DNA from: Microcaldota archaeon
Lineage (GTDB): Archaea; Micrarchaeota; Micrarchaeia; Micrarchaeales; CABMGC01
Assembly: GCA_028866995.1 (NCBI GenBank)
Contig: JAGWHD010000001.1
Coordinates: 119,218-183,217 of the forward strand
Reading direction: 5' to 3'
DNA length: 64,000 bases
Positions 1 through 64,000 of the stretch are shown here, in pieces. Position 1 is the stretch's first letter, and every line of letters starts with the position of its first letter. A program made the position numbers and the translations under genes. The notes beneath the pieces are model-generated. The model did no database searches. It was not told the origin of the DNA and saw nothing but the letters and a program-made list of their open reading frames with translations.

Positions 1-183
1 CCTGAACATCTCGCGCACCTGCATGGTAGTCAGCGAGCTGAATATCTCGGTAAGGTGGTACCTGGTGATAGCCCCCTTATGAGACTTTATGCCGAGGGTC
101 TCCTCGGCCATCCTGAGCCATACCCCCATGCTGTCGGACAGCACGTCGTCAAGGTCTAGGCCTATGGTCTTCCTATCCGGCAA
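1..183 (-). CDS. HAD-superfamily 5'(3')-nucleotidase-like protein, N-terminal part (truncated by window edge)
   Basis: Manual minus-strand translation from TTG at 183: [50 protein letters not shown]...; HAD motif [10 protein letters not shown]. Confidence 0.6.
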
Positions 184-594
184 TTATCCACCACCTACCA
201 TGGAATTTGCCTCCATTTTATATCTTTCCCTGGACCGGGACTTGCAGTCAGGATAATTGGGGAGGTAACAGATCAGAAGCTTGGCATATTGAGGTATGCT
301 GATGCGATAGTCACTGAAGGGATGGAGAGAGGGCTGGAAGAGAGGCCGTGGCAGTACTTTACGGTCTTGACCGGCTCCAAGAGCACAGGCGTTAAGGGAG
401 ATGGCAGGTCCTACGGCCACGTAGTCGCCATAAGGGCAGTGGAGAGCAAGGAGGCCATGACTGCGGGGTTCTCAAGACTCCCGTATGTGCTGCTGGAGAG
501 CATATCCACGAGGATTACAAACGAGGTTCCGGGAGTTGTCAGGGTTGTGTATGACATAACGAACAAGCCACCTGCAACCATAGAATGGGAATGA
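160..594 (+). pseudogene. guaA: 5'-truncated GMP synthase C-terminal (dimerization) domain remnant
   Basis: In-frame read ...[28 protein letters not shown]...[25 protein letters not shown]...[16 protein letters not shown] matches the GuaA C-terminal signature. PP-loop ATPase part absent; in-frame TAG at 157-159; only an internal TTG start at 289. Confidence 0.75.
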
Positions 595-612
595 TTCCCT
601 ATGGCCAGGAAA
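590..612 (+). repeat. Direct repeat copy 1 (partial tRNA-Cys 3'-end duplication), AATGATTCCCTATGGCCAGGAAA
   Basis: 21/23 nt identical to 1692-1714, which includes the 3' end of the tRNA-Cys gene. Confidence 0.75.
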
Positions 613-662
613 TGGCATTAGTGGGGAATGTTCATAGTTTATTGTGAGGTTTGTTGTGCTGG

Positions 663-1610
663 TTATAAGTTTTCCTTTAGAAACATCTTTACCTGTTTAT
701 AGTACTGCCCAAGCGAGAAATCAACAAATAATTGTGGTCTATCAGTTTCTACAGCAGAGGCTAACGCGTCGAAATACAGTTCCTTTTCTACAGAGAGATT
801 AATTAGGGGAAAGTCGTTATCTATCAAGGTTTTGTTGAATACCAAACGGCAGATTCGCTTGTTTCCGTCAAGGAAGGGATGTATCTTATATAGTTTGTAA
901 TGTGCCGTAGATGCTTTCTCAATGGGATTAAGGCCGCTTCTATCATACCAATCTAGAAAATCATCAATCATGTTATTTATCTCAGAATAACCTGGAGGCC
1001 GGTATTTGAGTTCTGTATTTTGTATCGGTTCGTGCTCGCCCTTTCTATATAGGTACACCTGTCTGTCCCTAAGTTTGCCAGGCGTTTTTGTCTTGAAGCT
1101 GGCCATTATAGTCTTATGAAGACTGAGAAGATATTTTTTATCAAGTTTATGACGATGTTTTATAGATTCTACGGCATTCAGCATGTTTCTGCTTATGCGT
1201 TCCCTTTCGGTAAGCTTGGAGGTTTTAACTAATGCGTTCTTTACATCATTCAGATCCACGTCAACTTCTTCTGTAGTGAGCGTTGTAAGGATGAAGGAGA
1301 CAGTACTATCCACATCATACTTTCTTCTTTTTAATTCGGTCAGTTTCTGGTATTTTTGATTGAAATGCTTGGCGAATAGCAAAGTCTTGATTATCTCATC
1401 CTTATCCAGAGAGCCGGCGGAATATTCTTTGCCAGATAGCTTCTTGATTAACTCTTCTTTGAATGAATCTTCAAGAAGTGCCAATTTCTGTTTGGTTGGT
1501 TTGGCTATACCTATATATTTGCTGAAACCTTTAGGCTTATTTAACACCCGATAAATCAGAAAAGAATAGTAGTAATTTTTACCGCTAATCCTCTTTATTA
1601 CCAATGCCAT
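663..1610 (-). CDS. Fic family protein (probable AMPylator)
   Basis: Canonical Fic motif HPFLDGNKRICR; visibly more AT-rich than neighbours. Confidence 0.92.
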   Translation of the reverse strand: MALVIKRISGKNYYYSFLIYRVLNKPKGFSKYIGIAKPTKQKLALLEDSFKEELIKKLSGKEYSAGSLDKDEIIKTLLFAKHFNQKYQKLTELKRRKYDVDSTVSFILTTLTTEEVDVDLNDVKNALVKTSKLTERERISRNMLNAVESIKHRHKLDKKYLLSLHKTIMASFKTKTPGKLRDRQVYLYRKGEHEPIQNTELKYRPPGYSEINNMIDDFLDWYDRSGLNPIEKASTAHYKLYKIHPFLDGNKRICRLVFNKTLIDNDFPLINLSVEKELYFDALASAVETDRPQLFVDFSLGQYYKQVKMFLKENL

Positions 1611-1619
1611 AGTATATAA

Positions 1620-1692
1620 TTAGGTATACAGATATATTAAAGTTTGTATACCTAAATTAGGTATACATAAAAGTGCATGTAAGTATACCTAA
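1620..1692. promoter_or_regulatory. Cluster of four TTAGGTATAC/GTATACCTAA boxes upstream of fic
   Basis: TTAGGTATAC at 1620-1629 and 1657-1666; GTATACCTAA at 1646-1655 and 1683-1692 (all perfect). Confidence 0.7.
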
Positions 1693-1714
1693 ATGATTCC
1701 CTATAGCCAGGAGA
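1692..1714 (+). repeat. Direct repeat copy 2 (overlaps tRNA-Cys 3' end)
   Basis: AATGATTCCCTATAGCCAGGAGA, 21/23 identical to 590-612. Confidence 0.75.
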
Positions 1715-1775
1715 GGGAATTGAACCCCCCTTTTCCGCTCTGCAGGCGGACGCATAGCCGATCTGCCATCCTGGC
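1706..1775 (-). tRNA. tRNA-Cys (anticodon GCA)
   Basis: Reverse complement GCCAGGA...TCCGC-CTGCAGA-GCGGA...GGTTCAATTCC...TCCTGGC; acceptor, anticodon and T stems pair. Confidence 0.9.
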
Positions 1776-1845
1776 GAATGCTATAAACGATTTATAAATG
1801 CAGTTATATATAATAAATCATCAAGTAGGTTGTTAGGGGTTGACC

Positions 1846-2961
1846 ATGAAGCCTGCATTCCAGATACTGCCTGAAGAGTTCGTTTCGAAGGCCCAGTTCT
1901 TTGACTACAAGATACCGATAAGCGAGGCGTTCGAGAGCATAAAGAGGGACGGAGCCGTAGTCGTGATGAAGGACAAGGGGTACTATGGCATAGTCGACGA
2001 CAGGGCGATAGCCAGGAACAGCATGCTGAAGCTGCCGTACGGGTACGCCCTTGGGAAGGTAGCCAGGCCCCTCAGGTACATGGATTCCAGCTACGACATA
2101 GAGAAGGCCGCTACCCTGTTCTACAAGTCAGCAACAAAGGTGCTGCCTTTCGCCGAGAAGGGCAGGGTAACAGGCATAGTCCACAGAATGGACGTTCTGA
2201 AGGCGCTCCTGTCATTGCACTCCCTATCGCAGTTCAAGGTCAGCGAGGGCATGTCAGCGCCTGTTGAGACTATCGAGGCCGATGCGACAGTCACGCAGGC
2301 CAATGCGGCGATGAGGAGGAAGAAGGTCAGCAGGCTGATAGTCATGGACAACGGCAAGGTCTACGGGATACTCACCTCAAGGGGCATGATGCTCTACGGC
2401 ATGGTCGGGAGGGAGAGGCAGGAGAAGAGCAGGAAGTCGCTCAATCCTGACGTGATAAATGTCAGGGAGGTCTGCGACAGGAACGTCAATTCCATAGAGT
2501 ACGATGAGGGCATAGAAGGGGCCATGAGGGGCATGATATCCAAATCGGTATCCGCTTTCCTGGTCACCAGGGGCGGCAAGCCGGTAGGCATAATAACTGC
2601 CAGGGACGTGCTGGAGCTGTTCGTAAGGAACGCGCAGGAGAGGAAGAGCAGGATAGTCATATCTGGGCTTGATGATTACACGAAGGAGTACGAGGATGAA
2701 CTGTACACGTATTTCGGGGAGCTTGCGGAGAGGATAGACAAGTTCCACGCGATAAGGGTGGGGTTCATAGCCGCAAACGTCAAGAGGCTCAAGGGAAGGC
2801 TGTACGAGGTGCGGATAAGGATAGGGCTGCCAAAGATAGGCGCCATATCGGCGCACACGACCGGCTTCAGCCTGGAGAGCACCGTCAACGACGCGATAGC
2901 AAAGGCCTACAAAGAGGTCAAGGGCAAGAAGGAGATGATGCTGAACACCAGGAAGGTTTGA
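1846..2961 (+). CDS. Multi-CBS-domain protein with C-terminal HPF/S30AE-like domain
   Basis: CBS-type segments (e.g. MSAPVETIEADATVTQANAAMRRKKVSRLIVMDNGKVYGILTSRGM); C-terminus IVISGLDDYTKEYEDELYTYFGELAERIDKFHAIRVGF...YEVRIRIG...AHTTGFSLESTVNDAIAKAYKEV resembles the hibernation-factor fold. The ORF extends to TTG 1840. Confidence 0.8.
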   Translation: MKPAFQILPEEFVSKAQFFDYKIPISEAFESIKRDGAVVVMKDKGYYGIVDDRAIARNSMLKLPYGYALGKVARPLRYMDSSYDIEKAATLFYKSATKVLPFAEKGRVTGIVHRMDVLKALLSLHSLSQFKVSEGMSAPVETIEADATVTQANAAMRRKKVSRLIVMDNGKVYGILTSRGMMLYGMVGRERQEKSRKSLNPDVINVREVCDRNVNSIEYDEGIEGAMRGMISKSVSAFLVTRGGKPVGIITARDVLELFVRNAQERKSRIVISGLDDYTKEYEDELYTYFGELAERIDKFHAIRVGFIAANVKRLKGRLYEVRIRIGLPKIGAISAHTTGFSLESTVNDAIAKAYKEVKGKKEMMLNTRKV

Positions 2962-2962
2962 C

Positions 2963-3436
2963 ATGGAAAACCCGCAGCAACAAAAGGCACAGTCAAGTTT
3001 CGAGCTCTTGATTACCCTATCATTCGGCCTGGCGATACTGCTTCCGCTTGTGGTCATAGCCTTTCTGCAGATAGCCAACGCCAATACCGCGCTCACATCG
3101 GCTGAGGCGCAGCAGGCCGCTAGCAAGATAGCCAGCGTCGCCACTCTCGTTGGCAGCGAGGGGCCCCCTGCGAAGCAGGTGGCGCAGATAAACGTTCCAA
3201 AGGGAGTCAACACGATATACGTCGGCAACACGATAAACGGCATAGGCCACGAGATAATCTTCGTCATAGTGTCACCGCAGGGGCTGAGCTACGTCACGGC
3301 GTACACACCGATAAACGTGAGCGGCAACCTCTCTACATTCTCGAACCCAGGGACGTACCTGGTGAACGTGAGCGCGCAGCCCAGATGCCCCAGCAGGACG
3401 TCGCTGCCTTGCGTGTACATAAAGACCGTGGTGTAG
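2963..3436 (+). CDS. Class III signal peptide pilin-like protein
   Basis: MENPQQQKAQSSFELLITLSFGLAILLPLVVIAFLQIA: archaeal class III prepilin pattern. Confidence 0.7.
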   Translation: MENPQQQKAQSSFELLITLSFGLAILLPLVVIAFLQIANANTALTSAEAQQAASKIASVATLVGSEGPPAKQVAQINVPKGVNTIYVGNTINGIGHEIIFVIVSPQGLSYVTAYTPINVSGNLSTFSNPGTYLVNVSAQPRCPSRTSLPCVYIKTVV

Positions 3437-3437
3437 A

Positions 3438-6400
3438 ATGCGCCTCCAGATAAGCTTGGACTACGTCATCGTGCTTTCCTTCGTCCTCGTAGTGTTCATC
3501 CTCGTCTTCGGCTCCATAGCTACGCAGAGATCCTTATCCGCGACGCAGCAGGTGTTCGCGCAGCTGCAGCTCATAGCACAGACCGTTGCGTCGCAGATGA
3601 CCACCGCCTCGCAGAGCGGCAACGGCTACAGCTCAACATTCTCGCTGACCAGCGCGCTGAACCTGCCAGCATACAACGTCACTATAACGAAGACAGGCAC
3701 TGTCATAGCAAGCGCTAACATAAGCGGCAGGATTGTGCAGGCTGTCGCGTACGGGGCGGCTAAGAGCGTGATATCCTCTGATTCATACCTGGTGAGCGGC
3801 AACAAGGCATATGTGCTGCCGACGCTCCAGGGCAGCATATCAATCAAGAACTCGTACGGCAACATATGCATAGACGTGCAGTGCCCAACGACAAGCTTCC
3901 AGGCGCAGAACATAGCGCTTAGCCAGCAGGCGAGGCTTGCGGCCAATTTCAACGGGCAGAGCAGCTATATCTCGGTAAACGCGCTGAAGGTATCGACGGG
4001 CGCGACTGCGAACAACACAGTCACCTTCTGGATGAGATGGGACGGCCAGAACAACGTGATGCCATTCGGGTTCGCCGGCTACGACCTTGACCTGTACACC
4101 CCGTCGTGCTTCGGATTCAACACGAACAACGCAGACGTATACGGATTCAACGTCTCGAGATACAAGGGGGCATGGGTGTTCGTCGCTGCCGTGTTCTACA
4201 ATGGGGCTTATACCGGCAAGAGCGCGATATACATGAACGGCGTCAGCCAGTCGCTGAGCCAGTGCCTTGGAAACGCGCAGAGCGGGACCGCGGCGACGAA
4301 CTTGCAGATATCTGGTTTTCCCATAGTGGCAAACTACTATTTCAACGGCAGCATAGCCAACGTGCAGCTGTACAACACATCCCTTTCCGCAAACTCCGTG
4401 AACGCGATATACTATAGGGGGATCGGGGGCGCGCCGTTGTCGTCCAATACGCTGGTCGGATGGTGGCCGCTGAACGGAGATGCCAATGACTACAGCGGCT
4501 ACGGGTACAACGGCAATCCAAAAGCTGTGTCGTACAGCTCTGTGAGCCAGCTCATCGCTAAGGTGACCAACTCTACAGGCGCTGTCGTGTCGAACACACT
4601 GGTGGGATTCACGACAAACATAGGCGGATTCTACAACAACAGCAGGTCCATATCCAACTTCACCAACAGCAGCGGAGTTGCTACCGCATTCTTGAATCAA
4701 GGCAGCTACACAGGCAGTGCGTTGGTCAAGGCAATGGCATTCCAGGGCAATGTGGTGACTGTAAAGAACCTTACTTGGTGGTGGTCGATGGGAGAAGGCT
4801 ACGGCGCCAACGCACTAAACATAGGTATGAAGAATATGCTAACCAACAACGCCATGTATAACGCAAATATTATACTCAACGCTGGAGCCATGGTGAACAC
4901 ATCTTGGGCGAATCCCAACTACGTCGCAAGCTTCAATGGGCAGAACAGTTATGTGAGCGTATCCCATTCGTATGGGCTGGATTCCTCAATCCAGTATACC
5001 GTGTCATCGTGGGTCAAGACCTCAAACTCAATAGGGAGCATATACTCAGCAGCTGTTGGGATAGGCGGCTATGTGCTGTGGATCTACCAAGGGAATGCGT
5101 GCGTGTGGGCAGGCACAAGCAGCACCTACTGCTCGAATACAATAGTGAATAACGGAAACTGGCACAATATAGTTGCCGTATTCCAGTCATCCTCGAGGAG
5201 GATATACGTGGACGGCAGGCTCGCCGGAAGCAGCTCCCTCTCAAACAATCTTACAAGCAAGGCTGGCAGCCAGATAGGCAGTCAATGCAATCCGAAATGC
5301 CAGCTCTTTCTGCCAGGGCAGATAGCGAACGTGCAGATATACAATGTCACGCTGTCTGCGAACCAGATAGCGCAGTTGTACGGTCGAGGACTGTCTGCCC
5401 CGTCTGTTTTCCAGGGAGGACTGACGGGATGGTGGCCGCTGAACGGAGATACTGTTGACTATTCATCACAACATAACAACGGCAGCATAGGCGGAAATCT
5501 CGCATTCGTCTCCATACCTACGCAACTGCAGACATCGATAATCAACAACACACAGGCTGCGAGCCTCATAGGCACGAACAGCTACGTGCAGATTCCATCT
5601 TCCAACAGCTTGAACCCTAGTAACTCCCTTACAGTGCTCGCGTGGGTCAACCCAGCAGCTTATAGTCCTTCCGACACTGAGGTCGTAGTCAACAAGTGGG
5701 GGCAGGCAATATCAACGGACCAGTATAGCGTAGGTATAGCGGCCAGTACGGGAAATGTCCTCGTATCGCTTGGAAACAGCGTGGAGGAGAACGGCCATAG
5801 CACCGTGAAGACGGTGCCTTTGGGCGCATGGTCGCAGGTGGGGCTTGTCTATAATGGAACTGCTGAATCTGCAGTGCTTAACGGCAAGACGTACGTGCTG
5901 GCCACGGGCCTTAGCGGCAGCACCGTGCCGAGCTCGCCTGTTGCCCTGGGCCTTGGGGCAGAGCTAGGGACAGGAACCCCGTACAGGTTCCTTAACGGAT
6001 CGCTAGCCAATGTCCAGATATACAATTCATCATTATCGCAGTCCCAGATAAATCAGGCTTACCTCAATGGCGTGGAAGGCTTCCCCGTCTCGAATACGGT
6101 CGTGGGGTGGTGGCCGCTGAACGGGGATTCGTATGACTACAGCGGCAATGGCAACGATGGTACCGCTGCCGACGTGGTATACGGTTCCTCGAACCAGACT
6201 TTGCTTTACTCTAAGAACGGTTTCGGCATTAACTTCAACAGCTGCAGCAGGATAGTCCTACCGAGCGCCGCAAGACCCACGGGCGCGCACACCATAGAGT
6301 TCTGGGTATACCCGAAGGTGTGGTCCCTATATAGAGTAATGCTGGGAGGCGAGATAGGCTCCGTTGCAAACGGAGGAGTCTCAATGTTCAGCGTCAGCAA

Positions 6401-6779
6401 CAACTCTATCGAGTACAAGATTTGGAACTCAGTTACTTCAGCTGGCCTGGAACATACGGCGCCGCCGCTGAACACTTGGACATTTGTCACTGCTTCGTGG
6501 AACGGGACATCCACTGCGAACGCGCTGAAGCTGTACTACAACGGCCAGCTTGTAAAAAGCACCACTGGATTGACAGGACCGATAACATGGGATTCGAGCA
6601 GTTTCTACGTTGGAGAATGGGCCAACAGCGGAAATCCCGCAGGCTACTGCTTCAACGGCACAATCGCAAACCTGCAGATATACAATACAAGCCTTACAGC
6701 CAACCAGATATACCAAGACTACAACAATGGCCTTCCTAGGATGGCTTCGGTGACTGTGCCTCTGGGTGTTAGCACATGA
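3438..6779 (+). CDS. Giant multi-LamG (concanavalin A-like) surface protein with N-terminal pilin-like helix
   Basis: MRLQISLDYVIVLSFVLVVFILVFG N-terminus; repeated VGWWPLNGD..DYSG..N.G motifs and YING.LANVQIYN LamG signatures, about four domains. Confidence 0.85.
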   Translation: MRLQISLDYVIVLSFVLVVFILVFGSIATQRSLSATQQVFAQLQLIAQTVASQMTTASQSGNGYSSTFSLTSALNLPAYNVTITKTGTVIASANISGRIVQAVAYGAAKSVISSDSYLVSGNKAYVLPTLQGSISIKNSYGNICIDVQCPTTSFQAQNIALSQQARLAANFNGQSSYISVNALKVSTGATANNTVTFWMRWDGQNNVMPFGFAGYDLDLYTPSCFGFNTNNADVYGFNVSRYKGAWVFVAAVFYNGAYTGKSAIYMNGVSQSLSQCLGNAQSGTAATNLQISGFPIVANYYFNGSIANVQLYNTSLSANSVNAIYYRGIGGAPLSSNTLVGWWPLNGDANDYSGYGYNGNPKAVSYSSVSQLIAKVTNSTGAVVSNTLVGFTTNIGGFYNNSRSISNFTNSSGVATAFLNQGSYTGSALVKAMAFQGNVVTVKNLTWWWSMGEGYGANALNIGMKNMLTNNAMYNANIILNAGAMVNTSWANPNYVASFNGQNSYVSVSHSYGLDSSIQYTVSSWVKTSNSIGSIYSAAVGIGGYVLWIYQGNACVWAGTSSTYCSNTIVNNGNWHNIVAVFQSSSRRIYVDGRLAGSSSLSNNLTSKAGSQIGSQCNPKCQLFLPGQIANVQIYNVTLSANQIAQLYGRGLSAPSVFQGGLTGWWPLNGDTVDYSSQHNNGSIGGNLAFVSIPTQLQTSIINNTQAASLIGTNSYVQIPSSNSLNPSNSLTVLAWVNPAAYSPSDTEVVVNKWGQAISTDQYSVGIAASTGNVLVSLGNSVEENGHSTVKTVPLGAWSQVGLVYNGTAESAVLNGKTYVLATGLSGSTVPSSPVALGLGAELGTGTPYRFLNGSLANVQIYNSSLSQSQINQAYLNGVEGFPVSNTVVGWWPLNGDSYDYSGNGNDGTAADVVYGSSNQTLLYSKNGFGINFNSCSRIVLPSAARPTGAHTIEFWVYPKVWSLYRVMLGGEIGSVANGGVSMFSVSNNSIEYKIWNSVTSAGLEHTAPPLNTWTFVTASWNGTSTANALKLYYNGQLVKSTTGLTGPITWDSSSFYVGEWANSGNPAGYCFNGTIANLQIYNTSLTANQIYQDYNNGLPRMASVTVPLGVST

Positions 6780-7312
6780 AGGCGCAATTCTGGTCACTTG
6801 ACGCGATATTCGGGATAACGATATTCCTTGCAGCGGTAGTGGTGCTACTTGCAGTATGGTACAACGTCGTCCAGGAGTTCTCGCTATCGTACGGGTACGG
6901 CTCCGGAGGATTGCAGGACCAGCTGCAGGGACTGCAGGCGAGGATGGTTTATTCAGGCATACCTGCGTCATGGAACGCGCAGGTCACGCCTTCCAACACT
7001 GCCACATGGAACAATGTGAGCGTAGGCCTCGGGACGGGGGACAACACCACAGTATCCGTAGCCAAGGTGCTTGAGTTGGCATCAATGGCAAGGAACAACT
7101 ACCAGGCTACGAAGGCGCCACTCGGAGTCGGTTATGAATACTACGTTGTCATAAGCTCGCAGTACTTCACGAACGTCAGCATAGGGCTCAATCCGGCAAC
7201 TTACAACGCGACATCGATACAGGTATCCAACAGGCAGGTCGTACTCAACAATGGCCTTCCTGCGAACATAAGGATGATGGTCTGGACAAATAGGACTTAT
7301 GGTGTAAGCTGA
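6776..7312 (+). CDS. Pilin-like/minor pilin membrane-anchored protein
   Basis: MKAQFWSLDAIFGITIFLAAVVVLLAVWYN N-terminus; 4-nt overlap with upstream gene. Confidence 0.6.
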   Translation: MKAQFWSLDAIFGITIFLAAVVVLLAVWYNVVQEFSLSYGYGSGGLQDQLQGLQARMVYSGIPASWNAQVTPSNTATWNNVSVGLGTGDNTTVSVAKVLELASMARNNYQATKAPLGVGYEYYVVISSQYFTNVSIGLNPATYNATSIQVSNRQVVLNNGLPANIRMMVWTNRTYGVS

Positions 7313-9481
7313 ATGAAGGGAGTAGCGTTCACACTTGACGGCATATTCGCTTTGGTGATAGCCGGAGCCGGAGTGTCCGTATTGGTCTACTTCTTCTATG
7401 CGGGCCAGACCCCATACCTTCTCCAGACCTCGCAGGCGGGATCTGTTATGAGCATACTCTCAAGCGCGAAGATAGGGACTTTCACGGCGGTCCCGTTCCT
7501 GAGCTACATCTCAAAACAGGGCGCTGCATCGAACCAGACGTGGCCGCAGTACCTTAAGGACGCGTATGGAAGCGGATCCAACGCCTACGGACCGCAGAAG
7601 CCGTCAGTCGCATTTGTGATAGACGTATCGAACGCGATACTGAACAACTCCATAGTCGCGGACTACGGCAACGTATATTTCTCCGACGGCGGCGTGATAT
7701 ACTGCTACAGCAACTATGGAACCCAGCTCTGGAGCAAGAAGGCTACAATACCTACGGTTGCATCGCTCGCGCTCTACAACGGCATGCTCCTTTACCTTGA
7801 TTCTGGGAACCTGACTGCGCTGAACGCCTACAACGGCACCCAGATATGGAAGAGCAGCATAAACACAGGAGGAACTGTGACCACGCCGCTGAAGATATAC
7901 CAGGGGATTGCGCTGTTCGGCGCTGCGCACAACAACATTCTTTGGGGCATATACGCCAACAACGGCACCACAGCGTGGAGCCTTTCGACCGGCAGCACCG
8001 TGCTCAACATCACCGCGGCGCAGGGCTCGATTGTCTACGTTGACGGAGCCAACCTGAACCTCATATCGATGCCCGGATCCGGATCGCCTGTTGCCGTATG
8101 GAACTATACCGTCTCAGGGACAGTATTGCATTCTGGTGTCTCATCTTCAGGCAACAGCATAGCTTTTGCCCCAGGTGATACCAACTCCGCAAACGCCATA
8201 AGCATCAGCAACACGATAGTGGGCAACTACCTCATAGGCTCAAATGTCAGGGGCATATCACTTTACAAGGGAACTGCATACTACCATGCGGTAAGCAACG
8301 TCACTGCGATGAGCGTCGGCGGCACCAAGGCATGGGACAAGGGAATCCCTTCTGCGTACGGCAGCGCGCTGCAGGGCTCATACCCGGTAGAGTCTGGGAC
8401 ATTGGTCTATACACTGGGATGGACAGGCTCCAACATGAACCTGACAGCAGAGAACCTGACTAATGGCACCGTGATGTGGAGCATGAAGATGCCGTACAGC
8501 ACAAGATCCAATCCAGGCATGGTCCTCGCATACGGAAGGTTGTACCTGAGCGTCGGTAGCAAGATCATAGCGGTAGGTACATGCAGAGGCAGCCCCGGAA
8601 CGTCGCTCCTCGCCAGCGCCGCCACAGCATACGCCAACGGATATACCGGATGCGCGTCTGCGATGCTCAACAGCATCAGGAGCGAAATCAACTACACAAT
8701 GCAGATAGACAGGATAAGCTCGGTCAACGCGGCCACGTTCGACGGAGCGAGCAGTTATGTCGAGATGAAGAATCCGTTCCAGAAGGCATCGATGACGCAG
8801 GGTACCATAGATGTGTGGGTCAAGTTCAATACGTACGGTTCCAACAGCAATATAGTCTTCGACGTGTGGGGCCAGAACCTGTACCCAAGGATAACATATA
8901 CGACATCGAACAATGACATAAACCTAGAGTACTGGATAGATGGTGCGTACCATAACCTTGCGTACTCGGGTTTCTCCTCGAAGTGCCCCGTCAACACGTG
9001 GTGCAACATAGTCGTTACCCTAAACACAGGCACTGGAGCGAAATCATATCTCAACGGCAAGCTAATCGCCAACGATTCGTACACAGGCACATCGTATAAC
9101 GCGGGGCTCAAGGACATGATCATAGGGTACGATAGCAACCTCAACTACTACATGCACGGATACATATCCAACGTGCAGGTCTACAACGTATCTGAGAACA
9201 GCAGCGCGGTGCAGCTCATGTATAGGGAAGGTCAGAACGGGGCTCCAGTAGACCAGTTACATATCGTGGGATGGTGGCCGCTTGGGGGAGACACCAATGA
9301 CTACAGCGGAGCCAATGATACAGGATTCCCGTTCAACATCGCCTACACCAATTCCAATTATTCAATAACCTCCATACAGAACGCATACCAGGTGAGCAGT
9401 TCCACGATAGCGTTGCCTCTGCTGAACTACACTGGCGGAAAGTACATAACGCACAACGTGAGCATAGTCTCGTGGAGCTGA
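7313..9481 (+). CDS. Membrane-anchored protein with PQQ-like beta-propeller and LamG domain
   Basis: MKGVAFTLDGIFALVIAGAGVSVLVYFFY; repeats such as NLTALNAYNGTQIWKSS; C-terminal LamG with VGWWPLGGDTNDYSG. Confidence 0.8.
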   Translation: MKGVAFTLDGIFALVIAGAGVSVLVYFFYAGQTPYLLQTSQAGSVMSILSSAKIGTFTAVPFLSYISKQGAASNQTWPQYLKDAYGSGSNAYGPQKPSVAFVIDVSNAILNNSIVADYGNVYFSDGGVIYCYSNYGTQLWSKKATIPTVASLALYNGMLLYLDSGNLTALNAYNGTQIWKSSINTGGTVTTPLKIYQGIALFGAAHNNILWGIYANNGTTAWSLSTGSTVLNITAAQGSIVYVDGANLNLISMPGSGSPVAVWNYTVSGTVLHSGVSSSGNSIAFAPGDTNSANAISISNTIVGNYLIGSNVRGISLYKGTAYYHAVSNVTAMSVGGTKAWDKGIPSAYGSALQGSYPVESGTLVYTLGWTGSNMNLTAENLTNGTVMWSMKMPYSTRSNPGMVLAYGRLYLSVGSKIIAVGTCRGSPGTSLLASAATAYANGYTGCASAMLNSIRSEINYTMQIDRISSVNAATFDGASSYVEMKNPFQKASMTQGTIDVWVKFNTYGSNSNIVFDVWGQNLYPRITYTTSNNDINLEYWIDGAYHNLAYSGFSSKCPVNTWCNIVVTLNTGTGAKSYLNGKLIANDSYTGTSYNAGLKDMIIGYDSNLNYYMHGYISNVQVYNVSENSSAVQLMYREGQNGAPVDQLHIVGWWPLGGDTNDYSGANDTGFPFNIAYTNSNYSITSIQNAYQVSSSTIALPLLNYTGGKYITHNVSIVSWS

Positions 9482-9517
9482 TAGTATGTTTATGATATTT
9501 AGCAGCCCAATGAATCG

Positions 9518-12500
9518 ATGGTGCAAATGAAAGCGCAATTCATGTCAATAGCAGTGCTTGTCATATTCATATTGATGCTAGCGGAGGTCATCCTCCTTAT
9601 AACTTTGCAGGTAGGTTACGACAAGCTTCAGCAGTCCAATTCCTTCACATCGACATCCAACAATTATGCGTCCTTGATAACAAGGAATGCGAATGATTTC
9701 GGGAAGGCGAGCCTCAGCAGTGCGCTTAACACGCTGTTCAAGTACGAGTACAATAGCACAATGCGAAAAGGGAACTTCATATCCAGCTTCAGCGTGTACA
9801 TGGCAAGCCTCATGGTGAACGGAACGCTTCCCAACGTCATCCCGGGAAGTGCGACAGCGAACACGATAAAGTCGTACATGGGCAACGCGATGTTCCTGAC
9901 GTACAATTCCAACCTTGCAGCGTCGCTGGGAATCGCAGTCACTAACATAAACGTGACGCAGACAAAACCGGTGATAACGCAGTTCGGCCCGTATACATTG
10001 TCGGCAACGTACACTGAAACGGTAAGGATAAACAACAGCGGAACATACCTGACATACAAGGTACCGGTAAACGCAACGATACCGCTGAACAACACGCCCG
10101 ATCTATTCTACGCGCAGCAGGGCATACTGAGGTACATCAGGTTCAGCAACATGTCGAACCTCAGCAGTGTGACAGGAAACGCCTATGCAACCAATGGCAG
10201 TTACTCGTTCGCATACGGCACATTGTACAAGCTAGCAGCGGGAGCGAGCTCCTGTCCCAGCACCGCCAGCAACTCCATAATACTCTTTACAGTCAACGCA
10301 ATGAAACTAAACAAGTGCGAGAACAATTTCGGTGGACTGATAACGTACGGAGGTGCGAATATGATAACTGAGACGCCTACTGTTCCGTATCTTTTCTACA
10401 ACCCATCGAGCAACGCACTCAACAGCTTCCAGAACGGCCAGGGCGTGCTGCTTTACGGCCCCTCATTGGCGACGTACAACATAGACAACCTAAGAAGCAA
10501 CATAAGCAACGGGTACTACTTTGCCAGCCCTTATGCGCCTTCTTACTCGGACAGGGTAAGTAGTGTCTTCGTGAATCAGTCCAGTAACGGAATGTTCAAC
10601 TTCATGGGGTACAATAAGCAGGTCAGCAGCTTCAACAGCATGAACAGCAACATCATAATCCCGCATTCCGTAGGTATAGATTCCTCATCGCAATATACCA
10701 TATCTTCATGGGTCAGAACGACAAATACCATAGGCATGATATTCTCAGCATGGTCAGGAAGCACGGGCAGCTACCAGCTTTACCTGGCAGGAACCGGAGG
10801 CAAGCCAGGTTCCGTGTGCGTCTGGGCAGGAGGCAGCGGGGCTTATTGCACAAACACAATCGTCAATGATGGGAGCTGGCACAACATCGCGGCGGTCTTC
10901 CAATCATCTTACAGGGGCGTCTATGTTGACGGAAGACTGGTTGGGGCTAGCACTCTGGGAAACAACATCAGCAATTCTGGCAACAACCAGGTAGGTGCGC
11001 AGTGCAGCGGCAGCGGCTGCACGTTATATGCACCAATGCAGATAGCGAACATGCAAGTCTACAACGCATCACTTAACTCTTCGCAGATGCAGAACATATA
11101 CCAGCGGGGCATAGAAGGATTGCCAGTATCGAATTCCATAGCGGGGTGGTGGCCGCTGAACGGCAACGCGAACGACTATTCTGGATACAACAGCAGCGGA
11201 GTTGCGACCAATGTGATATACACGGGGCTTACGAACTACAACAGGGACAGCGCCCTTGTCAGGACAGTTCCTGGTTCCCTTTCGCCTCTTCCAGGGGTCG
11301 GAGCCTGCACAAGCACTAAGGCGTGCCTAGGGTACAACGTTTCAAGGCTTTATCTGGGCAGCAGTCCTTTGCTTATAGGCAACGGGCAGCAGACTGCAGC
11401 TGGATTCAACAGGCAGAGCAGCTACATCAGTGTAGGAAATATGCCACAGATAGGCAGCACAACCGCGTGGACTGTTTCTTTCTGGATGGACTCCGCAGTT
11501 GTTGCATCGAACGATAACCCACTTGATGCAAACTTTGCCCCAGATGGCAACAATGCAGGTCCAAGATTTGAGGAGACTGCCCCATCCACATTAAACGCGG
11601 TCGTAGGCACAAGTCCAAATTCTTATACTTACAACACTATTTCTTCCTCATTGTTACCGAATACATGGTACCACATTGTCTTAGTAAGAAACGGCGATAA
11701 TCTAATCGGCTACTTTGACGGTGTGCAAGTCTTCAACTATCCAAATACGTTATGGCCTTCGGGCTTTGCAAACCTCATGATAGGCCGAGGATTCTCGACC
11801 TCTAGATGGTTTAATGGTAGTATATCCAACGTTCAAATCTACGGAACTGCCTTATCAGCCGGACAGACAAACATGCTTTACAACAGAGGCATCTTTGGCC
11901 TTCCTTTGACAAATACAAAACTCGTGGGATGGTGGCCGCTGAACGGGAATGCGAATGACTACTCGGGCAACGGATACAACGGCACAGCATACCAGATAGC
12001 ATGGCAGAAAGCGTCGACGTTGACGAACTCTTCAGGTACTCGTGTGCCTCTGCCCAGTGGCGGACTCGTAAGCGGCTCTACGACCGAATGGCAGGCTCTT
12101 GGACTTGGGAGCAGTTATTCGGTACCAAGCATTTACTGCATAGGTGGCTACAACAGCATCGCGGCCAAGGATTTTAACGCCAGTTATGGTGCCCAGTTGT
12201 TATCGAATGTGGGCACAGGCGTATGGAGACCTGTAACTCCCTATCCTATAAATGTGTATGATCATGCTTGCACGTCATACAATAATGAGATATACTGTGT
12301 AACTGGCTATAACTCTGGGTTCATTACGAACACATATTATGCCCCAGTATCATCTACAGGGATAGGTGCATGGACTGCTGGAAGCGCGTATCCTCTTGCT
12401 GCCGAGCATCCGACTTGTGTAGCATATAATGGCTATATTTACTGCGTGGGCGGGGATACCGCAACGGGAATCATCAACCAGATCTATTATGCCCCAATAA

Positions 12501-13054
12501 GCAGTACAGGGATAGGAACATGGACATCTACGACGAACTCATATCCGATTTCAATAACTATCTCACAATGCATGACAGCGAACGGTTACATATACTGCGT
12601 TGCCGGGGAGACCACTGGAGGTTCAATGACTAGTTTGACCTATTACGCCCCGATATCCAGTACTGGAGTTGGTACCTGGGCCAGCACCACAGCATATCCA
12701 TCAAGTGTTGGCTATCATGGATGTGTGAACTACAACAACTATATTTATTGCGTTGGAGGCGATACCACAGGATCTGCAAGCAATGGTGTAAGCTCCACGT
12801 ACTACGCACCGATATCCGCGACAGGTATAGGCGCTTGGAACGCCGGAATGAGCTATCCGTTCACAGTATGGGGGCATAGGTGCTCCACCTCAAACGGCTA
12901 TCTGTACTGTGTTGGTGGCTATGCATCATCCACGCAAGATAGCGCAGCCGTTTATTATGCGCCATTGTCCACTACAGGAATTGGCCCATGGAACTATTCT
13001 ACTAGTTATCCTAAGAATGTAGAAACGACATCCTGTTCTCTTACCGCAACTTAA
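9518..13054 (+). CDS. Giant surface protein with LamG domains and C-terminal Kelch-like propeller
   Basis: N-terminal TM; LamG motifs AGWWPLNGNANDYSG and VGWWPLNGNANDYSG; six (S/E/Y)(I/L)YC(V/I)xG repeats with intervening TGIGxW. Confidence 0.85.
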   Translation: MVQMKAQFMSIAVLVIFILMLAEVILLITLQVGYDKLQQSNSFTSTSNNYASLITRNANDFGKASLSSALNTLFKYEYNSTMRKGNFISSFSVYMASLMVNGTLPNVIPGSATANTIKSYMGNAMFLTYNSNLAASLGIAVTNINVTQTKPVITQFGPYTLSATYTETVRINNSGTYLTYKVPVNATIPLNNTPDLFYAQQGILRYIRFSNMSNLSSVTGNAYATNGSYSFAYGTLYKLAAGASSCPSTASNSIILFTVNAMKLNKCENNFGGLITYGGANMITETPTVPYLFYNPSSNALNSFQNGQGVLLYGPSLATYNIDNLRSNISNGYYFASPYAPSYSDRVSSVFVNQSSNGMFNFMGYNKQVSSFNSMNSNIIIPHSVGIDSSSQYTISSWVRTTNTIGMIFSAWSGSTGSYQLYLAGTGGKPGSVCVWAGGSGAYCTNTIVNDGSWHNIAAVFQSSYRGVYVDGRLVGASTLGNNISNSGNNQVGAQCSGSGCTLYAPMQIANMQVYNASLNSSQMQNIYQRGIEGLPVSNSIAGWWPLNGNANDYSGYNSSGVATNVIYTGLTNYNRDSALVRTVPGSLSPLPGVGACTSTKACLGYNVSRLYLGSSPLLIGNGQQTAAGFNRQSSYISVGNMPQIGSTTAWTVSFWMDSAVVASNDNPLDANFAPDGNNAGPRFEETAPSTLNAVVGTSPNSYTYNTISSSLLPNTWYHIVLVRNGDNLIGYFDGVQVFNYPNTLWPSGFANLMIGRGFSTSRWFNGSISNVQIYGTALSAGQTNMLYNRGIFGLPLTNTKLVGWWPLNGNANDYSGNGYNGTAYQIAWQKASTLTNSSGTRVPLPSGGLVSGSTTEWQALGLGSSYSVPSIYCIGGYNSIAAKDFNASYGAQLLSNVGTGVWRPVTPYPINVYDHACTSYNNEIYCVTGYNSGFITNTYYAPVSSTGIGAWTAGSAYPLAAEHPTCVAYNGYIYCVGGDTATGIINQIYYAPISSTGIGTWTSTTNSYPISITISQCMTANGYIYCVAGETTGGSMTSLTYYAPISSTGVGTWASTTAYPSSVGYHGCVNYNNYIYCVGGDTTGSASNGVSSTYYAPISATGIGAWNAGMSYPFTVWGHRCSTSNGYLYCVGGYASSTQDSAAVYYAPLSTTGIGPWNYSTSYPKNVETTSCSLTAT

Positions 13055-13094
13055 CTATGGCTCATACGGTAGATAATGATTGTCAATGCATGTT

Positions 13095-14087
13095 TCATAT
13101 TCCGCCGATGCTTGTGAAGAAGCCTGCCATCGTGCTCGAGACGATGTAGTATACCCCGAATCCCACGAGAACGAATATGGGCAGGTACTTGATCCCGTTC
13201 TGGAGCACCCCTGTTGATATCGCTGCGACTATGAATGCTCCGAATCCGGTTATTATCAGTATCGCGGCCAAGGCGAAGTAGCCGTACGCCTGCGCGGTTA
13301 TCTGCGGCTTGCTGAAGTGGATGAAGGAGACGCCAACGCTGGGCACGCTTCCTAATGCACCTATCGATATCTTGCTCCATACCTGTGTCGTGATCGTGAT
13401 CATCTCGTTCGTTATCCCGTATAGCGCGGGAGCTCCTATCAGCGCGGCAAATGCTATGAATATCGTGTACATGAATAATTGGCCGGACACCTCCTTCTGG
13501 ATTATCTGCTGGTTCCTCAGGTCCCTTGATATCTGGTTCAGAAGGTCCATCATGCCCCCTCCGTACTGCACTGTCTCGTTTATCATGCGCATGCTCCTTC
13601 TCAAGGTGTTTGACCTGTACCTGTTCGCGAAGTCGGTCAGCGCGTTCTGCATCGTCTCCCCTGAATAGAGCTGCTTCGAGAGTAGTTCCAAATCGTCGTT
13701 GAAGAACTTGAATTCCGGCCTTCCGGAGGCTGTCAACGCCTTCGATATAGACATTCCTCCCCTTACCTCAGCTGCTGTGAGCTGCAGGTAGTCCGGCAGT
13801 ATCGATTCCATGAAGTCCTTCCTCTGCTCTATCCTGAACTCGAGCAGCGCATATATTATGAACTCGAATACGAGGCTCGCGGCGATGCCGCCGATGATTG
13901 CCAGGAACGGGTTCAGCTTGAAGGCTATAGCGGTATAGAACGATACGAGTATCAGCACCGCGATCCAACTGACTATGCCGAAGGTGATGAACGTGTTGAC
14001 AGTTGTCTTGATGCCTGCGAGGTCGAGCTCGCTGGAGAGATACCTCACCAGCTGCCTCCCTATAAGCCTCTCGAAGACTATTGCCAT
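13095..14087 (-). CDS. TadC/FlaJ-like type II/IV pilus assembly membrane protein (T2SSF family)
   Basis: Polytopic; FRIEQRKDFMESILPDYLQLTAAEVRGGMSISKAL...DLELLSKQLYSGETMQNAL...; adjacent to pilus ATPase operon. Confidence 0.85.
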   Translation of the reverse strand: MAIVFERLIGRQLVRYLSSELDLAGIKTTVNTFITFGIVSWIAVLILVSFYTAIAFKLNPFLAIIGGIAASLVFEFIIYALLEFRIEQRKDFMESILPDYLQLTAAEVRGGMSISKALTASGRPEFKFFNDDLELLSKQLYSGETMQNALTDFANRYRSNTLRRSMRMINETVQYGGGMMDLLNQISRDLRNQQIIQKEVSGQLFMYTIFIAFAALIGAPALYGITNEMITITTQVWSKISIGALGSVPSVGVSFIHFSKPQITAQAYGYFALAAILIITGFGAFIVAAISTGVLQNGIKYLPIFVLVGFGVYYIVSSTMAGFFTSIGGI

Positions 14088-14091
14088 ATCA

Positions 14092-15231
14092 TCACGTCAC
14101 GAATATCGGCCTTGATGCCTTTATCAGGTTCAGGAATATGAACTGCAGGAAGAATATCCCCACTAGCACGAAGATGAGTGTGGTGTTGTTTATTGTGAAT
14201 ATGGCTATGAATGTCGTGAGGATGGATGCGACTGCGATGCCCATGCTAGGGAATATGACTCCGAAAAGCATGTAGAACATTGCCAATGCGTTGAGCCTCT
14301 GCCCGTACCTCCTCAGCTCTATCGTGCGCTCCTGGCTTGCCTCGTTTATCTCCTCCTGCAGCGTGCTTACTATGTCGACTCCCGCCTTTATGGACATGCT
14401 GGCCTGCAGCATGAGCCTCTTGAAGGTCTTGGAGCCTGATCGCTGGCTTACGGTGTCGATGGCTTCCTCTATGGGCATGCCCAGCTGCGCGTACTCGATG
14501 ACCTTCGCAAACTCCGCCGATGCTGCCCCGTATCCCTGGCTTACCGTCGCTATGGCGTTGTAAAGCGGAAGGCCTGACCTCATGCTAATTATCATGTCCC
14601 TTGCAGCGTACAGCACGTCCCTCTCTATGTCCTTGCCCTTGTTGGCCGTCTGCATCTTGGTGTAGTTAAGCAACGTGTTGAACACAGGCGTGAATATGAC
14701 TGCTCCGAGCACGGGCCCGACTATTATCAACGGCGTGAGCCCCTTGGCAAGGTATATGACAAGCGTGAGGAGGATCCCCATCGCTATGCATGTAAGGACT
14801 GCGAATATGAACATCCTTCTAGCGAAAGCGAGAGGTGTGGCCTTTATCCCCTGGTCCTTGAGCATTATCTCGAAGTTCTTCTGCTTTGATATGACCTTTG
14901 TGAGATAGTTGTCAAGGCCGCTGAGCTGGTTCGTTGCCTTGTGCTGGGCAGACTGAGGACTTCCTGAATAGTCTATGTGAGGGACCTGCTTCTGCTGCGG
15001 GACCTGCTGTTGCTGCTTCTGCGAGGGCTTGGTGCCGAACGGGAGCTTGAAGCCAGGATGCTGCGGCTTCTGCTGCGCCTGGCTGGGCTGCTGAGTTGGC
15101 TGTTGCTGCTGAGCGGCCTTCTGCCCGCGTTTCCCATATATGGGCCTTGAAGGTATCTTGAAAAAGAGGAATTTCTTTGGCTTTGTGAACCCGATTATTT
15201 CTTTGTCCATTATGTCCTTGTCGTCAGCCAT
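14092..15231 (-). CDS. Second TadC/FlaJ-like membrane protein with Q-rich N-terminal region
   Basis: DVLYAARDMIISMRSGLPLYNAIATVSQGYGAASAEFAKVIEYAQLGMPIEEAIDTVSQRSGSKTFKRLMLQASMSIKAGVDIVSTLQ; Q-rich residues ~30-90. Confidence 0.85.
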   Translation of the reverse strand: MADDKDIMDKEIIGFTKPKKFLFFKIPSRPIYGKRGQKAAQQQQPTQQPSQAQQKPQHPGFKLPFGTKPSQKQQQQVPQQKQVPHIDYSGSPQSAQHKATNQLSGLDNYLTKVISKQKNFEIMLKDQGIKATPLAFARRMFIFAVLTCIAMGILLTLVIYLAKGLTPLIIVGPVLGAVIFTPVFNTLLNYTKMQTANKGKDIERDVLYAARDMIISMRSGLPLYNAIATVSQGYGAASAEFAKVIEYAQLGMPIEEAIDTVSQRSGSKTFKRLMLQASMSIKAGVDIVSTLQEEINEASQERTIELRRYGQRLNALAMFYMLFGVIFPSMGIAVASILTTFIAIFTINNTTLIFVLVGIFFLQFIFLNLIKASRPIFVT

Positions 15232-15237
15232 TGAACA

Positions 15238-15846
15238 TCAACTGCTCGCCTTCAGCATCTGCATAACCTCTATCAACCTTTTGTTTCTTATATCCGTAAG
15301 GTTTCTCTGGAACTCGTCCTTCGGCTCCTCCTTTACGACGCTCCTTGAGAGCGCGTCGAGCTCCTGCCGTATTATGCCGATCTCGTCCTTGGTGAAGGAG
15401 TTGCTGCCCATGCCCATGCCTATCTTCTCCAGCTCGCTCACCTGGTCCTGCAGCGAGAGGCTGACCATGATGCTCTTCTGCGCCTGCTGCGGGCTCTTTG
15501 GCATCTTGACCTGCGAGACGCCCTTGCCCAGCCCTGAGAGCGCTCCCTTGAGCTCGCTTGCCGCCATGTTCAGGTCCTTCTTGGCGTTCGCTGTCAGAGC
15601 CTCCGTCGGGAAGGCGATGTGCGGCATGCCCAAGCCCCTGTGCCTCTTCTCCTCATGCTCAGGCTCCTCCTGCGCGACTCCTGTAGTCAGCTCGTCCAGC
15701 TTCCTGAGCAGCCTGCCTATCTCATCGGCCGTGTACTGCCTGGGCATCTTTGTCTTGGATACCGCCTGGTCCATGTCCAGCTCTATCATGGCCCCTTGCG
15801 CCGCACCCATGCCCTCGATCATCCTGACGGCCTCGTCGTAGTCCAT
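15238..15846 (-). CDS. Hypothetical protein in pilus operon
   Basis: ORF within tight operon (abuts ATPase at 15846). Confidence 0.6.
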   Translation of the reverse strand: MDYDEAVRMIEGMGAAQGAMIELDMDQAVSKTKMPRQYTADEIGRLLRKLDELTTGVAQEEPEHEEKRHRGLGMPHIAFPTEALTANAKKDLNMAASELKGALSGLGKGVSQVKMPKSPQQAQKSIMVSLSLQDQVSELEKIGMGMGSNSFTKDEIGIIRQELDALSRSVVKEEPKDEFQRNLTDIRNKRLIEVMQMLKASS

Positions 15847-17357
15847 CAGCCCACCTTGAAGACATCCCTTGAGTATGGAAGGCCCTTCCTTGCGATGTCC
15901 AACACGTAGTTAGGGTCCTTGTAGTAGTTTGCGACGACGGTGCCTGCGGAATCGACGTCGAACACGTTGTTCTTAGTCATCCAGCTGAGTATCTCTACCT
16001 TCTCCTTTATGTTCTCGTCTATCTCCTGCTTGGTGTATCCGCCATACAGCGTCAGCAGCTCCGCAAGCCTGGACATCCCAGACACCTGGACGAACGAGTC
16101 CGCGCGCATGTTCCACCTGTATATGACGCTGGCGTCGCCGCTCCTCTGTATCTCACCGAACTCGAAGACCCTCCTTATTCCCAGGCGCCTGTGCCTGAAA
16201 AGGGATATTATGCCGCCTATCGAGTTCATCATTATCTTTGGTATGTCCATCGGCGGGTTGACCATCCTTATTATCGTATCCTGCGCGTTGTCCGCGTGTA
16301 TGGTGCCGTACACTGCGTGCCCGGTATGGATCGCCTCGAACAGCGTCTCGGCGTCCGGCTTGGTCCTGATCTCCCCGACGAGCATTATGTCAGGCCTCTG
16401 CCTGAGGGCGTTGATCATCAGGTGGTAGAGAGTTATCTCTCCCTTGCCCTCGGGATTAGGCTGCCTCGTGAGCATCGGCACCCACTGCAGGAACTCCGGC
16501 AGCGTCAGTTCCCTAGTCTCTTCCACGGATATGACTCGCCTTGCCGCAGGCATGAAGATCGATATCGCGTTGAGGAACGAGGTCTTTCCGCTGGCAGTCC
16601 CTCCAGATATCAGCATGCTGATCTCGTTCTGTATGCAGAGCCATATCATGGATGCGAGCTCCGGAGATACAGTCTTGTTGGCTATGAGCGCAGGTATGGT
16701 CCACGGGTTCTTCGAGAATTTTCTTATGGTTATCGTGTTGCCGTGCTGCGAGACCGGGAACAGCGTGGCGTTGACTCTTGAGCCGTCCGTCAGCTCGGCG
16801 TCCATGAGCGGCGTCAGGTTGCTTATCTGCCTTCCTACCCTCCTCCCTATCTGCTCGGCGTCGTTGTAGATGGTATCCTCGTCGAAGAACTTGAGGTTGG
16901 TCTTGCACCACCCGTACAGCTTGTGGAAGACCCAGATGTAGTCCCTTGAGCCATTGACCGCGATCTCTTCCAGGTTGTCGTCCGCAAGCAAGACTTCAAG
17001 GTCCCCAAGACCAAGTATCACGTTGGTGATGTATGCTATGAGAACCCGCTTGACGTCCTCCTTTGTCCCTGGAAGGTACTTGTCTATTATTATGTTCGAT
17101 GCGCTGAGGTACTTCTTGTTGACCTCGGCGATGTATGCTGGGTCGTTGATCCTTGAGGGGTCTATCGGCACCAGCGTCAGCAGCTCGTGCCTTAGCGACA
17201 GCAGCAGTATCTTGGTCGCGTCCCCCAGCCCTGGCACTGTAACGTCATATCTCGGTATGAACCCCCCGGCCTCGTACACCTTGACCTCTGCGACTATGCC
17301 GTGGGCGTCGAGCTTGTAGGTCGCGTAGGTCTTTGGTTGCGTCTCTGCCTCCATCAA
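15846..17357 (-). CDS. Type IV pilus/secretion ATPase (VirB11/TadA/CpaF family)
   Basis: Walker A SGGTASGKTSFLNA; RPDIMLVGEIRTKPDAETLFEAIHTGHAVYGTIHADNAQDTIIRM. Confidence 0.95.
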   Translation of the reverse strand: MMEAETQPKTYATYKLDAHGIVAEVKVYEAGGFIPRYDVTVPGLGDATKILLLSLRHELLTLVPIDPSRINDPAYIAEVNKKYLSASNIIIDKYLPGTKEDVKRVLIAYITNVILGLGDLEVLLADDNLEEIAVNGSRDYIWVFHKLYGWCKTNLKFFDEDTIYNDAEQIGRRVGRQISNLTPLMDAELTDGSRVNATLFPVSQHGNTITIRKFSKNPWTIPALIANKTVSPELASMIWLCIQNEISMLISGGTASGKTSFLNAISIFMPAARRVISVEETRELTLPEFLQWVPMLTRQPNPEGKGEITLYHLMINALRQRPDIMLVGEIRTKPDAETLFEAIHTGHAVYGTIHADNAQDTIIRMVNPPMDIPKIMMNSIGGIISLFRHRRLGIRRVFEFGEIQRSGDASVIYRWNMRADSFVQVSGMSRLAELLTLYGGYTKQEIDENIKEKVEILSWMTKNNVFDVDSAGTVVANYYKDPNYVLDIARKGLPYSRDVFKVG

Positions 17358-17360
17358 GCA

Positions 17361-18560
17361 TCACTTTCCTATGTCCTTTGCCTCGCCGCTGGCCTTGTCG
17401 GCGGCGCCCTTGAGCTCGTTGGTGCTGCCCGCGAGGTCCTTGGTCTTCTTCTCGAGGATGTCCAGCTTCTGGCTCTTGTCCATTAGCCTTGGCCCTGAGA
17501 GCGCGTCGAGCGCCTTGAGCTCGTTCGATATCTGCGCCAGGTTCTTGGTTATCGACTCCTTGTCCTTGGCTATCTCGTCCATCTCCTTCCTTATGCCGTT
17601 TATCTTGTCGTTGACCTCGGCAGCTGCGCCGAACTGCTTCTTTATGTCGGCCATCTTGGCCTTGAATGCCGCAAGACTGCTGTCCGCGGTGTCTGTGTAC
17701 CTGCCTATCTCCTCCTTGCCCTTCGAGGCGTCGTCCAGCATGCGCGCAGTCTCACGGTTTATCCTCTCTATGGATTTCTTGGCATTGAGCCTGTAGCTCT
17801 TCGCGAGCCTCTCATACTCCTCCACCTGCCTCTCCTCTACCCTGACTATCTCGCCCAGTTGCCTGGTCTCCTCGGTTATGCTGCTCCTCAGCCCTATGAC
17901 ATAATCGCGGTGCCTGCCTATTATCTGCCTTATCTCCTCGTTAGCGTCGCCGAGCGACTTCGAGTATGCTGACACCTTCGCCTTTATGTCCTCTATTATC
18001 CTCCTCGCGTTGTTCGTGTCAAGGGAGAAGGTCTCGAGCCTGGTGGCGTGCTGCTGCATAGTCTGTATCTCCTTCTGCAGCTCCGCCTGCATCATGTCCG
18101 CCTCCTTCTTCTTCGTCTTCATCTTCACGTATGAATTGTCTATCGCGTTCTCCACGCTGTTGAGGCTGTCGAGCATCCCCTTGAGGTCCTTGTACTTCTC
18201 CTTGAAGAGCTTCTCTATCGAGTCGATGGACTTGCTCATCGCATCCATCTGCAGCGATACCTGGTTCACTATAGCCATCTGCGACTGCACCTCGGTGCTT
18301 ATGTCAGACTTCTTCGCATCGGTCGTCTGCTTCAGTGTGTCGAACTGCTCGCTGGTTATCGTAAGAGGAGAAAGATACATCTTGCCAGCCTTGTAGGATA
18401 TCTTCAGCGCGTTAGCCCTTTCGAGTATGTTGGCCCATTCTATGATTGTAGGCTCCCCGACCCCCAGCGCAGCGGACAACGAAGTGACGTTCGTCTCCCC
18501 ATGCTCGCGCAGGAACGCGACTAGAGCGTCTATGCTTGTCTTGATTTCCTGGTCAGCCAT
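17361..18560 (-). CDS. Coiled-coil protein with N-terminal winged-helix-like domain
   Basis: N-terminus IDALVAFLREHGETNVTSLSAALGVGEPTIIEWANILERANALKI; long heptad-rich region. Confidence 0.65.
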   Translation of the reverse strand: MADQEIKTSIDALVAFLREHGETNVTSLSAALGVGEPTIIEWANILERANALKISYKAGKMYLSPLTITSEQFDTLKQTTDAKKSDISTEVQSQMAIVNQVSLQMDAMSKSIDSIEKLFKEKYKDLKGMLDSLNSVENAIDNSYVKMKTKKKEADMMQAELQKEIQTMQQHATRLETFSLDTNNARRIIEDIKAKVSAYSKSLGDANEEIRQIIGRHRDYVIGLRSSITEETRQLGEIVRVEERQVEEYERLAKSYRLNAKKSIERINRETARMLDDASKGKEEIGRYTDTADSSLAAFKAKMADIKKQFGAAAEVNDKINGIRKEMDEIAKDKESITKNLAQISNELKALDALSGPRLMDKSQKLDILEKKTKDLAGSTNELKGAADKASGEAKDIGK

Positions 18561-18862
18561 GGGCCCACAACCATAAACATAGACAACTTTAAGTTTAATA
18601 ATTTAACTAGGAATTGCGATGCCGTCTCTTTCTGCGCCGTTTTTCCAGACGACAAGCCGTTGAGATATAGACGTAGTGGCATACGACAGTTGCTTTCCAG
18701 CCTTGCGTGAGGCGCGAATGGCGCATCAGGAGCATTGCGGGCAGCGTCCTGTAGCGGCGAACGGCATGAACATGCAGGCATGGAACGCGTGCCAGATTCC
18801 GCTCGCGCATCGTGCCGCTCCCAACGAAAGGTATTTAAATCACCTATTCAACATACTTTCTG

Positions 18863-19240
18863 GTGTTCAATGTGGACATGATAGCATTAAGGAAGTACAT
18901 GAATTACATATTCCTGCTGGTCACAGCCGGAAGCATGTTTGCAGGATTGGCCTCGGCAGCTGCGTCTACAAGCATAAGCCAGCAGCTCTGCGGCATAGTA
19001 GATACTATTAGAAGCATCATAGGGATCCTTGCGCTGCTGCTCTTCATAGCAGGGGGCGCCCTCTATGCAGTGGCCCACGTGATGCCTGCTGCAGGAAACC
19101 TGAAGGGAAACCTGCAGGGATGGTCCGTAGGCATGATAGTCGGAGGAGTTGTAGGGCTCATAATAGTGCTCACTGCACCTTGGGTCCTCAGCAGCATAAT
19201 AGGCTTCGCAGGAGGAAAGGTCTCGGTCCCGAAGTGCTGA
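18863..19240 (+). CDS. VirB2/CedA1-like small pilin candidate (signal peptide plus two TM helices)
   Basis: FLLVTAGSMFAGLASAAA signal; ISQQLCGIVDTIRSIIGILALLLFIAGGALYAVAHVMPAAGNLKGNLQGWSVGMIVGGVVGLIIVLTAPWVL, VirB2-like topology. GTG start as called; ATG at 18878. Confidence 0.65.
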   Translation: MFNVDMIALRKYMNYIFLLVTAGSMFAGLASAAASTSISQQLCGIVDTIRSIIGILALLLFIAGGALYAVAHVMPAAGNLKGNLQGWSVGMIVGGVVGLIIVLTAPWVLSSIIGFAGGKVSVPKC

Positions 19241-19289
19241 TGCGCTTCGGAGGCCTCTAGGCCCCAATGTTTTTTAGCCCAGGGAGAGT

Positions 19290-21188
19290 ATGTGGAAGGT
19301 CTCTCTTTCAGGCATCTCTCTCGCTGAGCTCCTTATCCTTCTTTTTGCCACAGTCCTGCTTTCCGGCACCTTCGGCACCATCGGCACCCTCAACAGGGAG
19401 TTCTCTGCAATAACATCGGCTTTCGCTCTCTTCACCGTGCTTGCGATAGCCTGCCATTTCGCGTTCCGCATCACCAAGAATAAGAGATACCTTCTCGCGC
19501 TCAACGCCTCCTTCGCGATGGCTCTTGCATGTATCGCATACTATTTCTTGCAGTCAGGAGCCATGAATCTGTTCTACCTTGTCAATCTGATAGATTACGC
19601 TACAAAGTACATCCTGCAGTTCCTCATGCTCGTCCCGCTTTTCGTATTCGCAATAATCGGAGCGCATCTCATTGGCGGAAAGAAAGACATGAAGAGGATG
19701 TACATCGGCATTGCGATGCTGGCGCTCGTGCTCTTTGTCCTTTGCATATATTTCCTCAGCGGAAGGATATTCACAGGATACAGGATAGGTGACGAGAACT
19801 ACCTATCGGTGCTGAGCGTCAATGCCACCCTCCATGGCCTGAACCCCTATGCCCTCTCCTTCGAGAGGCAGCTTTACAGCGCGGCATCCTCGGACCGCAT
19901 ACTCGCCAACACCATAACCACGAACAACTCCATAATAGGCAGGTTCGACTATCCGGCGCTCTTCTTCCTGGTCCAGGCCCCTTTCTACATCGTTTCTGGG
20001 TTTGGCATAGGGAGTGTTTCTGGCATAGGGTCGCTGCTGCAGGCCGCGGTCTTCATGTTCATCGCGATCGTGTGCATCGTGTTCAGCATCGACAGGAAGG
20101 GCCTCCTCAAGCCCAAGTATACCCTTATAATATTCGCTGTCCTGGGCCTTTTCTCGATAAACTCCTTTGTCAACCTCCTAATGATAGCGCTGATGGTAAT
20201 CGCGTACAGGAACATCGATAGCAGGCACGTGTGGTTGGCGCTGGGCCTAGCGGCATCCATCCAGGAGGAGATGTGGCTGCCGTGCCTGCTGATGATAGCC
20301 TATGTCTTCAACAACCACGGCGCAAAGAGGGGCATTTACGCTCTCGCAGGCACTATTGCAGTGTTCTTCGCGATAAACGCCTATTTCATTCTCCAAGGGC
20401 CAGCGGTGTTCTTTGGCAACGTGTTCCTTCCAGCGTCATCGAGCATACTCCCCAACGGACCTGCGTTCTTCAGCTCTTTCCTGCTGACCAACTATGGCAT
20501 GCTGCTGGGATCCTTCCCCCAAATCACCGCCATCGTGGCGCTGCTGCTGCTCGTCCTGTTCCTCTACTTCAACAGGAAGGAGATGATATTCCTGTTCTCG
20601 GTGATACCTTGGATGTTCTTCGGCCACGCGCTTGCTGCATACTATGCCATGTTCTTCTTCCTGTTCGTGGCGTCGCTCCACATAAGCACTAAGGAGAGGC
20701 AGGGACGCCTGGCAACAGTGATGAGAAAGAGCGTGATGGCCAGGTACGTGACTGCCGGTGCCTTTTCGGCACTTCTTGTGTCTGTCCTCCTTGTGGCTTA
20801 CTCGTCACATGCGGCATACGTCAGCGGTTTCCAGATGAGCATAACGAACCAGAGCCTCAGCCACCAGGGCAACATGAGCGTCTACGATGCAGACATCGGA
20901 TACTGGCATCTCTCTAACAATACAATGCATCTCGTTATATACGGATACGGCAATTACACCGATGGCCAGTACGGGTTCTACAACCAGAGCATGATACCTG
21001 AGAGCGCGCAATGCACCAGCCACAGGTGCCTGGTAAACCCGAACATCATACTCCTCAATGGCAGCGATTCGTCTTACCATATCCGCGCGGTCATAACCTC
21101 GAACTCGCTTACGCCCATAACGTACGCGTCGGCAGAGCTGTACAACGGCCAGTACGTCTACGTTGCCCATGGCGTCTGGTACCATTGA
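19290..21188 (+). CDS. Polytopic membrane protein, GT-C glycosyltransferase-like
   Basis: Multiple TM helices; GYRIGDENYLSVLSVNATLHGLNPYALSFERQL lumenal loop typical of GT-C-type (GT39/DUF2029-like) proteins. Confidence 0.5.
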   Translation: MWKVSLSGISLAELLILLFATVLLSGTFGTIGTLNREFSAITSAFALFTVLAIACHFAFRITKNKRYLLALNASFAMALACIAYYFLQSGAMNLFYLVNLIDYATKYILQFLMLVPLFVFAIIGAHLIGGKKDMKRMYIGIAMLALVLFVLCIYFLSGRIFTGYRIGDENYLSVLSVNATLHGLNPYALSFERQLYSAASSDRILANTITTNNSIIGRFDYPALFFLVQAPFYIVSGFGIGSVSGIGSLLQAAVFMFIAIVCIVFSIDRKGLLKPKYTLIIFAVLGLFSINSFVNLLMIALMVIAYRNIDSRHVWLALGLAASIQEEMWLPCLLMIAYVFNNHGAKRGIYALAGTIAVFFAINAYFILQGPAVFFGNVFLPASSSILPNGPAFFSSFLLTNYGMLLGSFPQITAIVALLLLVLFLYFNRKEMIFLFSVIPWMFFGHALAAYYAMFFFLFVASLHISTKERQGRLATVMRKSVMARYVTAGAFSALLVSVLLVAYSSHAAYVSGFQMSITNQSLSHQGNMSVYDADIGYWHLSNNTMHLVIYGYGNYTDGQYGFYNQSMIPESAQCTSHRCLVNPNIILLNGSDSSYHIRAVITSNSLTPITYASAELYNGQYVYVAHGVWYH

Positions 21189-21230
21189 TAGGTTTTTATT
21201 CTTATGTTGGTGAATAGATTTGGTGCCTGA

Positions 21231-21962
21231 TTGGGAAACATCGTCAGCGATTCGTTCGAGCTATACAAGAAGAACCTCAAGCTCGTGCTCTTCTTCTCAA
21301 TACCGTTCATAATAGCTTTTGCCATACCTCTGCTGGCTCCGTTCCCGACATACGTCAGCATAGGCGCGATATTCCTCAGGAGCGCGAGCATATTCGTCAA
21401 CATGAACCCGATAAGCCTTGCCGTCATAGCGATATCCACATTCTTCAGCCTGCTCTTCCTTAGCTTCGCCTTCGTTGCGATAAGCCTGATAGTAAAGTCA
21501 GAGAAGACGCACGTCAAGATAGGAATCAGGGTAATCAACGACATAGAGAGGCACATAGGCAGTGTCTTCATCGTCCTTCTTGGATACACCATCTTCTTGA
21601 TGGCAGTGAACATATTGAGCTATTACGCAGGATTGGAGGGCGTGGCGACGCCGTTGCTCGGCTTCGTAGCCTTCCTGCTGATATTCTATGCCCCTAGCGC
21701 GATAGTCGTTGACAACAAGCACGCGTTCAGGGCCATATGGGACAGCGCGAAGCTCGTGATAAGGGAGCCGCAGTACTTCTTGATATGGCTGCTGCTCATT
21801 ACGCTGGTAGGGTCGGTGCTCGACCTGCTGACCATAGGCATATTCGGCACCTTCTGGTCAAGGTACGTCATGCTGGTGCTCAATTCTGTTTTCGTGCTCC
21901 CGTACTTTGTCATATTCATGGCAGAGGCGTACATGAGGAGGTTCAAGCTGCTGAAGCACTGA
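21231..21962 (+). CDS. Polytopic membrane protein of unknown function
   Basis: About six TM segments; FELYKKNLKLVLFFSIPF N-terminus; TTG start. Confidence 0.6.
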   Translation: MGNIVSDSFELYKKNLKLVLFFSIPFIIAFAIPLLAPFPTYVSIGAIFLRSASIFVNMNPISLAVIAISTFFSLLFLSFAFVAISLIVKSEKTHVKIGIRVINDIERHIGSVFIVLLGYTIFLMAVNILSYYAGLEGVATPLLGFVAFLLIFYAPSAIVVDNKHAFRAIWDSAKLVIREPQYFLIWLLLITLVGSVLDLLTIGIFGTFWSRYVMLVLNSVFVLPYFVIFMAEAYMRRFKLLKH

Positions 21963-22038
21963 ATCCGCAGTCCGTGTTTGCGTTTTTGCCCTCATTATTT
22001 TGTGAACAGTATATAAACTTGACTAGCAGAGTATATCT

Positions 22039-23331
22039 ATGCGAGCACTCCCCATGCTGTTGCTCATTTTAGTCCTAGCGATGCTTGTTTCGGGAAGGGC
22101 CTCTGCTGCTTTTTACCAGGACAAGGCGTACTGCAACACCCAGGTGGCGACGGGCGCGTACGCGATACCTGTCGCGGGCATAGAGCTCTCCCTGCTGGCG
22201 ATAAGCCTCTCTTTCAGCGTGGTCGCGATAGCGGTTATGATAAATAGGCTTGTCCCGAGCTCAGGAGTCAGCGGCTGGATAAACAACGAGTACTGGGAGC
22301 TCGCCAAGTCGGTCATGCTGATAGCGGCAATCTATGGACTCCTGACGTTCATGAGCAACATCGCTCTCTGGATAAACCCCTCCCCGGGGATAAACCCAGG
22401 CACAGGTTCCTATACCGGCTTCGCATCCGGCACGACCTACAGCCAGAACATAGGAGGGCCTGGAGGGCTGCTGGTAGGGGCTGAGGGCTACATGTGCAAG
22501 GTCAGCCACGAGCTGCTGAGCGCTACGCTTGCCATGGGCCAGATGTCGCTGGGAGTAAAGCTGCTGCAGCATTCGCTCTCATCGCAAAGCGGCCTGCAGA
22601 TTGGTGCATACACGCCCATACCGATCCCGTTGCCCCCAGGGTTCTGGCTCAAATTCGGCTTCACCGCCTATCCATACGCGAGCCTGCTCCTTGACAGCGG
22701 GAGCATCATCATAGGCGCGTTTGCGTCGCCAGTAAGGGACGCGGTCGTCTTCCTGTTATTTCCCATGACCTCGTTGGTAGTGGTGGTGGAGCAGCTGCTC
22801 CCAGCGCTGGCCAGCATAGGCCTTGAGGTGCTGATACCTCTGGGGCTGGTGCTTAGGGCATTTCCGTTCGCTAGGGGTGTTGGCGGCACAGCGGTAGCGA
22901 TAGGCATCGGAGCTGCTGTAGTGTATCCGGCACTGCTGGTTCTGTTCAACCAGCCGATAGACTATTACATAACCAGTGCGTATCCAATCAGTACCGTACA
23001 TCCGCCTTATACATGCGCAGACGCGGTCTCAGGAATAGGTGGCGTGGGGGGCACAGTGCTCAGCGTATTATGCGGAGGGGTTGACCTTACTGTGGGCCAG
23101 ATAGCGGATAGCGTGTATGGGTTGGCCGAGGCGCTACCGTGGACATGGCATGTCTTCGGCCCGGCCACGCCTTACCTCAATTTCCTGATAGACAATCTTT
23201 TTTACATAGTGCTTAACTTCCTCCTGTTCGCACTTGACCTGATACTGATGTATCCGATAGTCGATTCCATAGCCAGGTCGCTTGGAGGAACGATAAGATT
23301 CGAGCTTGGAGGCAAGCTGAGGCTGGCATGA
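22039..23331 (+). CDS. VirB6/TrbL/CedA-like polytopic protein, paralog 1
   Basis: Signal peptide; motif PLGLVLRAFPFARGVGGTAVAIGIGAAVVYPAL. Confidence 0.65.
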   Translation: MRALPMLLLILVLAMLVSGRASAAFYQDKAYCNTQVATGAYAIPVAGIELSLLAISLSFSVVAIAVMINRLVPSSGVSGWINNEYWELAKSVMLIAAIYGLLTFMSNIALWINPSPGINPGTGSYTGFASGTTYSQNIGGPGGLLVGAEGYMCKVSHELLSATLAMGQMSLGVKLLQHSLSSQSGLQIGAYTPIPIPLPPGFWLKFGFTAYPYASLLLDSGSIIIGAFASPVRDAVVFLLFPMTSLVVVVEQLLPALASIGLEVLIPLGLVLRAFPFARGVGGTAVAIGIGAAVVYPALLVLFNQPIDYYITSAYPISTVHPPYTCADAVSGIGGVGGTVLSVLCGGVDLTVGQIADSVYGLAEALPWTWHVFGPATPYLNFLIDNLFYIVLNFLLFALDLILMYPIVDSIARSLGGTIRFELGGKLRLA

Positions 23332-24536
23332 TGTTCGGGTTGTTATTGCAGAGCAGCACCGTGTACCAGAACTACTGCACATTCGGAGGCATCAACACGA
23401 ATGACTGGGTGGGCATATGCACGCTTGTCATAATGGTGCTTCTGATGATAGGAGGCGCAATCTACGCGATCAGCAGCATATTGCCTGCTGCGATGCGGGA
23501 GAGGCTCAAGGGCGGCGCGAAGACCGAGATATTCCAGGCGTTGCTGGGCGCGATCATAGTGGCTGTTGTGGTCGCATTTGCCATGACGGCGTGCAGCATA
23601 GCGCAGACGATAACCTCCAGCACCACGACGCACATATTCAGCGGCGTCCAGTACAGCGATCCCATAGTCTTCGCACTGGCATATATGCGCGACCTAGTCT
23701 TCACCAAGGCGCTGGCGCTGTTCAGCCAGATATACTCGGAGACCATATCCCTTGTCTTATGGGGCAATGTACTAGGAGCGATAGCCGAGTTTACCTTCGG
23801 CACGGCGCAGTTCGCTACGGGAAACATCCAGATATCGCTGAGTGAGGATATCGTAGGGGTCTTCTTCGGGTTCTCCGGAGTCATGTCAGGGGCATACACG
23901 ACCCTGCTGATCGTGACCTTCGGCATACTGTACATACTCTACATATTCCTCGTCATAATACAGCAGACGGCGCTGACGGTCCTGCTGCCGCTTGCCATAG
24001 TCATGAGAAGCCTTCCGTTCATGGGGCCGAGGCTTAGGGAGACCGCAGATTCCTTCCTTGCGATAGCGATAGCCTTCTACTACATATTCCCGATGGCGAT
24101 AATACTGAACAACTTCATAGTCTCGTGGCTGTACACCTCCTGCAGCACGGGAGCCGAGCTGTGCAACCCCTACGTGCAGTATGCAGAGCCGTACAACCTT
24201 GGCAACATAGACATAACGAACCTCTTCAAGTCCGATTCCGTGGTGCATCTGGGCACGCTAGGCATCAACCTTCCGTTCACGTATTTCGGGCAGGGTCTGA
24301 CGGGTCTTGGAGGCTTCGGCAATGAGTTCACCTCCGGGTTCACAGCGATGGTTGCATTGCCTAACCTGATATTCCAGTACGGGTACCTTACTGCAGAGTA
24401 CATATTCGAGGGCATAGTGTTGATGGGACTTGCGATACTCATAACGGTAGGCTTTGCGCAGGGGCTCAGCAAGGCGCTTGGTTCCGCATCGAGGATAATC
24501 GGCTCAGGACCGATATGGGGAGGAGGTGGCAGCTGA
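23328..24536 (+). CDS. VirB6-like polytopic protein, paralog 2
   Basis: PLAIVMRSLPFMGPRLRETADSFLAIAIAFYYIFPMAI; N-terminal LLMIGGAIYAISSILPAAMRERL hairpin; 4-nt overlap. Confidence 0.65.
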   Translation: MMFGLLLQSSTVYQNYCTFGGINTNDWVGICTLVIMVLLMIGGAIYAISSILPAAMRERLKGGAKTEIFQALLGAIIVAVVVAFAMTACSIAQTITSSTTTHIFSGVQYSDPIVFALAYMRDLVFTKALALFSQIYSETISLVLWGNVLGAIAEFTFGTAQFATGNIQISLSEDIVGVFFGFSGVMSGAYTTLLIVTFGILYILYIFLVIIQQTALTVLLPLAIVMRSLPFMGPRLRETADSFLAIAIAFYYIFPMAIILNNFIVSWLYTSCSTGAELCNPYVQYAEPYNLGNIDITNLFKSDSVVHLGTLGINLPFTYFGQGLTGLGGFGNEFTSGFTAMVALPNLIFQYGYLTAEYIFEGIVLMGLAILITVGFAQGLSKALGSASRIIGSGPIWGGGGS

Positions 24537-26207
24537 ATGAACTACAAGCTCGCAATTCTCGCTGTCGCGGCACTGGCCGCATGCTTTGCGACGTACGCGT
24601 ACGCAGCAACATCCACAGCGTCAGTGGCAAAGAGCAGCATTACCGATTTCTCGGCGTTCGACAGCTGGCTTGCCGTCATAATAATAGCCATAATCCTGAG
24701 CTTCTCCCTGGCAGGGGCGCAGTACCTGATAGGGGTGATGCTCAGCAACCAGGGAGTCAGGGCGAGAGCGCTCTCGGAGTTCGGGCAGGCTTTCGGCAGC
24801 GTTGCGCTCGTAGTAATCGTGCTCATAGTGATCAACTTCTTCGGAACCACGCTGACTGCAGCGAACCTCATAGGGCCCGGCAAGATCGCGCCGATATGCA
24901 ATACGCTGCAGGGCAGCGGCATCGACTTCCTCAACTCCAACCCGTCGAACGGCGGACTGATAAAGGGGCCCAGCCCGACAGCTGTAATCTGCGATAACAT
25001 AATAATGGGCAAGAGCACGCACACCGTCACGCGGGGCATCGATTACGGTCTGGGAGCGATTTACGTCATAGACGCGAACATGACGAACCAGACGCTGAGG
25101 GACTTCAGCGAGATATACAGCTGGGACAACTTTCTCCTGTTCCTGAGGCAGGCTAAGGAGTACGAGAGCCTCTGCTTCCCCGAGTGGTGCGCCGATCCTA
25201 TCGCGCCGCCCAGCGCAAGCATAAAGGTGTCGTACGACTACTTTGCAGGGTACGTCCTGCACAGGGGCATCACGCCGATCATGGCCGGTGAGAACACTCT
25301 GGGGTTCTACGTCTTCTTCGTGCAGCTCATAGTCATACTCATGTTCCTGCTTGTGTGGCCATACATGCTAGCCGCAGGATTGATACTCAGGTCTGTGAAC
25401 TTCACCAGGAGGTTAGGCGGCTTCCTGATAGCGTTGACGATAGTCATACTCTTGGTATATCCGTTCCTTAACCTCATGGAGTATTCGGCGCTCAGCAACA
25501 TGCAGAAGCTGGATCCTGCAGGTGCAAGCAGCATGCCCAACCTGGCGCTCTGCGCCAGGGCGAGCCAGACCGTAGTGCCGTACTGCGCTGCGGGAAGCGG
25601 ATGCGCGGCACCCAAGCAGATAGACACCAGCGGACTTGATGGTGTGTACTGCTACACGACGGCAGACAAGCTGCCGGCTAGTTACATTTTCAAGGGTATA
25701 CCTCCTGATAACATGAAGAACAGCGACATGGTAAGCGCATGCCCGAGCGGGTCCAGCGTTAAGCAGTCGCAGGACTGCTACGTCAGGAAGGACATCAATC
25801 TGTATGTGTTGCCGGACATAAAGGACGTCACGCGCCTGTACAGCTGGTGGCCCGGAGGAGGGAACATACTGGAGGGGGAGACAGAATTCTACCTGTGGGC
25901 GCTCGCGCCGGGCAACAGCGGGCCGGTAAGCCTATCCAGCGTGATCTCGCTCTTCAGCAACGGCTTCACGAACCTTGACAGCTTCCCCGAATGCTTCAGC
26001 ATATATGGAGTGCCGCTGCACCTGTGCATGGGCCCGAAGCACCTGGCGACGACGCTCAGCGCGCTGTTCAACCTGTATGCGCTGTTCGCATTGTCCGCAT
26101 TCGTCATCCCGATAATAAACACGTTACTGGTGCTCTCGGCCACGCTCGGGCTGTCGTCGCTGCTAGGCGGTGAGACGACGCTACTCGGGCTCACGAGGTT
26201 CGTATGA
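24537..26207 (+). CDS. VirB6-like polytopic protein, paralog 3
   Basis: AAGLILRSVNFTRRLGGFLIALTIVILLVYPFL; signal peptide. Confidence 0.65.
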   Translation: MNYKLAILAVAALAACFATYAYAATSTASVAKSSITDFSAFDSWLAVIIIAIILSFSLAGAQYLIGVMLSNQGVRARALSEFGQAFGSVALVVIVLIVINFFGTTLTAANLIGPGKIAPICNTLQGSGIDFLNSNPSNGGLIKGPSPTAVICDNIIMGKSTHTVTRGIDYGLGAIYVIDANMTNQTLRDFSEIYSWDNFLLFLRQAKEYESLCFPEWCADPIAPPSASIKVSYDYFAGYVLHRGITPIMAGENTLGFYVFFVQLIVILMFLLVWPYMLAAGLILRSVNFTRRLGGFLIALTIVILLVYPFLNLMEYSALSNMQKLDPAGASSMPNLALCARASQTVVPYCAAGSGCAAPKQIDTSGLDGVYCYTTADKLPASYIFKGIPPDNMKNSDMVSACPSGSSVKQSQDCYVRKDINLYVLPDIKDVTRLYSWWPGGGNILEGETEFYLWALAPGNSGPVSLSSVISLFSNGFTNLDSFPECFSIYGVPLHLCMGPKHLATTLSALFNLYALFALSAFVIPIINTLLVLSATLGLSSLLGGETTLLGLTRFV

Positions 26208-27418
26208 TGAGAGTAGGATTCTCGATCTTCATGGCCGCGCTGTTTGCGCTTACTGCCCTTGCGGCCATCGCGCAGGCCGCGAACCAGCCTCCTGGAACCG
26301 TGACCAACAAGTACGACATAATAGACTGCAATGCGTTCATTGGCAAAGGGCAGGTGGGAGGGGGAAGCCCTTTCCTGGCGCCGACGCAGCTGATCAACCC
26401 CAACCTCCTGGGCTATGTCAAGAACGGAACCTACAACTCCCTGCTTGAGATATCGGTCATCATCGTCCTGCTGATGTTCATGGTGCTTGGCATAGTCTAC
26501 GCGGTGGGATTCGCATTCCACATAGATAGGCTTGTCGCGTTCGCCAAGACCGAGGCGCTCGAGAGCGTGTTCAACCTCGTGATAGTTGTAGTGGTGGCTG
26601 GAGGGATAGGTGCGGTTGACAGCTCCATAGCTTTCGTGTCAGGCCTTGGCACGCTGGGGAATCTCGGGGGCAGCCAGATAAGCAACGCGCAGGGGCTGTA
26701 CGTCTCCCTCTGCAGCGCCGTACAGCATACAGTGATGATAAACGGGATGGAGAACTGGCTGGGCGCGACCTTCGGTCTCTTCTCCAACCAGTTGATAGCC
26801 TCGATAACGCTGAATGCGATGCCAGGCGGCTTCGGCATAAACTTCTCGCCGTTCGGGGTCATGACGACGCTGACGCAGGTGTTCTGGCTCGAGCAGGACG
26901 TGTTCGTCTTCATGGTGGAGATGGGGGCAGGCCTCATCATGCTTCTCGCGTTCATATACTTCCTCTTCCCGCTGTTCCTCTACCTAGGCATAGTGCTGAG
27001 GGCGTTCCCATGGACCAGGGCGGCAGGAGCGGCCTTCATATCCATGTTCATATCGTTCTACATAATCTTCCCGGCCCTCATGTACCCGTTCTCTGTCACC
27101 GCTAGCAGCGCCGGGAGCTCCGTGCTGTGCGACCAGAGCAATGTGGACGCCAATCCCAACCTCGCCACAATCTGCGACACATCCAGCCTGATGAGCATGC
27201 AGCTCTTCAACCAGATCCTGCAGACGCTGCATTTCGACATAGGCGGGGTGCTTTACGAGACAATAGTAAGCTTTGGGCTGGCGATGGTGCAGGTTGGAGT
27301 CCAGATGATGGGGCTGCTGTTCGCACTGCTCATTTCTTATGATCTTATGGACCATATTGCTGATATCATAGGCGCGCCTTCGCTTGACAGCAGGAAGACG
27401 CTTAGCAGGTTGTTGTGA
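26204..27418 (+). CDS. VirB6-like polytopic protein, paralog 4
   Basis: YLGIVLRAFPWTRAAGAAFISMFISFYIIFPAL; signal peptide; 4-nt overlap. Confidence 0.65.
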   Translation: MMRVGFSIFMAALFALTALAAIAQAANQPPGTVTNKYDIIDCNAFIGKGQVGGGSPFLAPTQLINPNLLGYVKNGTYNSLLEISVIIVLLMFMVLGIVYAVGFAFHIDRLVAFAKTEALESVFNLVIVVVVAGGIGAVDSSIAFVSGLGTLGNLGGSQISNAQGLYVSLCSAVQHTVMINGMENWLGATFGLFSNQLIASITLNAMPGGFGINFSPFGVMTTLTQVFWLEQDVFVFMVEMGAGLIMLLAFIYFLFPLFLYLGIVLRAFPWTRAAGAAFISMFISFYIIFPALMYPFSVTASSAGSSVLCDQSNVDANPNLATICDTSSLMSMQLFNQILQTLHFDIGGVLYETIVSFGLAMVQVGVQMMGLLFALLISYDLMDHIADIIGAPSLDSRKTLSRLL

Positions 27419-28461
27419 TGCTTGGGTATTACCTCATATTGCTCGGAAGCTGCCTTAGCAGCGCAACCAACTTCATCACGAACCCGTCGAACATATGGGC
27501 CCCCATAGTCGTGCTTGGCGTACTGATGGTCAGCATGATACTAGGCATGCTGTACATCCTTAGCCCGTTGATCGGCAGGAATGACATAAGGACATGGGTG
27601 AGGGCGAAGCTCTACGACCAGATGTTCACGGTCGTGCTGCTCCTGATATTCCTGTCGTTCTCGACGGCGCTATGCTCATACCGGCCTGGCGGCAGCCTCG
27701 ACGGATTAGGGTTGCTGCCTGCCGCCTGCAGCGGCTCCTCGATAGACAGCATATACGGCATAGCAGCATGCGACATATACACCTTCAACGGCAACATACA
27801 GGGCATGAGCGAGTCCGCTTACCTGCTTGCGATGGTCGTTTCCCTGAACCCGAACGTGGGCATATCTACAGGATATGGAGGCATCGGCGTAAGCATCGGC
27901 TTCAATCTGATCCCCGTAGAGCCTGTGCACCATTACCTGATACCTTTCATGAGCCTCTTCTACGGCCTCATAATGATATCGCAGATGCAGCAGCTGTTGG
28001 TCGGGGCGTCGATGTTCCTGTTCCCAGTGCTCATGGCGATAGGGCTCCTGGCTAGGGCCTTCGGCGTGACAAGGACCTTTGGAGGATCCATGATAGCGCT
28101 GGCGCTCGGCCTGGGTTTCGTCTATCCGATGCTCGTGAGCGTGACCTACGGCTTCCTCGACTACATGCTTGGGAACATCGGAGGGCCGACGGATACGATA
28201 CTCACAATGACGGTGAACTGGCTGAGCTCCACATACGTCCTGAAATTCATAGAGTCAATATTCACCTTCAACCTGGGCAACGTAATCGCGGCTGCGCTGA
28301 CGATTGCGCAGCCGCTGATCATATACAGCGGCATAATAGTGCTGGGCATCGGCTTCGTGCCTCTCATGGTCATAACAGTGCTCGACGCGTTCGTGGTGGA
28401 CGTCTCGAGAGTCATAGGAGAGAGGGTTGACGTGATATCCCTGCTGACAAGGATAATATGA
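27415..28461 (+). CDS. VirB6-like polytopic protein, paralog 5
   Basis: LMAIGLLARAFGVTRTFGGSMIALALGLGFVYPML; 4-nt overlap. Confidence 0.65.
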   Translation: MMLGYYLILLGSCLSSATNFITNPSNIWAPIVVLGVLMVSMILGMLYILSPLIGRNDIRTWVRAKLYDQMFTVVLLLIFLSFSTALCSYRPGGSLDGLGLLPAACSGSSIDSIYGIAACDIYTFNGNIQGMSESAYLLAMVVSLNPNVGISTGYGGIGVSIGFNLIPVEPVHHYLIPFMSLFYGLIMISQMQQLLVGASMFLFPVLMAIGLLARAFGVTRTFGGSMIALALGLGFVYPMLVSVTYGFLDYMLGNIGGPTDTILTMTVNWLSSTYVLKFIESIFTFNLGNVIAAALTIAQPLIIYSGIIVLGIGFVPLMVITVLDAFVVDVSRVIGERVDVISLLTRII

Positions 28462-29612
28462 GTGTTGCAATGAGGCTGAGGTACGTTGCATTCATGCTTC
28501 TCGCGCTGTTAGTTTCATCTTCGACCATGGCTGCGAGCGCGCAGGACATATCGGCAACCAGCTACTGCAGCAAGGAGGGCGTAGCCAACATATTGGCTCC
28601 ATGGTACTGCAACGCGAAGACAGGCATAGACCACGCGATACAGTCGACATGGATAGGCACGTCCGGAAATCCAGGATATGTAGCCATCGGCTTCCTAGCC
28701 GTGATGCTGTCATTCTCCTTCGCTGCGCTGATAATAATGTTCGGCATAGTCCTGAAGAACGAGAGGCTCAGGACTTTCGGGATAGGGGAGCTGTACGAGG
28801 CGCTTGCGACCGCATTCATGGTTGGTATGTTCGGTTTCGTCGCAGCCGTGCTGTTCGGAATCCTCCCGTCTCTCGTGACGGGCACCATAAACCCGTACGA
28901 TGCTACATTGACATACCTTTCTCAGACGATAAATGCCACCAGTACGCTGCACACCAAGCTCGCGGAGATAGCCCTTGTGGATGGGTATTACGCAAGCATA
29001 CAGCTCCAGATATGCAATTCCATCTCTGGTGGCGGTGGAATAGTTGGGTCCTTGCTTTGCCACGCTCCGGTAGCAAAGATCGGCAGCGAAGCGCTGTGGT
29101 TCGGCTTCTTCTGGCCTGCATGGACAATAATAGAGTTCCTCACAGGCGCAATCATATCGCTCTGGCTGCAGTACTGGCTCCTCATCTTCTTCCTTTATGC
29201 GGCAGTCCCAGTATTCCTGATACCTGGAGTCATACTCAGGGCCTTCATACCGACAAGGTCCTTCGGAGGCATGCTGATGGCGATAGCGATAGGCTTCTAC
29301 TTCCTGCTGCCAATGCTCTTCTCCATAGCATACTATCTCACGAACCAGAGCCTCACCTTCCAGCTGAACAGCGCGATAACGAACCTGGACAAGTATGGGA
29401 GTGGAACAGGAGCAGAGCAGAATGCGCTTACTCCGTTCTCGCCGCTTGTCACTGAGCTGTCGAACATCCAGGACACGTTCAGCTCCTTCTGGCTCGAGAT
29501 CGCCTTCTTCCCGGCAGTCAACCTCAGCATAACCTATGCGTTCATAGTCCAGATAGCCGAGATACTGGGAGGCAGGGGCAGGACATCCAGCAAGCTCAGG
29601 ACAATAGCATAG
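28458..29612 (+). CDS. VirB6-like polytopic protein, paralog 6
   Basis: IPGVILRAFIPTRSFGGMLMAIAIGFYFLLPML; signal peptide; 4-nt overlap. Confidence 0.65.
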   Translation: MSVAMRLRYVAFMLLALLVSSSTMAASAQDISATSYCSKEGVANILAPWYCNAKTGIDHAIQSTWIGTSGNPGYVAIGFLAVMLSFSFAALIIMFGIVLKNERLRTFGIGELYEALATAFMVGMFGFVAAVLFGILPSLVTGTINPYDATLTYLSQTINATSTLHTKLAEIALVDGYYASIQLQICNSISGGGGIVGSLLCHAPVAKIGSEALWFGFFWPAWTIIEFLTGAIISLWLQYWLLIFFLYAAVPVFLIPGVILRAFIPTRSFGGMLMAIAIGFYFLLPMLFSIAYYLTNQSLTFQLNSAITNLDKYGSGTGAEQNALTPFSPLVTELSNIQDTFSSFWLEIAFFPAVNLSITYAFIVQIAEILGGRGRTSSKLRTIA

Positions 29613-29655
29613 TTAGACAGGCGTGCGTATGCATGTAAGCATATAAATATCAAAA

Positions 29656-30762
29656 ATGCGTACAAATATCTTGATAAATATGCTGCTGTTGGTTGCGGTA
29701 TTGACCCTCGGTGCGATAAATGCGCTAATACCGGTACTGATAATCATAATACTTCTGGTAGCAGCGGCCGGTACAACGAGGGGCTACAGCATATTCAACC
29801 TCTTCGGGATAGCGACGCTTGCAGGCGCGGTCAGCGCGTCAGGAAAGGGAGGGCTTGGAGGCAGGACCGCATTGACTCTTGGAGTTTACTTCCACAGGAT
29901 AGTAGGCAAGAATACATTCACTAAAAACACAGGCCTTAAGAGCGTTCTGGCCAAGGCCGGGAAGGGAGTAGGCGCTGCAGTTGGTGCCGCTCGAGGAGGA
30001 AGAGGAGGCGGCGGAGGGGGTGCTGGTGGAGCCGGAGCTGGAGGCGGCGGTGGTGCTGGAGGAGGAGGAGGAGCAGGCGGAGGAGGCAGAGGCGGACGTG
30101 CGTTCCAGCTTCCTGTAGCAGGCAGAGGAGCTAGGGCGGTTGCAGGCGTAAAGAAAGGGGCTGGGAGAGCCGCAAATCTGGCCGGCAAGGGCATCGGAGC
30201 CGGTTTCGCGCTGACGATGCCGACAGCATGGCTCATATCGAGAGTGCCAAAAGCAGCGAAGGTGATGGAAAGAGGCACGGATAAGCCGCTGAGCGGGCTA
30301 AAGGCAAAGATCATACCTAACAGGTTTCATGGTGCGATAGAAGGAGGCTTTGCAAAGCTCCCTACCGACTTTCCTTCAACTGTCCTTGGCAGTGTTAAGG
30401 GCGGAAAATACGTCAACCTGCACAGTAGCACCATAAATGCAGAGGGCGAGTTCGCAGGGACCAAGTTCCATAAAGCAGTGAAAATAGTCTCTTTAGGTAG
30501 ACTTGATTCTACAAAACCATTAAATATAGGGAAAGTGCAGGCTTGGCGCGAAAGGGAAGGACCGTATAGGGAGGATTCCAAGCTTAATTATATAACCTCT
30601 GAGGACCTCAAAGCAGGCGGCAGGATGCTTGGGACTGTCGCATTTACAGCGATGAATCCTGTTACTGGGGCCGCGTGGGCAGGATACCACCGCAGGAACA
30701 GGATAAAGAAGGAACGCGGAAAGGTAGAGAAGGGTGCAGAGGGTGGAAGCGATACCGGCTAA
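29656..30762 (+). CDS. Membrane protein with Gly-rich linker and basic C-terminal region
   Basis: Two N-terminal hydrophobic segments; GGRGGGGGGAGGAGAGGGGGAGGGGGAGGGGRGG linker; promoter-like TATAAATAT upstream. Confidence 0.7.
   Translation: MRTNILINMLLLVAVLTLGAINALIPVLIIIILLVAAAGTTRGYSIFNLFGIATLAGAVSASGKGGLGGRTALTLGVYFHRIVGKNTFTKNTGLKSVLAKAGKGVGAAVGAARGGRGGGGGGAGGAGAGGGGGAGGGGGAGGGGRGGRAFQLPVAGRGARAVAGVKKGAGRAANLAGKGIGAGFALTMPTAWLISRVPKAAKVMERGTDKPLSGLKAKIIPNRFHGAIEGGFAKLPTDFPSTVLGSVKGGKYVNLHSSTINAEGEFAGTKFHKAVKIVSLGRLDSTKPLNIGKVQAWREREGPYREDSKLNYITSEDLKAGGRMLGTVAFTAMNPVTGAAWAGYHRRNRIKKERGKVEKGAEGGSDTG
29990..30105 (+). repeat. Low-complexity GGN/GGA-rich tract encoding the poly-Gly/Ala linker
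   Basis: gaggaggaagaggaggcggcggaggggg...ggaggaggaggaggagcaggcgg. Confidence 0.8.
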
Positions 30763-30871
30763 TGTCGGCAGATAAGAGAACCCAACCAATTTATCTCTCG
30801 ATAATTTCCTTCGGCAAATCCATGACCAAATTTATAAGTCTTGCAGTGCATAGTTTGGTTAGTGGTCTTCC

Positions 30872-31708
30872 GTGGCTAGAGACATCCAGATATTGACTCT
30901 TGTATTGCTTCTGAGCGTCGTCTTCGCCCTCGGGGTCTTCATATCCCTTATCCCTGCGCAGCTCTGGCCCGTCTCGGTAGTCCTTGCAATAATAGCGCTT
31001 GCGCTTGACGTGATCGCGTTCGCCAACAAGTTCTACTTCTACCTTGCGGAGCCTCTCAGGAAGATGAAGAACAGGGTGATAACGATACAGCAGGAGGATT
31101 CCTTCTACATGTACCCTTCGGGCTCCGCGATAGCCATCAGGAACGGCAGCGAGGTGACGGCCAGCGCATTCGTCAAGATACCTGTTTACAGGTCGGCGAC
31201 CGAGATGACAGATGAGGAGAAGATGAACTTCGCAAGGCTCTTCGCAAGGGTGGTCACGATGAGCAAGTACCCGATCAGGATATCTGCTGAGCAGTATGTC
31301 ATTAACAAGGACGAGTTCATAGACAAGATATCCAAGAAGCTTTCGGACGCGCAGCAGAAGTACACCTCGATAACCTCGAACAAGGACGCCCCCAGGAACG
31401 AGGTCGACAGGATAGAGGGCGAGCTGACAATGTGGCACAACCTGTTCGCCAACGTGACAAAGGCAAGGTCGCAGGGCCAGATGGCGTTCGCGATGGTGAG
31501 CGCTGTCGGGGCAAGCGAGGAGGAGGCGGTGAACCTTGCCACGCAGAAGGCCGAGGAGATAGCTGCAGGAATAAGCGCAACGCTGGGGATAACCGCGGCG
31601 GTGGCGCACGGCGAAGAGATACTGGCGTTCCTTGAGCCGGAGTACATGATACCGCCTACCACAGTGACTGAGATGATGAAGAAGCAGGAGCAGGGGGCGC
31701 AGGTGTGA
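30872..31708 (+). CDS. VirB3-like TM plus VirB4-N-terminal-domain-like protein A
   Basis: Two N-terminal TMs, then a soluble alpha/beta domain; GQMAFAMVSAVGASEEEAVNLATQKAEEIAAGIS parallels the adjacent ORF. Confidence 0.55.
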   Translation: MARDIQILTLVLLLSVVFALGVFISLIPAQLWPVSVVLAIIALALDVIAFANKFYFYLAEPLRKMKNRVITIQQEDSFYMYPSGSAIAIRNGSEVTASAFVKIPVYRSATEMTDEEKMNFARLFARVVTMSKYPIRISAEQYVINKDEFIDKISKKLSDAQQKYTSITSNKDAPRNEVDRIEGELTMWHNLFANVTKARSQGQMAFAMVSAVGASEEEAVNLATQKAEEIAAGISATLGITAAVAHGEEILAFLEPEYMIPPTTVTEMMKKQEQGAQV

Positions 31709-32532
31709 GCATGGACCAGAACACTATGATATACCTGACAGTAACAGGCCTTATGGCCGTATTCATATTTCTCGGTCCGAGCTATGGGCCCTTCGCGATG
31801 CCTGTGAGGGTGCTGGCGGTGCTGGCGATAATACTAATACTCATAATAAACTACGCTGACTTCATGGTCTTCCCGATATTCACGAAGCTGTTGGGGATAA
31901 GCATAGTTCCGGCAAGAGGCTATGTCATACCCAAAACCCAGGATTCCGTAATAAAGAATGTCAGCGGCCTATTCTACGCCACAGGCTACCTGACCGCGAA
32001 CATCTACAACTACGTCTTCACCGCGGAGCAGATGGTGCAGGGCGAGGACGAGGACATGGCCAGGGGGCCTGACAAGTGGGAGAAGGCGGTGATGTCGATA
32101 GACTTCCCGTTCAAGTTCAACGTCATGACGGTTGCGCATGACATACAGAAGTTCAGGGAGGATCTGGAGGGCAAGCGCTCCTTCCTCGAGTTCCAGTACT
32201 CCAAGGAGATGGGATCAGGCAATCCCAGCCCGTCCTTCATAGACGAGCTGCAGAGGAAGATGCGGGTCATAGAGACGAGGATGGACAGGCTCGGGCAGGG
32301 AGAGAGGCCTGTGGACAGCATCATGTACATAGAGACGACTTCGGTAGGCGTAAGCGAGAAGGAGGCCGCTGACAAGCTCACAGAGCAGCTGAACCACCTC
32401 CAGACCGTATTCAACGTGTTCGACCTGAGCATAACCAGGATAGTAGGAAGGGAGCTCTATCTGCTCCACAAGTACAATTATATAGTTCCGGACCTAAAGG
32501 AGCTTAGCGCCAACTTCACAGAGCAATCATGA
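31705..32532 (+). CDS. VirB3-like TM plus VirB4-N-terminal-domain-like protein B
   Basis: Two TMs; IDFPFKFNVMTVAHDIQKF...SIMYIETTSVGVSEKEAADKLTEQLNHLQTVFN, VirB4/TraC NTD-like; immediately upstream of ATPase. Confidence 0.6.
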   Translation: MSMDQNTMIYLTVTGLMAVFIFLGPSYGPFAMPVRVLAVLAIILILIINYADFMVFPIFTKLLGISIVPARGYVIPKTQDSVIKNVSGLFYATGYLTANIYNYVFTAEQMVQGEDEDMARGPDKWEKAVMSIDFPFKFNVMTVAHDIQKFREDLEGKRSFLEFQYSKEMGSGNPSPSFIDELQRKMRVIETRMDRLGQGERPVDSIMYIETTSVGVSEKEAADKLTEQLNHLQTVFNVFDLSITRIVGRELYLLHKYNYIVPDLKELSANFTEQS

Positions 32533-32540
32533 TGATCTGA

Positions 32541-34046
32541 ATGGGACTTGTGCACGTGCAGAACGTAATGTCGAACGAGCTCGCGAAGAGGGTATTCTTC
32601 ACGAGGCCCCCCGAGCCTCCGCACGAATTCCTCCTCAACGACCCCACGAACTCGATATTCATAGGCATAACCAAGAGGTTCAGCGTGCCCTTCACGTGGA
32701 CCTTCGCTAACCTCACCAACCCGCACCTTGCAGTGGTCGGAATAACAGGGTCGGGAAAGTCCTTCTTCGTCAAGACGTTCCTGCTCAGGGCCAACTACAT
32801 ATGGGGCACTAACGCGATAATAGTAGACTGGGCAGGGGAGTACAAGTCGTGGGTGAAGCAGAGCGGCGGCACCATAGTCTCTCTGGGCAAAGGGGATTAC
32901 ATAAACCTGATGGACCTCTCGGGCATGAAGCCGCTTGACAGGAGCAAGCAGATAATGAACTCGCTCGACATACTCACCGATCTGCAGGGCTTCCCTGAGC
33001 AGAGGAGGCTGACAGCAGAGGCGATAGAGCAGTCGTACGTAAACGCAGGCTTCGCCCTTGCCGCAGTGCCCGATCCAAACAAGGATGCGCCTACGCTCAA
33101 GGACGTCAGCAGGCTGCTGGAGGAGAAGCTGCAGGAGGGCACATACGAGTACCCTGCGGAGCTGGAGAACGCGGTATACAGGCTCAGGCAGTTCTCAAGA
33201 GAGGGCCAGGACTACTTCGCCAGGAAGAGCACGATAGACCTAGCGAAATTGTCGAGCTCGGGGCTGGTCGACATCGACCTGTCCGGATTGCCAGACGAGA
33301 AGTTCAGGGCCCTTGCCGCATTCTTCATATTGCAGACGTTGAAGGAGAAGATGAGAGCAGAAGGGTGGAGCTCCGCAAAAGGCCTCAAGGCGATAATAGT
33401 GCTGGACGAGGCGTGGAAGGTCGCAAGCGACGACAGGAGCGACGCGATAACGATAATACGAGAGGGGAGGAAGTACCAGTTCGGCCTGATAGTCGCGTCG
33501 CAGAACCCTACCGACGTCAACGAGGCGATATTCTCCAACGTAGGCACGACTGTCATGCTCAGGATAAGGTTCGAGAAGTTCATGGACTACCTGCAGGGAT
33601 CGCTTAACTTCTCCAACTTCATAAGGGGGGAGATAGGAAAGTTCGGTGTGGGGCAGGCAGCGGTGGACCTCTCGTTCCAGACTAGCATACAGTTCCCAAG
33701 TGTTTTCGTCATAGACAGGGTGGTAGGGGAGGTACCGCTTGACGTGTACACGATAACGCTGATAAACGTCCTCAATGAGGACGAGTTCGGGGACAAGGAG
33801 CTGCAGAAGGAGTACTACTTCGAGAAGATATCGCTGAGCTCGAAGTTCGCTGAGAACAACCTCGACGTCGAGGTCGCGGACAGAATATTCAAGGCGATGG
33901 AGGAGAAGAACAGGAGCATAGACATAAGGAGCCTCGCTGAGACAATGAGGGCGCTGAACATAAGCAAGGACATAGTAATAAAGTTCTTCAGGAGCCTTGG
34001 AATACCTGAGAAGATAATATCCAGGATATTCGCAAGCATAAGCTGA
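32541..34046 (+). CDS. VirB4/HerA-family (DUF87-type) conjugation-like ATPase
   Basis: Walker A VVGITGSGKSFFVKTFLLR; Walker B AIIVLDEAWKVASDD; LIVASQNPTDVNEAIFSNVGTTVMLR. Confidence 0.9.
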   Translation: MGLVHVQNVMSNELAKRVFFTRPPEPPHEFLLNDPTNSIFIGITKRFSVPFTWTFANLTNPHLAVVGITGSGKSFFVKTFLLRANYIWGTNAIIVDWAGEYKSWVKQSGGTIVSLGKGDYINLMDLSGMKPLDRSKQIMNSLDILTDLQGFPEQRRLTAEAIEQSYVNAGFALAAVPDPNKDAPTLKDVSRLLEEKLQEGTYEYPAELENAVYRLRQFSREGQDYFARKSTIDLAKLSSSGLVDIDLSGLPDEKFRALAAFFILQTLKEKMRAEGWSSAKGLKAIIVLDEAWKVASDDRSDAITIIREGRKYQFGLIVASQNPTDVNEAIFSNVGTTVMLRIRFEKFMDYLQGSLNFSNFIRGEIGKFGVGQAAVDLSFQTSIQFPSVFVIDRVVGEVPLDVYTITLINVLNEDEFGDKELQKEYYFEKISLSSKFAENNLDVEVADRIFKAMEEKNRSIDIRSLAETMRALNISKDIVIKFFRSLGIPEKIISRIFASIS

Positions 34047-34050
34047 TGGC

Positions 34051-34347
34051 ATGGCCGCAACATTCACCGTGAGCAGGGTCGAGATCAAGAGGATGCTAGC
34101 GTCGCTCGGCATAGCGGACAAGAGGATAGACCAGCTCCTCAGCGACATGGACAAGAGCCGCAGGCACGTGAACGTGATCATGCTTGTGAGGATGCTCCAG
34201 AACACGGGCATAAGGCAGAGGGATGTCGCGAACATACTCAGGAGGATAGGGATAGACGACGTATCCATAGCCAAGGTCTTCGACGTCATAGACGAGACCA
34301 GGATAAACGAGGCGTTCGGAAGGGTAGTTGAGATAAACGTTGTATAG
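34051..34347 (+). CDS. Small helical protein homologous to the C-terminal extension of the adjacent ATPase
   Basis: SDMDKSRRHVNVIMLVRMLQNTGIRQRDVANILRRIGIDDVSIAKVFDVID aligns with KAMEEKNRSIDIRSLAETMRALNISKDIVIKFFRSLGIPEKIISRIFASIS. Confidence 0.7.
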   Translation: MAATFTVSRVEIKRMLASLGIADKRIDQLLSDMDKSRRHVNVIMLVRMLQNTGIRQRDVANILRRIGIDDVSIAKVFDVIDETRINEAFGRVVEINVV

Positions 34348-34355
34348 TGGTTTGA

Positions 34356-34718
34356 TTGGAGGGCAAGAGCTACTGCGTGATATGCGGGGAGCAGAAGAGA
34401 GGGCTACATGTAAAGATAGACAGGGTCATAGACGCTATACGCTGGTTCAAGACGAATGTCACGAAGAACGAGAGGAACAACACCTTGGTGGTATGCAAGG
34501 GGTGCTACCCGGAATACAGCAAGATGAGGAAGAAGTACGTGGCCAGGATGTACCTGTACGTGGGGCTTGGAGTGCTCTTCACAATACTTGTGCTCCTGAT
34601 GAGCCTATCGATACTCTCGCTCCTGATAGGCGCGCTGCTGACCGGAGCGCTGTTCCTGTTCTCGCTGCTGAACTACATACCAGACCTTGAGATCGACGAG
34701 AAAAAGCATGCCAAGTGA
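34356..34718 (+). CDS. Zinc-ribbon-like, two-TM membrane protein
   Basis: CVICGEQ...VVCKGC paired Cys; two hydrophobic segments. Confidence 0.65.
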   Translation: MEGKSYCVICGEQKRGLHVKIDRVIDAIRWFKTNVTKNERNNTLVVCKGCYPEYSKMRKKYVARMYLYVGLGVLFTILVLLMSLSILSLLIGALLTGALFLFSLLNYIPDLEIDEKKHAK

Positions 34719-34725
34719 GGCTGGT

Positions 34726-35613
34726 ATGGGCGCACGACTCCAGTCAGCGATGGAATACCTGATGACATACGGATGGGCCATACTCGCCATTGCGATCGTC
34801 ATGGTGTCGCTCTATTCGCTGGGCATATTCAATTCCGGGAGCCTGCAGCCTGTCGCTACTCCGGGGTCGTGCGAGGTTGTAAGGACCGTTGCTCAGACCA
34901 GCCTCGCAGGGCAGTGCAGCGGGCTCATCCCAAAATATGTAGGCGTATTCGGCGGTTCGGGCAGCTACATAAGGATTCCCAGCAACCTGGCCGTGGACGC
35001 AGGGGCGCATGATCTCACCGTATCGTTGTGGTTTTACGCACAGTCGAACGACGCAGGTTCCACTTACATTGGCCTTCTTGGAAAAGGGGGCCAGGATAAT
35101 TCGGCAGGAGGATACGAGTTCTTCCAGCACCAGTCGTCAAGCATCTCCTTCAGGGTAACGCAGACCGGGAACGGAGCGCAGTACGGCGTGACGGTTTCCC
35201 TAACCAGCGCATTTCTAAACAACACCTGGTACCACGTTGTCGGAATTGTAAACAGGACCAGGAACACGGCCCAGGTGTGCGTAGATGCGGTGTGCGGAAG
35301 TACGGCGAACATATCCACGCAGACTACGCTATCCTCTTCTGCCGATCTTAAGATCGGGAATGACGGAGCCGGTCCTCTGAACGGCAGCATGGCAAACGTC
35401 CAGATGTACAATGTTTCATTAGACAACGCCACAATAAAGGGGCTCTACAAGGAGGGGATAGGAGGAGTGCCAATAGACGTGAAGCATCTCACGGGCTGGT
35501 GGCCCCTGAACGGCAACGGAAATGACTATTCAGGCAACAACAACCATGGAGCGTTAGTAAACGTCAAATGGAACGCCAATTGGCAATCCAGCTATTCTCC
35601 GCCTTCTTCATAG
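34726..35613 (+). CDS. Class III signal peptide pilin-like protein with LamG domain
   Basis: MGARLQSAMEYLMTYGWAILAIAIVMVSLYSLGIF; TGWWPLNGNGNDYSGNNNHG. Confidence 0.85.
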   Translation: MGARLQSAMEYLMTYGWAILAIAIVMVSLYSLGIFNSGSLQPVATPGSCEVVRTVAQTSLAGQCSGLIPKYVGVFGGSGSYIRIPSNLAVDAGAHDLTVSLWFYAQSNDAGSTYIGLLGKGGQDNSAGGYEFFQHQSSSISFRVTQTGNGAQYGVTVSLTSAFLNNTWYHVVGIVNRTRNTAQVCVDAVCGSTANISTQTTLSSSADLKIGNDGAGPLNGSMANVQMYNVSLDNATIKGLYKEGIGGVPIDVKHLTGWWPLNGNGNDYSGNNNHGALVNVKWNANWQSSYSPPSS

Positions 35614-35685
35614 CCGGATGGCGCGCATATACAGATATGAATAAAAGCTAATATACTCAAGAGTTAATATACGACTGGTGGAATC

Positions 35686-36411
35686 TTGCCTGAAGACGAG
35701 GCTATTGCAATAAAGGTTGAGGAGATAGGGTTCGAGGGTAAGGTAATAGGCACGATGGAGGGCATAAGGGGCAAGGTGGCCCAGATACCCTTCTACACGG
35801 CGAGGAACGAAGGGGACGGGCTCGTCATAGCAAAGGTCGAGAGCAGGAACATACAGAAGATGCCCTACCTGTTCCACATGATAGTCATCAAGGACAACTC
35901 GGTGAAGCTGGTATACTCGACGCCGCAGGACTCGAGCGTGAACATGAGGAGGGCGCACGTGCTGAAGAACCTCGCTTCCATACTCTCGATGATAAGCACT
36001 GATTATCAGATAAACCAGGCCGAGTTCTTCCAGTACATAGACTCGGTAATGGACAGCGTCCTCGGGGGATTGTCGCAGAACTACACGCAGCTGTACAACA
36101 AGTACGATTCGTTGCTCGTCGAATACAGGGAGCTCAAGAGGCTGAACCTTGAGCTGAGCGCGTCTAACAGGAACCTCTCGATACAGACGGCGCAGCTCAG
36201 CGAGGAAGAGAAGACCATGAAGGAGCAGCTCGACTCGCTGCAGAAGTACTCCGACGAGGCGCTCATGGCCCTTGTCGAGGAGTGGCTTGAGGTGCACGGC
36301 AACGCGATAGACCTTGATGAGTTCTCCAAGACCTACAGCATAAGCATACCGAGGGTGGAGCAGATACTCAACAAGATGGTCTCGATGGGATACATCGAGC
36401 TGAAGAGCTGA
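35686..36411 (+). CDS. Cytosolic coiled-coil protein with C-terminal winged-helix-like domain
   Basis: Central heptad region; C-terminal NAIDLDEFSKTYSISIPRVEQILNKMVSMGYIELKS. Confidence 0.6.
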   Translation: MPEDEAIAIKVEEIGFEGKVIGTMEGIRGKVAQIPFYTARNEGDGLVIAKVESRNIQKMPYLFHMIVIKDNSVKLVYSTPQDSSVNMRRAHVLKNLASILSMISTDYQINQAEFFQYIDSVMDSVLGGLSQNYTQLYNKYDSLLVEYRELKRLNLELSASNRNLSIQTAQLSEEEKTMKEQLDSLQKYSDEALMALVEEWLEVHGNAIDLDEFSKTYSISIPRVEQILNKMVSMGYIELKS

Positions 36412-36415
36412 ATCC

Positions 36416-36571
36416 ATGAAGTACTACGCGTTCATCAACAGGAAGTTCAACTATACCAGGGTGTACGAGATAAAGAGGAAACTGAAGGGCAACACGAACG
36501 CCTTCACAAGGGCTGTCATATCCTTCCTGAACAGGAACGTGTACAAGAAGAAGGAGGAGCAGGCAGTTTGA
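36416..36571 (+). CDS. 51-aa basic small protein
   Basis: Manual translation MKYYAFINRKFNYTRVYEIKRKLKGNTNAFTRAVISFLNRNVYKKKEEQAV*; fits the gap between operon genes. Confidence 0.5.
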   Translation: MKYYAFINRKFNYTRVYEIKRKLKGNTNAFTRAVISFLNRNVYKKKEEQAV

Positions 36572-36574
36572 TCC

Positions 36575-39004
36575 ATGGATCATGGTAATTTGATGAATAG
36601 GAGGAACAGGACGCTGATAACCATATTCGCTGCCCTGCTCTTCGCGGGTCTACTGATGCTTTACATTTACAGCCTTGTGTCGGCAGTCACCTTCACGGCT
36701 CCAGAGCATCCTTTGGGCGTGGCGACTGCGAACTTCAGCATTCTCTCGAGCGGCATGCTGACGCACAACAACGGAAGCGAGTACGCCGCGTACTCGGTGC
36801 TGCATTACAGCATGCAGAACGTTACGGCTGTCAACGCCTCGCTGTCGCTGTACAGCGCCAACCCCGTGCAGAGGATATTCGTGGTGGATCCCGCGAACTA
36901 CTGCGTCAACTGCGGAGTCGGGATAGGGCTCACGCTCTACAACAACCTCAAGGCCGAGCTCGGCAACGGCTTCCTGGCCAACCAGACGAGCCTGAACTAC
37001 ATAAGCATCAACAACCTGAGCGGCGTGCCTCCCAGGTCCATAGTGATACTGCCGACAGGGCTCATGCCGGATATACTGCTCCCGTACACGAACTCGACAG
37101 GCACATGCAAGAGCTACAAGAACTTCACGATAGTCAACCTGCTCAACAGAGGCGATACCGTTATGTACATCGGCAGGAACTTCTCAACGGTGGTCACATG
37201 CGGGCCCCAGATAGCCAAGACGCCTAAGAGGACGCTCAGCGCGCTGAGCAACATGTCGATAAACACCACGATTAGCCCCTATTACGTAGCCAACAGCAGC
37301 TACACCTTCGCAGGCAGTCCGTTGTACTTCAGGACACCGGGCTTCGGCATATCCGGAGGGGACTACCTCTACGGCGTAGTGTCGGTCGGGTCGCTGAACG
37401 GCACCTTCATGGCGCTCAGCGACTATCCTACCAATGGATGGAACAACAGCGCCGCCCTCCTTGCCAAGGACATCGCGTTCGTCATAGATTCGAGGTACTG
37501 GATGGATAGGATAGCATATGGCTCCTACAATGTAAGCATCGCGGCGAAGTACAACGCGACGGATAGCGGGAACCTGACGCTGCTAACGCTGGACTCGATG
37601 ATAAGGAACATGCCGAACGTGTCCAGTTCGGTGAATTCGTCATATCCCCTCATTGTTCTGAAGTTCTCTAACGGCAGCAACACCACGTACGAGAAGGACA
37701 TACCGCTTAAGATCAGACTGCCTACGAACGGCTACATCTACACCGCGAGCCCATCGATAGGGGAGAACCAGACGCTGACGATAACGCTGCAGGCGAGGAA
37801 CATAACGGGACCAGACGCCTTCCACATACTGCTTTACAACACCAGCATGCGCGTGCCCATATACGGATACACGATAGCTGCAGGCAACCTGCGCAACAAC
37901 GCAGTCTTCTACGAGTACGCGTCGTACAGGCTGCCTAGCGGCTACTACATACTCTCGCTGGTCGACCAGAGCAACAGGACCTATTCGAAGGCGCTGTTCT
38001 ACCTGCAGAATGTGACGCTCGATCCGCAGCTCGTGGACTTCAAGAACGGCACCTTCATCTTCAGCGCTTACAGCGCAGGAAGGCCGGTGAGCGGCGAGCC
38101 CTTCTCCGCAGACGTGGGGGGAGCCTACCCTTATACTGGCGTCGTCAGGAACGGAGTCCTCAACTACTCGCTGCCGAAAGGCTCAGTAATATCGTACGGC
38201 AACCAGACGTTCAACATCAGGATGTTCGGCGACCTCTACAGCATAACCGAGAATAACGCGAACAACGGCATACAAATACCTGCATTCTACATAGAGTTCG
38301 GCATAGCGGCCCTCTTCGTGCTTGTGCTCAACGTCGTGCTCAAGGCGCCGACAACGGACGAGTACTATGTCGATGTCCCGGACTTCCCTCCCTCGAAGAA
38401 GACGAAGATCAAGGAGAATCCCGAGGCTATACTCAATGTCTTCGAAGCGGTCAATTACTACTACCACTGGAAGCACATGCCGCTGAGCCCCGAGGAAGTA
38501 AAGGCAGGCATAAGCAGCAACATCCGCTACCAGAACATGCCGATATCGATAACGCTGCAGAACACGCTCGCGGTGCTCAACAGGATGTCAGACAGAGGCC
38601 TCATCATGGAAGCGGATGGCTTCTACGCGCCGAAGAGCTGGGCGCAGGAATCCGGACATGGCATCGAGTACCTCACAATATTCAGGAGGATAAGGGACTA
38701 CTGCGTCGCGAATGGCCTGCTCTTCTCAGACCTGAACGGCAGCGAGATAGCGGACATGGTCATAAGCAACAAGGGCACCCAGAGCTACCTGATGATACAC
38801 TCGGATGAGAGGATGAAGAGGATAGGCATAGATCACGGCGCCAAGGTCTTCGTGGTCTTCCTTAACGATGACAGGAGGAACGACTTCCTGGACAAGCTGT
38901 ACAACTCATATGGGACTGAGGCTGAGCTGCTAAAGATGGCGATAGACTATTCGTCGGTCAGGCTCATAGACATAGGGGACCTTGGCCAGCTCAGCATAGC
39001 CTGA
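36575..39004 (+). CDS. Large membrane-anchored N-glycosylation-sequon-rich ectodomain protein with cytosolic C-terminal domain
   Basis: N-terminal TM, many N-x-S/T, second TM (FYIEFGIAALFVLVLNVVLKAP), then about 230-aa soluble tail. Confidence 0.65.
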   Translation: MDHGNLMNRRNRTLITIFAALLFAGLLMLYIYSLVSAVTFTAPEHPLGVATANFSILSSGMLTHNNGSEYAAYSVLHYSMQNVTAVNASLSLYSANPVQRIFVVDPANYCVNCGVGIGLTLYNNLKAELGNGFLANQTSLNYISINNLSGVPPRSIVILPTGLMPDILLPYTNSTGTCKSYKNFTIVNLLNRGDTVMYIGRNFSTVVTCGPQIAKTPKRTLSALSNMSINTTISPYYVANSSYTFAGSPLYFRTPGFGISGGDYLYGVVSVGSLNGTFMALSDYPTNGWNNSAALLAKDIAFVIDSRYWMDRIAYGSYNVSIAAKYNATDSGNLTLLTLDSMIRNMPNVSSSVNSSYPLIVLKFSNGSNTTYEKDIPLKIRLPTNGYIYTASPSIGENQTLTITLQARNITGPDAFHILLYNTSMRVPIYGYTIAAGNLRNNAVFYEYASYRLPSGYYILSLVDQSNRTYSKALFYLQNVTLDPQLVDFKNGTFIFSAYSAGRPVSGEPFSADVGGAYPYTGVVRNGVLNYSLPKGSVISYGNQTFNIRMFGDLYSITENNANNGIQIPAFYIEFGIAALFVLVLNVVLKAPTTDEYYVDVPDFPPSKKTKIKENPEAILNVFEAVNYYYHWKHMPLSPEEVKAGISSNIRYQNMPISITLQNTLAVLNRMSDRGLIMEADGFYAPKSWAQESGHGIEYLTIFRRIRDYCVANGLLFSDLNGSEIADMVISNKGTQSYLMIHSDERMKRIGIDHGAKVFVVFLNDDRRNDFLDKLYNSYGTEAELLKMAIDYSSVRLIDIGDLGQLSIA

Positions 39005-39008
39005 GCCG

Positions 39009-40646
39009 TCATTCCTCTGCGGTCTCCTCCTGCGCTTCCTCGGATGCCGAGGCAGCAGCATCCTCCTGGCTCTTCTGCTCCTCCTCGACCAGCTTCCTGT
39101 ACCTCTTCTCGACAACCTCCTTGAGCCCCTTCTCTATGCTGTCCTTCTTCTCCCCAGTTATCTCGCTCAGGTTGAGGGCGAGCTGGCTCACGTACCTCAT
39201 TATCGTGTTGTACTTGGTTGCCTGCATGTTCATGTTCTTCTGGTTGCTGATGTGTCTCTGCAGGCTCCTCGCGCAGTCCTGCACCGCGAGCTTTATCTCC
39301 TCTATTATCTCAGGTTCCTGCGCTATCGCCTGCTTCCCCACCCCGGAATAGGGTATGTATACGCTTGACACGTTTACCATTACGCTTATCGGCTCCTGGT
39401 CGAAGTCCTTGATCCCATATCTCTTCCAGTCTATGCCGTTGACAGCCTGGCTGATTGCGCAGACGGAACCGTCGAACAGGAGCGGGACCTTGTTGGCGAA
39501 CCTTAGTATCGTGCCCTTGACCCCCTCCCCGGTCTCCCTTCCTGCGCTCCCTCCATACGCTATTCCAGCCTCGATCACGAAAGGTATGCCTCCCCTGAAG
39601 ACCTTTGGCTTCCTCTCTACTACACTCATGAAATTGGGGTTGAGTATGTTCTTGATCGTCGCCTTTATCTGCTCCTCCCCTATCTCCGACAGCGTGTCCA
39701 AGTCAGGGGCTATCCACTTCAGCTGCTTGAAGCCGTTGACAAGCTTCTCTGCCTCCGGCCAGGTCAGCTGCCTCGGTTCCTTGTCGAAATCCACGTCCTT
39801 GACTATGGACCTGAGCTCGTCTACCTTGTTCTGGCTGACCCTCGTGAAGGTGTCCACGAGGAACGATGACACCTTCCTGCTGACAGAGGAATGCGCGAAG
39901 TCGAGGAGGTCGCTGGTCCCTATTCCCAGAGGGTGGGGCTTCGTAAGCTTCGCCTTCTTCGGTATCTCGTTGACAGATCTCGGGAACGTGACCTCCTTTC
40001 CGTCAGGCTCCTTCAGCCTTATGCTGCAGTGCGGATTTGATAGGACTGTCCTTCTCAGGTACTCGTAGACGCCGTGGTCGCTGTTCTCGTACTTGACCTC
40101 GCCGAACTCGCCATATACAGACAGGCCGTTGAAGCTGCTGCCGGGAAGCTCCTTCTGGTTCGTTATCAATGGCTTGTTGGACTTGATGTCGATCGTGAGA
40201 TCGCATTCGAAGGTCTGCTTGCCTGTTCCGGACTTGACGTGTATCGGCTTTCCTGATGTTATCTGCGCGAACATGGTGCAGCCTGCAGCTCCTATTCCCT
40301 GCTGCCCCCTCTGCTGCATGTACCTGTGGAACTTGGTTCCTGCAAGAACAGTGGCGAGCGCCTTGCCTACCAGCTTAGACGGTATTCCGGGGCCGTTGTC
40401 CGTATTCCTGACGGAGTACTTGCCCTCGGATATCTCGCCTATCTCGACGTATATCTCAGGAAGTATGCCAGCCTCTTCGCATGCGTCCAATGAGTTTGTC
40501 ACCCATTCATGGACGACGGTTGTAAGGGACCTGACCCTGCCCGAGTATCCGAGCATCTGGCTGTTCTTCCTGAAGAATTGCGAGATGGAATGCTCCTTGA
40601 ACTCCTTGAATATGTCCTCTGCAGTCGTCTGCGTAGCCATGATCAT
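39009..40646 (-). CDS. top6B: DNA topoisomerase VI subunit B
   Basis: FKEHSISQFFRKNSQMLGYSGRVRSLTTVVHEWVTNSLDACEEAGILPEIYVEI...VRNTDNGPGIP (GHKL ATPase). Confidence 0.95.
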   Translation of the reverse strand: MIMATQTTAEDIFKEFKEHSISQFFRKNSQMLGYSGRVRSLTTVVHEWVTNSLDACEEAGILPEIYVEIGEISEGKYSVRNTDNGPGIPSKLVGKALATVLAGTKFHRYMQQRGQQGIGAAGCTMFAQITSGKPIHVKSGTGKQTFECDLTIDIKSNKPLITNQKELPGSSFNGLSVYGEFGEVKYENSDHGVYEYLRRTVLSNPHCSIRLKEPDGKEVTFPRSVNEIPKKAKLTKPHPLGIGTSDLLDFAHSSVSRKVSSFLVDTFTRVSQNKVDELRSIVKDVDFDKEPRQLTWPEAEKLVNGFKQLKWIAPDLDTLSEIGEEQIKATIKNILNPNFMSVVERKPKVFRGGIPFVIEAGIAYGGSAGRETGEGVKGTILRFANKVPLLFDGSVCAISQAVNGIDWKRYGIKDFDQEPISVMVNVSSVYIPYSGVGKQAIAQEPEIIEEIKLAVQDCARSLQRHISNQKNMNMQATKYNTIMRYVSQLALNLSEITGEKKDSIEKGLKEVVEKRYRKLVEEEQKSQEDAAASASEEAQEETAEE

Positions 40647-41152
40647 CTCTCCATAAGCTTCTGCTTCTCCTTCTCCATAACCATGTAAGCCGTCTTGTGC
40701 GTGCCTCCGTTAATCAGCACAGCTATGGCCGCCTTTGCCACATTAATCTCGTCTATCGTTCCTATAAGGCTTACTGTGGATCCGAAGACGCAGATGCTCG
40801 CGTTGCTCACGCTCTCCATGTAGCTCTTCGCTTTCCCTTCCTCTCCTATTATCCTCGCCTTTATCCTCTGCAATTGCTCCCTGTTCCTGAACGAGTCCCT
40901 GAGGTTTATGTACTCGAAGAAGTAGTCCTCGTTCAGCAGCTTGAATGCTGTGTTTAGGTCGAATCCTCTTCCGAACGCCTGTATGACGTTCTTCGCGTTG
41001 TACTCCGTATAAGGCTCGCCCTCTATGCTGACCTTGTTCTCCTCGGTTATGCTGAGCTTGCATTCGAGCCTCTTTGCAAGCGATTTCAGCTCCTTCTCCT
41101 TGAGAAGAGCAACTCTCTTGTTCGGTATCAGTATCTGCTCCATTAGTAGCAC
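40643..41152 (-). CDS. KH-domain RNA-binding protein (archaeal Dim2/PNO1-like)
   Basis: NAKNVIQAFGRGFDLNTAFKLL...RIKARIIGEEGKAKSYMESVSNASICVFGSTVSLIGTIDEINVAKAAIAVLINGGTHKTAY. Confidence 0.85.
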   Translation of the reverse strand: MLLMEQILIPNKRVALLKEKELKSLAKRLECKLSITEENKVSIEGEPYTEYNAKNVIQAFGRGFDLNTAFKLLNEDYFFEYINLRDSFRNREQLQRIKARIIGEEGKAKSYMESVSNASICVFGSTVSLIGTIDEINVAKAAIAVLINGGTHKTAYMVMEKEKQKLMER

Positions 41153-41216
41153 TTAGGATTTGACTGCATTATGTTGCGATGCCTATTTTAATATTGACCC
41201 AGAAAGTCTTCCCTTG

Positions 41217-41240
41217 AATCATGCATGTTGTAGCATGATT
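41217..41240. promoter_or_regulatory. Inverted repeat AATCATGC-N8-GCATGATT
   Basis: Perfect 8+8 inverted repeat in intergenic region. Confidence 0.5.
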
Positions 41241-41386
41241 AATGGAACAGTAAGGTCACGTAAAACCTCCGGTATTCAAGTTCTCCGAGGACAAATCCGT
41301 GCAGGTGTTTTGCCTGTTTCCCTTCCGCTATTATGCTATATAGGGCCGGTTCTCCGCAAGCTTTAAATAGGTGATGCATATACATA

Positions 41387-41417
41387 CATGAATGGTTCAT
41401 GATTGTTTCACGAAACA
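41387..41417. promoter_or_regulatory. Tandem palindromes CATGAA-TGG-TTCATG and TGTTTC-AC-GAAACA
   Basis: Perfect inverted repeats between a TATA-like element (ctttaaat, ~41361) and the downstream wHTH-like ORF. Confidence 0.55.
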
Positions 41418-41469
41418 TGCGTGATGCAATCTCAATGGGTTCATGTAAAAATCATGATTGTGGTTGGAT

Positions 41470-41979
41470 ATGGCATCGGATGACAAGAATCAGCTAGAAC
41501 AGGAGATCACAAAGCTCAAGGAGGAGGTCAAGGAGCTCACAGAGAAGAGGGACGATGAGGATGCTGACAAGTACATAGTAAGCCTCATGAACACGATTAT
41601 AGAGGAGAGGGAGAAGACAAACAGGATGCTCGCAGGGATAATGGACAAGGTCAGGACCCTTGAGCACAAGGTCAACAGCGTCAAGGAAATACCTCAGGAA
41701 TACACAGTGCAGAGGCCGTTGGGAAGCGAGGGGAGGGAGGAGATGCCGCTGTCAGCCATAGATGTGAAGATCATAGGATTCGTACAGACCAAGGACCTGG
41801 CCTGCGCGGACGACGTCAAGAATTTCATGAATTACAAGGGAAAGAATGCCGCTTGTGCAAGGCTCAACATGCTCTGCAAGTATGGATTCCTTAACAGATA
41901 CCAGATGGGCCACAAGGTTTACTACAGGTTTGATGCTGGCAAGGCGACCAAAAAACTTATTATATCACCTCCACAGTAA
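41470..41979 (+). CDS. Coiled-coil plus winged-helix-like protein, putative regulator
   Basis: N-terminal Lys/Glu coiled coil; C-terminal SAIDVKIIGFVQTKDLACADDVKNFMNYKGKNAACARLNMLCKYGFLNRYQMGHKVYYRF. Confidence 0.6.
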   Translation: MASDDKNQLEQEITKLKEEVKELTEKRDDEDADKYIVSLMNTIIEEREKTNRMLAGIMDKVRTLEHKVNSVKEIPQEYTVQRPLGSEGREEMPLSAIDVKIIGFVQTKDLACADDVKNFMNYKGKNAACARLNMLCKYGFLNRYQMGHKVYYRFDAGKATKKLIISPPQ

Positions 41980-41988
41980 GGGAACTTG

Positions 41989-42012
41989 GGCCTGCTCTCC
42001 CCAAAGCAGGCC
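41989..42012. terminator. Hairpin GGCCTGCT-N8-AGCAGGCC followed by T-rich tract
   Basis: Perfect 8-bp stem just after the stop of the 41470 gene. Confidence 0.5.
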
Positions 42013-42120
42013 TTTATGATCATAATAAGTTTTATTCTCTTTTTCTTGCCAGGCTTTTGTTTTCCCCTGCGTTAGCCGGAGAAGGTTTTTATAACAATGG
42101 CAATATAGTCAAGTGTTGGG

Positions 42121-42522
42121 ATGACGAGCTACCATACAGCAAGGTTCAAGCGCTTCAACTGCTTCGAGGGACAGGACAGGAAGGATGTGGCGCGCGTGCT
42201 CAGCCTCATGGCGCTCGCTAGGGCCGAGAGGATAAAGGCCACAAGGGCCGTCCGCAGGGTCGAAGGATTGGAGAAAGAGAGAAGGAACAAGGACCTGCCG
42301 GCATACAATCGTAGCATAGAGAGAGCAGCAAAGCTGCGCGAAAAGACGGTGGAGCTGTTGGAGAAGGCTGAGGATGGAATAGACGCGATACTCAAGAGGG
42401 GAAAGGTAAGCGTCGGGGAGAAGGCCGCGCTGGTCAAGGCGATCGATCTTATTGACATGGATGCCACACTGCAGCAGTCTAAGGCCATAGGCCTTAGGGG
42501 CCTTCTTAGAAGTTCGTGGTAG
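42121..42522 (+). CDS. Hypothetical helical protein
   Basis: ORF with promoter-like TTTTTATAAC upstream; helix-rich, Lys/Arg-rich. Confidence 0.55.
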   Translation: MTSYHTARFKRFNCFEGQDRKDVARVLSLMALARAERIKATRAVRRVEGLEKERRNKDLPAYNRSIERAAKLREKTVELLEKAEDGIDAILKRGKVSVGEKAALVKAIDLIDMDATLQQSKAIGLRGLLRSSW

Positions 42523-42531
42523 GCTCTGGCT

Positions 42532-43635
42532 TCATCTCTTTTGCCACTTGCCCATTATCTGCGAGAAGTACCTTGTGCCCTTCTCGAGGTTGCCAATGCT
42601 TATGTACTCGTTTGGCGCGTGTATGTTTGTCTTGGTCCCTGGGCCGAAAACCACGCACTCCATGTTCGCCATTCGCGCGTAGAGCTCAGCCTCCGTGTAT
42701 CCGTTGGCGATCGTAACATCTCCCTTGACAAGCGATCTCAGCATCTTGACAACCTTGGAATCCTGATCGACCTTGTAGGGCATCTGCGCATGCAAGACCT
42801 TTATCGCGTAGTCTATGCCAAGCCTGTCCAGTCTTTTCCTTATCTCAGACACTGCCGTATCAGGAGTCTCTCCGTTGACCAGCCTCCTGTTGACCTCTAT
42901 CTCGCACGACTCAGGCACTACATTGGAAGCTGTGCCGCCTTTTATCGTGCCCACGTTTATGGTGCCTTTTCCTAACAGAGGATCGTTTATCTTCATCTCC
43001 TTTGAAAGCTTCTGCAGCTCCACTATCGCTCTAGCCATGCCGTCTATCGCGTTGATGCCCAGCCACGGTCTTGACGAGTGTGCGCTCTTGCCGTTGACCC
43101 TTATCGCTAGCTCCATGACCCCTTTTTGCGCGACCTGCACCTTCAGCGCAGTCGGTTCCGCAACTATCCCGTACCTTACTCCCTTGAAGGCCTCCTTCCT
43201 GTTCTTCAGCAGCCATGTTGAGCCTTTGAGAGTGCGCTCCTCGTCTGCCACGAATGTCAGCAATATCCTCTTACCACTGTTCGCCTTAACACCGGCCAGG
43301 GCCGAAAGTATCGTCCCTATGCCGCCTTTCATGTCGGATGCCCCTCTTCCGTACAGCTTGCCGTTGACAACCTTTGCATCGGTCCCATACCTCCATTTGC
43401 TTGCATCCCCTATCGGCACCGTGTCCATGTGCCCGTTGAGCATCAGCCCTTCTCCTGAACCTATCGATGCGACAACATCGCACCTGTTCCTCTCGAACTC
43501 GAATACCTTGTGGCTTATCCCAAGGCTTCCTAGGTATTCGCTTATGTACTTGGATACCTCCTTCTCGCCGTTCGTGTACGGATCCGAGTCTATGTCTATG
43601 AGCTCCTTCGTTAAACTCACAGGGTCTGTTTTCAT
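42532..43635 (-). CDS. M20-family metallopeptidase (ArgE/DapE-like)
   Basis: MLNGHMDTVPIG...LYGRGASDMKGGIGTILSAL...ADEERTLKGSTWLL. Confidence 0.9.
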   Translation of the reverse strand: MKTDPVSLTKELIDIDSDPYTNGEKEVSKYISEYLGSLGISHKVFEFERNRCDVVASIGSGEGLMLNGHMDTVPIGDASKWRYGTDAKVVNGKLYGRGASDMKGGIGTILSALAGVKANSGKRILLTFVADEERTLKGSTWLLKNRKEAFKGVRYGIVAEPTALKVQVAQKGVMELAIRVNGKSAHSSRPWLGINAIDGMARAIVELQKLSKEMKINDPLLGKGTINVGTIKGGTASNVVPESCEIEVNRRLVNGETPDTAVSEIRKRLDRLGIDYAIKVLHAQMPYKVDQDSKVVKMLRSLVKGDVTIANGYTEAELYARMANMECVVFGPGTKTNIHAPNEYISIGNLEKGTRYFSQIMGKWQKR

Positions 43636-43683
43636 AGGATCACTTATCCATTGGCCATCCTAATCTTTAAGCTTTATCTACAG

Positions 43684-44505
43684 TCAGTCATGCCTTTTCA
43701 TTCCTCTCAGGTCTATGAGGTAGTACCTCCTGTCAGGCTGCATGTCCTCGGGGTTGCTGTACGCCTCCTTCATGTTCTCCTTCCCAAAGACACTTGAGAG
43801 ATTGCCTACCTGCACTGGATTTATCGTTCTTACTATCGCATACTCGAATCCTGATTCGATGGCCTGGGAGCCTCTTATCTCGACCAATGCCTTCCCAATT
43901 CCTTCACCCCTGTATTCTATGTCAACAAAGGTCTCGTCGAGGTAGAAGGTTTTCTGCGCAGGAAGGGAATATGAGTCAATCACTGCGGTTATTCCCTTCA
44001 GTTTCTCCTTCGAGGGCACGCTGGTTGCTGCCATGCCCCACGATGCTCCTATGATTCTTCTTTCAGGTCTTTCTCCCATCGCCGCTCCTGATGCTCCAGG
44101 CGTATACCAGCTAGGGACATCTGCCAGCGATATGATGAAGCCATCAGCCGCTGATGCAGCTGTCATGCTTGCCTTGACCCCTTCCACAGTATAGAAAGGT
44201 TCCACATCCTTTTCTGCTATTCTCCCTTCCAGTTGCAGCTGCTTGAGAGCGGCAAGCTCTTCAGGACTGCCCATCCGCGTCCATTCACCGTTAACCCTCA
44301 CGCGGTATTTTTCGTACCATGGGGGCCCTGAAAAGGCATCTATGTACAGCCTTGCAACCTTGTCGCCTTCAACCTTTATGAGACCTGCGTTGGATCTTTG
44401 TATCTCCAGCATGCATGTCTTCCCTGATGGGTTGCGCACGGTTCTTCTCTCGTATGTTTTCGTTGTTTTTTGCATTCTATCGCCTAACCATGATCCATGT
44501 AACAA
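43684..44505 (-). CDS. GNAT-like acetyltransferase candidate
   Basis: FYLDETFVDIEYRGEGIGKALVEIRGSQAIESGFEYAIVRT resembles the GNAT acetyl-CoA loop region. Confidence 0.55.
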   Translation of the reverse strand: MLHGSWLGDRMQKTTKTYERRTVRNPSGKTCMLEIQRSNAGLIKVEGDKVARLYIDAFSGPPWYEKYRVRVNGEWTRMGSPEELAALKQLQLEGRIAEKDVEPFYTVEGVKASMTAASAADGFIISLADVPSWYTPGASGAAMGERPERRIIGASWGMAATSVPSKEKLKGITAVIDSYSLPAQKTFYLDETFVDIEYRGEGIGKALVEIRGSQAIESGFEYAIVRTINPVQVGNLSSVFGKENMKEAYSNPEDMQPDRRYYLIDLRGMKRHD

Positions 44506-44866
44506 AAGTGCCCGTTTCTGTAAGCCTGGCAGAGTACGAGCTTCCGAAGGTGATAAGCCCCATCCTCTTCAGCACCTTTGCGCTGCTCTTGAGCGTGGAG
44601 ATGGGTATATTCTCCCTTCTTGAGATGGTATACAGTAGTGGAGTTATTGAAGATTGCCCATTTGCAGTCTCTGAGAGGATTAGAAGCTGGTTCCTAGTGA
44701 TTATCCTGGATAGGATTAAGCCTAGCCGTGCACGCTGCACGCCGCTGATCTGGGAAGCACTAACTCTAGTCTTCCCATACTGTGTTGGACAGGCATCACC
44801 ATGAACCTTACCTATGGAGATATTCCATAAGTATTCTGGTATATAAGACGCATGGGCGAAGCACAT
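44477..44866 (-). CDS. Putative winged-helix regulator (start uncertain)
   Basis: ITPLLYTISRRENIPISTLKSSAKVLKRMGLITFGSSYSARLTETG wHTH-like; N-terminal part of the called ORF looks non-coding. Confidence 0.4.
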   Translation of the reverse strand: MCFAHASYIPEYLWNISIGKVHGDACPTQYGKTRVSASQISGVQRARLGLILSRIITRNQLLILSETANGQSSITPLLYTISRRENIPISTLKSSAKVLKRMGLITFGSSYSARLTETGTFVTWIMVRR

Positions 44867-44936
44867 CGCCCGTTTATATTACTTAGCAGGGAGCATGCGC
44901 AAATAAGCTTTATATTGGATAGTGAGAGATAATGTA

Positions 44937-45914
44937 ATGCAAAACGTATTCGTCATATCGCACTCGAGCGACATAGACGGCGTAGGGAGCGCCGCGCTGG
45001 TCGGTGCGAAGTACAACGTGCCCTCAAGGAACATGCTCTTCACGAACTACTCTAAGGAGAGCGTGGAATATGTCGAGAAGGAGATGGAGAAAAGATATGT
45101 CGAGGGCATGACGCTCTTCCTGGCTGACCTCGGGGTCAACGAGAGGATAATAGGTAACTTTCTAAGGATAGTAAACAACGTCAAGAAAAGGCATGGCACT
45201 GTAATCTGGTTCGACCACCACCCGTGGACAAAGGAGTCGGTAAGGAAACTAGCTGGCAGGTGCGACGTCGCGATAGTCGGCGAGAACAAGGATTACTGCG
45301 CCACGGAGATAACGTACAAGGAGCTTGGAGTGAGGAACTGGTTCCTTGACAAGTTCGTCAGGCTTGTGCATTACTCTGACTTCAACCTCAAGCCGAAGGA
45401 AGTCAAGACAAGAAAACTCATCGGCATATACGCGCTGAGCATTGCCTCATACGAGATGAACGGCTCAAGGGAGTACGCAAACAGGATGCTCAGGCACATC
45501 GTTGATGTGATAAGCGGCTCGAAGTTCATCGACAGTAAGATAGAGGCAGATGCAAGAAGGTTCGATATGCTGAACAGGAAGAGGATAAACGATATGCTGA
45601 AGGAGCTTTACATAAGGAGGGATTTCGCTCTCGGGTTTTCCGATGACGTACAGACCACTGCCGCGTGCATGAGGATATTAGAGAAGAGCGGAAAGAACAT
45701 GGGCATGTACATAAACCTGAGGACCGGGACTGGACACCTGAGAGCACTCAAGGGAGACTTCTCAGAGCTGGCAAGGAAGCTTGGCGGAGGAGGGCATCCG
45801 AAAGCTGCAGGATTCTACTTCGGACTCAAGACATACAACGGTTTCAAGAAAAAGGCAGATAGGGAGAAGGTTGCAGATTTCATCCAGAGCAGGATAAACG
45901 AATTATACGATTAG
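44937..45914 (+). CDS. DHH-family phosphoesterase
   Basis: SHSSDIDGVGSAAL; IWFDHHPWT; GGGGHPKAAGF (DHHA1). Confidence 0.92.
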   Translation: MQNVFVISHSSDIDGVGSAALVGAKYNVPSRNMLFTNYSKESVEYVEKEMEKRYVEGMTLFLADLGVNERIIGNFLRIVNNVKKRHGTVIWFDHHPWTKESVRKLAGRCDVAIVGENKDYCATEITYKELGVRNWFLDKFVRLVHYSDFNLKPKEVKTRKLIGIYALSIASYEMNGSREYANRMLRHIVDVISGSKFIDSKIEADARRFDMLNRKRINDMLKELYIRRDFALGFSDDVQTTAACMRILEKSGKNMGMYINLRTGTGHLRALKGDFSELARKLGGGGHPKAAGFYFGLKTYNGFKKKADREKVADFIQSRINELYD

Positions 45915-47116
45915 GATATCATTCCGTATCCGGAGAGCCTCCATCTCTGGGCGAAGTTCCTGAGAACAGATATCTTCGACTTCTTGTCTATGCATATCAT
46001 GTGCTTGAGCTCCATCTCCAGCTTGTTCTTCCTCGCCCTCTTGACGTATCCTACCGTTGTTCCCGTCCCTATTCCCAATAGAACTGGCTCATTCTCCCTG
46101 AATCCCTGCTTGGGGAGGTCGTCCCTGTTGAGCGATGTGTACTCCAATGTTATCTGGTTGTAAGACTCAGGCAGCTTCCCCGCCTTTCCTACTATCTGAC
46201 CTACCAGTCCGTCCGCCTTCGTGAACGACGGGTCAAGATCTGTGCCTATCGCAATGAGGCCTCCCGCAATCGCCTCATCGAGGTGCTCCTTTCCTGCTGA
46301 GAGCGCCTCTATCTTTGTTATTATCGGCACGTATGATTCCTTCTTGGTCTTGTCCTTTGCAGTGTTTATCCCTGGCCTTATCTCTATCTCGTCGCCGACC
46401 TTGAACTTGCCCCTTATTATCGACCCTCCGATCACCCCTCCTGAGATGTTCTTTATCGCAGTCCCAGGCCTGTTGACGTCGAAAGACCTTGCCACGTACA
46501 TGACGGGATCTGATGTAGTGTCCCTTTCCGGCAGCTTCATGTTTGCTATCTCCTCCAGGAGTATGTCGACGTTGACGTTCTTGTTCGCCATAACAGGCAC
46601 GATAGGTGCGCTCTCTATGGGGCTTCCCTTCACGAACTTCCTTATCTGGTCATAGTTTGCCTTCGCCCTCTCCCTGCCCACTATGTCTATCTTTGTCTGG
46701 ACTATTATGACGTTCTTTATCCCGAGCGCGCTTATCACCATGAGGTGCTCCTTTGTCTGCGGCATCGGAACGTTCTCTGTTGAGGATATCACGAACAGCG
46801 CCGCGTCTATGATGTTTGAGCCTGCAATGGTCGTCGCCATGAGCGTCTCGTGTCCAGGAGAATCGAGCAGCGATATCCTTCTTATGTCAGTTGACTTTGA
46901 GCCGTCGGGGCATGTGTCTGTCGTGTATGTTGTGCCTTCCTTGCCCTCGCACTTCTTTATGACAGCGTCAGCGTATCCCAGCTTTATCGTCATGCTCCTC
47001 TTGACGGATTCGCTGTGGACATCGGTCCAGGTATGCGTCAGCGCAGACGTAAGCGTAGTCTTCCCGTGGTCTACGTGCCCCAGCGTTCCTATGTTCAGTT
47101 CACTTTGCTTCAGCAT
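45911..47116 (-). CDS. Translation initiation factor aIF2 gamma subunit
   Basis: NIGTLGHVDHGKTTLTSAL; LLDSPGHETLMATTIAGSNIIDAAL; IVQTKIDIVGRERA. Confidence 0.93.
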   Translation of the reverse strand: MLKQSELNIGTLGHVDHGKTTLTSALTHTWTDVHSESVKRSMTIKLGYADAVIKKCEGKEGTTYTTDTCPDGSKSTDIRRISLLDSPGHETLMATTIAGSNIIDAALFVISSTENVPMPQTKEHLMVISALGIKNVIIVQTKIDIVGRERAKANYDQIRKFVKGSPIESAPIVPVMANKNVNVDILLEEIANMKLPERDTTSDPVMYVARSFDVNRPGTAIKNISGGVIGGSIIRGKFKVGDEIEIRPGINTAKDKTKKESYVPIITKIEALSAGKEHLDEAIAGGLIAIGTDLDPSFTKADGLVGQIVGKAGKLPESYNQITLEYTSLNRDDLPKQGFRENEPVLLGIGTGTTVGYVKRARKNKLEMELKHMICIDKKSKISVLRNFAQRWRLSGYGMIS

Positions 47117-47546
47117 GATACCATCTCTTTTGATTTCCGTCGACCAGCTGCCTCAGCGCAGTCCTCGTGTACTTGTTCATCCTGAGCTTGAGGGCTGCCT
47201 TAGGCTTGATCCATCTATATGATTGTATCTCCCTGTTATCTATCTTTACCTTTTCGGTCAGGGCCCTGCACAGCACGTCAACGAATAGGAAATGGGCCTT
47301 CCTGTAGAATCCCTTGGGGAATATGGCCTCCTGGACGTTTATCACCCTGTCGAAACTTATCCTCATGTTGAGCTCCTCCTTCATCTCGCGCCTTGCCGTG
47401 TCTGCGACGCTCTCCCCCAGTTCTATGTGCCCTCCAGGTATCGCGTACATCTTTGGCCATTTGTGCGTCGTTACCATCAGCAGCTCTCCTTTCCTGTTGA
47501 TGGCAAACACACCGACTATCGCCTCGGGGTAGTTCCAGTCGCTCAT
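47100..47546 (-). CDS. NUDIX hydrolase
   Basis: GGHIELGESVADTARREMKEELNMRI (Nudix box GX5EX7REUXEEXGU-like). Confidence 0.9.
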   Translation of the reverse strand: MSDWNYPEAIVGVFAINRKGELLMVTTHKWPKMYAIPGGHIELGESVADTARREMKEELNMRISFDRVINVQEAIFPKGFYRKAHFLFVDVLCRALTEKVKIDNREIQSYRWIKPKAALKLRMNKYTRTALRQLVDGNQKRWYHAEAK

Positions 47547-47941
47547 TGCTCCGCCTTGGCCTTCGGCTTGAACAGCTCCTCCAAAGGCTTGCTCCCGTAT
47601 TCTGTTATCACTGTGTTGATCTGCACTGTGTCAGAGCTTATGGTGTTGCCCCTTAGCATCCTCCTTCTCCTGTATCCTGACTCTCCCTTCCTTATGCCAG
47701 GACCCGAGCTGAGGAGCGGCCTTGCCTTCCTTGTACCCTCTATCTCGAACCTCGATGGCGCACCGGTGTTGTCGCTGAGCCCGGTTATCTGCAGCTTGAA
47801 GCCTTCCAGGCCTATAGCGAAGCCGTCTATGACCTCGCCTATCTTCTTGCCTATCAGCGCCCCTTCAGCCTCCTTCGCAACGTCCTGCTGCGCTGTCTTC
47901 CCGCTCTTCTTGTCAGAGTATACAATCTTCATTGAAACCAC
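47543..47941 (-). CDS. rps6e: 30S ribosomal protein S6e
   Basis: MKIVYSDKKSGKTAQQDV...LIGKKIGEVIDG...GYELQITG-like and RKGESGYRRRRMLRGNTIS. Confidence 0.88.
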   Translation of the reverse strand: MVSMKIVYSDKKSGKTAQQDVAKEAEGALIGKKIGEVIDGFAIGLEGFKLQITGLSDNTGAPSRFEIEGTRKARPLLSSGPGIRKGESGYRRRRMLRGNTISSDTVQINTVITEYGSKPLEELFKPKAKAEQ

Positions 47942-47958
47942 TTATCGCCATCCTGTTG

Positions 47959-50121
47959 TCATCTGTACATGCTCTCGGGCTCGTCCTTGAACCGCTTTAT
48001 CCTCTCGCTGACCTCCTTTGGTATGGACGGCTTTATCTCCTTGAGCGCCTTCTCGAAGTCCTTGATCGTGACGATGTCGCGCTTGTTCCTTATCGCGTTC
48101 ATCCCTGCCTCCCTGCATATGTTCTCTATCTCTGCGCTGGTGTAGTTCTCGGTCTCGTCCGCAAGGTCCTCGAGCTTGACGTCCTTGTCAAGAGGCATCT
48201 TCTTCGTGTGTATCTTGAATATCTCAAGCCTTGCGTCCCCGTCAGGCATGGGTATCTCTATTATCTTGTCGAACCTTCCTGCGCGCAGCAGCGCGGGCTC
48301 TATCTTCTCCGGGCTGTTCGTCGCAGCGAGCACAAAGACGTTCTTCGACTCCTCGAGGCCGTCCATCTCGGTCAGCAGCGTCGCGACGACGCGCTCCGCA
48401 ACAGGCACCCCTCCTTCTCCCCCTGGATAGTCCACAGTGTTTGTTATCGAGTCTATCTCGTCTATGAATATGATGCACGGCGCAGCGAGCCTCGCCTTCC
48501 TGAAGATCTCCCTGATCGTCCTCTCGCTCTCGCCGACGAACTTGTTGAGGACCTCAGGGCCGTTTATTGCTATGAAGTTTGTCTCTCGCTCAGTCGCTAT
48601 CGCCTTCGCTAGCAGTGTCTTCCCGGTTCCTGGCGGCCCTACCAGCAGTATGCCCTTTATCGGCCTTATCCCCATCTTCGCGAAGCTGTCAGCGTACCTG
48701 AGCGGCATGTCTATCGCCTCCTTCAGGTCGTCCTTGGCCTTGTTCAGCCCCCCTACGTCGTTCCAGTGGACATTGGGCCTCTCTATGAAGACCTCTCTCA
48801 ATGCGCTTGGCTGTATGCCCTTGAGCGCATAGACGAAGTCGTCCCTTGTAAGGTACAGCTTCTCGAGTATCTCAGCCGGTATTGACTGCTTGTCGAGTAT
48901 CTGCGGCAGGAACCTCCTGAGCGTCGACATCGCGGCTTCCCTTACCAATGCCGTTATATCGGCTCCGGTGTATCCGTGCGTCATGTTCGCTAGCTCGTCT
49001 ATGTTGACATCCTTTGCTATCGGCATGTGCCTTGTATGCACCTGGAGTATCTGCTTCCTGGCGTCGCGGTTCGGCACCCCTATCTCGATCTCACGGTCGA
49101 ACCTTCCGGGCCTTCTGAGCGCAGGGTCTATCGCGTCAGGCCTGTTGGTAGCTGCAAGGACTATCACCTGCCCCCTCTGGGCCATTCCGTCCATGAGAGT
49201 AAGCAATTGCGAGACCATCCTCCTTTCAACCTCGTTGGTCGATTCCTCCCTCTTGGGCGCTATCGCATCGATCTCGTCCATGAAGAGGATTGTCGGTGCT
49301 TTCTCGTTAGCGTTCTTGAATATCTCCCTGAGCTTCTCCTCGCTCTCGCCGACGAACTTGCTGACCAGCTCGGGTCCTGAAATGGATATGAAGTTGACGT
49401 CGCTCTCGTTCGCGACGGCCTTCGCCAGCAGCGTCTTGCCTGTTCCAGGAGGGCCGTACAGGAGCACCCCTTTTGGAGGCTCTATGCCGAGCCTCTCGAA
49501 CAGCTCGGGATACCTTATCGGCAGCTCTACCATCTCCCTTATCTTCTGCTTGACGTCGTCGAGGCCGCCGATGTCCTCGTAGTGGACCTCAGCGACTTTG
49601 ACCTGTGATTCCGATACTGGCTCTTCCTTGACCACGACCTTGGTATCCCTTGAGACCTTGGTTATGCCGTGAGGGAGCACCTGTATGACTAGGAAGTTGA
49701 ATATCAGCCCGAACATAGGTATGGGTATTGAATCGCCCTTGACTATGGGCCTGTTCTCGAGCCTTCTCTTCGCGTACTCGGCAAAATCAGGGGAGAGCGG
49801 AGGCTTCTGCCCTGGAGGAGGCGCAAGCACTACCCTCTCGGCATCCTTTATCGTCGCCTTTGACACGAATATCTTGTCCCCTATCCCGACTCCGAGGTTC
49901 TGCCTCAAGTAGCCGTCGATCCTTATGAATCCGAGCCCTTCGTCGCTGGGGTGCGCCTGCCATACGACAGCAGCTGTGGCCTTGCCCTTGCGCTTCAGCT
50001 CTACGATGTCGCCAGTGAGAAGGTCAAGGTCCTGCCTTGACTTAGTGTCTATCCTAGCGATGGACCTTCCAGAATCGGTCACAAGTGCGTCTGCGACTGT
50101 AAGCTCAATCTCGCTAGCCAT
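47959..50121 (-). CDS. CDC48/VCP-like AAA+ ATPase (two AAA domains)
   Basis: Two Walker A GPPGTGKT motifs; CDC48 N-domain; GGLDDVKQKIREMVELPIRYPELFERLGIEPPKG. Confidence 0.96.
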   Translation of the reverse strand: MASEIELTVADALVTDSGRSIARIDTKSRQDLDLLTGDIVELKRKGKATAAVVWQAHPSDEGLGFIRIDGYLRQNLGVGIGDKIFVSKATIKDAERVVLAPPPGQKPPLSPDFAEYAKRRLENRPIVKGDSIPIPMFGLIFNFLVIQVLPHGITKVSRDTKVVVKEEPVSESQVKVAEVHYEDIGGLDDVKQKIREMVELPIRYPELFERLGIEPPKGVLLYGPPGTGKTLLAKAVANESDVNFISISGPELVSKFVGESEEKLREIFKNANEKAPTILFMDEIDAIAPKREESTNEVERRMVSQLLTLMDGMAQRGQVIVLAATNRPDAIDPALRRPGRFDREIEIGVPNRDARKQILQVHTRHMPIAKDVNIDELANMTHGYTGADITALVREAAMSTLRRFLPQILDKQSIPAEILEKLYLTRDDFVYALKGIQPSALREVFIERPNVHWNDVGGLNKAKDDLKEAIDMPLRYADSFAKMGIRPIKGILLVGPPGTGKTLLAKAIATERETNFIAINGPEVLNKFVGESERTIREIFRKARLAAPCIIFIDEIDSITNTVDYPGGEGGVPVAERVVATLLTEMDGLEESKNVFVLAATNSPEKIEPALLRAGRFDKIIEIPMPDGDARLEIFKIHTKKMPLDKDVKLEDLADETENYTSAEIENICREAGMNAIRNKRDIVTIKDFEKALKEIKPSIPKEVSERIKRFKDEPESMYR

Positions 50122-50220
50122 AAATATTCCAAAAATATGAGAATTGCTTCCCCCTAGAACGACGTAATATCTTTAAGAAGAAAAAGGATATAAAGCCTTT
50201 TGATATCCGCAGGCTCGCGT

Positions 50221-50508
50221 TCATGGGGCTTTGGGCAAGGGGCACTGCATGCCGTACACGGCCCCGTATAGCCTGTCGCCTATCAGGACCATACGGATCC
50301 CGTTTATCGATGAGAGATAGCCCGCGTACGCCTGGTCGGCATTCTGTTGCTGCATCGCCGCGTTCTCGGCCGCGATGAAAGCCGCTGCGGAAGCCGAGTA
50401 ATAGGAGCCCGTGATGCCGCACGATGCATAGAGGATCGGGATCAGGTAATGGAGGTATACTACGACCGCGGCTGAAACGGATAGTATCAACAGGCCATAC
50501 AATCCCAT
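50221..50508 (-). CDS. Small membrane-anchored pilus-operon protein
   Basis: MGLYGLLILSVSAAVVVYLHYL N-terminal TM; position in operon. Confidence 0.5.
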   Translation of the reverse strand: MGLYGLLILSVSAAVVVYLHYLIPILYASCGITGSYYSASAAAFIAAENAAMQQQNADQAYAGYLSSINGIRMVLIGDRLYGAVYGMQCPLPKAP

Positions 50509-50886
50509 TCACGCACCTATGCAAAAGTCGCGCAGACCGTCCGAAGCGTTGAACGGGAAGCACCTGAACCGTTGCGCGCTGTCAGGCGCTTGCGAATATG
50601 GAGGGTATATCGAGATGTTGATCCCGTATACGTAGCGGTAGTAGGGCAGGTAGCCGTACATGCAATCCGAGCCATTGTCCAGGTATGCGGCAATGCATGA
50701 ATGGAGGCCGCTGTCGCGAATCATCTGGTTGATGAAGTCGTATGCTGCGACGTTGCCCAGAAGCTCCTCCTTTGCAGCGTATGCGTTGGCAGCGGACCTG
50801 CCAGCAGAGGCATATGTGTATGACAGGACCGAGAATACGAGGAATCCGGATATCGCTATTTCAAGAGGCGCGAATTGGGCTTTCAT
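50509..50886 (-). CDS. Pilin-like protein
   Basis: MKAQFAPLEIAISGFLVFSVLSYTYA class III-like N-terminus. Confidence 0.6.
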   Translation of the reverse strand: MKAQFAPLEIAISGFLVFSVLSYTYASAGRSAANAYAAKEELLGNVAAYDFINQMIRDSGLHSCIAAYLDNGSDCMYGYLPYYRYVYGINISIYPPYSQAPDSAQRFRCFPFNASDGLRDFCIGA

Positions 50887-52173
50887 TCATACACCCTCTA
50901 TGCTTACGGCCGAGTTGAGGTAGTGCAGTGTCATGTTCCCGATACCTAGGCCTCTCTTGAGCTTGACACCTATTGAATACGAGAAAGGGACCTTTGAACC
51001 GCATACGTACTCGGGCCCGTCTATTTCGCATCCTTGTCGTATGCCCGCAGTGCTGTTAAGCATGCGGTTCTCCGCTGCCATTGCTGAGCTTATCGCCTGC
51101 CCTATCTGCGACTGTATGTCGGCATCGACCTCGGTAGAGTTGTAGTAGCCGAGCGTGCCGTACATGCTGTTGAGGTACTGCCTGTAGGTGCCGTAGCTGC
51201 CTGCGTTGACGACGGAATAGGACTGTCCGTCTGTAAGCAGCGTCTCCTGTGCCGGAGTCTCGGACGAGTATACGGAATCCACTGTGGCATTGCCCACTGC
51301 CAAAGGCCCGAGATACAGCACCGCACTGGCATTCCTGTCTGACAGCGTGCCGTTGATGGTACCGTAAGGCGTCTGTATCCCAAGGTCGAAGGCGAACCTG
51401 TATTCCATGTCAGTCTGGTTGGCGAAGGTGATGTTGTACCCGGTGTGGGACGGCTTTACGCAGTAGGTGGCTGTCGGCCCGAGGTTGTTGGTGTAGCAGT
51501 TCCCAGAGAATACCCTGTAGTCCCACGCGTTGCCAGAGCCGCATTGCGACGAGACGCTCAGGGGGTTTCCCCAGAAATTGAGGTACGTGCAGTGGTTATT
51601 CTGCCTGTACGAATCCACGGCGCTGGAAGCGCTGATGTTGTACGCGATGGACTCGTTTCTCATTGTTATCTGGAACCCGTAGTTGCTGGAGTTGTATGCT
51701 GACGGCGCGGACCTTGCGTAGATGAGGAACGATGCCGTGCCGTTCGTTGTCTGATTGCCGCACGTGAGAAGGTAGCTGAGGTCCATGGACTCGATTCCTG
51801 GAAGGACCGGCACGAAAGCAAGGCTGTGAAGATAAAGGCCGGAGAAGTTCAGCTGCAATGTGCTATCGATCGGCAGCGCTGAAGATGAGTTGGCGTGTAT
51901 CGTGGCCGTGCCGTCATTGCAGCCGTATAGCGATAGCTCCCCGTAGCTTTCGTATCCTACAGTAGCATTGGGTGGAAAGTATGCATAGAACCGCGGATCC
52001 TCGTGCTGCTGCGCGCCATTCACGTGCGCGGGCGCCGTCATGTTGCCGTCAAGGTAGGAGATGGATTTGCCGTAGTTTGAGGCTCCGCTGCCGTATGCGG
52101 CCAGCACGCTGACCATAAGCAGGCCTATGGCGCCCGTAATTAGAAGGAATTCCAAGCTTGACTGGAGCCTCAC
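50887..52173 (-). CDS. Large pilin-like (adhesin) protein
   Basis: Re-annotated GTG start at 52173: VRLQSSLEFLLITGAIGLLMVSVLAAYGSGAS (class III signal); many N-x-S/T sites. Confidence 0.7.
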   Translation of the reverse strand: MRLQSSLEFLLITGAIGLLMVSVLAAYGSGASNYGKSISYLDGNMTAPAHVNGAQQHEDPRFYAYFPPNATVGYESYGELSLYGCNDGTATIHANSSSALPIDSTLQLNFSGLYLHSLAFVPVLPGIESMDLSYLLTCGNQTTNGTASFLIYARSAPSAYNSSNYGFQITMRNESIAYNISASSAVDSYRQNNHCTYLNFWGNPLSVSSQCGSGNAWDYRVFSGNCYTNNLGPTATYCVKPSHTGYNITFANQTDMEYRFAFDLGIQTPYGTINGTLSDRNASAVLYLGPLAVGNATVDSVYSSETPAQETLLTDGQSYSVVNAGSYGTYRQYLNSMYGTLGYYNSTEVDADIQSQIGQAISSAMAAENRMLNSTAGIRQGCEIDGPEYVCGSKVPFSYSIGVKLKRGLGIGNMTLHYLNSAVSIEGV

Positions 52174-52520
52174 ATCACCACCATCACGTAAGCTCTGCCG
52201 TCTATCTCCACAATCCTGCAGAAGCGTCCAGGGCTGCAATTCCCGTACCAATCCATCGGAACGATCGATGCCTCAAGCCCGGTATTATTGGAAAGTGCCG
52301 AGATGAGTGCGATCGAGGACGAGTAATTCAGGTCGAGGCCGTAGATGGATGAGACGGCCTGCTGCGAGAGGGCATATTCTGACATAAGCGTGCCCTGTTC
52401 GCTTGAGACCCTGGCAAGGTGCGACACCTGCGAGTATGTGGCTGCGATGAATACGCTGAACAGGAGCATGCCGAATTCGGCTCCCAGCAGGGCCTCGAAA
52501 GATATCATCATCGCTTTCAT
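52170..52520 (-). CDS. Pilin-like protein
   Basis: Start re-set to MKAMMISFEALLGAEFGMLLFSVFIAATYSQVSHLA. Confidence 0.65.
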   Translation of the reverse strand: MKAMMISFEALLGAEFGMLLFSVFIAATYSQVSHLARVSSEQGTLMSEYALSQQAVSSIYGLDLNYSSSIALISALSNNTGLEASIVPMDWYGNCSPGRFCRIVEIDGRAYVMVVM

Positions 52521-52720
52521 TGGTTCACGCCCAGCATGCAGCCGCATAGGGATTCGATGCTGTCCAGGTGCCCGGTCGCATATGTTGAAATTGAATTGAT
52601 GACCGACAGCTCGTTGCCGTACCATTTACCGGCGAGCGCAACAGCCGAGAGCATGGAGATGGCCATCAGCGACGCTACGGTGATGCCCATCATGATCTCG
52701 ATGCTCAGTTGGACCTTAAT
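52517..52720 (-). CDS. Small pilin-like protein, not in ORF track (possible ATT start)
   Basis: Manual translation (I)KVQLSIEIMMGITVASLMAISMLSAVALAGKWYGNELSVINSISTYATGHLDSIESLCGCMLGVNQ*; 4-nt overlap with downstream gene. Confidence 0.55.
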   Translation of the reverse strand: MKVQLSIEIMMGITVASLMAISMLSAVALAGKWYGNELSVINSISTYATGHLDSIESLCGCMLGVNQ

Positions 52721-53064
52721 CTGCTCACCCTGTAGGTGCCGTTCGTCTGGTCGTAATATCCAGAGAACGTCGCGTACACGCCGTCAGGACAGAAAGAGCC
52801 GTTGGCAATCTGCATGGCGTATAGGAAATCCGTTCCTGCAGGGGCTCCCGAAGAGCATGTGCCCGTTGGCACATATTCCTGGAATGTGGCGTATCCGGAG
52901 ACGAGCTTCTCGTAGATGCCGGACTCCATTGCAGATACCGAATAGGACAGCATTGCGCCGCCCAGCTTCGGGGCTATCGCTGCCATATTGGCCACGAAAT
53001 AGAGCATGGAGAGCCCTGCCAAAGAAAGGTAAAGCAGGAGCTCGAAGGACATCTGCGCCTTCAT
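52705..53064 (-). CDS. Pilin-like protein
   Basis: MKAQMSFELLLYLSLAGLSMLYFVANMAAIAPKLGG class III-like N-terminus. Confidence 0.65.
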   Translation of the reverse strand: MKAQMSFELLLYLSLAGLSMLYFVANMAAIAPKLGGAMLSYSVSAMESGIYEKLVSGYATFQEYVPTGTCSSGAPAGTDFLYAMQIANGSFCPDGVYATFSGYYDQTNGTYRVSRLRSN

Positions 53065-53068
53065 GCTC

Positions 53069-53350
53069 TCAGCCAGAAAGGCTGTTTGCCGCAAGGCTCG
53101 CCAGCTTGTCCGATATGACGCTGGCTATGCTCATGTTGGTGCCATTCACTGCGACGGAGCTTATCGCCGACCCTTTGAGCCGCAGCACCATCGCCAGGGC
53201 TATCAGGATGACTATGCTCGCCGCCGAGAGCATCATTATGTACTCCAGCGAACCCTGCCCTTTCCTGGCCCTCGCGCTCAGCAGCAGTGCCTGGGCCTCG
53301 AGGGGCAGCATGCTGCACATCGTGTTCTTGTATTCCATTGCATCACTCAA
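53069..53350 (-). CDS. Class III signal pilin (likely major-type small pilin)
   Basis: RARKGQGSLEYIMMLSAASIVILIALAMVLRLKGSA. Confidence 0.7.
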   Translation of the reverse strand: MSDAMEYKNTMCSMLPLEAQALLLSARARKGQGSLEYIMMLSAASIVILIALAMVLRLKGSAISSVAVNGTNMSIASVISDKLASLAANSLSG

Positions 53351-54099
53351 ACAACATAACTCAGGTATTGGGACGACAGCTGTATCATCGCCGATCCGAA
53401 CACAGCCAGCGGAAGGACGTGGCCCGCTATCGAGGCGAGGCTCTCCGTTGCCTTGCTGAAGTATCTTGTTATGAACAGCATGATTAGCACGTATCCTTGC
53501 ATGGTCAAGGAGAACCCGTAGGTCATGGGCCTCGCGCTCTGCCCAAGCAGCTCGGACGACGAATGAAGTATGTTGACGACTATTCCCGAGAATATCGGGA
53601 CGAAAACGACGAGCCCCACGTAGATCAGGGCCTCTATGCCGCCTATGCTGGACCTTATCCTGTTGTTGCGCCTCATCTCCTTGGAGAGCCTCCGCTCGAA
53701 CAGCTCCAGGTCGTTGCCGATGTCCTTCCCCGACTTCAGGCCGAACCAGAGCAGCTCCAGCATCTCTGACAGGTTCTTGTTTCCAGGCTCCCGGCCTGCC
53801 ATGCGCTCTGTGTTCCCGAGCCTTGCCGAATCGGACATGCGTTTGACGGCTTTTGGAAGAGGACGCTGCGCTCCTGAATTTCTCAGGACGGAGAGCAGGT
53901 TGGAGCCGTTGTACGCCCTCCTTATCTCGCTGGCATAGGCGAGCACCTCGGCATCCTTTATCGTCTTCCTGCCAAGATGCCTTGCAGCGATCATGGCGAT
54001 TGAGATCGCAGCGAAGAGCAAGGCATACCTGCCGTAGAGAAGCGTGGCTGCGAACAGCGCCATTCCAAGCAAAAGAAGCATCAAGTCTGCATTACGCAT
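53347..54099 (-). CDS. TadC-like pilus platform membrane protein
   Basis: ELLWFGLKSGKDIGNDLELFERRLSKEMRRNNRIRSSIGGIEALIYVGLVVFVPIFSGIVV; operon context. Confidence 0.7.
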   Translation of the reverse strand: MRNADLMLLLLGMALFAATLLYGRYALLFAAISIAMIAARHLGRKTIKDAEVLAYASEIRRAYNGSNLLSVLRNSGAQRPLPKAVKRMSDSARLGNTERMAGREPGNKNLSEMLELLWFGLKSGKDIGNDLELFERRLSKEMRRNNRIRSSIGGIEALIYVGLVVFVPIFSGIVVNILHSSSELLGQSARPMTYGFSLTMQGYVLIMLFITRYFSKATESLASIAGHVLPLAVFGSAMIQLSSQYLSYVV

Positions 54100-54772
54100 G
54101 GATTCTCCCTCCCATGAGCATCCTGCCTAAAGCGTATGCCAGCGGGAGAAAGACCAGCATCACTACAGAGAACAGGAATATGTTTGCGTCGCGCTGCGAA
54201 AGGATGGTGTTCCCTACGAAGGCGAAGACAAGAAAAGACGGAAGGACAGCTGATATGAACATGGCAACCAGCGCATTGCGGTTTATCGAGCCTTCGTACT
54301 GCGCGGCAGTTTCCTCCGCGGCGTACTCCTCGTTGTCGAGGAACTTCCCGATGGTGCCCTGCGCAGGCACGTCCAGCGCTATCCCCATGCCAGCTGCGCC
54401 TGCCGCAAGGGATCTGTTGAAATCGCAGCCCATCATTACCATGTTCCTGATTCGCAGGAAGAGCCTTTCTACGGCAGCGTCGTCGGAACCAGAAGCCAGT
54501 CTTTCCAGGGAGCTGCAGAGCCCTACGCCCTTGTTCGTATAATATGACAGGATCCTAAGCCTCTTTATGACGGCAGACCTGAGATTTGTTGAGATTTCGC
54601 TGTGTCTTGCCCTTGTCGCCATGAATCCGAGCAGCGCTGAGAATCCCAATGACAAGGCCTCGAACGCGGCAAACCACGATACGCTGATCCTGCCGTTCAC
54701 GTAGCACAGGAACAATGCCATGGCAAGCGACAGCTCCATGACTGCGATCACGGTCATTGAATTTTTGCGCAT
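54092..54772 (-). CDS. TadB/C-like pilus platform membrane protein
   Basis: LRILSYYTNKGVGLCSSLERLASGSDDAAVERLFLRIRNMVMMGCDFNRSLAAGAAGMGIAL; operon context. Confidence 0.7.
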   Translation of the reverse strand: MRKNSMTVIAVMELSLAMALFLCYVNGRISVSWFAAFEALSLGFSALLGFMATRARHSEISTNLRSAVIKRLRILSYYTNKGVGLCSSLERLASGSDDAAVERLFLRIRNMVMMGCDFNRSLAAGAAGMGIALDVPAQGTIGKFLDNEEYAAEETAAQYEGSINRNALVAMFISAVLPSFLVFAFVGNTILSQRDANIFLFSVVMLVFLPLAYALGRMLMGGRIHA

Positions 54773-54776
54773 GGGA

Positions 54777-56264
54777 TCACCGCCTGTACATATTCAGCGC
54801 CTCAGCGACCCCCATCTTTTGGCCCTTGACGTGCCTCTCCAGGAACTTGAGGCGCTTCATGAACTCCCTATGCGGCTGCTTTGCGTACATGTCGTTCCTC
54901 TTCCCGAATATCTCGATTATCTTGGATGATTCGAGCTTTTCCATGTTGAACATGCCGTTTTCGCACACCTTGGTTATGGCCACCAAATCGCTCTTCTCTA
55001 TCTCCGTCCCGCTTTCCGTCTCCGCCCTGCTGAGCCACCTGTATTCGTATATGTCAGTGAGCCTCCTATCGTTTATCCCGCTCTGCTTCATGTAAAGGCA
55101 TACGTCCAGCATGGCTATGGCCTGCAGGTCAACAGCCATTGGCTTCAGCATCAGCCTCCTTACTATGGCGTTCGCGTCGTCGTTGCTGTGCATTGTAGTT
55201 ATGAAGGGTATGCCTATGTTGGCGCCCATGAACATGTTGCCCGTCTCCTCTCCCCTTATCTCGCCGACCACTATCCTGTCGGGCCTTATCCTGAGGGCGT
55301 TGATTACCTGGTCCTTGGGGGTTACCGAACCGTGCCTTGCGCCGTAAAGCGCCGCTATGTGGTTCGGGTATCCGTCAAGGCCTATCTCGCCGACATCCTC
55401 CTCTATCGTCACTGTCTTGACGTACGCAGGTATGAGCGAAAGCATGTTCCTCAGCAGCGTCGTCTTGCCGCTCGCCGGAGCTCCGGCGATCACTATGTTC
55501 GCCCTGGAGTCGAGGGCCATCCACAGGTACACGAGCGATTCCAGGGAGAGCGCGTTCGCGCCCAGCATCTGCTCGAACCCCACCCCCTTCCTGTTTGCGA
55601 GCCTTATCGATGCGAGGGCTCCGCCGGTTGCATAGGGCCATGTCTGGGCATGTATCCTTGACCCGGCCACCTGCACGTCTATTACGGGGCTTTTCTCGCC
55701 GAGCTCCCTCTCGCTGCTGGCGATCAGCCTGTTTATGTCGTTCCTGAAAGAGTCATCGTCCCTGAAGTGGATGTTGGTCCTGCACCTTCCATGATCCGCA
55801 TCGTATATGCAGATCGGATCTGACAGCGAGTTGAGCTCCACCTCTTCGATGCCTTCCTTGTTCTCGAGAAGCATGCTGAAAGGCCCGAAGCGGACAGTGT
55901 CATGCGCGATCAGGTACGACAGCAGCTCCTTCCTTGCAGATACATCTTCAGCAAGCATGGACCTCGCCATGCCCATCGCGGCCTCGATACCCATCTTTCC
56001 CGGGTCGGAATCGGACAGCTGAGCTATCATGCGTCCCTTGACCTCGGCGATGCTTCTCGTTTCAGCCCCGCTCAGCCTTGTCCCGTCCCCAATGACATAC
56101 GCGAAGCCTTTGCCCGATCTCGCTATCTTTATGAAGCCGTTGACTTCCCGGACAACCTCGCCGTGGTCCATGTCTGACAGCTCGAACGTAAGCCTGGAGG
56201 GATCGTATGGCGCCTCCTTGGGTCTCCACAGCCGTTCGGCGGTATGCAGCAGCTTGGCAATCAT
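54777..56264 (-). CDS. Second type IV pilus/secretion ATPase (TadA/VirB11 family)
   Basis: IAGAPASGKTTLLRNML; RPDRIVVGEIRGEETGNMFMGANIGIPFITTMHSNDDANAIVRRL. Confidence 0.95.
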   Translation of the reverse strand: MIAKLLHTAERLWRPKEAPYDPSRLTFELSDMDHGEVVREVNGFIKIARSGKGFAYVIGDGTRLSGAETRSIAEVKGRMIAQLSDSDPGKMGIEAAMGMARSMLAEDVSARKELLSYLIAHDTVRFGPFSMLLENKEGIEEVELNSLSDPICIYDADHGRCRTNIHFRDDDSFRNDINRLIASSERELGEKSPVIDVQVAGSRIHAQTWPYATGGALASIRLANRKGVGFEQMLGANALSLESLVYLWMALDSRANIVIAGAPASGKTTLLRNMLSLIPAYVKTVTIEEDVGEIGLDGYPNHIAALYGARHGSVTPKDQVINALRIRPDRIVVGEIRGEETGNMFMGANIGIPFITTMHSNDDANAIVRRLMLKPMAVDLQAIAMLDVCLYMKQSGINDRRLTDIYEYRWLSRAETESGTEIEKSDLVAITKVCENGMFNMEKLESSKIIEIFGKRNDMYAKQPHREFMKRLKFLERHVKGQKMGVAEALNMYRR

Positions 56265-56299
56265 CCAATCATTTACTTTGGTATATTAGCTTATACTTA

Positions 56300-56325
56300 G
56301 GTATAAAGAAAAAGATATTTATACC
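56300..56325. promoter_or_regulatory. Inverted repeat GGTATAAA-N10-TTTATACC between divergent pilus operon and wHTH gene
   Basis: Perfect 8+8 inverted repeat just upstream of the ATPase start. Confidence 0.5.
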
Positions 56326-56430
56326 TTTCTGGGAGCCCCATTCAAAGGCATGGAGTTTGGCGCGCTCTGTTTTCCGCTTGATGATTGTATAAGTTTATAA
56401 AAACTAACCTCAACATATAATCGGATATTT

Positions 56431-56766
56431 ATGTCAAGGAGAGAGAAGGATAATGACGAGATATGGTTGATAAGGAAGCTTCTGAGCAAGCCCAACTACG
56501 CGGTCCTGAAGCTGCTGATGATAAAGTCGCCTAGGACGACAAGGGAGCTCTACACCCTACTCGGCAAGAAGTTCACAAGGAAGACGCTCATCATAACGCT
56601 GAGGAACCTCTCGATGAACCTGAGCGTCCTGCAGCCGACGCACATAAGGACCGAGCGCGGCTACGACTTGGGGTACAACATAAACCCGAGGCTCAAGGAG
56701 GTCATAAAGTCAGTGGAGAAGTTCGAGAAGGTAGTCGACAGCATAACCAACGCCAAGGGCAGCTAG
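56431..56766 (+). CDS. Winged-helix transcriptional regulator candidate
   Basis: LLSKPNYAVLKLLMIKSPRTTRELYTLLGKKFTRKTLIITLRNLSMNLSVLQP. Confidence 0.6.
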   Translation: MSRREKDNDEIWLIRKLLSKPNYAVLKLLMIKSPRTTRELYTLLGKKFTRKTLIITLRNLSMNLSVLQPTHIRTERGYDLGYNINPRLKEVIKSVEKFEKVVDSITNAKGS

Positions 56767-57245
56767 CCCTTCTCGACGCTGGCCCCCTGCGATTCCTTCA
56801 TGGTCCTGGAGATTATCTCGACCTTTACCTCGCCTACGGGCAGCCTGCCCATCTCGTCCTTGACGAAAGCGCTCAGCTGCTCCAGGTTCTGGTGCCCCGT
56901 CTTGGCTATGAAGCTCCAGCCACCTATCGGCACGTACAGCGACTCTATGCTCCTCGCCTTGTATAGCGATTCCGCTATCCTGTCGTGCTCCTCCTTCGAG
57001 ACGTTCCTCTGCAGCTTCAGGTATATGAGCGCTTCAAGCCTCCCGGATATGAGGCTCGAGTCTATCCTGGTGGTATGGCCGACTATGATGCCCTCCTTCC
57101 GCATGGCCTCTATCCTCCTGTATACGGTGGCATTGGTCGTGCCCGCCTCGTCGGCTATCTTCGAGAGCCTGGGCGACAGCATCGATGATTCCTGGAGAAG
57201 TCCAAGTATGCGCATGTCGAGCTTGTCGAGCTTCATGAACACCAA
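56763..57245 (-). CDS. Lrp/AsnC-family transcriptional regulator
   Basis: KLDKLDMRILGLLQESSMLSPRLSKIADEAGTTNATVYRRIEAMRKEGIIVGHTTRID. Confidence 0.88.
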   Translation of the reverse strand: MVFMKLDKLDMRILGLLQESSMLSPRLSKIADEAGTTNATVYRRIEAMRKEGIIVGHTTRIDSSLISGRLEALIYLKLQRNVSKEEHDRIAESLYKARSIESLYVPIGGWSFIAKTGHQNLEQLSAFVKDEMGRLPVGEVKVEIISRTMKESQGASVEKG

Positions 57246-57321
57246 TAGAGATTTAATATGTTCCTATCTTTATATAATCGACTAATGTGGTTGGAGCATT
57301 AGCCTGCGGATTGCGTTTTCA

Positions 57322-58086
57322 ATGGTTTATACGATGGCCGAATCGATGCAAGTGTCTGAAAAGCTGTACAGGCTCGCTGAGAAGGTGGATGAGACCCCTG
57401 AGGTGCTGACGGTGAGATTCGCGCCAGAGGACGGTGTTGAGATGAACTTCGATCCGGGCATGTTCGTGAACATAACAGGCGTCGACAGGGAGAACAAGCG
57501 CTACTTGCAGAAGGCCTTCTCCATAGCGTCGGACCCCGCTGCGCCCGTAATGGAGTTCTACATAGTCAAGAGGCCGCATGTCGGGACATCTCTCGAGCAT
57601 ACATCGCACTTCGTGGAGGCCACCATAGGCGACGGATACTACATCAAAGGACCGTACGGGCAGTTCAGGTTCAGGCCCAGCGAGAACAAGAAGGTACTGT
57701 TCGTCGCAGGGGGCACAGGATTGGCTCCGTTCGTATCGATGCTCAGGCAGATAGACAGGCTCAAGTCCGGAAACGACGTGGACCTGCTGTACAGCGTCAA
57801 GTACCCAACTGAGATTATAAGGAAGCAGGAGCTGGAGCAGACAGCGAAGAGCATCAACCTCAAGACCACTGTCACTGTGACAAGGCCGCAGCCCGGAGAC
57901 GGCTGGAGCGGCGAGATAGGGCATGTCAATGCCGACATGATAAAGAGGCACTCTCCTGACGTTGTTGAGAGGACATGCTACATATGCGGGCCTCCCGCAT
58001 TCGTCAAGGCTGTGAAGGACGCTCTGACATCGCTTGGAGTCAAGCCTGAGAGGATATCTGCAGACGTCTGGGACACTGGAGCCTGA
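57322..58086 (+). CDS. FAD/NAD(P)-binding ferredoxin reductase-like oxidoreductase
   Basis: KRYLQKAFSIASDP; KKVLFVAGGTGLAPFVSMLRQI; CYICGPPAFVKAVKDALTSLGV. Confidence 0.88.
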   Translation: MVYTMAESMQVSEKLYRLAEKVDETPEVLTVRFAPEDGVEMNFDPGMFVNITGVDRENKRYLQKAFSIASDPAAPVMEFYIVKRPHVGTSLEHTSHFVEATIGDGYYIKGPYGQFRFRPSENKKVLFVAGGTGLAPFVSMLRQIDRLKSGNDVDLLYSVKYPTEIIRKQELEQTAKSINLKTTVTVTRPQPGDGWSGEIGHVNADMIKRHSPDVVERTCYICGPPAFVKAVKDALTSLGVKPERISADVWDTGA

Positions 58087-58153
58087 AGGGCACGGGCGAG
58101 TATATAAGCTTTGGTCGTGCAGTAGATTAGTTCATGCGATTTTTGGGGTAACA

Positions 58154-60616
58154 ATGGCAGCGGTCGTTTCATCGGAGGAGGTTGCGGAAACCGGGAAGAG
58201 GAAGAAGGAGGATGCCTCGGACCGGGAGAGCACGATAGAGCGCTGGAACAGGCTGAGGAACAACGTTGACTGCGCGGCATGCGGCGTAGACCCCAAGACA
58301 GGACTGAAGATGACTGAGGAGCAGCGAAGGAGGACAGGAAAGCAGCTCAGGGAGGAGCTCAAGGAGTTCGTCGAGATGCATGCGGAGGAGATAGTGCAGG
58401 CTGCGGCAGCGGGCATATCGCAGAAGGAGGCCCTGGGCATCAAGGATGCGCTGAAAAACCTCGATTCGTTCGTGACAGGAGAGCTGCTCTTCGCTATACA
58501 GGAGACCAAGGAGGTGCACGCGCTTACCAACGGCGACTTCCTTGGCAGGATGAAGGCGTTGGACGACGACATAGCGGGATCGCTGCTGTTCGAGGTCAGG
58601 GCCACAGGCAACGTCGCAGCGCTGACAGACGAGAGGCTGTTCCAGGGGCATGCTGCCAGCTTCTTCAACAGGCTCGGGACCGAGGCCGCAAGCGAGTGGT
58701 TCTATTCGATAGGTGACACGGGCAACGTCGCAGCGCTGACAAGCAGGGAGGCGCTCAGCGACAAGGTCCTGGGTGTGATAAGGCAGGACGGCAAGGTGTC
58801 GAGCGAGCTGTCCAAGGCGATAGGCGAGACGGACAGGGTAGATGCGCTTACGAGCGACAGGTTCCTGGGTTTCATGAAGTCGGTTGATACCGCCTTCGCT
58901 TCGGAATACATGTCAGCGATATGGTGCACGGGGAAGGTGGATGAGTTGACGAACGGATCGACGTTCGGCTCCTTCAGGAACGGCGCAACGGGCCTGTGGA
59001 AGGATGTTGCAAGGATGTTCGAAGGCAGCAGGAAGGGCATCGAGAGGGTCATCATGGCCAAGCCAGGAGACCGGCAGCACGACAGAGGAGCGAAGCTTGC
59101 CATGCAGGCGCTCTTCGCTTCTGGGCACAGCGTGGTATACATAGGGGATGTGCAGACGCACGCGCAGGTCCTCGCGGCTGCGCGAAGGGAGGGCGCTACC
59201 GCCATAGGGTTCAGCATGGCCAGCAACCTCGACAAAAAGATAGCGCTAGAGACGGTTAAGGCGGTGAGCGTGCAGGGCCTCTCAGGCATAAGGATATTCG
59301 GGGGAGGGATGCTTGCGCAGGAGGCGACGAAGGAATTGGAGCAGAGCGGGATAAGGCTTTTCAACGGCAGCGCGGGAATGCTGGAGTTCCTGAATGGAAG
59401 GAGGGTTCAGCGGGCAGATCCTGTCGCAGTCATTCACGGGAACGGATACGGCATGATGCAAAGGGCAGTGCTTGCAGCGAACAGCAGCCAGGTGCAGAAC
59501 TTGGCTGTAATAAGGTCGATGACCAAAACAAACGGCACAGTGCATATGGCGCAGCTCTCAGTCTCAGTTCCGATACATATGGTAAAGGACATTCGCAAGG
59601 CTGTACACCATGAACAGCATGAATCTGTGACGCTCAATGGAGTCGCAAAGACCGTGGCAAAGATACGCGCAGAACTGGTAATGGAAAAGAACGCGGTCAA
59701 AGGAATGGCGATGCATGCGAACGCAAGGCAGGTTGTTGCTGTCTCTGCGCTGCTTGCAAACGCAAGCCTGCATCGCAACATGATGCAGATGAACGCCGAA
59801 GCGTTGCTGGTCGTTGGCATGGCAAGGCAGGGCAGCAAAGCAGTTGCAAATGCCGAGAGGCTGGCTGCCCGCATGCACGCTGGCAATGCTTACATGAGGT
59901 TCGGAGGGGTTTCGGGATTTCAGAGAAGGGCAGCGGCAGGCACGCAGACCGGGAATACTGCTGCAATGCGGCATGATGCTGTTGTGACAGTAGGCGGCAA
60001 GGCGCAGGCACGCAAGGCAGACATGCCAAAAACTCCAGCAACAACGAGGGTGAGTACAAGAAAGGGGAGCGTTTCGATGACTGCGGCATACGAAGTCCCG
60101 AGCGCGGTGTCGCTTGGCGCAATAAGGAGCCTTTCAACTTCTACAAACAGCAGACTAGTTTCATATTATACAATATCAAGGCAGAAGGCTGGAAAGGTTA
60201 ATGCCCCTGCGGCTGTTCAGGCGAAGAAGGCCATATCTGTAGACAGCGTTGCATCAGTGTCTGCAGCATCGTCGCAGAGGGAGGGGATTGTTGCGCGGCA
60301 GATCCTTCGCCAGCAGCTTAGCATGGTGCACAGGATAGAGAAGCCAGTAGTCTCTGGCAGGGCAAGAACGCTTGCGGCCTATATCCAGAGCCAGGCACAG
60401 GTACGGATGGAAGGCATGCCTGCGCGGAAGGGGATGCCGGTGATTTCCTCACGTGACAGTAGAAAAGGACTCCTCAAACGGACAATGGCGACCATTCTTA
60501 GGCTCATCTTAGGAAGCGAGATTGTAGTGGTTAAAGAGCGCAAGCAGAAAGGTATGATAGTTGCAAACAGAAGCAACCCTTCTGATCAGGATGATCCCGA
60601 ATCATCTTTTGTATGA
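58154..60616 (+). CDS. Multidomain protein: ~36-aa tandem repeats + cobalamin-binding-like domain + basic low-complexity tail
   Basis: Repeats xxTxxVxALTxxxFLxxM (58477-58990); KPGDRQHDRGAKLAMQALFASGHSVVYIGDVQTHAQVLAAARREGATAIGFSMAS...IRIFGGGM resembles the methylmalonyl-CoA mutase B12 domain. Confidence 0.75.
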   Translation: MAAVVSSEEVAETGKRKKEDASDRESTIERWNRLRNNVDCAACGVDPKTGLKMTEEQRRRTGKQLREELKEFVEMHAEEIVQAAAAGISQKEALGIKDALKNLDSFVTGELLFAIQETKEVHALTNGDFLGRMKALDDDIAGSLLFEVRATGNVAALTDERLFQGHAASFFNRLGTEAASEWFYSIGDTGNVAALTSREALSDKVLGVIRQDGKVSSELSKAIGETDRVDALTSDRFLGFMKSVDTAFASEYMSAIWCTGKVDELTNGSTFGSFRNGATGLWKDVARMFEGSRKGIERVIMAKPGDRQHDRGAKLAMQALFASGHSVVYIGDVQTHAQVLAAARREGATAIGFSMASNLDKKIALETVKAVSVQGLSGIRIFGGGMLAQEATKELEQSGIRLFNGSAGMLEFLNGRRVQRADPVAVIHGNGYGMMQRAVLAANSSQVQNLAVIRSMTKTNGTVHMAQLSVSVPIHMVKDIRKAVHHEQHESVTLNGVAKTVAKIRAELVMEKNAVKGMAMHANARQVVAVSALLANASLHRNMMQMNAEALLVVGMARQGSKAVANAERLAARMHAGNAYMRFGGVSGFQRRAAAGTQTGNTAAMRHDAVVTVGGKAQARKADMPKTPATTRVSTRKGSVSMTAAYEVPSAVSLGAIRSLSTSTNSRLVSYYTISRQKAGKVNAPAAVQAKKAISVDSVASVSAASSQREGIVARQILRQQLSMVHRIEKPVVSGRARTLAAYIQSQAQVRMEGMPARKGMPVISSRDSRKGLLKRTMATILRLILGSEIVVVKERKQKGMIVANRSNPSDQDDPESSFV

Positions 60617-60883
60617 ATAGTGACAGATCGCCTTTCTAAACCTTCCCTTGAAGTTCTTTGAGAGGTAATCGTGCAGCTCTCCGTTTCCATCGTTCTGGCA
60701 TGCATTAACTATCAACCCGTAATCACCCTCAGATACTAGCACCTCCTTTATCTCCTCCAGCTTTAGGAGTTTCAATATTGTCCTGTTTAGATTAGCGTTG
60801 TCTGTAGGTCTTATGAAGAAGAGCCTGTGCAAGCTTGCCTTCCTCACAGTAGCTCTATTGTTGCTCTTTCTCTCCATCCCCAT
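60602..60883 (-). CDS. Small RAM/AsnC-effector-domain-like protein
   Basis: RLFFIRPTDNANLNRTILKLLKLEEIKEVLVSEGDYGLIVNACQND...RKAICHYSYKR. Confidence 0.5.
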   Translation of the reverse strand: MGMERKSNNRATVRKASLHRLFFIRPTDNANLNRTILKLLKLEEIKEVLVSEGDYGLIVNACQNDGNGELHDYLSKNFKGRFRKAICHYSYKR

Positions 60884-60902
60884 CCCATATTAATGCGCTT
60901 CC

Positions 60903-61214
60903 TTATTCATTTCCTTTGCATGCCTGTATGTGCCAGAGGAAATCTGCCGGCTCCTCGTAGATATCGTTGCACATGAAGCAAGCATAAGATTGCGCATTAT
61001 CGTTTGGCTCTGGATTCGCCATGTCCTTATCTGTCTTCTGTATTAACCTAGAAAATGAGTACATCAAAGCATTTGTGATGGTTTTAAACATAGGAGCGTT
61101 ATGGGGGATGCGGGTATAAGGTATTGGGTTGGTAATCGGGTTGCCCAGTGCGTCGACCACAGTCGATGCTGAAGGGTCCATATAATCAGTTTCCTTTCCC
61201 ATCGCATTCCCCAA
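60903..61214 (-). CDS. Hypothetical protein with C-terminal CxxC...HxxxC zinc-finger-like motif
   Basis: CFMCNDIYEEPADFLWHIQACKGNE. Confidence 0.5.
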   Translation of the reverse strand: MGNAMGKETDYMDPSASTVVDALGNPITNPIPYTRIPHNAPMFKTITNALMYSFSRLIQKTDKDMANPEPNDNAQSYACFMCNDIYEEPADFLWHIQACKGNE

Positions 61215-61293
61215 GAAGTATTATGGCAGCGCTGGTTAATATAGGGTTTGTATTTTGTCAAATATATTTGCTAAAAGTTGACATTTTGTAAAG

Positions 61294-62295
61294 CTATTTA
61301 TTCCACCTAAACCTGCGATAGTTACTCATCATGTCCAGGTTCCTGAAAGGGTATGATCCCTTGATCACGCCTGTGATCTCGGCAGATTTCATGTGCACGC
61401 GCTCCTGATTGAATATACTCTTATGGGCGACAATGCCACCTTTGATTGCCGCCTTTTTGTCATCGAAGAGTGCAATCCCTAGGAACCTATAGCTGCCACT
61501 CATTGGAGCCAGCAATTGGAATGTGTTGAATAGGGGCATATCTTGGTCATATTGCCTGTAATATTCCATCATCTGGACAGACCTGAAATGGGAAGTCTTA
61601 TTGAAATGGTAGTTTGTTGTATACGCCAACACATACTTTAATGGGGACTTTGCGAGAGATATCGTAAACCTCTTGATTAGGCCATTCCTCAGAAGAGAGA
61701 ATATTCGGTAATGGACGGTAGTTCTTCCTATTCCCAGCTTTGATGATATCTCGCTGATTCCGATTCTACTATCATCGTTCAGGAGTGCCATTATCGCTTT
61801 GTCTTTATCATTAACGTTTTGGGCCATAGAATTGAGGGTACCGGAGTTGATAGGCATATAACCGAAGTTTGTGAGCATCAGTTGGCTTGGGTATATGTCA
61901 ACACCGTAATCTGCGAGCTTGCCTGGTAGAAGGCTCTCCCACACAATGTAATCCATGGGATTTGTCGCTACTGCATGGATGATAAGGTCAAAATCTCCAT
62001 TGCACAAAAAGGCGCAGTTTATATGGTCGTCTCCGGCAAACAGTTCTCTCAGTTCTCCTAACGAGGGTTTTTTCTCGAGTCTTATTAGAAGCAGATGCCT
62101 TTGCGTTATCCCGAGCTTGTCTTCATCGAACTCCAAACCGAATTTCACACCGTAGCTGCTTGAAACATCTGCAAGAACCTTCGCCGCAGTTATTCTTGAG
62201 CACTTCAACTTTTTTGCCAAGTCAGTTATTGATATCCTGGAGTTGGTACTCAGTTCTCTCAGAATGCTCTTTGTTCTGAAACCGTATATTGGCAT
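61294..62295 (-). CDS. Lrp-like transcriptional regulator with two HTH/RAM-like halves
   Basis: Two HTH stretches: RISITDLAKKLKCSRITAAKVLADV and RIGISEISSKLGIGRTTVHYRIFSLLRNGLIKRFTI. Confidence 0.75.
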   Translation of the reverse strand: MPIYGFRTKSILRELSTNSRISITDLAKKLKCSRITAAKVLADVSSSYGVKFGLEFDEDKLGITQRHLLLIRLEKKPSLGELRELFAGDDHINCAFLCNGDFDLIIHAVATNPMDYIVWESLLPGKLADYGVDIYPSQLMLTNFGYMPINSGTLNSMAQNVNDKDKAIMALLNDDSRIGISEISSKLGIGRTTVHYRIFSLLRNGLIKRFTISLAKSPLKYVLAYTTNYHFNKTSHFRSVQMMEYYRQYDQDMPLFNTFQLLAPMSGSYRFLGIALFDDKKAAIKGGIVAHKSIFNQERVHMKSAEITGVIKGSYPFRNLDMMSNYRRFRWNK

Positions 62296-62328
62296 ATGCT
62301 ATAACTTTGCAGCAAGACTAATATACAT

Positions 62329-62347
62329 TTTGACAAATTAAGTCAAA
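62329..62347. promoter_or_regulatory. Inverted repeat TTTGAC-N7-GTCAAA in divergent promoter
   Basis: Perfect 6+6 inverted repeat between divergent regulator and transporter genes. Confidence 0.45.
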
Positions 62348-62399
62348 TTTCCGCTAATATTTGTATACCATTTATAAGGCAAGGAATTGATGTAGATTT

Positions 62400-63671
62400 A
62401 TGTTGCAGAGACACAAAGGATACATTTTCATAGCACTGGCAGTTATAGAGCTGTCCTTTCTGCCGATTCTTTCCTCTATTGGAGCCTCTAAGCTCGGCAC
62501 TATACCGCTACTATTCCTCACGTTCCTCACCGCATCCGCAGTCTCTTTTGCTTTACTATATGCTAAAAAGAGGATTGGGGCCCTACTTAACATCTTGGCA
62601 GATAAGGAAGCGATGGTGGTGATAATTGCTGCAGGATTGCTAAATTACGCAGCTTCGCAGCTTTTCTTGACCATGGGCACGCTTGGAACAGGGCCCATAG
62701 TCACAAGCCTTATCCTTAAGCTATGGCCCATATTCATGGCCTTGATGCTGCCCTTCACTTTGAGGACGAGGGTAAGAAAGACGCAACTTACAGCATTAGC
62801 GCTAGGGTTCCTCGGAATATATATACTTGTTACCCAAGGCACGCTATCTCTGCCAGGCAATCTTGGCATCACTATATTCATTGTATTCACGGTGATATCG
62901 ACTATGGCAACGGCCATGTCAAATGTGATCATAAGATCCCATAACTACGATATTTATGCGCAGGTTTTCCTATTCAACGCTTCGTCGCTTGCTTTATTCG
63001 CCGGTCTTGCCATGCCTGGAATCTGGGCCGGGCAGTTTACGCATATCGATACAAGCAGCATAATCTCCTTCCTGTTTTTGGGGAGCATAACCTACAGCAT
63101 AGGCGCGATTATGTTCTTTTATGCGCTTAAGACCCTAAACCCAGTTTTTGTAGGCAACGCTACTTATGCGACCCCCTTCCTTACGATATTATTCTCAGTG
63201 ATACTTGTAGGCTCACAGGTGCATGGCTACTATTTTGTAGCATTGGCATTCATATTTGCGGCGCTTTTCGTCCAGCAGCGCAGCTCGAACAAAGCCCTGA
63301 AGTATATACCTAGCAAGGGACAGAAATGGCCTTACGCGCTGTTCGACATAACAGGCGTATTCGTCTCCAATAAAGGCACATACATCCCCAATAGCATACG
63401 TGGAAAGGGTCGCGCTTTGGCCACAATAGTCGATAAGGATGCTTACAAAAGCATCTATGCAAAATCGCTATCAGGTGCTGATATCATAATGTTTACAAAT
63501 AATAAACTGCACCCCGACGTATCATCAGAAGAGCTTGAATTCATGGAGAGCATAATGGCCCCGAAAGGAAACGAGCTGATATTGGTAGGCATAGGAAATC
63601 CTGAAAAAATAGAGGACACTTTCAGCCGCATGTATTATGCGTCTGGCAGCGCTCCTCAGATGCCGAGATGA
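62400..63671 (+). CDS. EamA/DMT-family transporter with C-terminal soluble extension
   Basis: Ten-TM-like pattern with duplicated EamA halves; about 120-aa soluble tail; TATA-like TTTATAAG upstream. Confidence 0.8.
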   Translation: MLQRHKGYIFIALAVIELSFLPILSSIGASKLGTIPLLFLTFLTASAVSFALLYAKKRIGALLNILADKEAMVVIIAAGLLNYAASQLFLTMGTLGTGPIVTSLILKLWPIFMALMLPFTLRTRVRKTQLTALALGFLGIYILVTQGTLSLPGNLGITIFIVFTVISTMATAMSNVIIRSHNYDIYAQVFLFNASSLALFAGLAMPGIWAGQFTHIDTSSIISFLFLGSITYSIGAIMFFYALKTLNPVFVGNATYATPFLTILFSVILVGSQVHGYYFVALAFIFAALFVQQRSSNKALKYIPSKGQKWPYALFDITGVFVSNKGTYIPNSIRGKGRALATIVDKDAYKSIYAKSLSGADIIMFTNNKLHPDVSSEELEFMESIMAPKGNELILVGIGNPEKIEDTFSRMYYASGSAPQMPR

Positions 63672-63745
63672 TCGACTTGACTAAAGTCTTAAGAAGGCAA
63701 CCAGCCGTTCCGAAAGATATTAAAGATTGACAGTCCATACATATC

Positions 63746-63862
63746 TGTCAAACGGCCATAGGAACGGGGAAACGCCCAAACACATACCGAACTTGGAAGC
63801 TAAGCCTGTTCACGATATGCAATACTGCCCTAACGGGCGGGAAAACATATTGCTGTTTGGCA
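63746..63862 (+). rRNA. rrf: 5S ribosomal RNA
   Basis: TGTCAAACGGCCATAGG...CATACCGAACTTGGAAGCTAAGCC...GTTTGGCA; terminal helix TGTCAAAC/GTTTGGCA pairs. Confidence 0.9.
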
Positions 63863-63892
63863 CTATATTTAGACCCTTAGCCCTGGCTTTGG

Positions 63893-64000
63893 CTACTCCC
63901 TCCTTGCCCGCTTTGCGTGACCTGCCGTTATCTGCTCTTCGGAGAGTATGACAGCCAGGTGCGCGCCGCCGCTGTGGTTGACCAAAGACTCGTACCTGTC
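63893..64000 (-). CDS. C-terminal end of an unidentified protein (truncated by window edge)
   Basis: Manual minus-strand read DRYESLVNHSGGAHLAVILSEEQITAGHAKRARRE*. Confidence 0.4.
   Translation of the reverse strand, partial: DRYESLVNHSGGAHLAVILSEEQITAGHAKRARRE

Follow-up and report, generated by a model that had tools for sequence, protein, structure and literature searches.

Six diverged membrane-protein paralogs, which we call V1 to V6, are encoded side by side in a Micrarchaeota genome of 0.93 Mb and recur as a set of six wherever a complete array was recovered. We think it probable that each is a subunit with its own fixed position, not redundant with the others, in the cytoplasmic-membrane channel of a type IV system resembling Ced/Ted; the channel would most likely be a hetero-hexamer containing one of each. 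As described in an earlier note on this DNA, the six ORFs are consecutive, at 22039-29612 of the window (the whole 64,000-nucleotide stretch that was analysed; Table 1), and its account of the junctions also held: four are 4-nt overlaps, and V2 directly abuts V3. Homology, the number six, positional orthology, operon context and the matches of B4, N9 and the pilin to known families or folds were computed directly. ORF start codons were assigned mechanically, and most of the genomes are MAG assemblies.

Table 1. Genes of the array and its surroundings in the window, with the basis for each description.
Gene	Description	Coordinates	Strand	Basis or remark
PIL	candidate VirB2/CedA1-like pilin, 120 aa, signal peptide and 2 TM	18878..19240	+	pilin HMM 2e-28
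	polytopic membrane protein of 632 aa, encoded between PIL and the array	19290..21188	+	about 12 TM; no Pfam match
	243-aa membrane protein directly upstream of array	21231..21962	+	about 7 TM; no Pfam match
V1	VirB6-like subunit, position 1	22039..23331	+	hhalign against V2-V6 98.8-99.5%; separate clade
V2	VirB6-like subunit, position 2	23328..24536	+	diverged motif; most pilin-like N-terminus of the six
V3	VirB6-like subunit, position 3	24537..26207	+	largest extracytoplasmic insertions of the six
V4	VirB6-like subunit, position 4	26204..27418	+	hhalign homology and tree
V5	VirB6-like subunit, position 5	27415..28461	+	hhalign homology and tree
V6	VirB6-like subunit, position 6	28458..29612	+	profile nearest to single V (99.8%, E 2e-28)
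G7	Gly-rich protein, one N-terminal TM	29656..30762	+	recognised in 11/80 loci, a minority
N8	2-TM (VirB3-like) protein with cytosolic domain	30872..31708	+	74/80 loci; paralog of N9
N9	two N-terminal TM helices and a domain whose model fits the R388 VirB4 N-terminal region best	31705..32532	+	AF2 and Foldseek
B4	VirB4/CedB/HerA-type P-loop ATPase without N-terminal domain	32541..34046	+	Pfam, NCBIfam
S11	98-aa helical protein	34051..34347	+	weak resemblance to B4 C-terminus; directly 3' of B4 in most loci
Z12	120-aa CxxC...CxxC protein with membrane segment	34356..34718	+	association uncertain

Homology, number and order of the six paralogs

Pairwise identity to V1 is as low as 18-24%, and chance similarity was therefore worth testing with ortholog-group profiles. 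Using the downstream VirB4-like gene B4, we gathered 80 loci, whose ORFs were sorted by iterative HMMs into the groups V1-V6, G7, N8, N9 and B4. All 15 V-V pairs of ortholog-group alignments gave HHalign HMM-HMM probabilities of 96.5-99.5% (E 8e-10 to 2e-22). Reversed profiles, which keep the TM composition, reached at most 9.8% against the V profiles, ruling out chance TM similarity among the six, and four other operon genes reached about 3% or less. At the level of sequence profiles, the proposal that the ORFs are true paralogs is thus confirmed. The common motif that had been noticed at an equivalent position is present in 6/6, always in the TM3-TM4 loop of the mature core. Invariance of its G, R, (T)R and GG columns and of the P that ends it is mostly 87-100% in the individual ortholog groups, except in V2, from which TRxxGG has been lost; the loss is conserved across the V2 group and is consistent with specialised subunits. 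Proteins of position 3 reach 1143-1290 aa in other arrays.

A genome search with a profile of the six, suggested in the earlier note, found matches in 178 of the 197 genomes of the phylum, usually at least six in each. Named relatives are Micrarchaeota or close bins and include the cultivated Micrarchaeum sp. A_DKE, which carries a six-gene array (locus L068). Further V copies in the window's own genome amounted to just one 613-base contig with pieces of V1/V2. Exactly six V genes were present in 64/64 complete arrays, 39 of them adjoining a VirB4-like ATPase and 25 standing alone. These arrays comprise 37 beside B4 in which V1 lies away from a contig edge, 18 from distant families and nine new ones. 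The 37 all read V1-V6 in order with nothing else. Each of the 18 distant arrays also has exactly six genes; two adjoin N-B4 and 16 stand alone, often as two per genome, and second arrays within one genome likewise retain all six positions. Position-specific HMMs built from these 18 were applied to 16 new stretches. Nine of the stretches contained complete arrays, of six genes each, and every one of their genes (54/54) scored best with the model of its own position, in order.

Partial arrays at contig ends keep the positional order too. One array (L130) is truncated by the contig end and has four genes; another (L173) carries one short extra ORF, a second piece that best matches position 3 and may be a frameshift product. 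The counts for complete arrays rule out variable copy number and lineage-specific decay. Co-conservation at 1:1, which had been put forward as a check, was thus found throughout in fixed order, and the pattern that had been named as telling against it, a single conserved gene among decaying neighbours, was not seen, all six being retained.

The phylogenies, which were quick searches, gave a similar picture. In a tree of 150 B4-linked proteins V1 to V6 each formed one clade (aLRT 99-100). A second tree, of 31 arrays drawn from many families, could be labelled by position with 11 changes, against a minimum of 5 and a mean of 120 after shuffling. These sequence trees support each position being a separate ancient lineage. 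The position-specific lineages run across the arrays, and whole arrays were therefore most likely duplicated as six-gene blocks.

A second, smaller locus type was found in related genomes. This minimal cassette, PIL-V-N-B4, with N9-like and B4-like genes, occurs at 11 loci, one of them without a recognised pilin; where present, the pilin comes first. Its single V shows homology to every one of V1-V6 (99.0-99.8%), V6 being the nearest. With the single V added to the tree, one clade apiece was recovered for the single V and for positions 2, 3, 5 and 6, and positions 1 and 4 were resolved less cleanly. Some genomes hold both cassette types, for example G038 (loci L153 and L119). The single-V loci are a distinct minimal cassette and not decayed arrays. 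The one-gene cassette is a natural control for the hetero-oligomer hypothesis. This cassette, the duplicate six-gene arrays, the pilin and the split VirB4 parts N8/N9 were all absent from the earlier note.

Resemblance to VirB6 and the neighbouring genes

Direct assignment of the V proteins to VirB6/TrbL, CedA or any Pfam or NCBIfam family fails at the level of profiles. The V proteins themselves match no Pfam or NCBIfam family, and neither PF04610 (TrbL/VirB6) nor the NCBIfam CedA model NF041796 has a match anywhere in the window's genome. Comparison of the V profiles with 12 plasmid VirB6 sequences by hhalign stayed below 1%, and a profile of the six-sequence alignment found no match among solved structures. 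An AlphaFold2 model of V6 (pLDDT 85) gave no significant PDB match, with chains of the R388 stalk complex at E 0.65-0.95. We therefore name these proteins VirB6-like and not VirB6.

Topology, motif and synteny nonetheless favour the VirB6-like label of the earlier note, even as the Pfam, NCBIfam and hhalign links fail. VirB6 is described as having about five TM segments, a long loop from TM2 to TM3 and, joining TM3 to TM4, a central cytoplasmic loop that is conserved (PMC7648143); the published loop consensus is P-x7-F-x2-T-x6-W (PMC10732058). By hydropathy, the V proteins in the window show this arrangement of segments and loops, most clearly V2-V5. The motif P-x7-F-x2-T-R is found in 11/11 single V proteins, without the consensus W, and P-x7-F-x2-T in 7/12 plasmid VirB6 sequences, the complete consensus likewise being counted in 7/12; P-x7-F-x2-T arises by chance in 3.4% of shuffled sequences. 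The B4-linked six carry mostly degenerate forms of it. Together, topology, loop motif, synteny and pilin similarity favour a VirB6-like identity of the V proteins.

The pilin candidate of the window was reached through small ORFs 5' of V1 in related loci, and its HMM match is to a model of the pilins from those loci. Its best Pfam family is TrbC/VirB2 (0.0023), and its relatives reach 1e-4 and, for T4SS_pilin, 2.8e-5, all below the gathering score. The pilin profile matched the first TM pair of V2 at 85-90%, with reversed and non-V controls at 2% or less. Adding the pilins of the minimal cassettes weakens the link to V1, V4, V5 and V6, and we therefore claim it for V2 only. A pilin that resembles the channel N-terminus has been reported for both CedA1/CedA and VirB2/VirB6 (PMC9905601). 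Whether the 632-aa and 243-aa membrane proteins that follow PIL are members of the system is uncertain.

Downstream of the array, B4 matches DUF87 (7.6e-15) and the TraG P-loop family (2.9e-10) in Pfam; in NCBIfam CedB is the best of many models (7e-18, below the cut-off), and HerA models score nearly as well as VirB4. N8 and N9 are paralogs of each other (hhalign 99.3%). The AlphaFold2 model of N9 (pLDDT 81) has as its top Foldseek match 7o41_A (prob 0.99, E 0.048), a chain of VirB4 size in the R388 inner-membrane complex, and also matches 8rtd_V (prob 0.93). At this E value the modelled match to the N-terminal part of R388 VirB4 is supportive rather than conclusive. N8/N9 and B4 look like VirB3/VirB4 parts split over separate genes. 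Neither a VirD4 coupling protein (PF02534) nor a PF03432 relaxase was matched in the window's genome. Relatives of V6 and N9 were not found in viral contigs, giving no sign of a viral system.

A model of the channel and its alternatives

These data allow us to propose a model in which the ancestor would have had one VirB6/CedA-like channel gene, of the type still found in the minimal pilin-V-N-ATPase cassette. Tandem amplification would have raised the number to six before the divergence of the sampled families, after which every copy would have become fixed to one position, with whole arrays later duplicated in sixes. One copy of each V would most likely form a hetero-hexameric ring or pore seated on the hexameric VirB4-type ATPase B4, itself tethered to the membrane by the 2-TM VirB3/VirB4-N-like proteins N8 and N9. 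The V ring would serve as the base of a VirB2-like pilus. ATP hydrolysis would power the passage of pilin and of a substrate, which judging from Ced/Ted would be DNA, between the cell and its partner or host. In this model we infer the VirB6 identity, the assembly of all six into one complex, the one-copy-each ring, the pilus and the substrate.

Given that the known channel proteins form rings, six diverged, overlapping paralogs that are never lost are best explained as six subunits of one channel. ATPases of the VirB4 class have six subunits, which makes a 6:6 match attractive, but the VirB6 rings that have been solved or modelled are pentamers, and a hexamer does not follow from six genes. 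For the strictest form of the model, an obligate hetero-hexamer that has one gene for each place in the ring, pairs 6:6 with the VirB4 ATPase and is accompanied by a homo-oligomeric one-gene version in related and sometimes the same genomes, we put the chances at about even.

V1-V6 might instead form separate homo-oligomeric channels, used as alternatives (one per partner or substrate, for example) on one shared ATPase. The great variation in V length outside the core would suit this reading, as would the genomes of other families that hold at least two arrays but few N-B4 loci, and the minimal cassette indicates that one V gene can suffice. Optional variants would, however, be expected to vary and to be lost, converted or shuffled, whereas the complete arrays without exception keep six in order, and the stop/start overlaps point to coupled translation and matched amounts. 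We consider such alternative channels unlikely.

Less probable again is a core other than a 1:1 hexamer, such as an R388-like pentamer of five V proteins with one accessory, perhaps V2, or a ring with uneven copies. The pentameric state of known VirB6 rings argues for it, and V2 is both closest to the pilin and marked by its conserved loss of TRxxGG. Against this, six V proteins would match the hexameric VirB4 class, V2 is retained as strictly as the other positions, and hetero-oligomeric rings commonly include a motif-degenerate subunit. That the genes encode some other envelope or pilus-assembly complex, having only a HerA-like ATPase in common with type IV systems, is the least likely reading: the missing family match of the V proteins, the near-equal HerA scores of B4 and the sub-threshold Pfam scores of the pilin would allow it, but a unit of four genes (for pilin, V, a 2-TM VirB4-N-like protein and ATPase) is seen repeatedly, R388 VirB4 is the best PDB match of the N9 model, and the single V carries the P-x7-F-x2-T part of the VirB6 loop motif.

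Comparison with known type IV systems

In the Ced/Ted systems of Sulfolobales and Thermoproteales, CedA1/TedC is the pilin, CedA/TedA the channel and CedB/TedB the ATPase (PMC9905601). The window system is likewise archaeal and chromosomal, with no relaxase found, and has a VirB2-like pilin, a polytopic channel and a VirB4/CedB-type ATPase; its pilin also resembles the channel N-terminus, and the layout of the minimal Micrarchaeota cassette is that of Ced/Ted. Unlike in Ced/Ted, the channel gene of the window is represented by six paralogs without a CedA-family sequence match, and two extra 2-TM VirB4-N-like proteins are encoded by separate genes. The absence of VirD4 and a PF03432 relaxase resembles Ced/Ted DNA exchange, to which host-directed transfer is a possible alternative.

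Multiple VirB6 genes are already known from the rvh T4SS of Rickettsiales, which has 3-5 VirB6 paralogs (PMC10732058; PMC7648143), so in kind the expansion has a precedent. There too the VirB6 genes are divergent, some hugely extended, and in Anaplasma they are co-transcribed beside virB3-virB4; both cases concern host-dependent organisms. The rvh genes differ in their copy number of 3 to 5, in belonging to a recognisable VirB6 family and in their diderm bacterial setting, whereas the Micrarchaeota combine a constant six over many families with positional orthology and whole-array duplication. The Rickettsiales expansion is a parallel and not a relative of the six paralogs beside N8-N9-B4. In the open-access literature we found no report of Micrarchaeota that combine an invariable number of six with orthology by position and duplication in blocks, and no description of a Micrarchaeota system with VirB6, CedA or VirB4 pili.

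In the R388 Trw T4SS, a VirB6 homopentamer sits on a hexameric VirB4 (PMC9259494). Shared with the proposed system are the VirB6-type stalk base above a VirB4 hexamer, a 2-TM VirB3 and an N-terminal part of VirB4 that the N9 model resembles. In R388 Trw the VirB6 gene is single and the symmetries are mismatched at 5:6, whereas six V genes would permit 6:6, and VirB4 is one protein there but split in the window system. MCM2-7 and proteasome alpha1-7 are established hetero-oligomeric rings derived from homo-oligomers. Like them, the V genes have a fixed paralog number, position-specific lineages and full retention; the V ring itself is a proposed assembly.

V-type genes occur across most of the phylum, and a cultivated strain has a six-gene array. 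The system is a candidate DNA-exchange or host-interaction apparatus for the host-dependent Micrarchaeota, about whose contact machinery little is known. VirB6-type rings are customarily regarded as homo-oligomers (pentamers). For the coupling of T4SS channels to hexameric ATPases, stoichiometry and symmetry can naturally be compared between a channel of six paralogs, constant in gene number, and its sister system of one gene.

Enlarged subunits and dispersed genes

In stand-alone arrays, where the six VirB6-like genes V1-V6 occur without an adjoining gene for the VirB4-type ATPase, the position 3 (V3) proteins of L116, L126, L131, L166 and L172 reach ~970-1290 aa, which suggests large extracytoplasmic domains on this one specific subunit. 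Genome G142 contains two stand-alone six-gene arrays and carries the pilin, N9 (a 2-TM VirB4-N-like protein) and B4 (the VirB4-type ATPase) together at another locus, L115, which has no V genes, so that one ATPase may serve both channels. At L118 and L119, two pilin genes lie in tandem upstream of the array.

A 98-aa ORF (S11) directly follows the ATPase gene on its 3' side in the majority of loci, and matches the ATPase C-terminus weakly. Within the same genome as the window, contig C31 (L156; 613 bases) holds pieces of the V1 end and V2 start, perhaps derived from strain variation or contamination.

Surface proteins and a second pilus system

Both Laminin_G_3 proteins are possible adhesins. 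The type IV pilus-like cluster is a pilus system distinct from that of the VirB2/CedA1-like pilin candidate; ~1.5 kb separates the two.

Features accompanying the array in the window
Feature	Position	Strand	Remarks
Laminin_G_3 lectin-like surface protein, 1178 aa	9518-13054		Also Kelch repeats
Type IV pilus-like cluster	13095-17357	-	
T2SSF membrane protein	13095-14087	-	In cluster
T2SSF membrane protein	14092-15231	-	In cluster
T2SSE ATPase	15846-17357	-	In cluster
S11	34051-34347	+	
Laminin_G_3 lectin-like surface protein	34687-35613		N-terminus resembles archaeal type IV pilin: QSAMEYLMTYGWAIL
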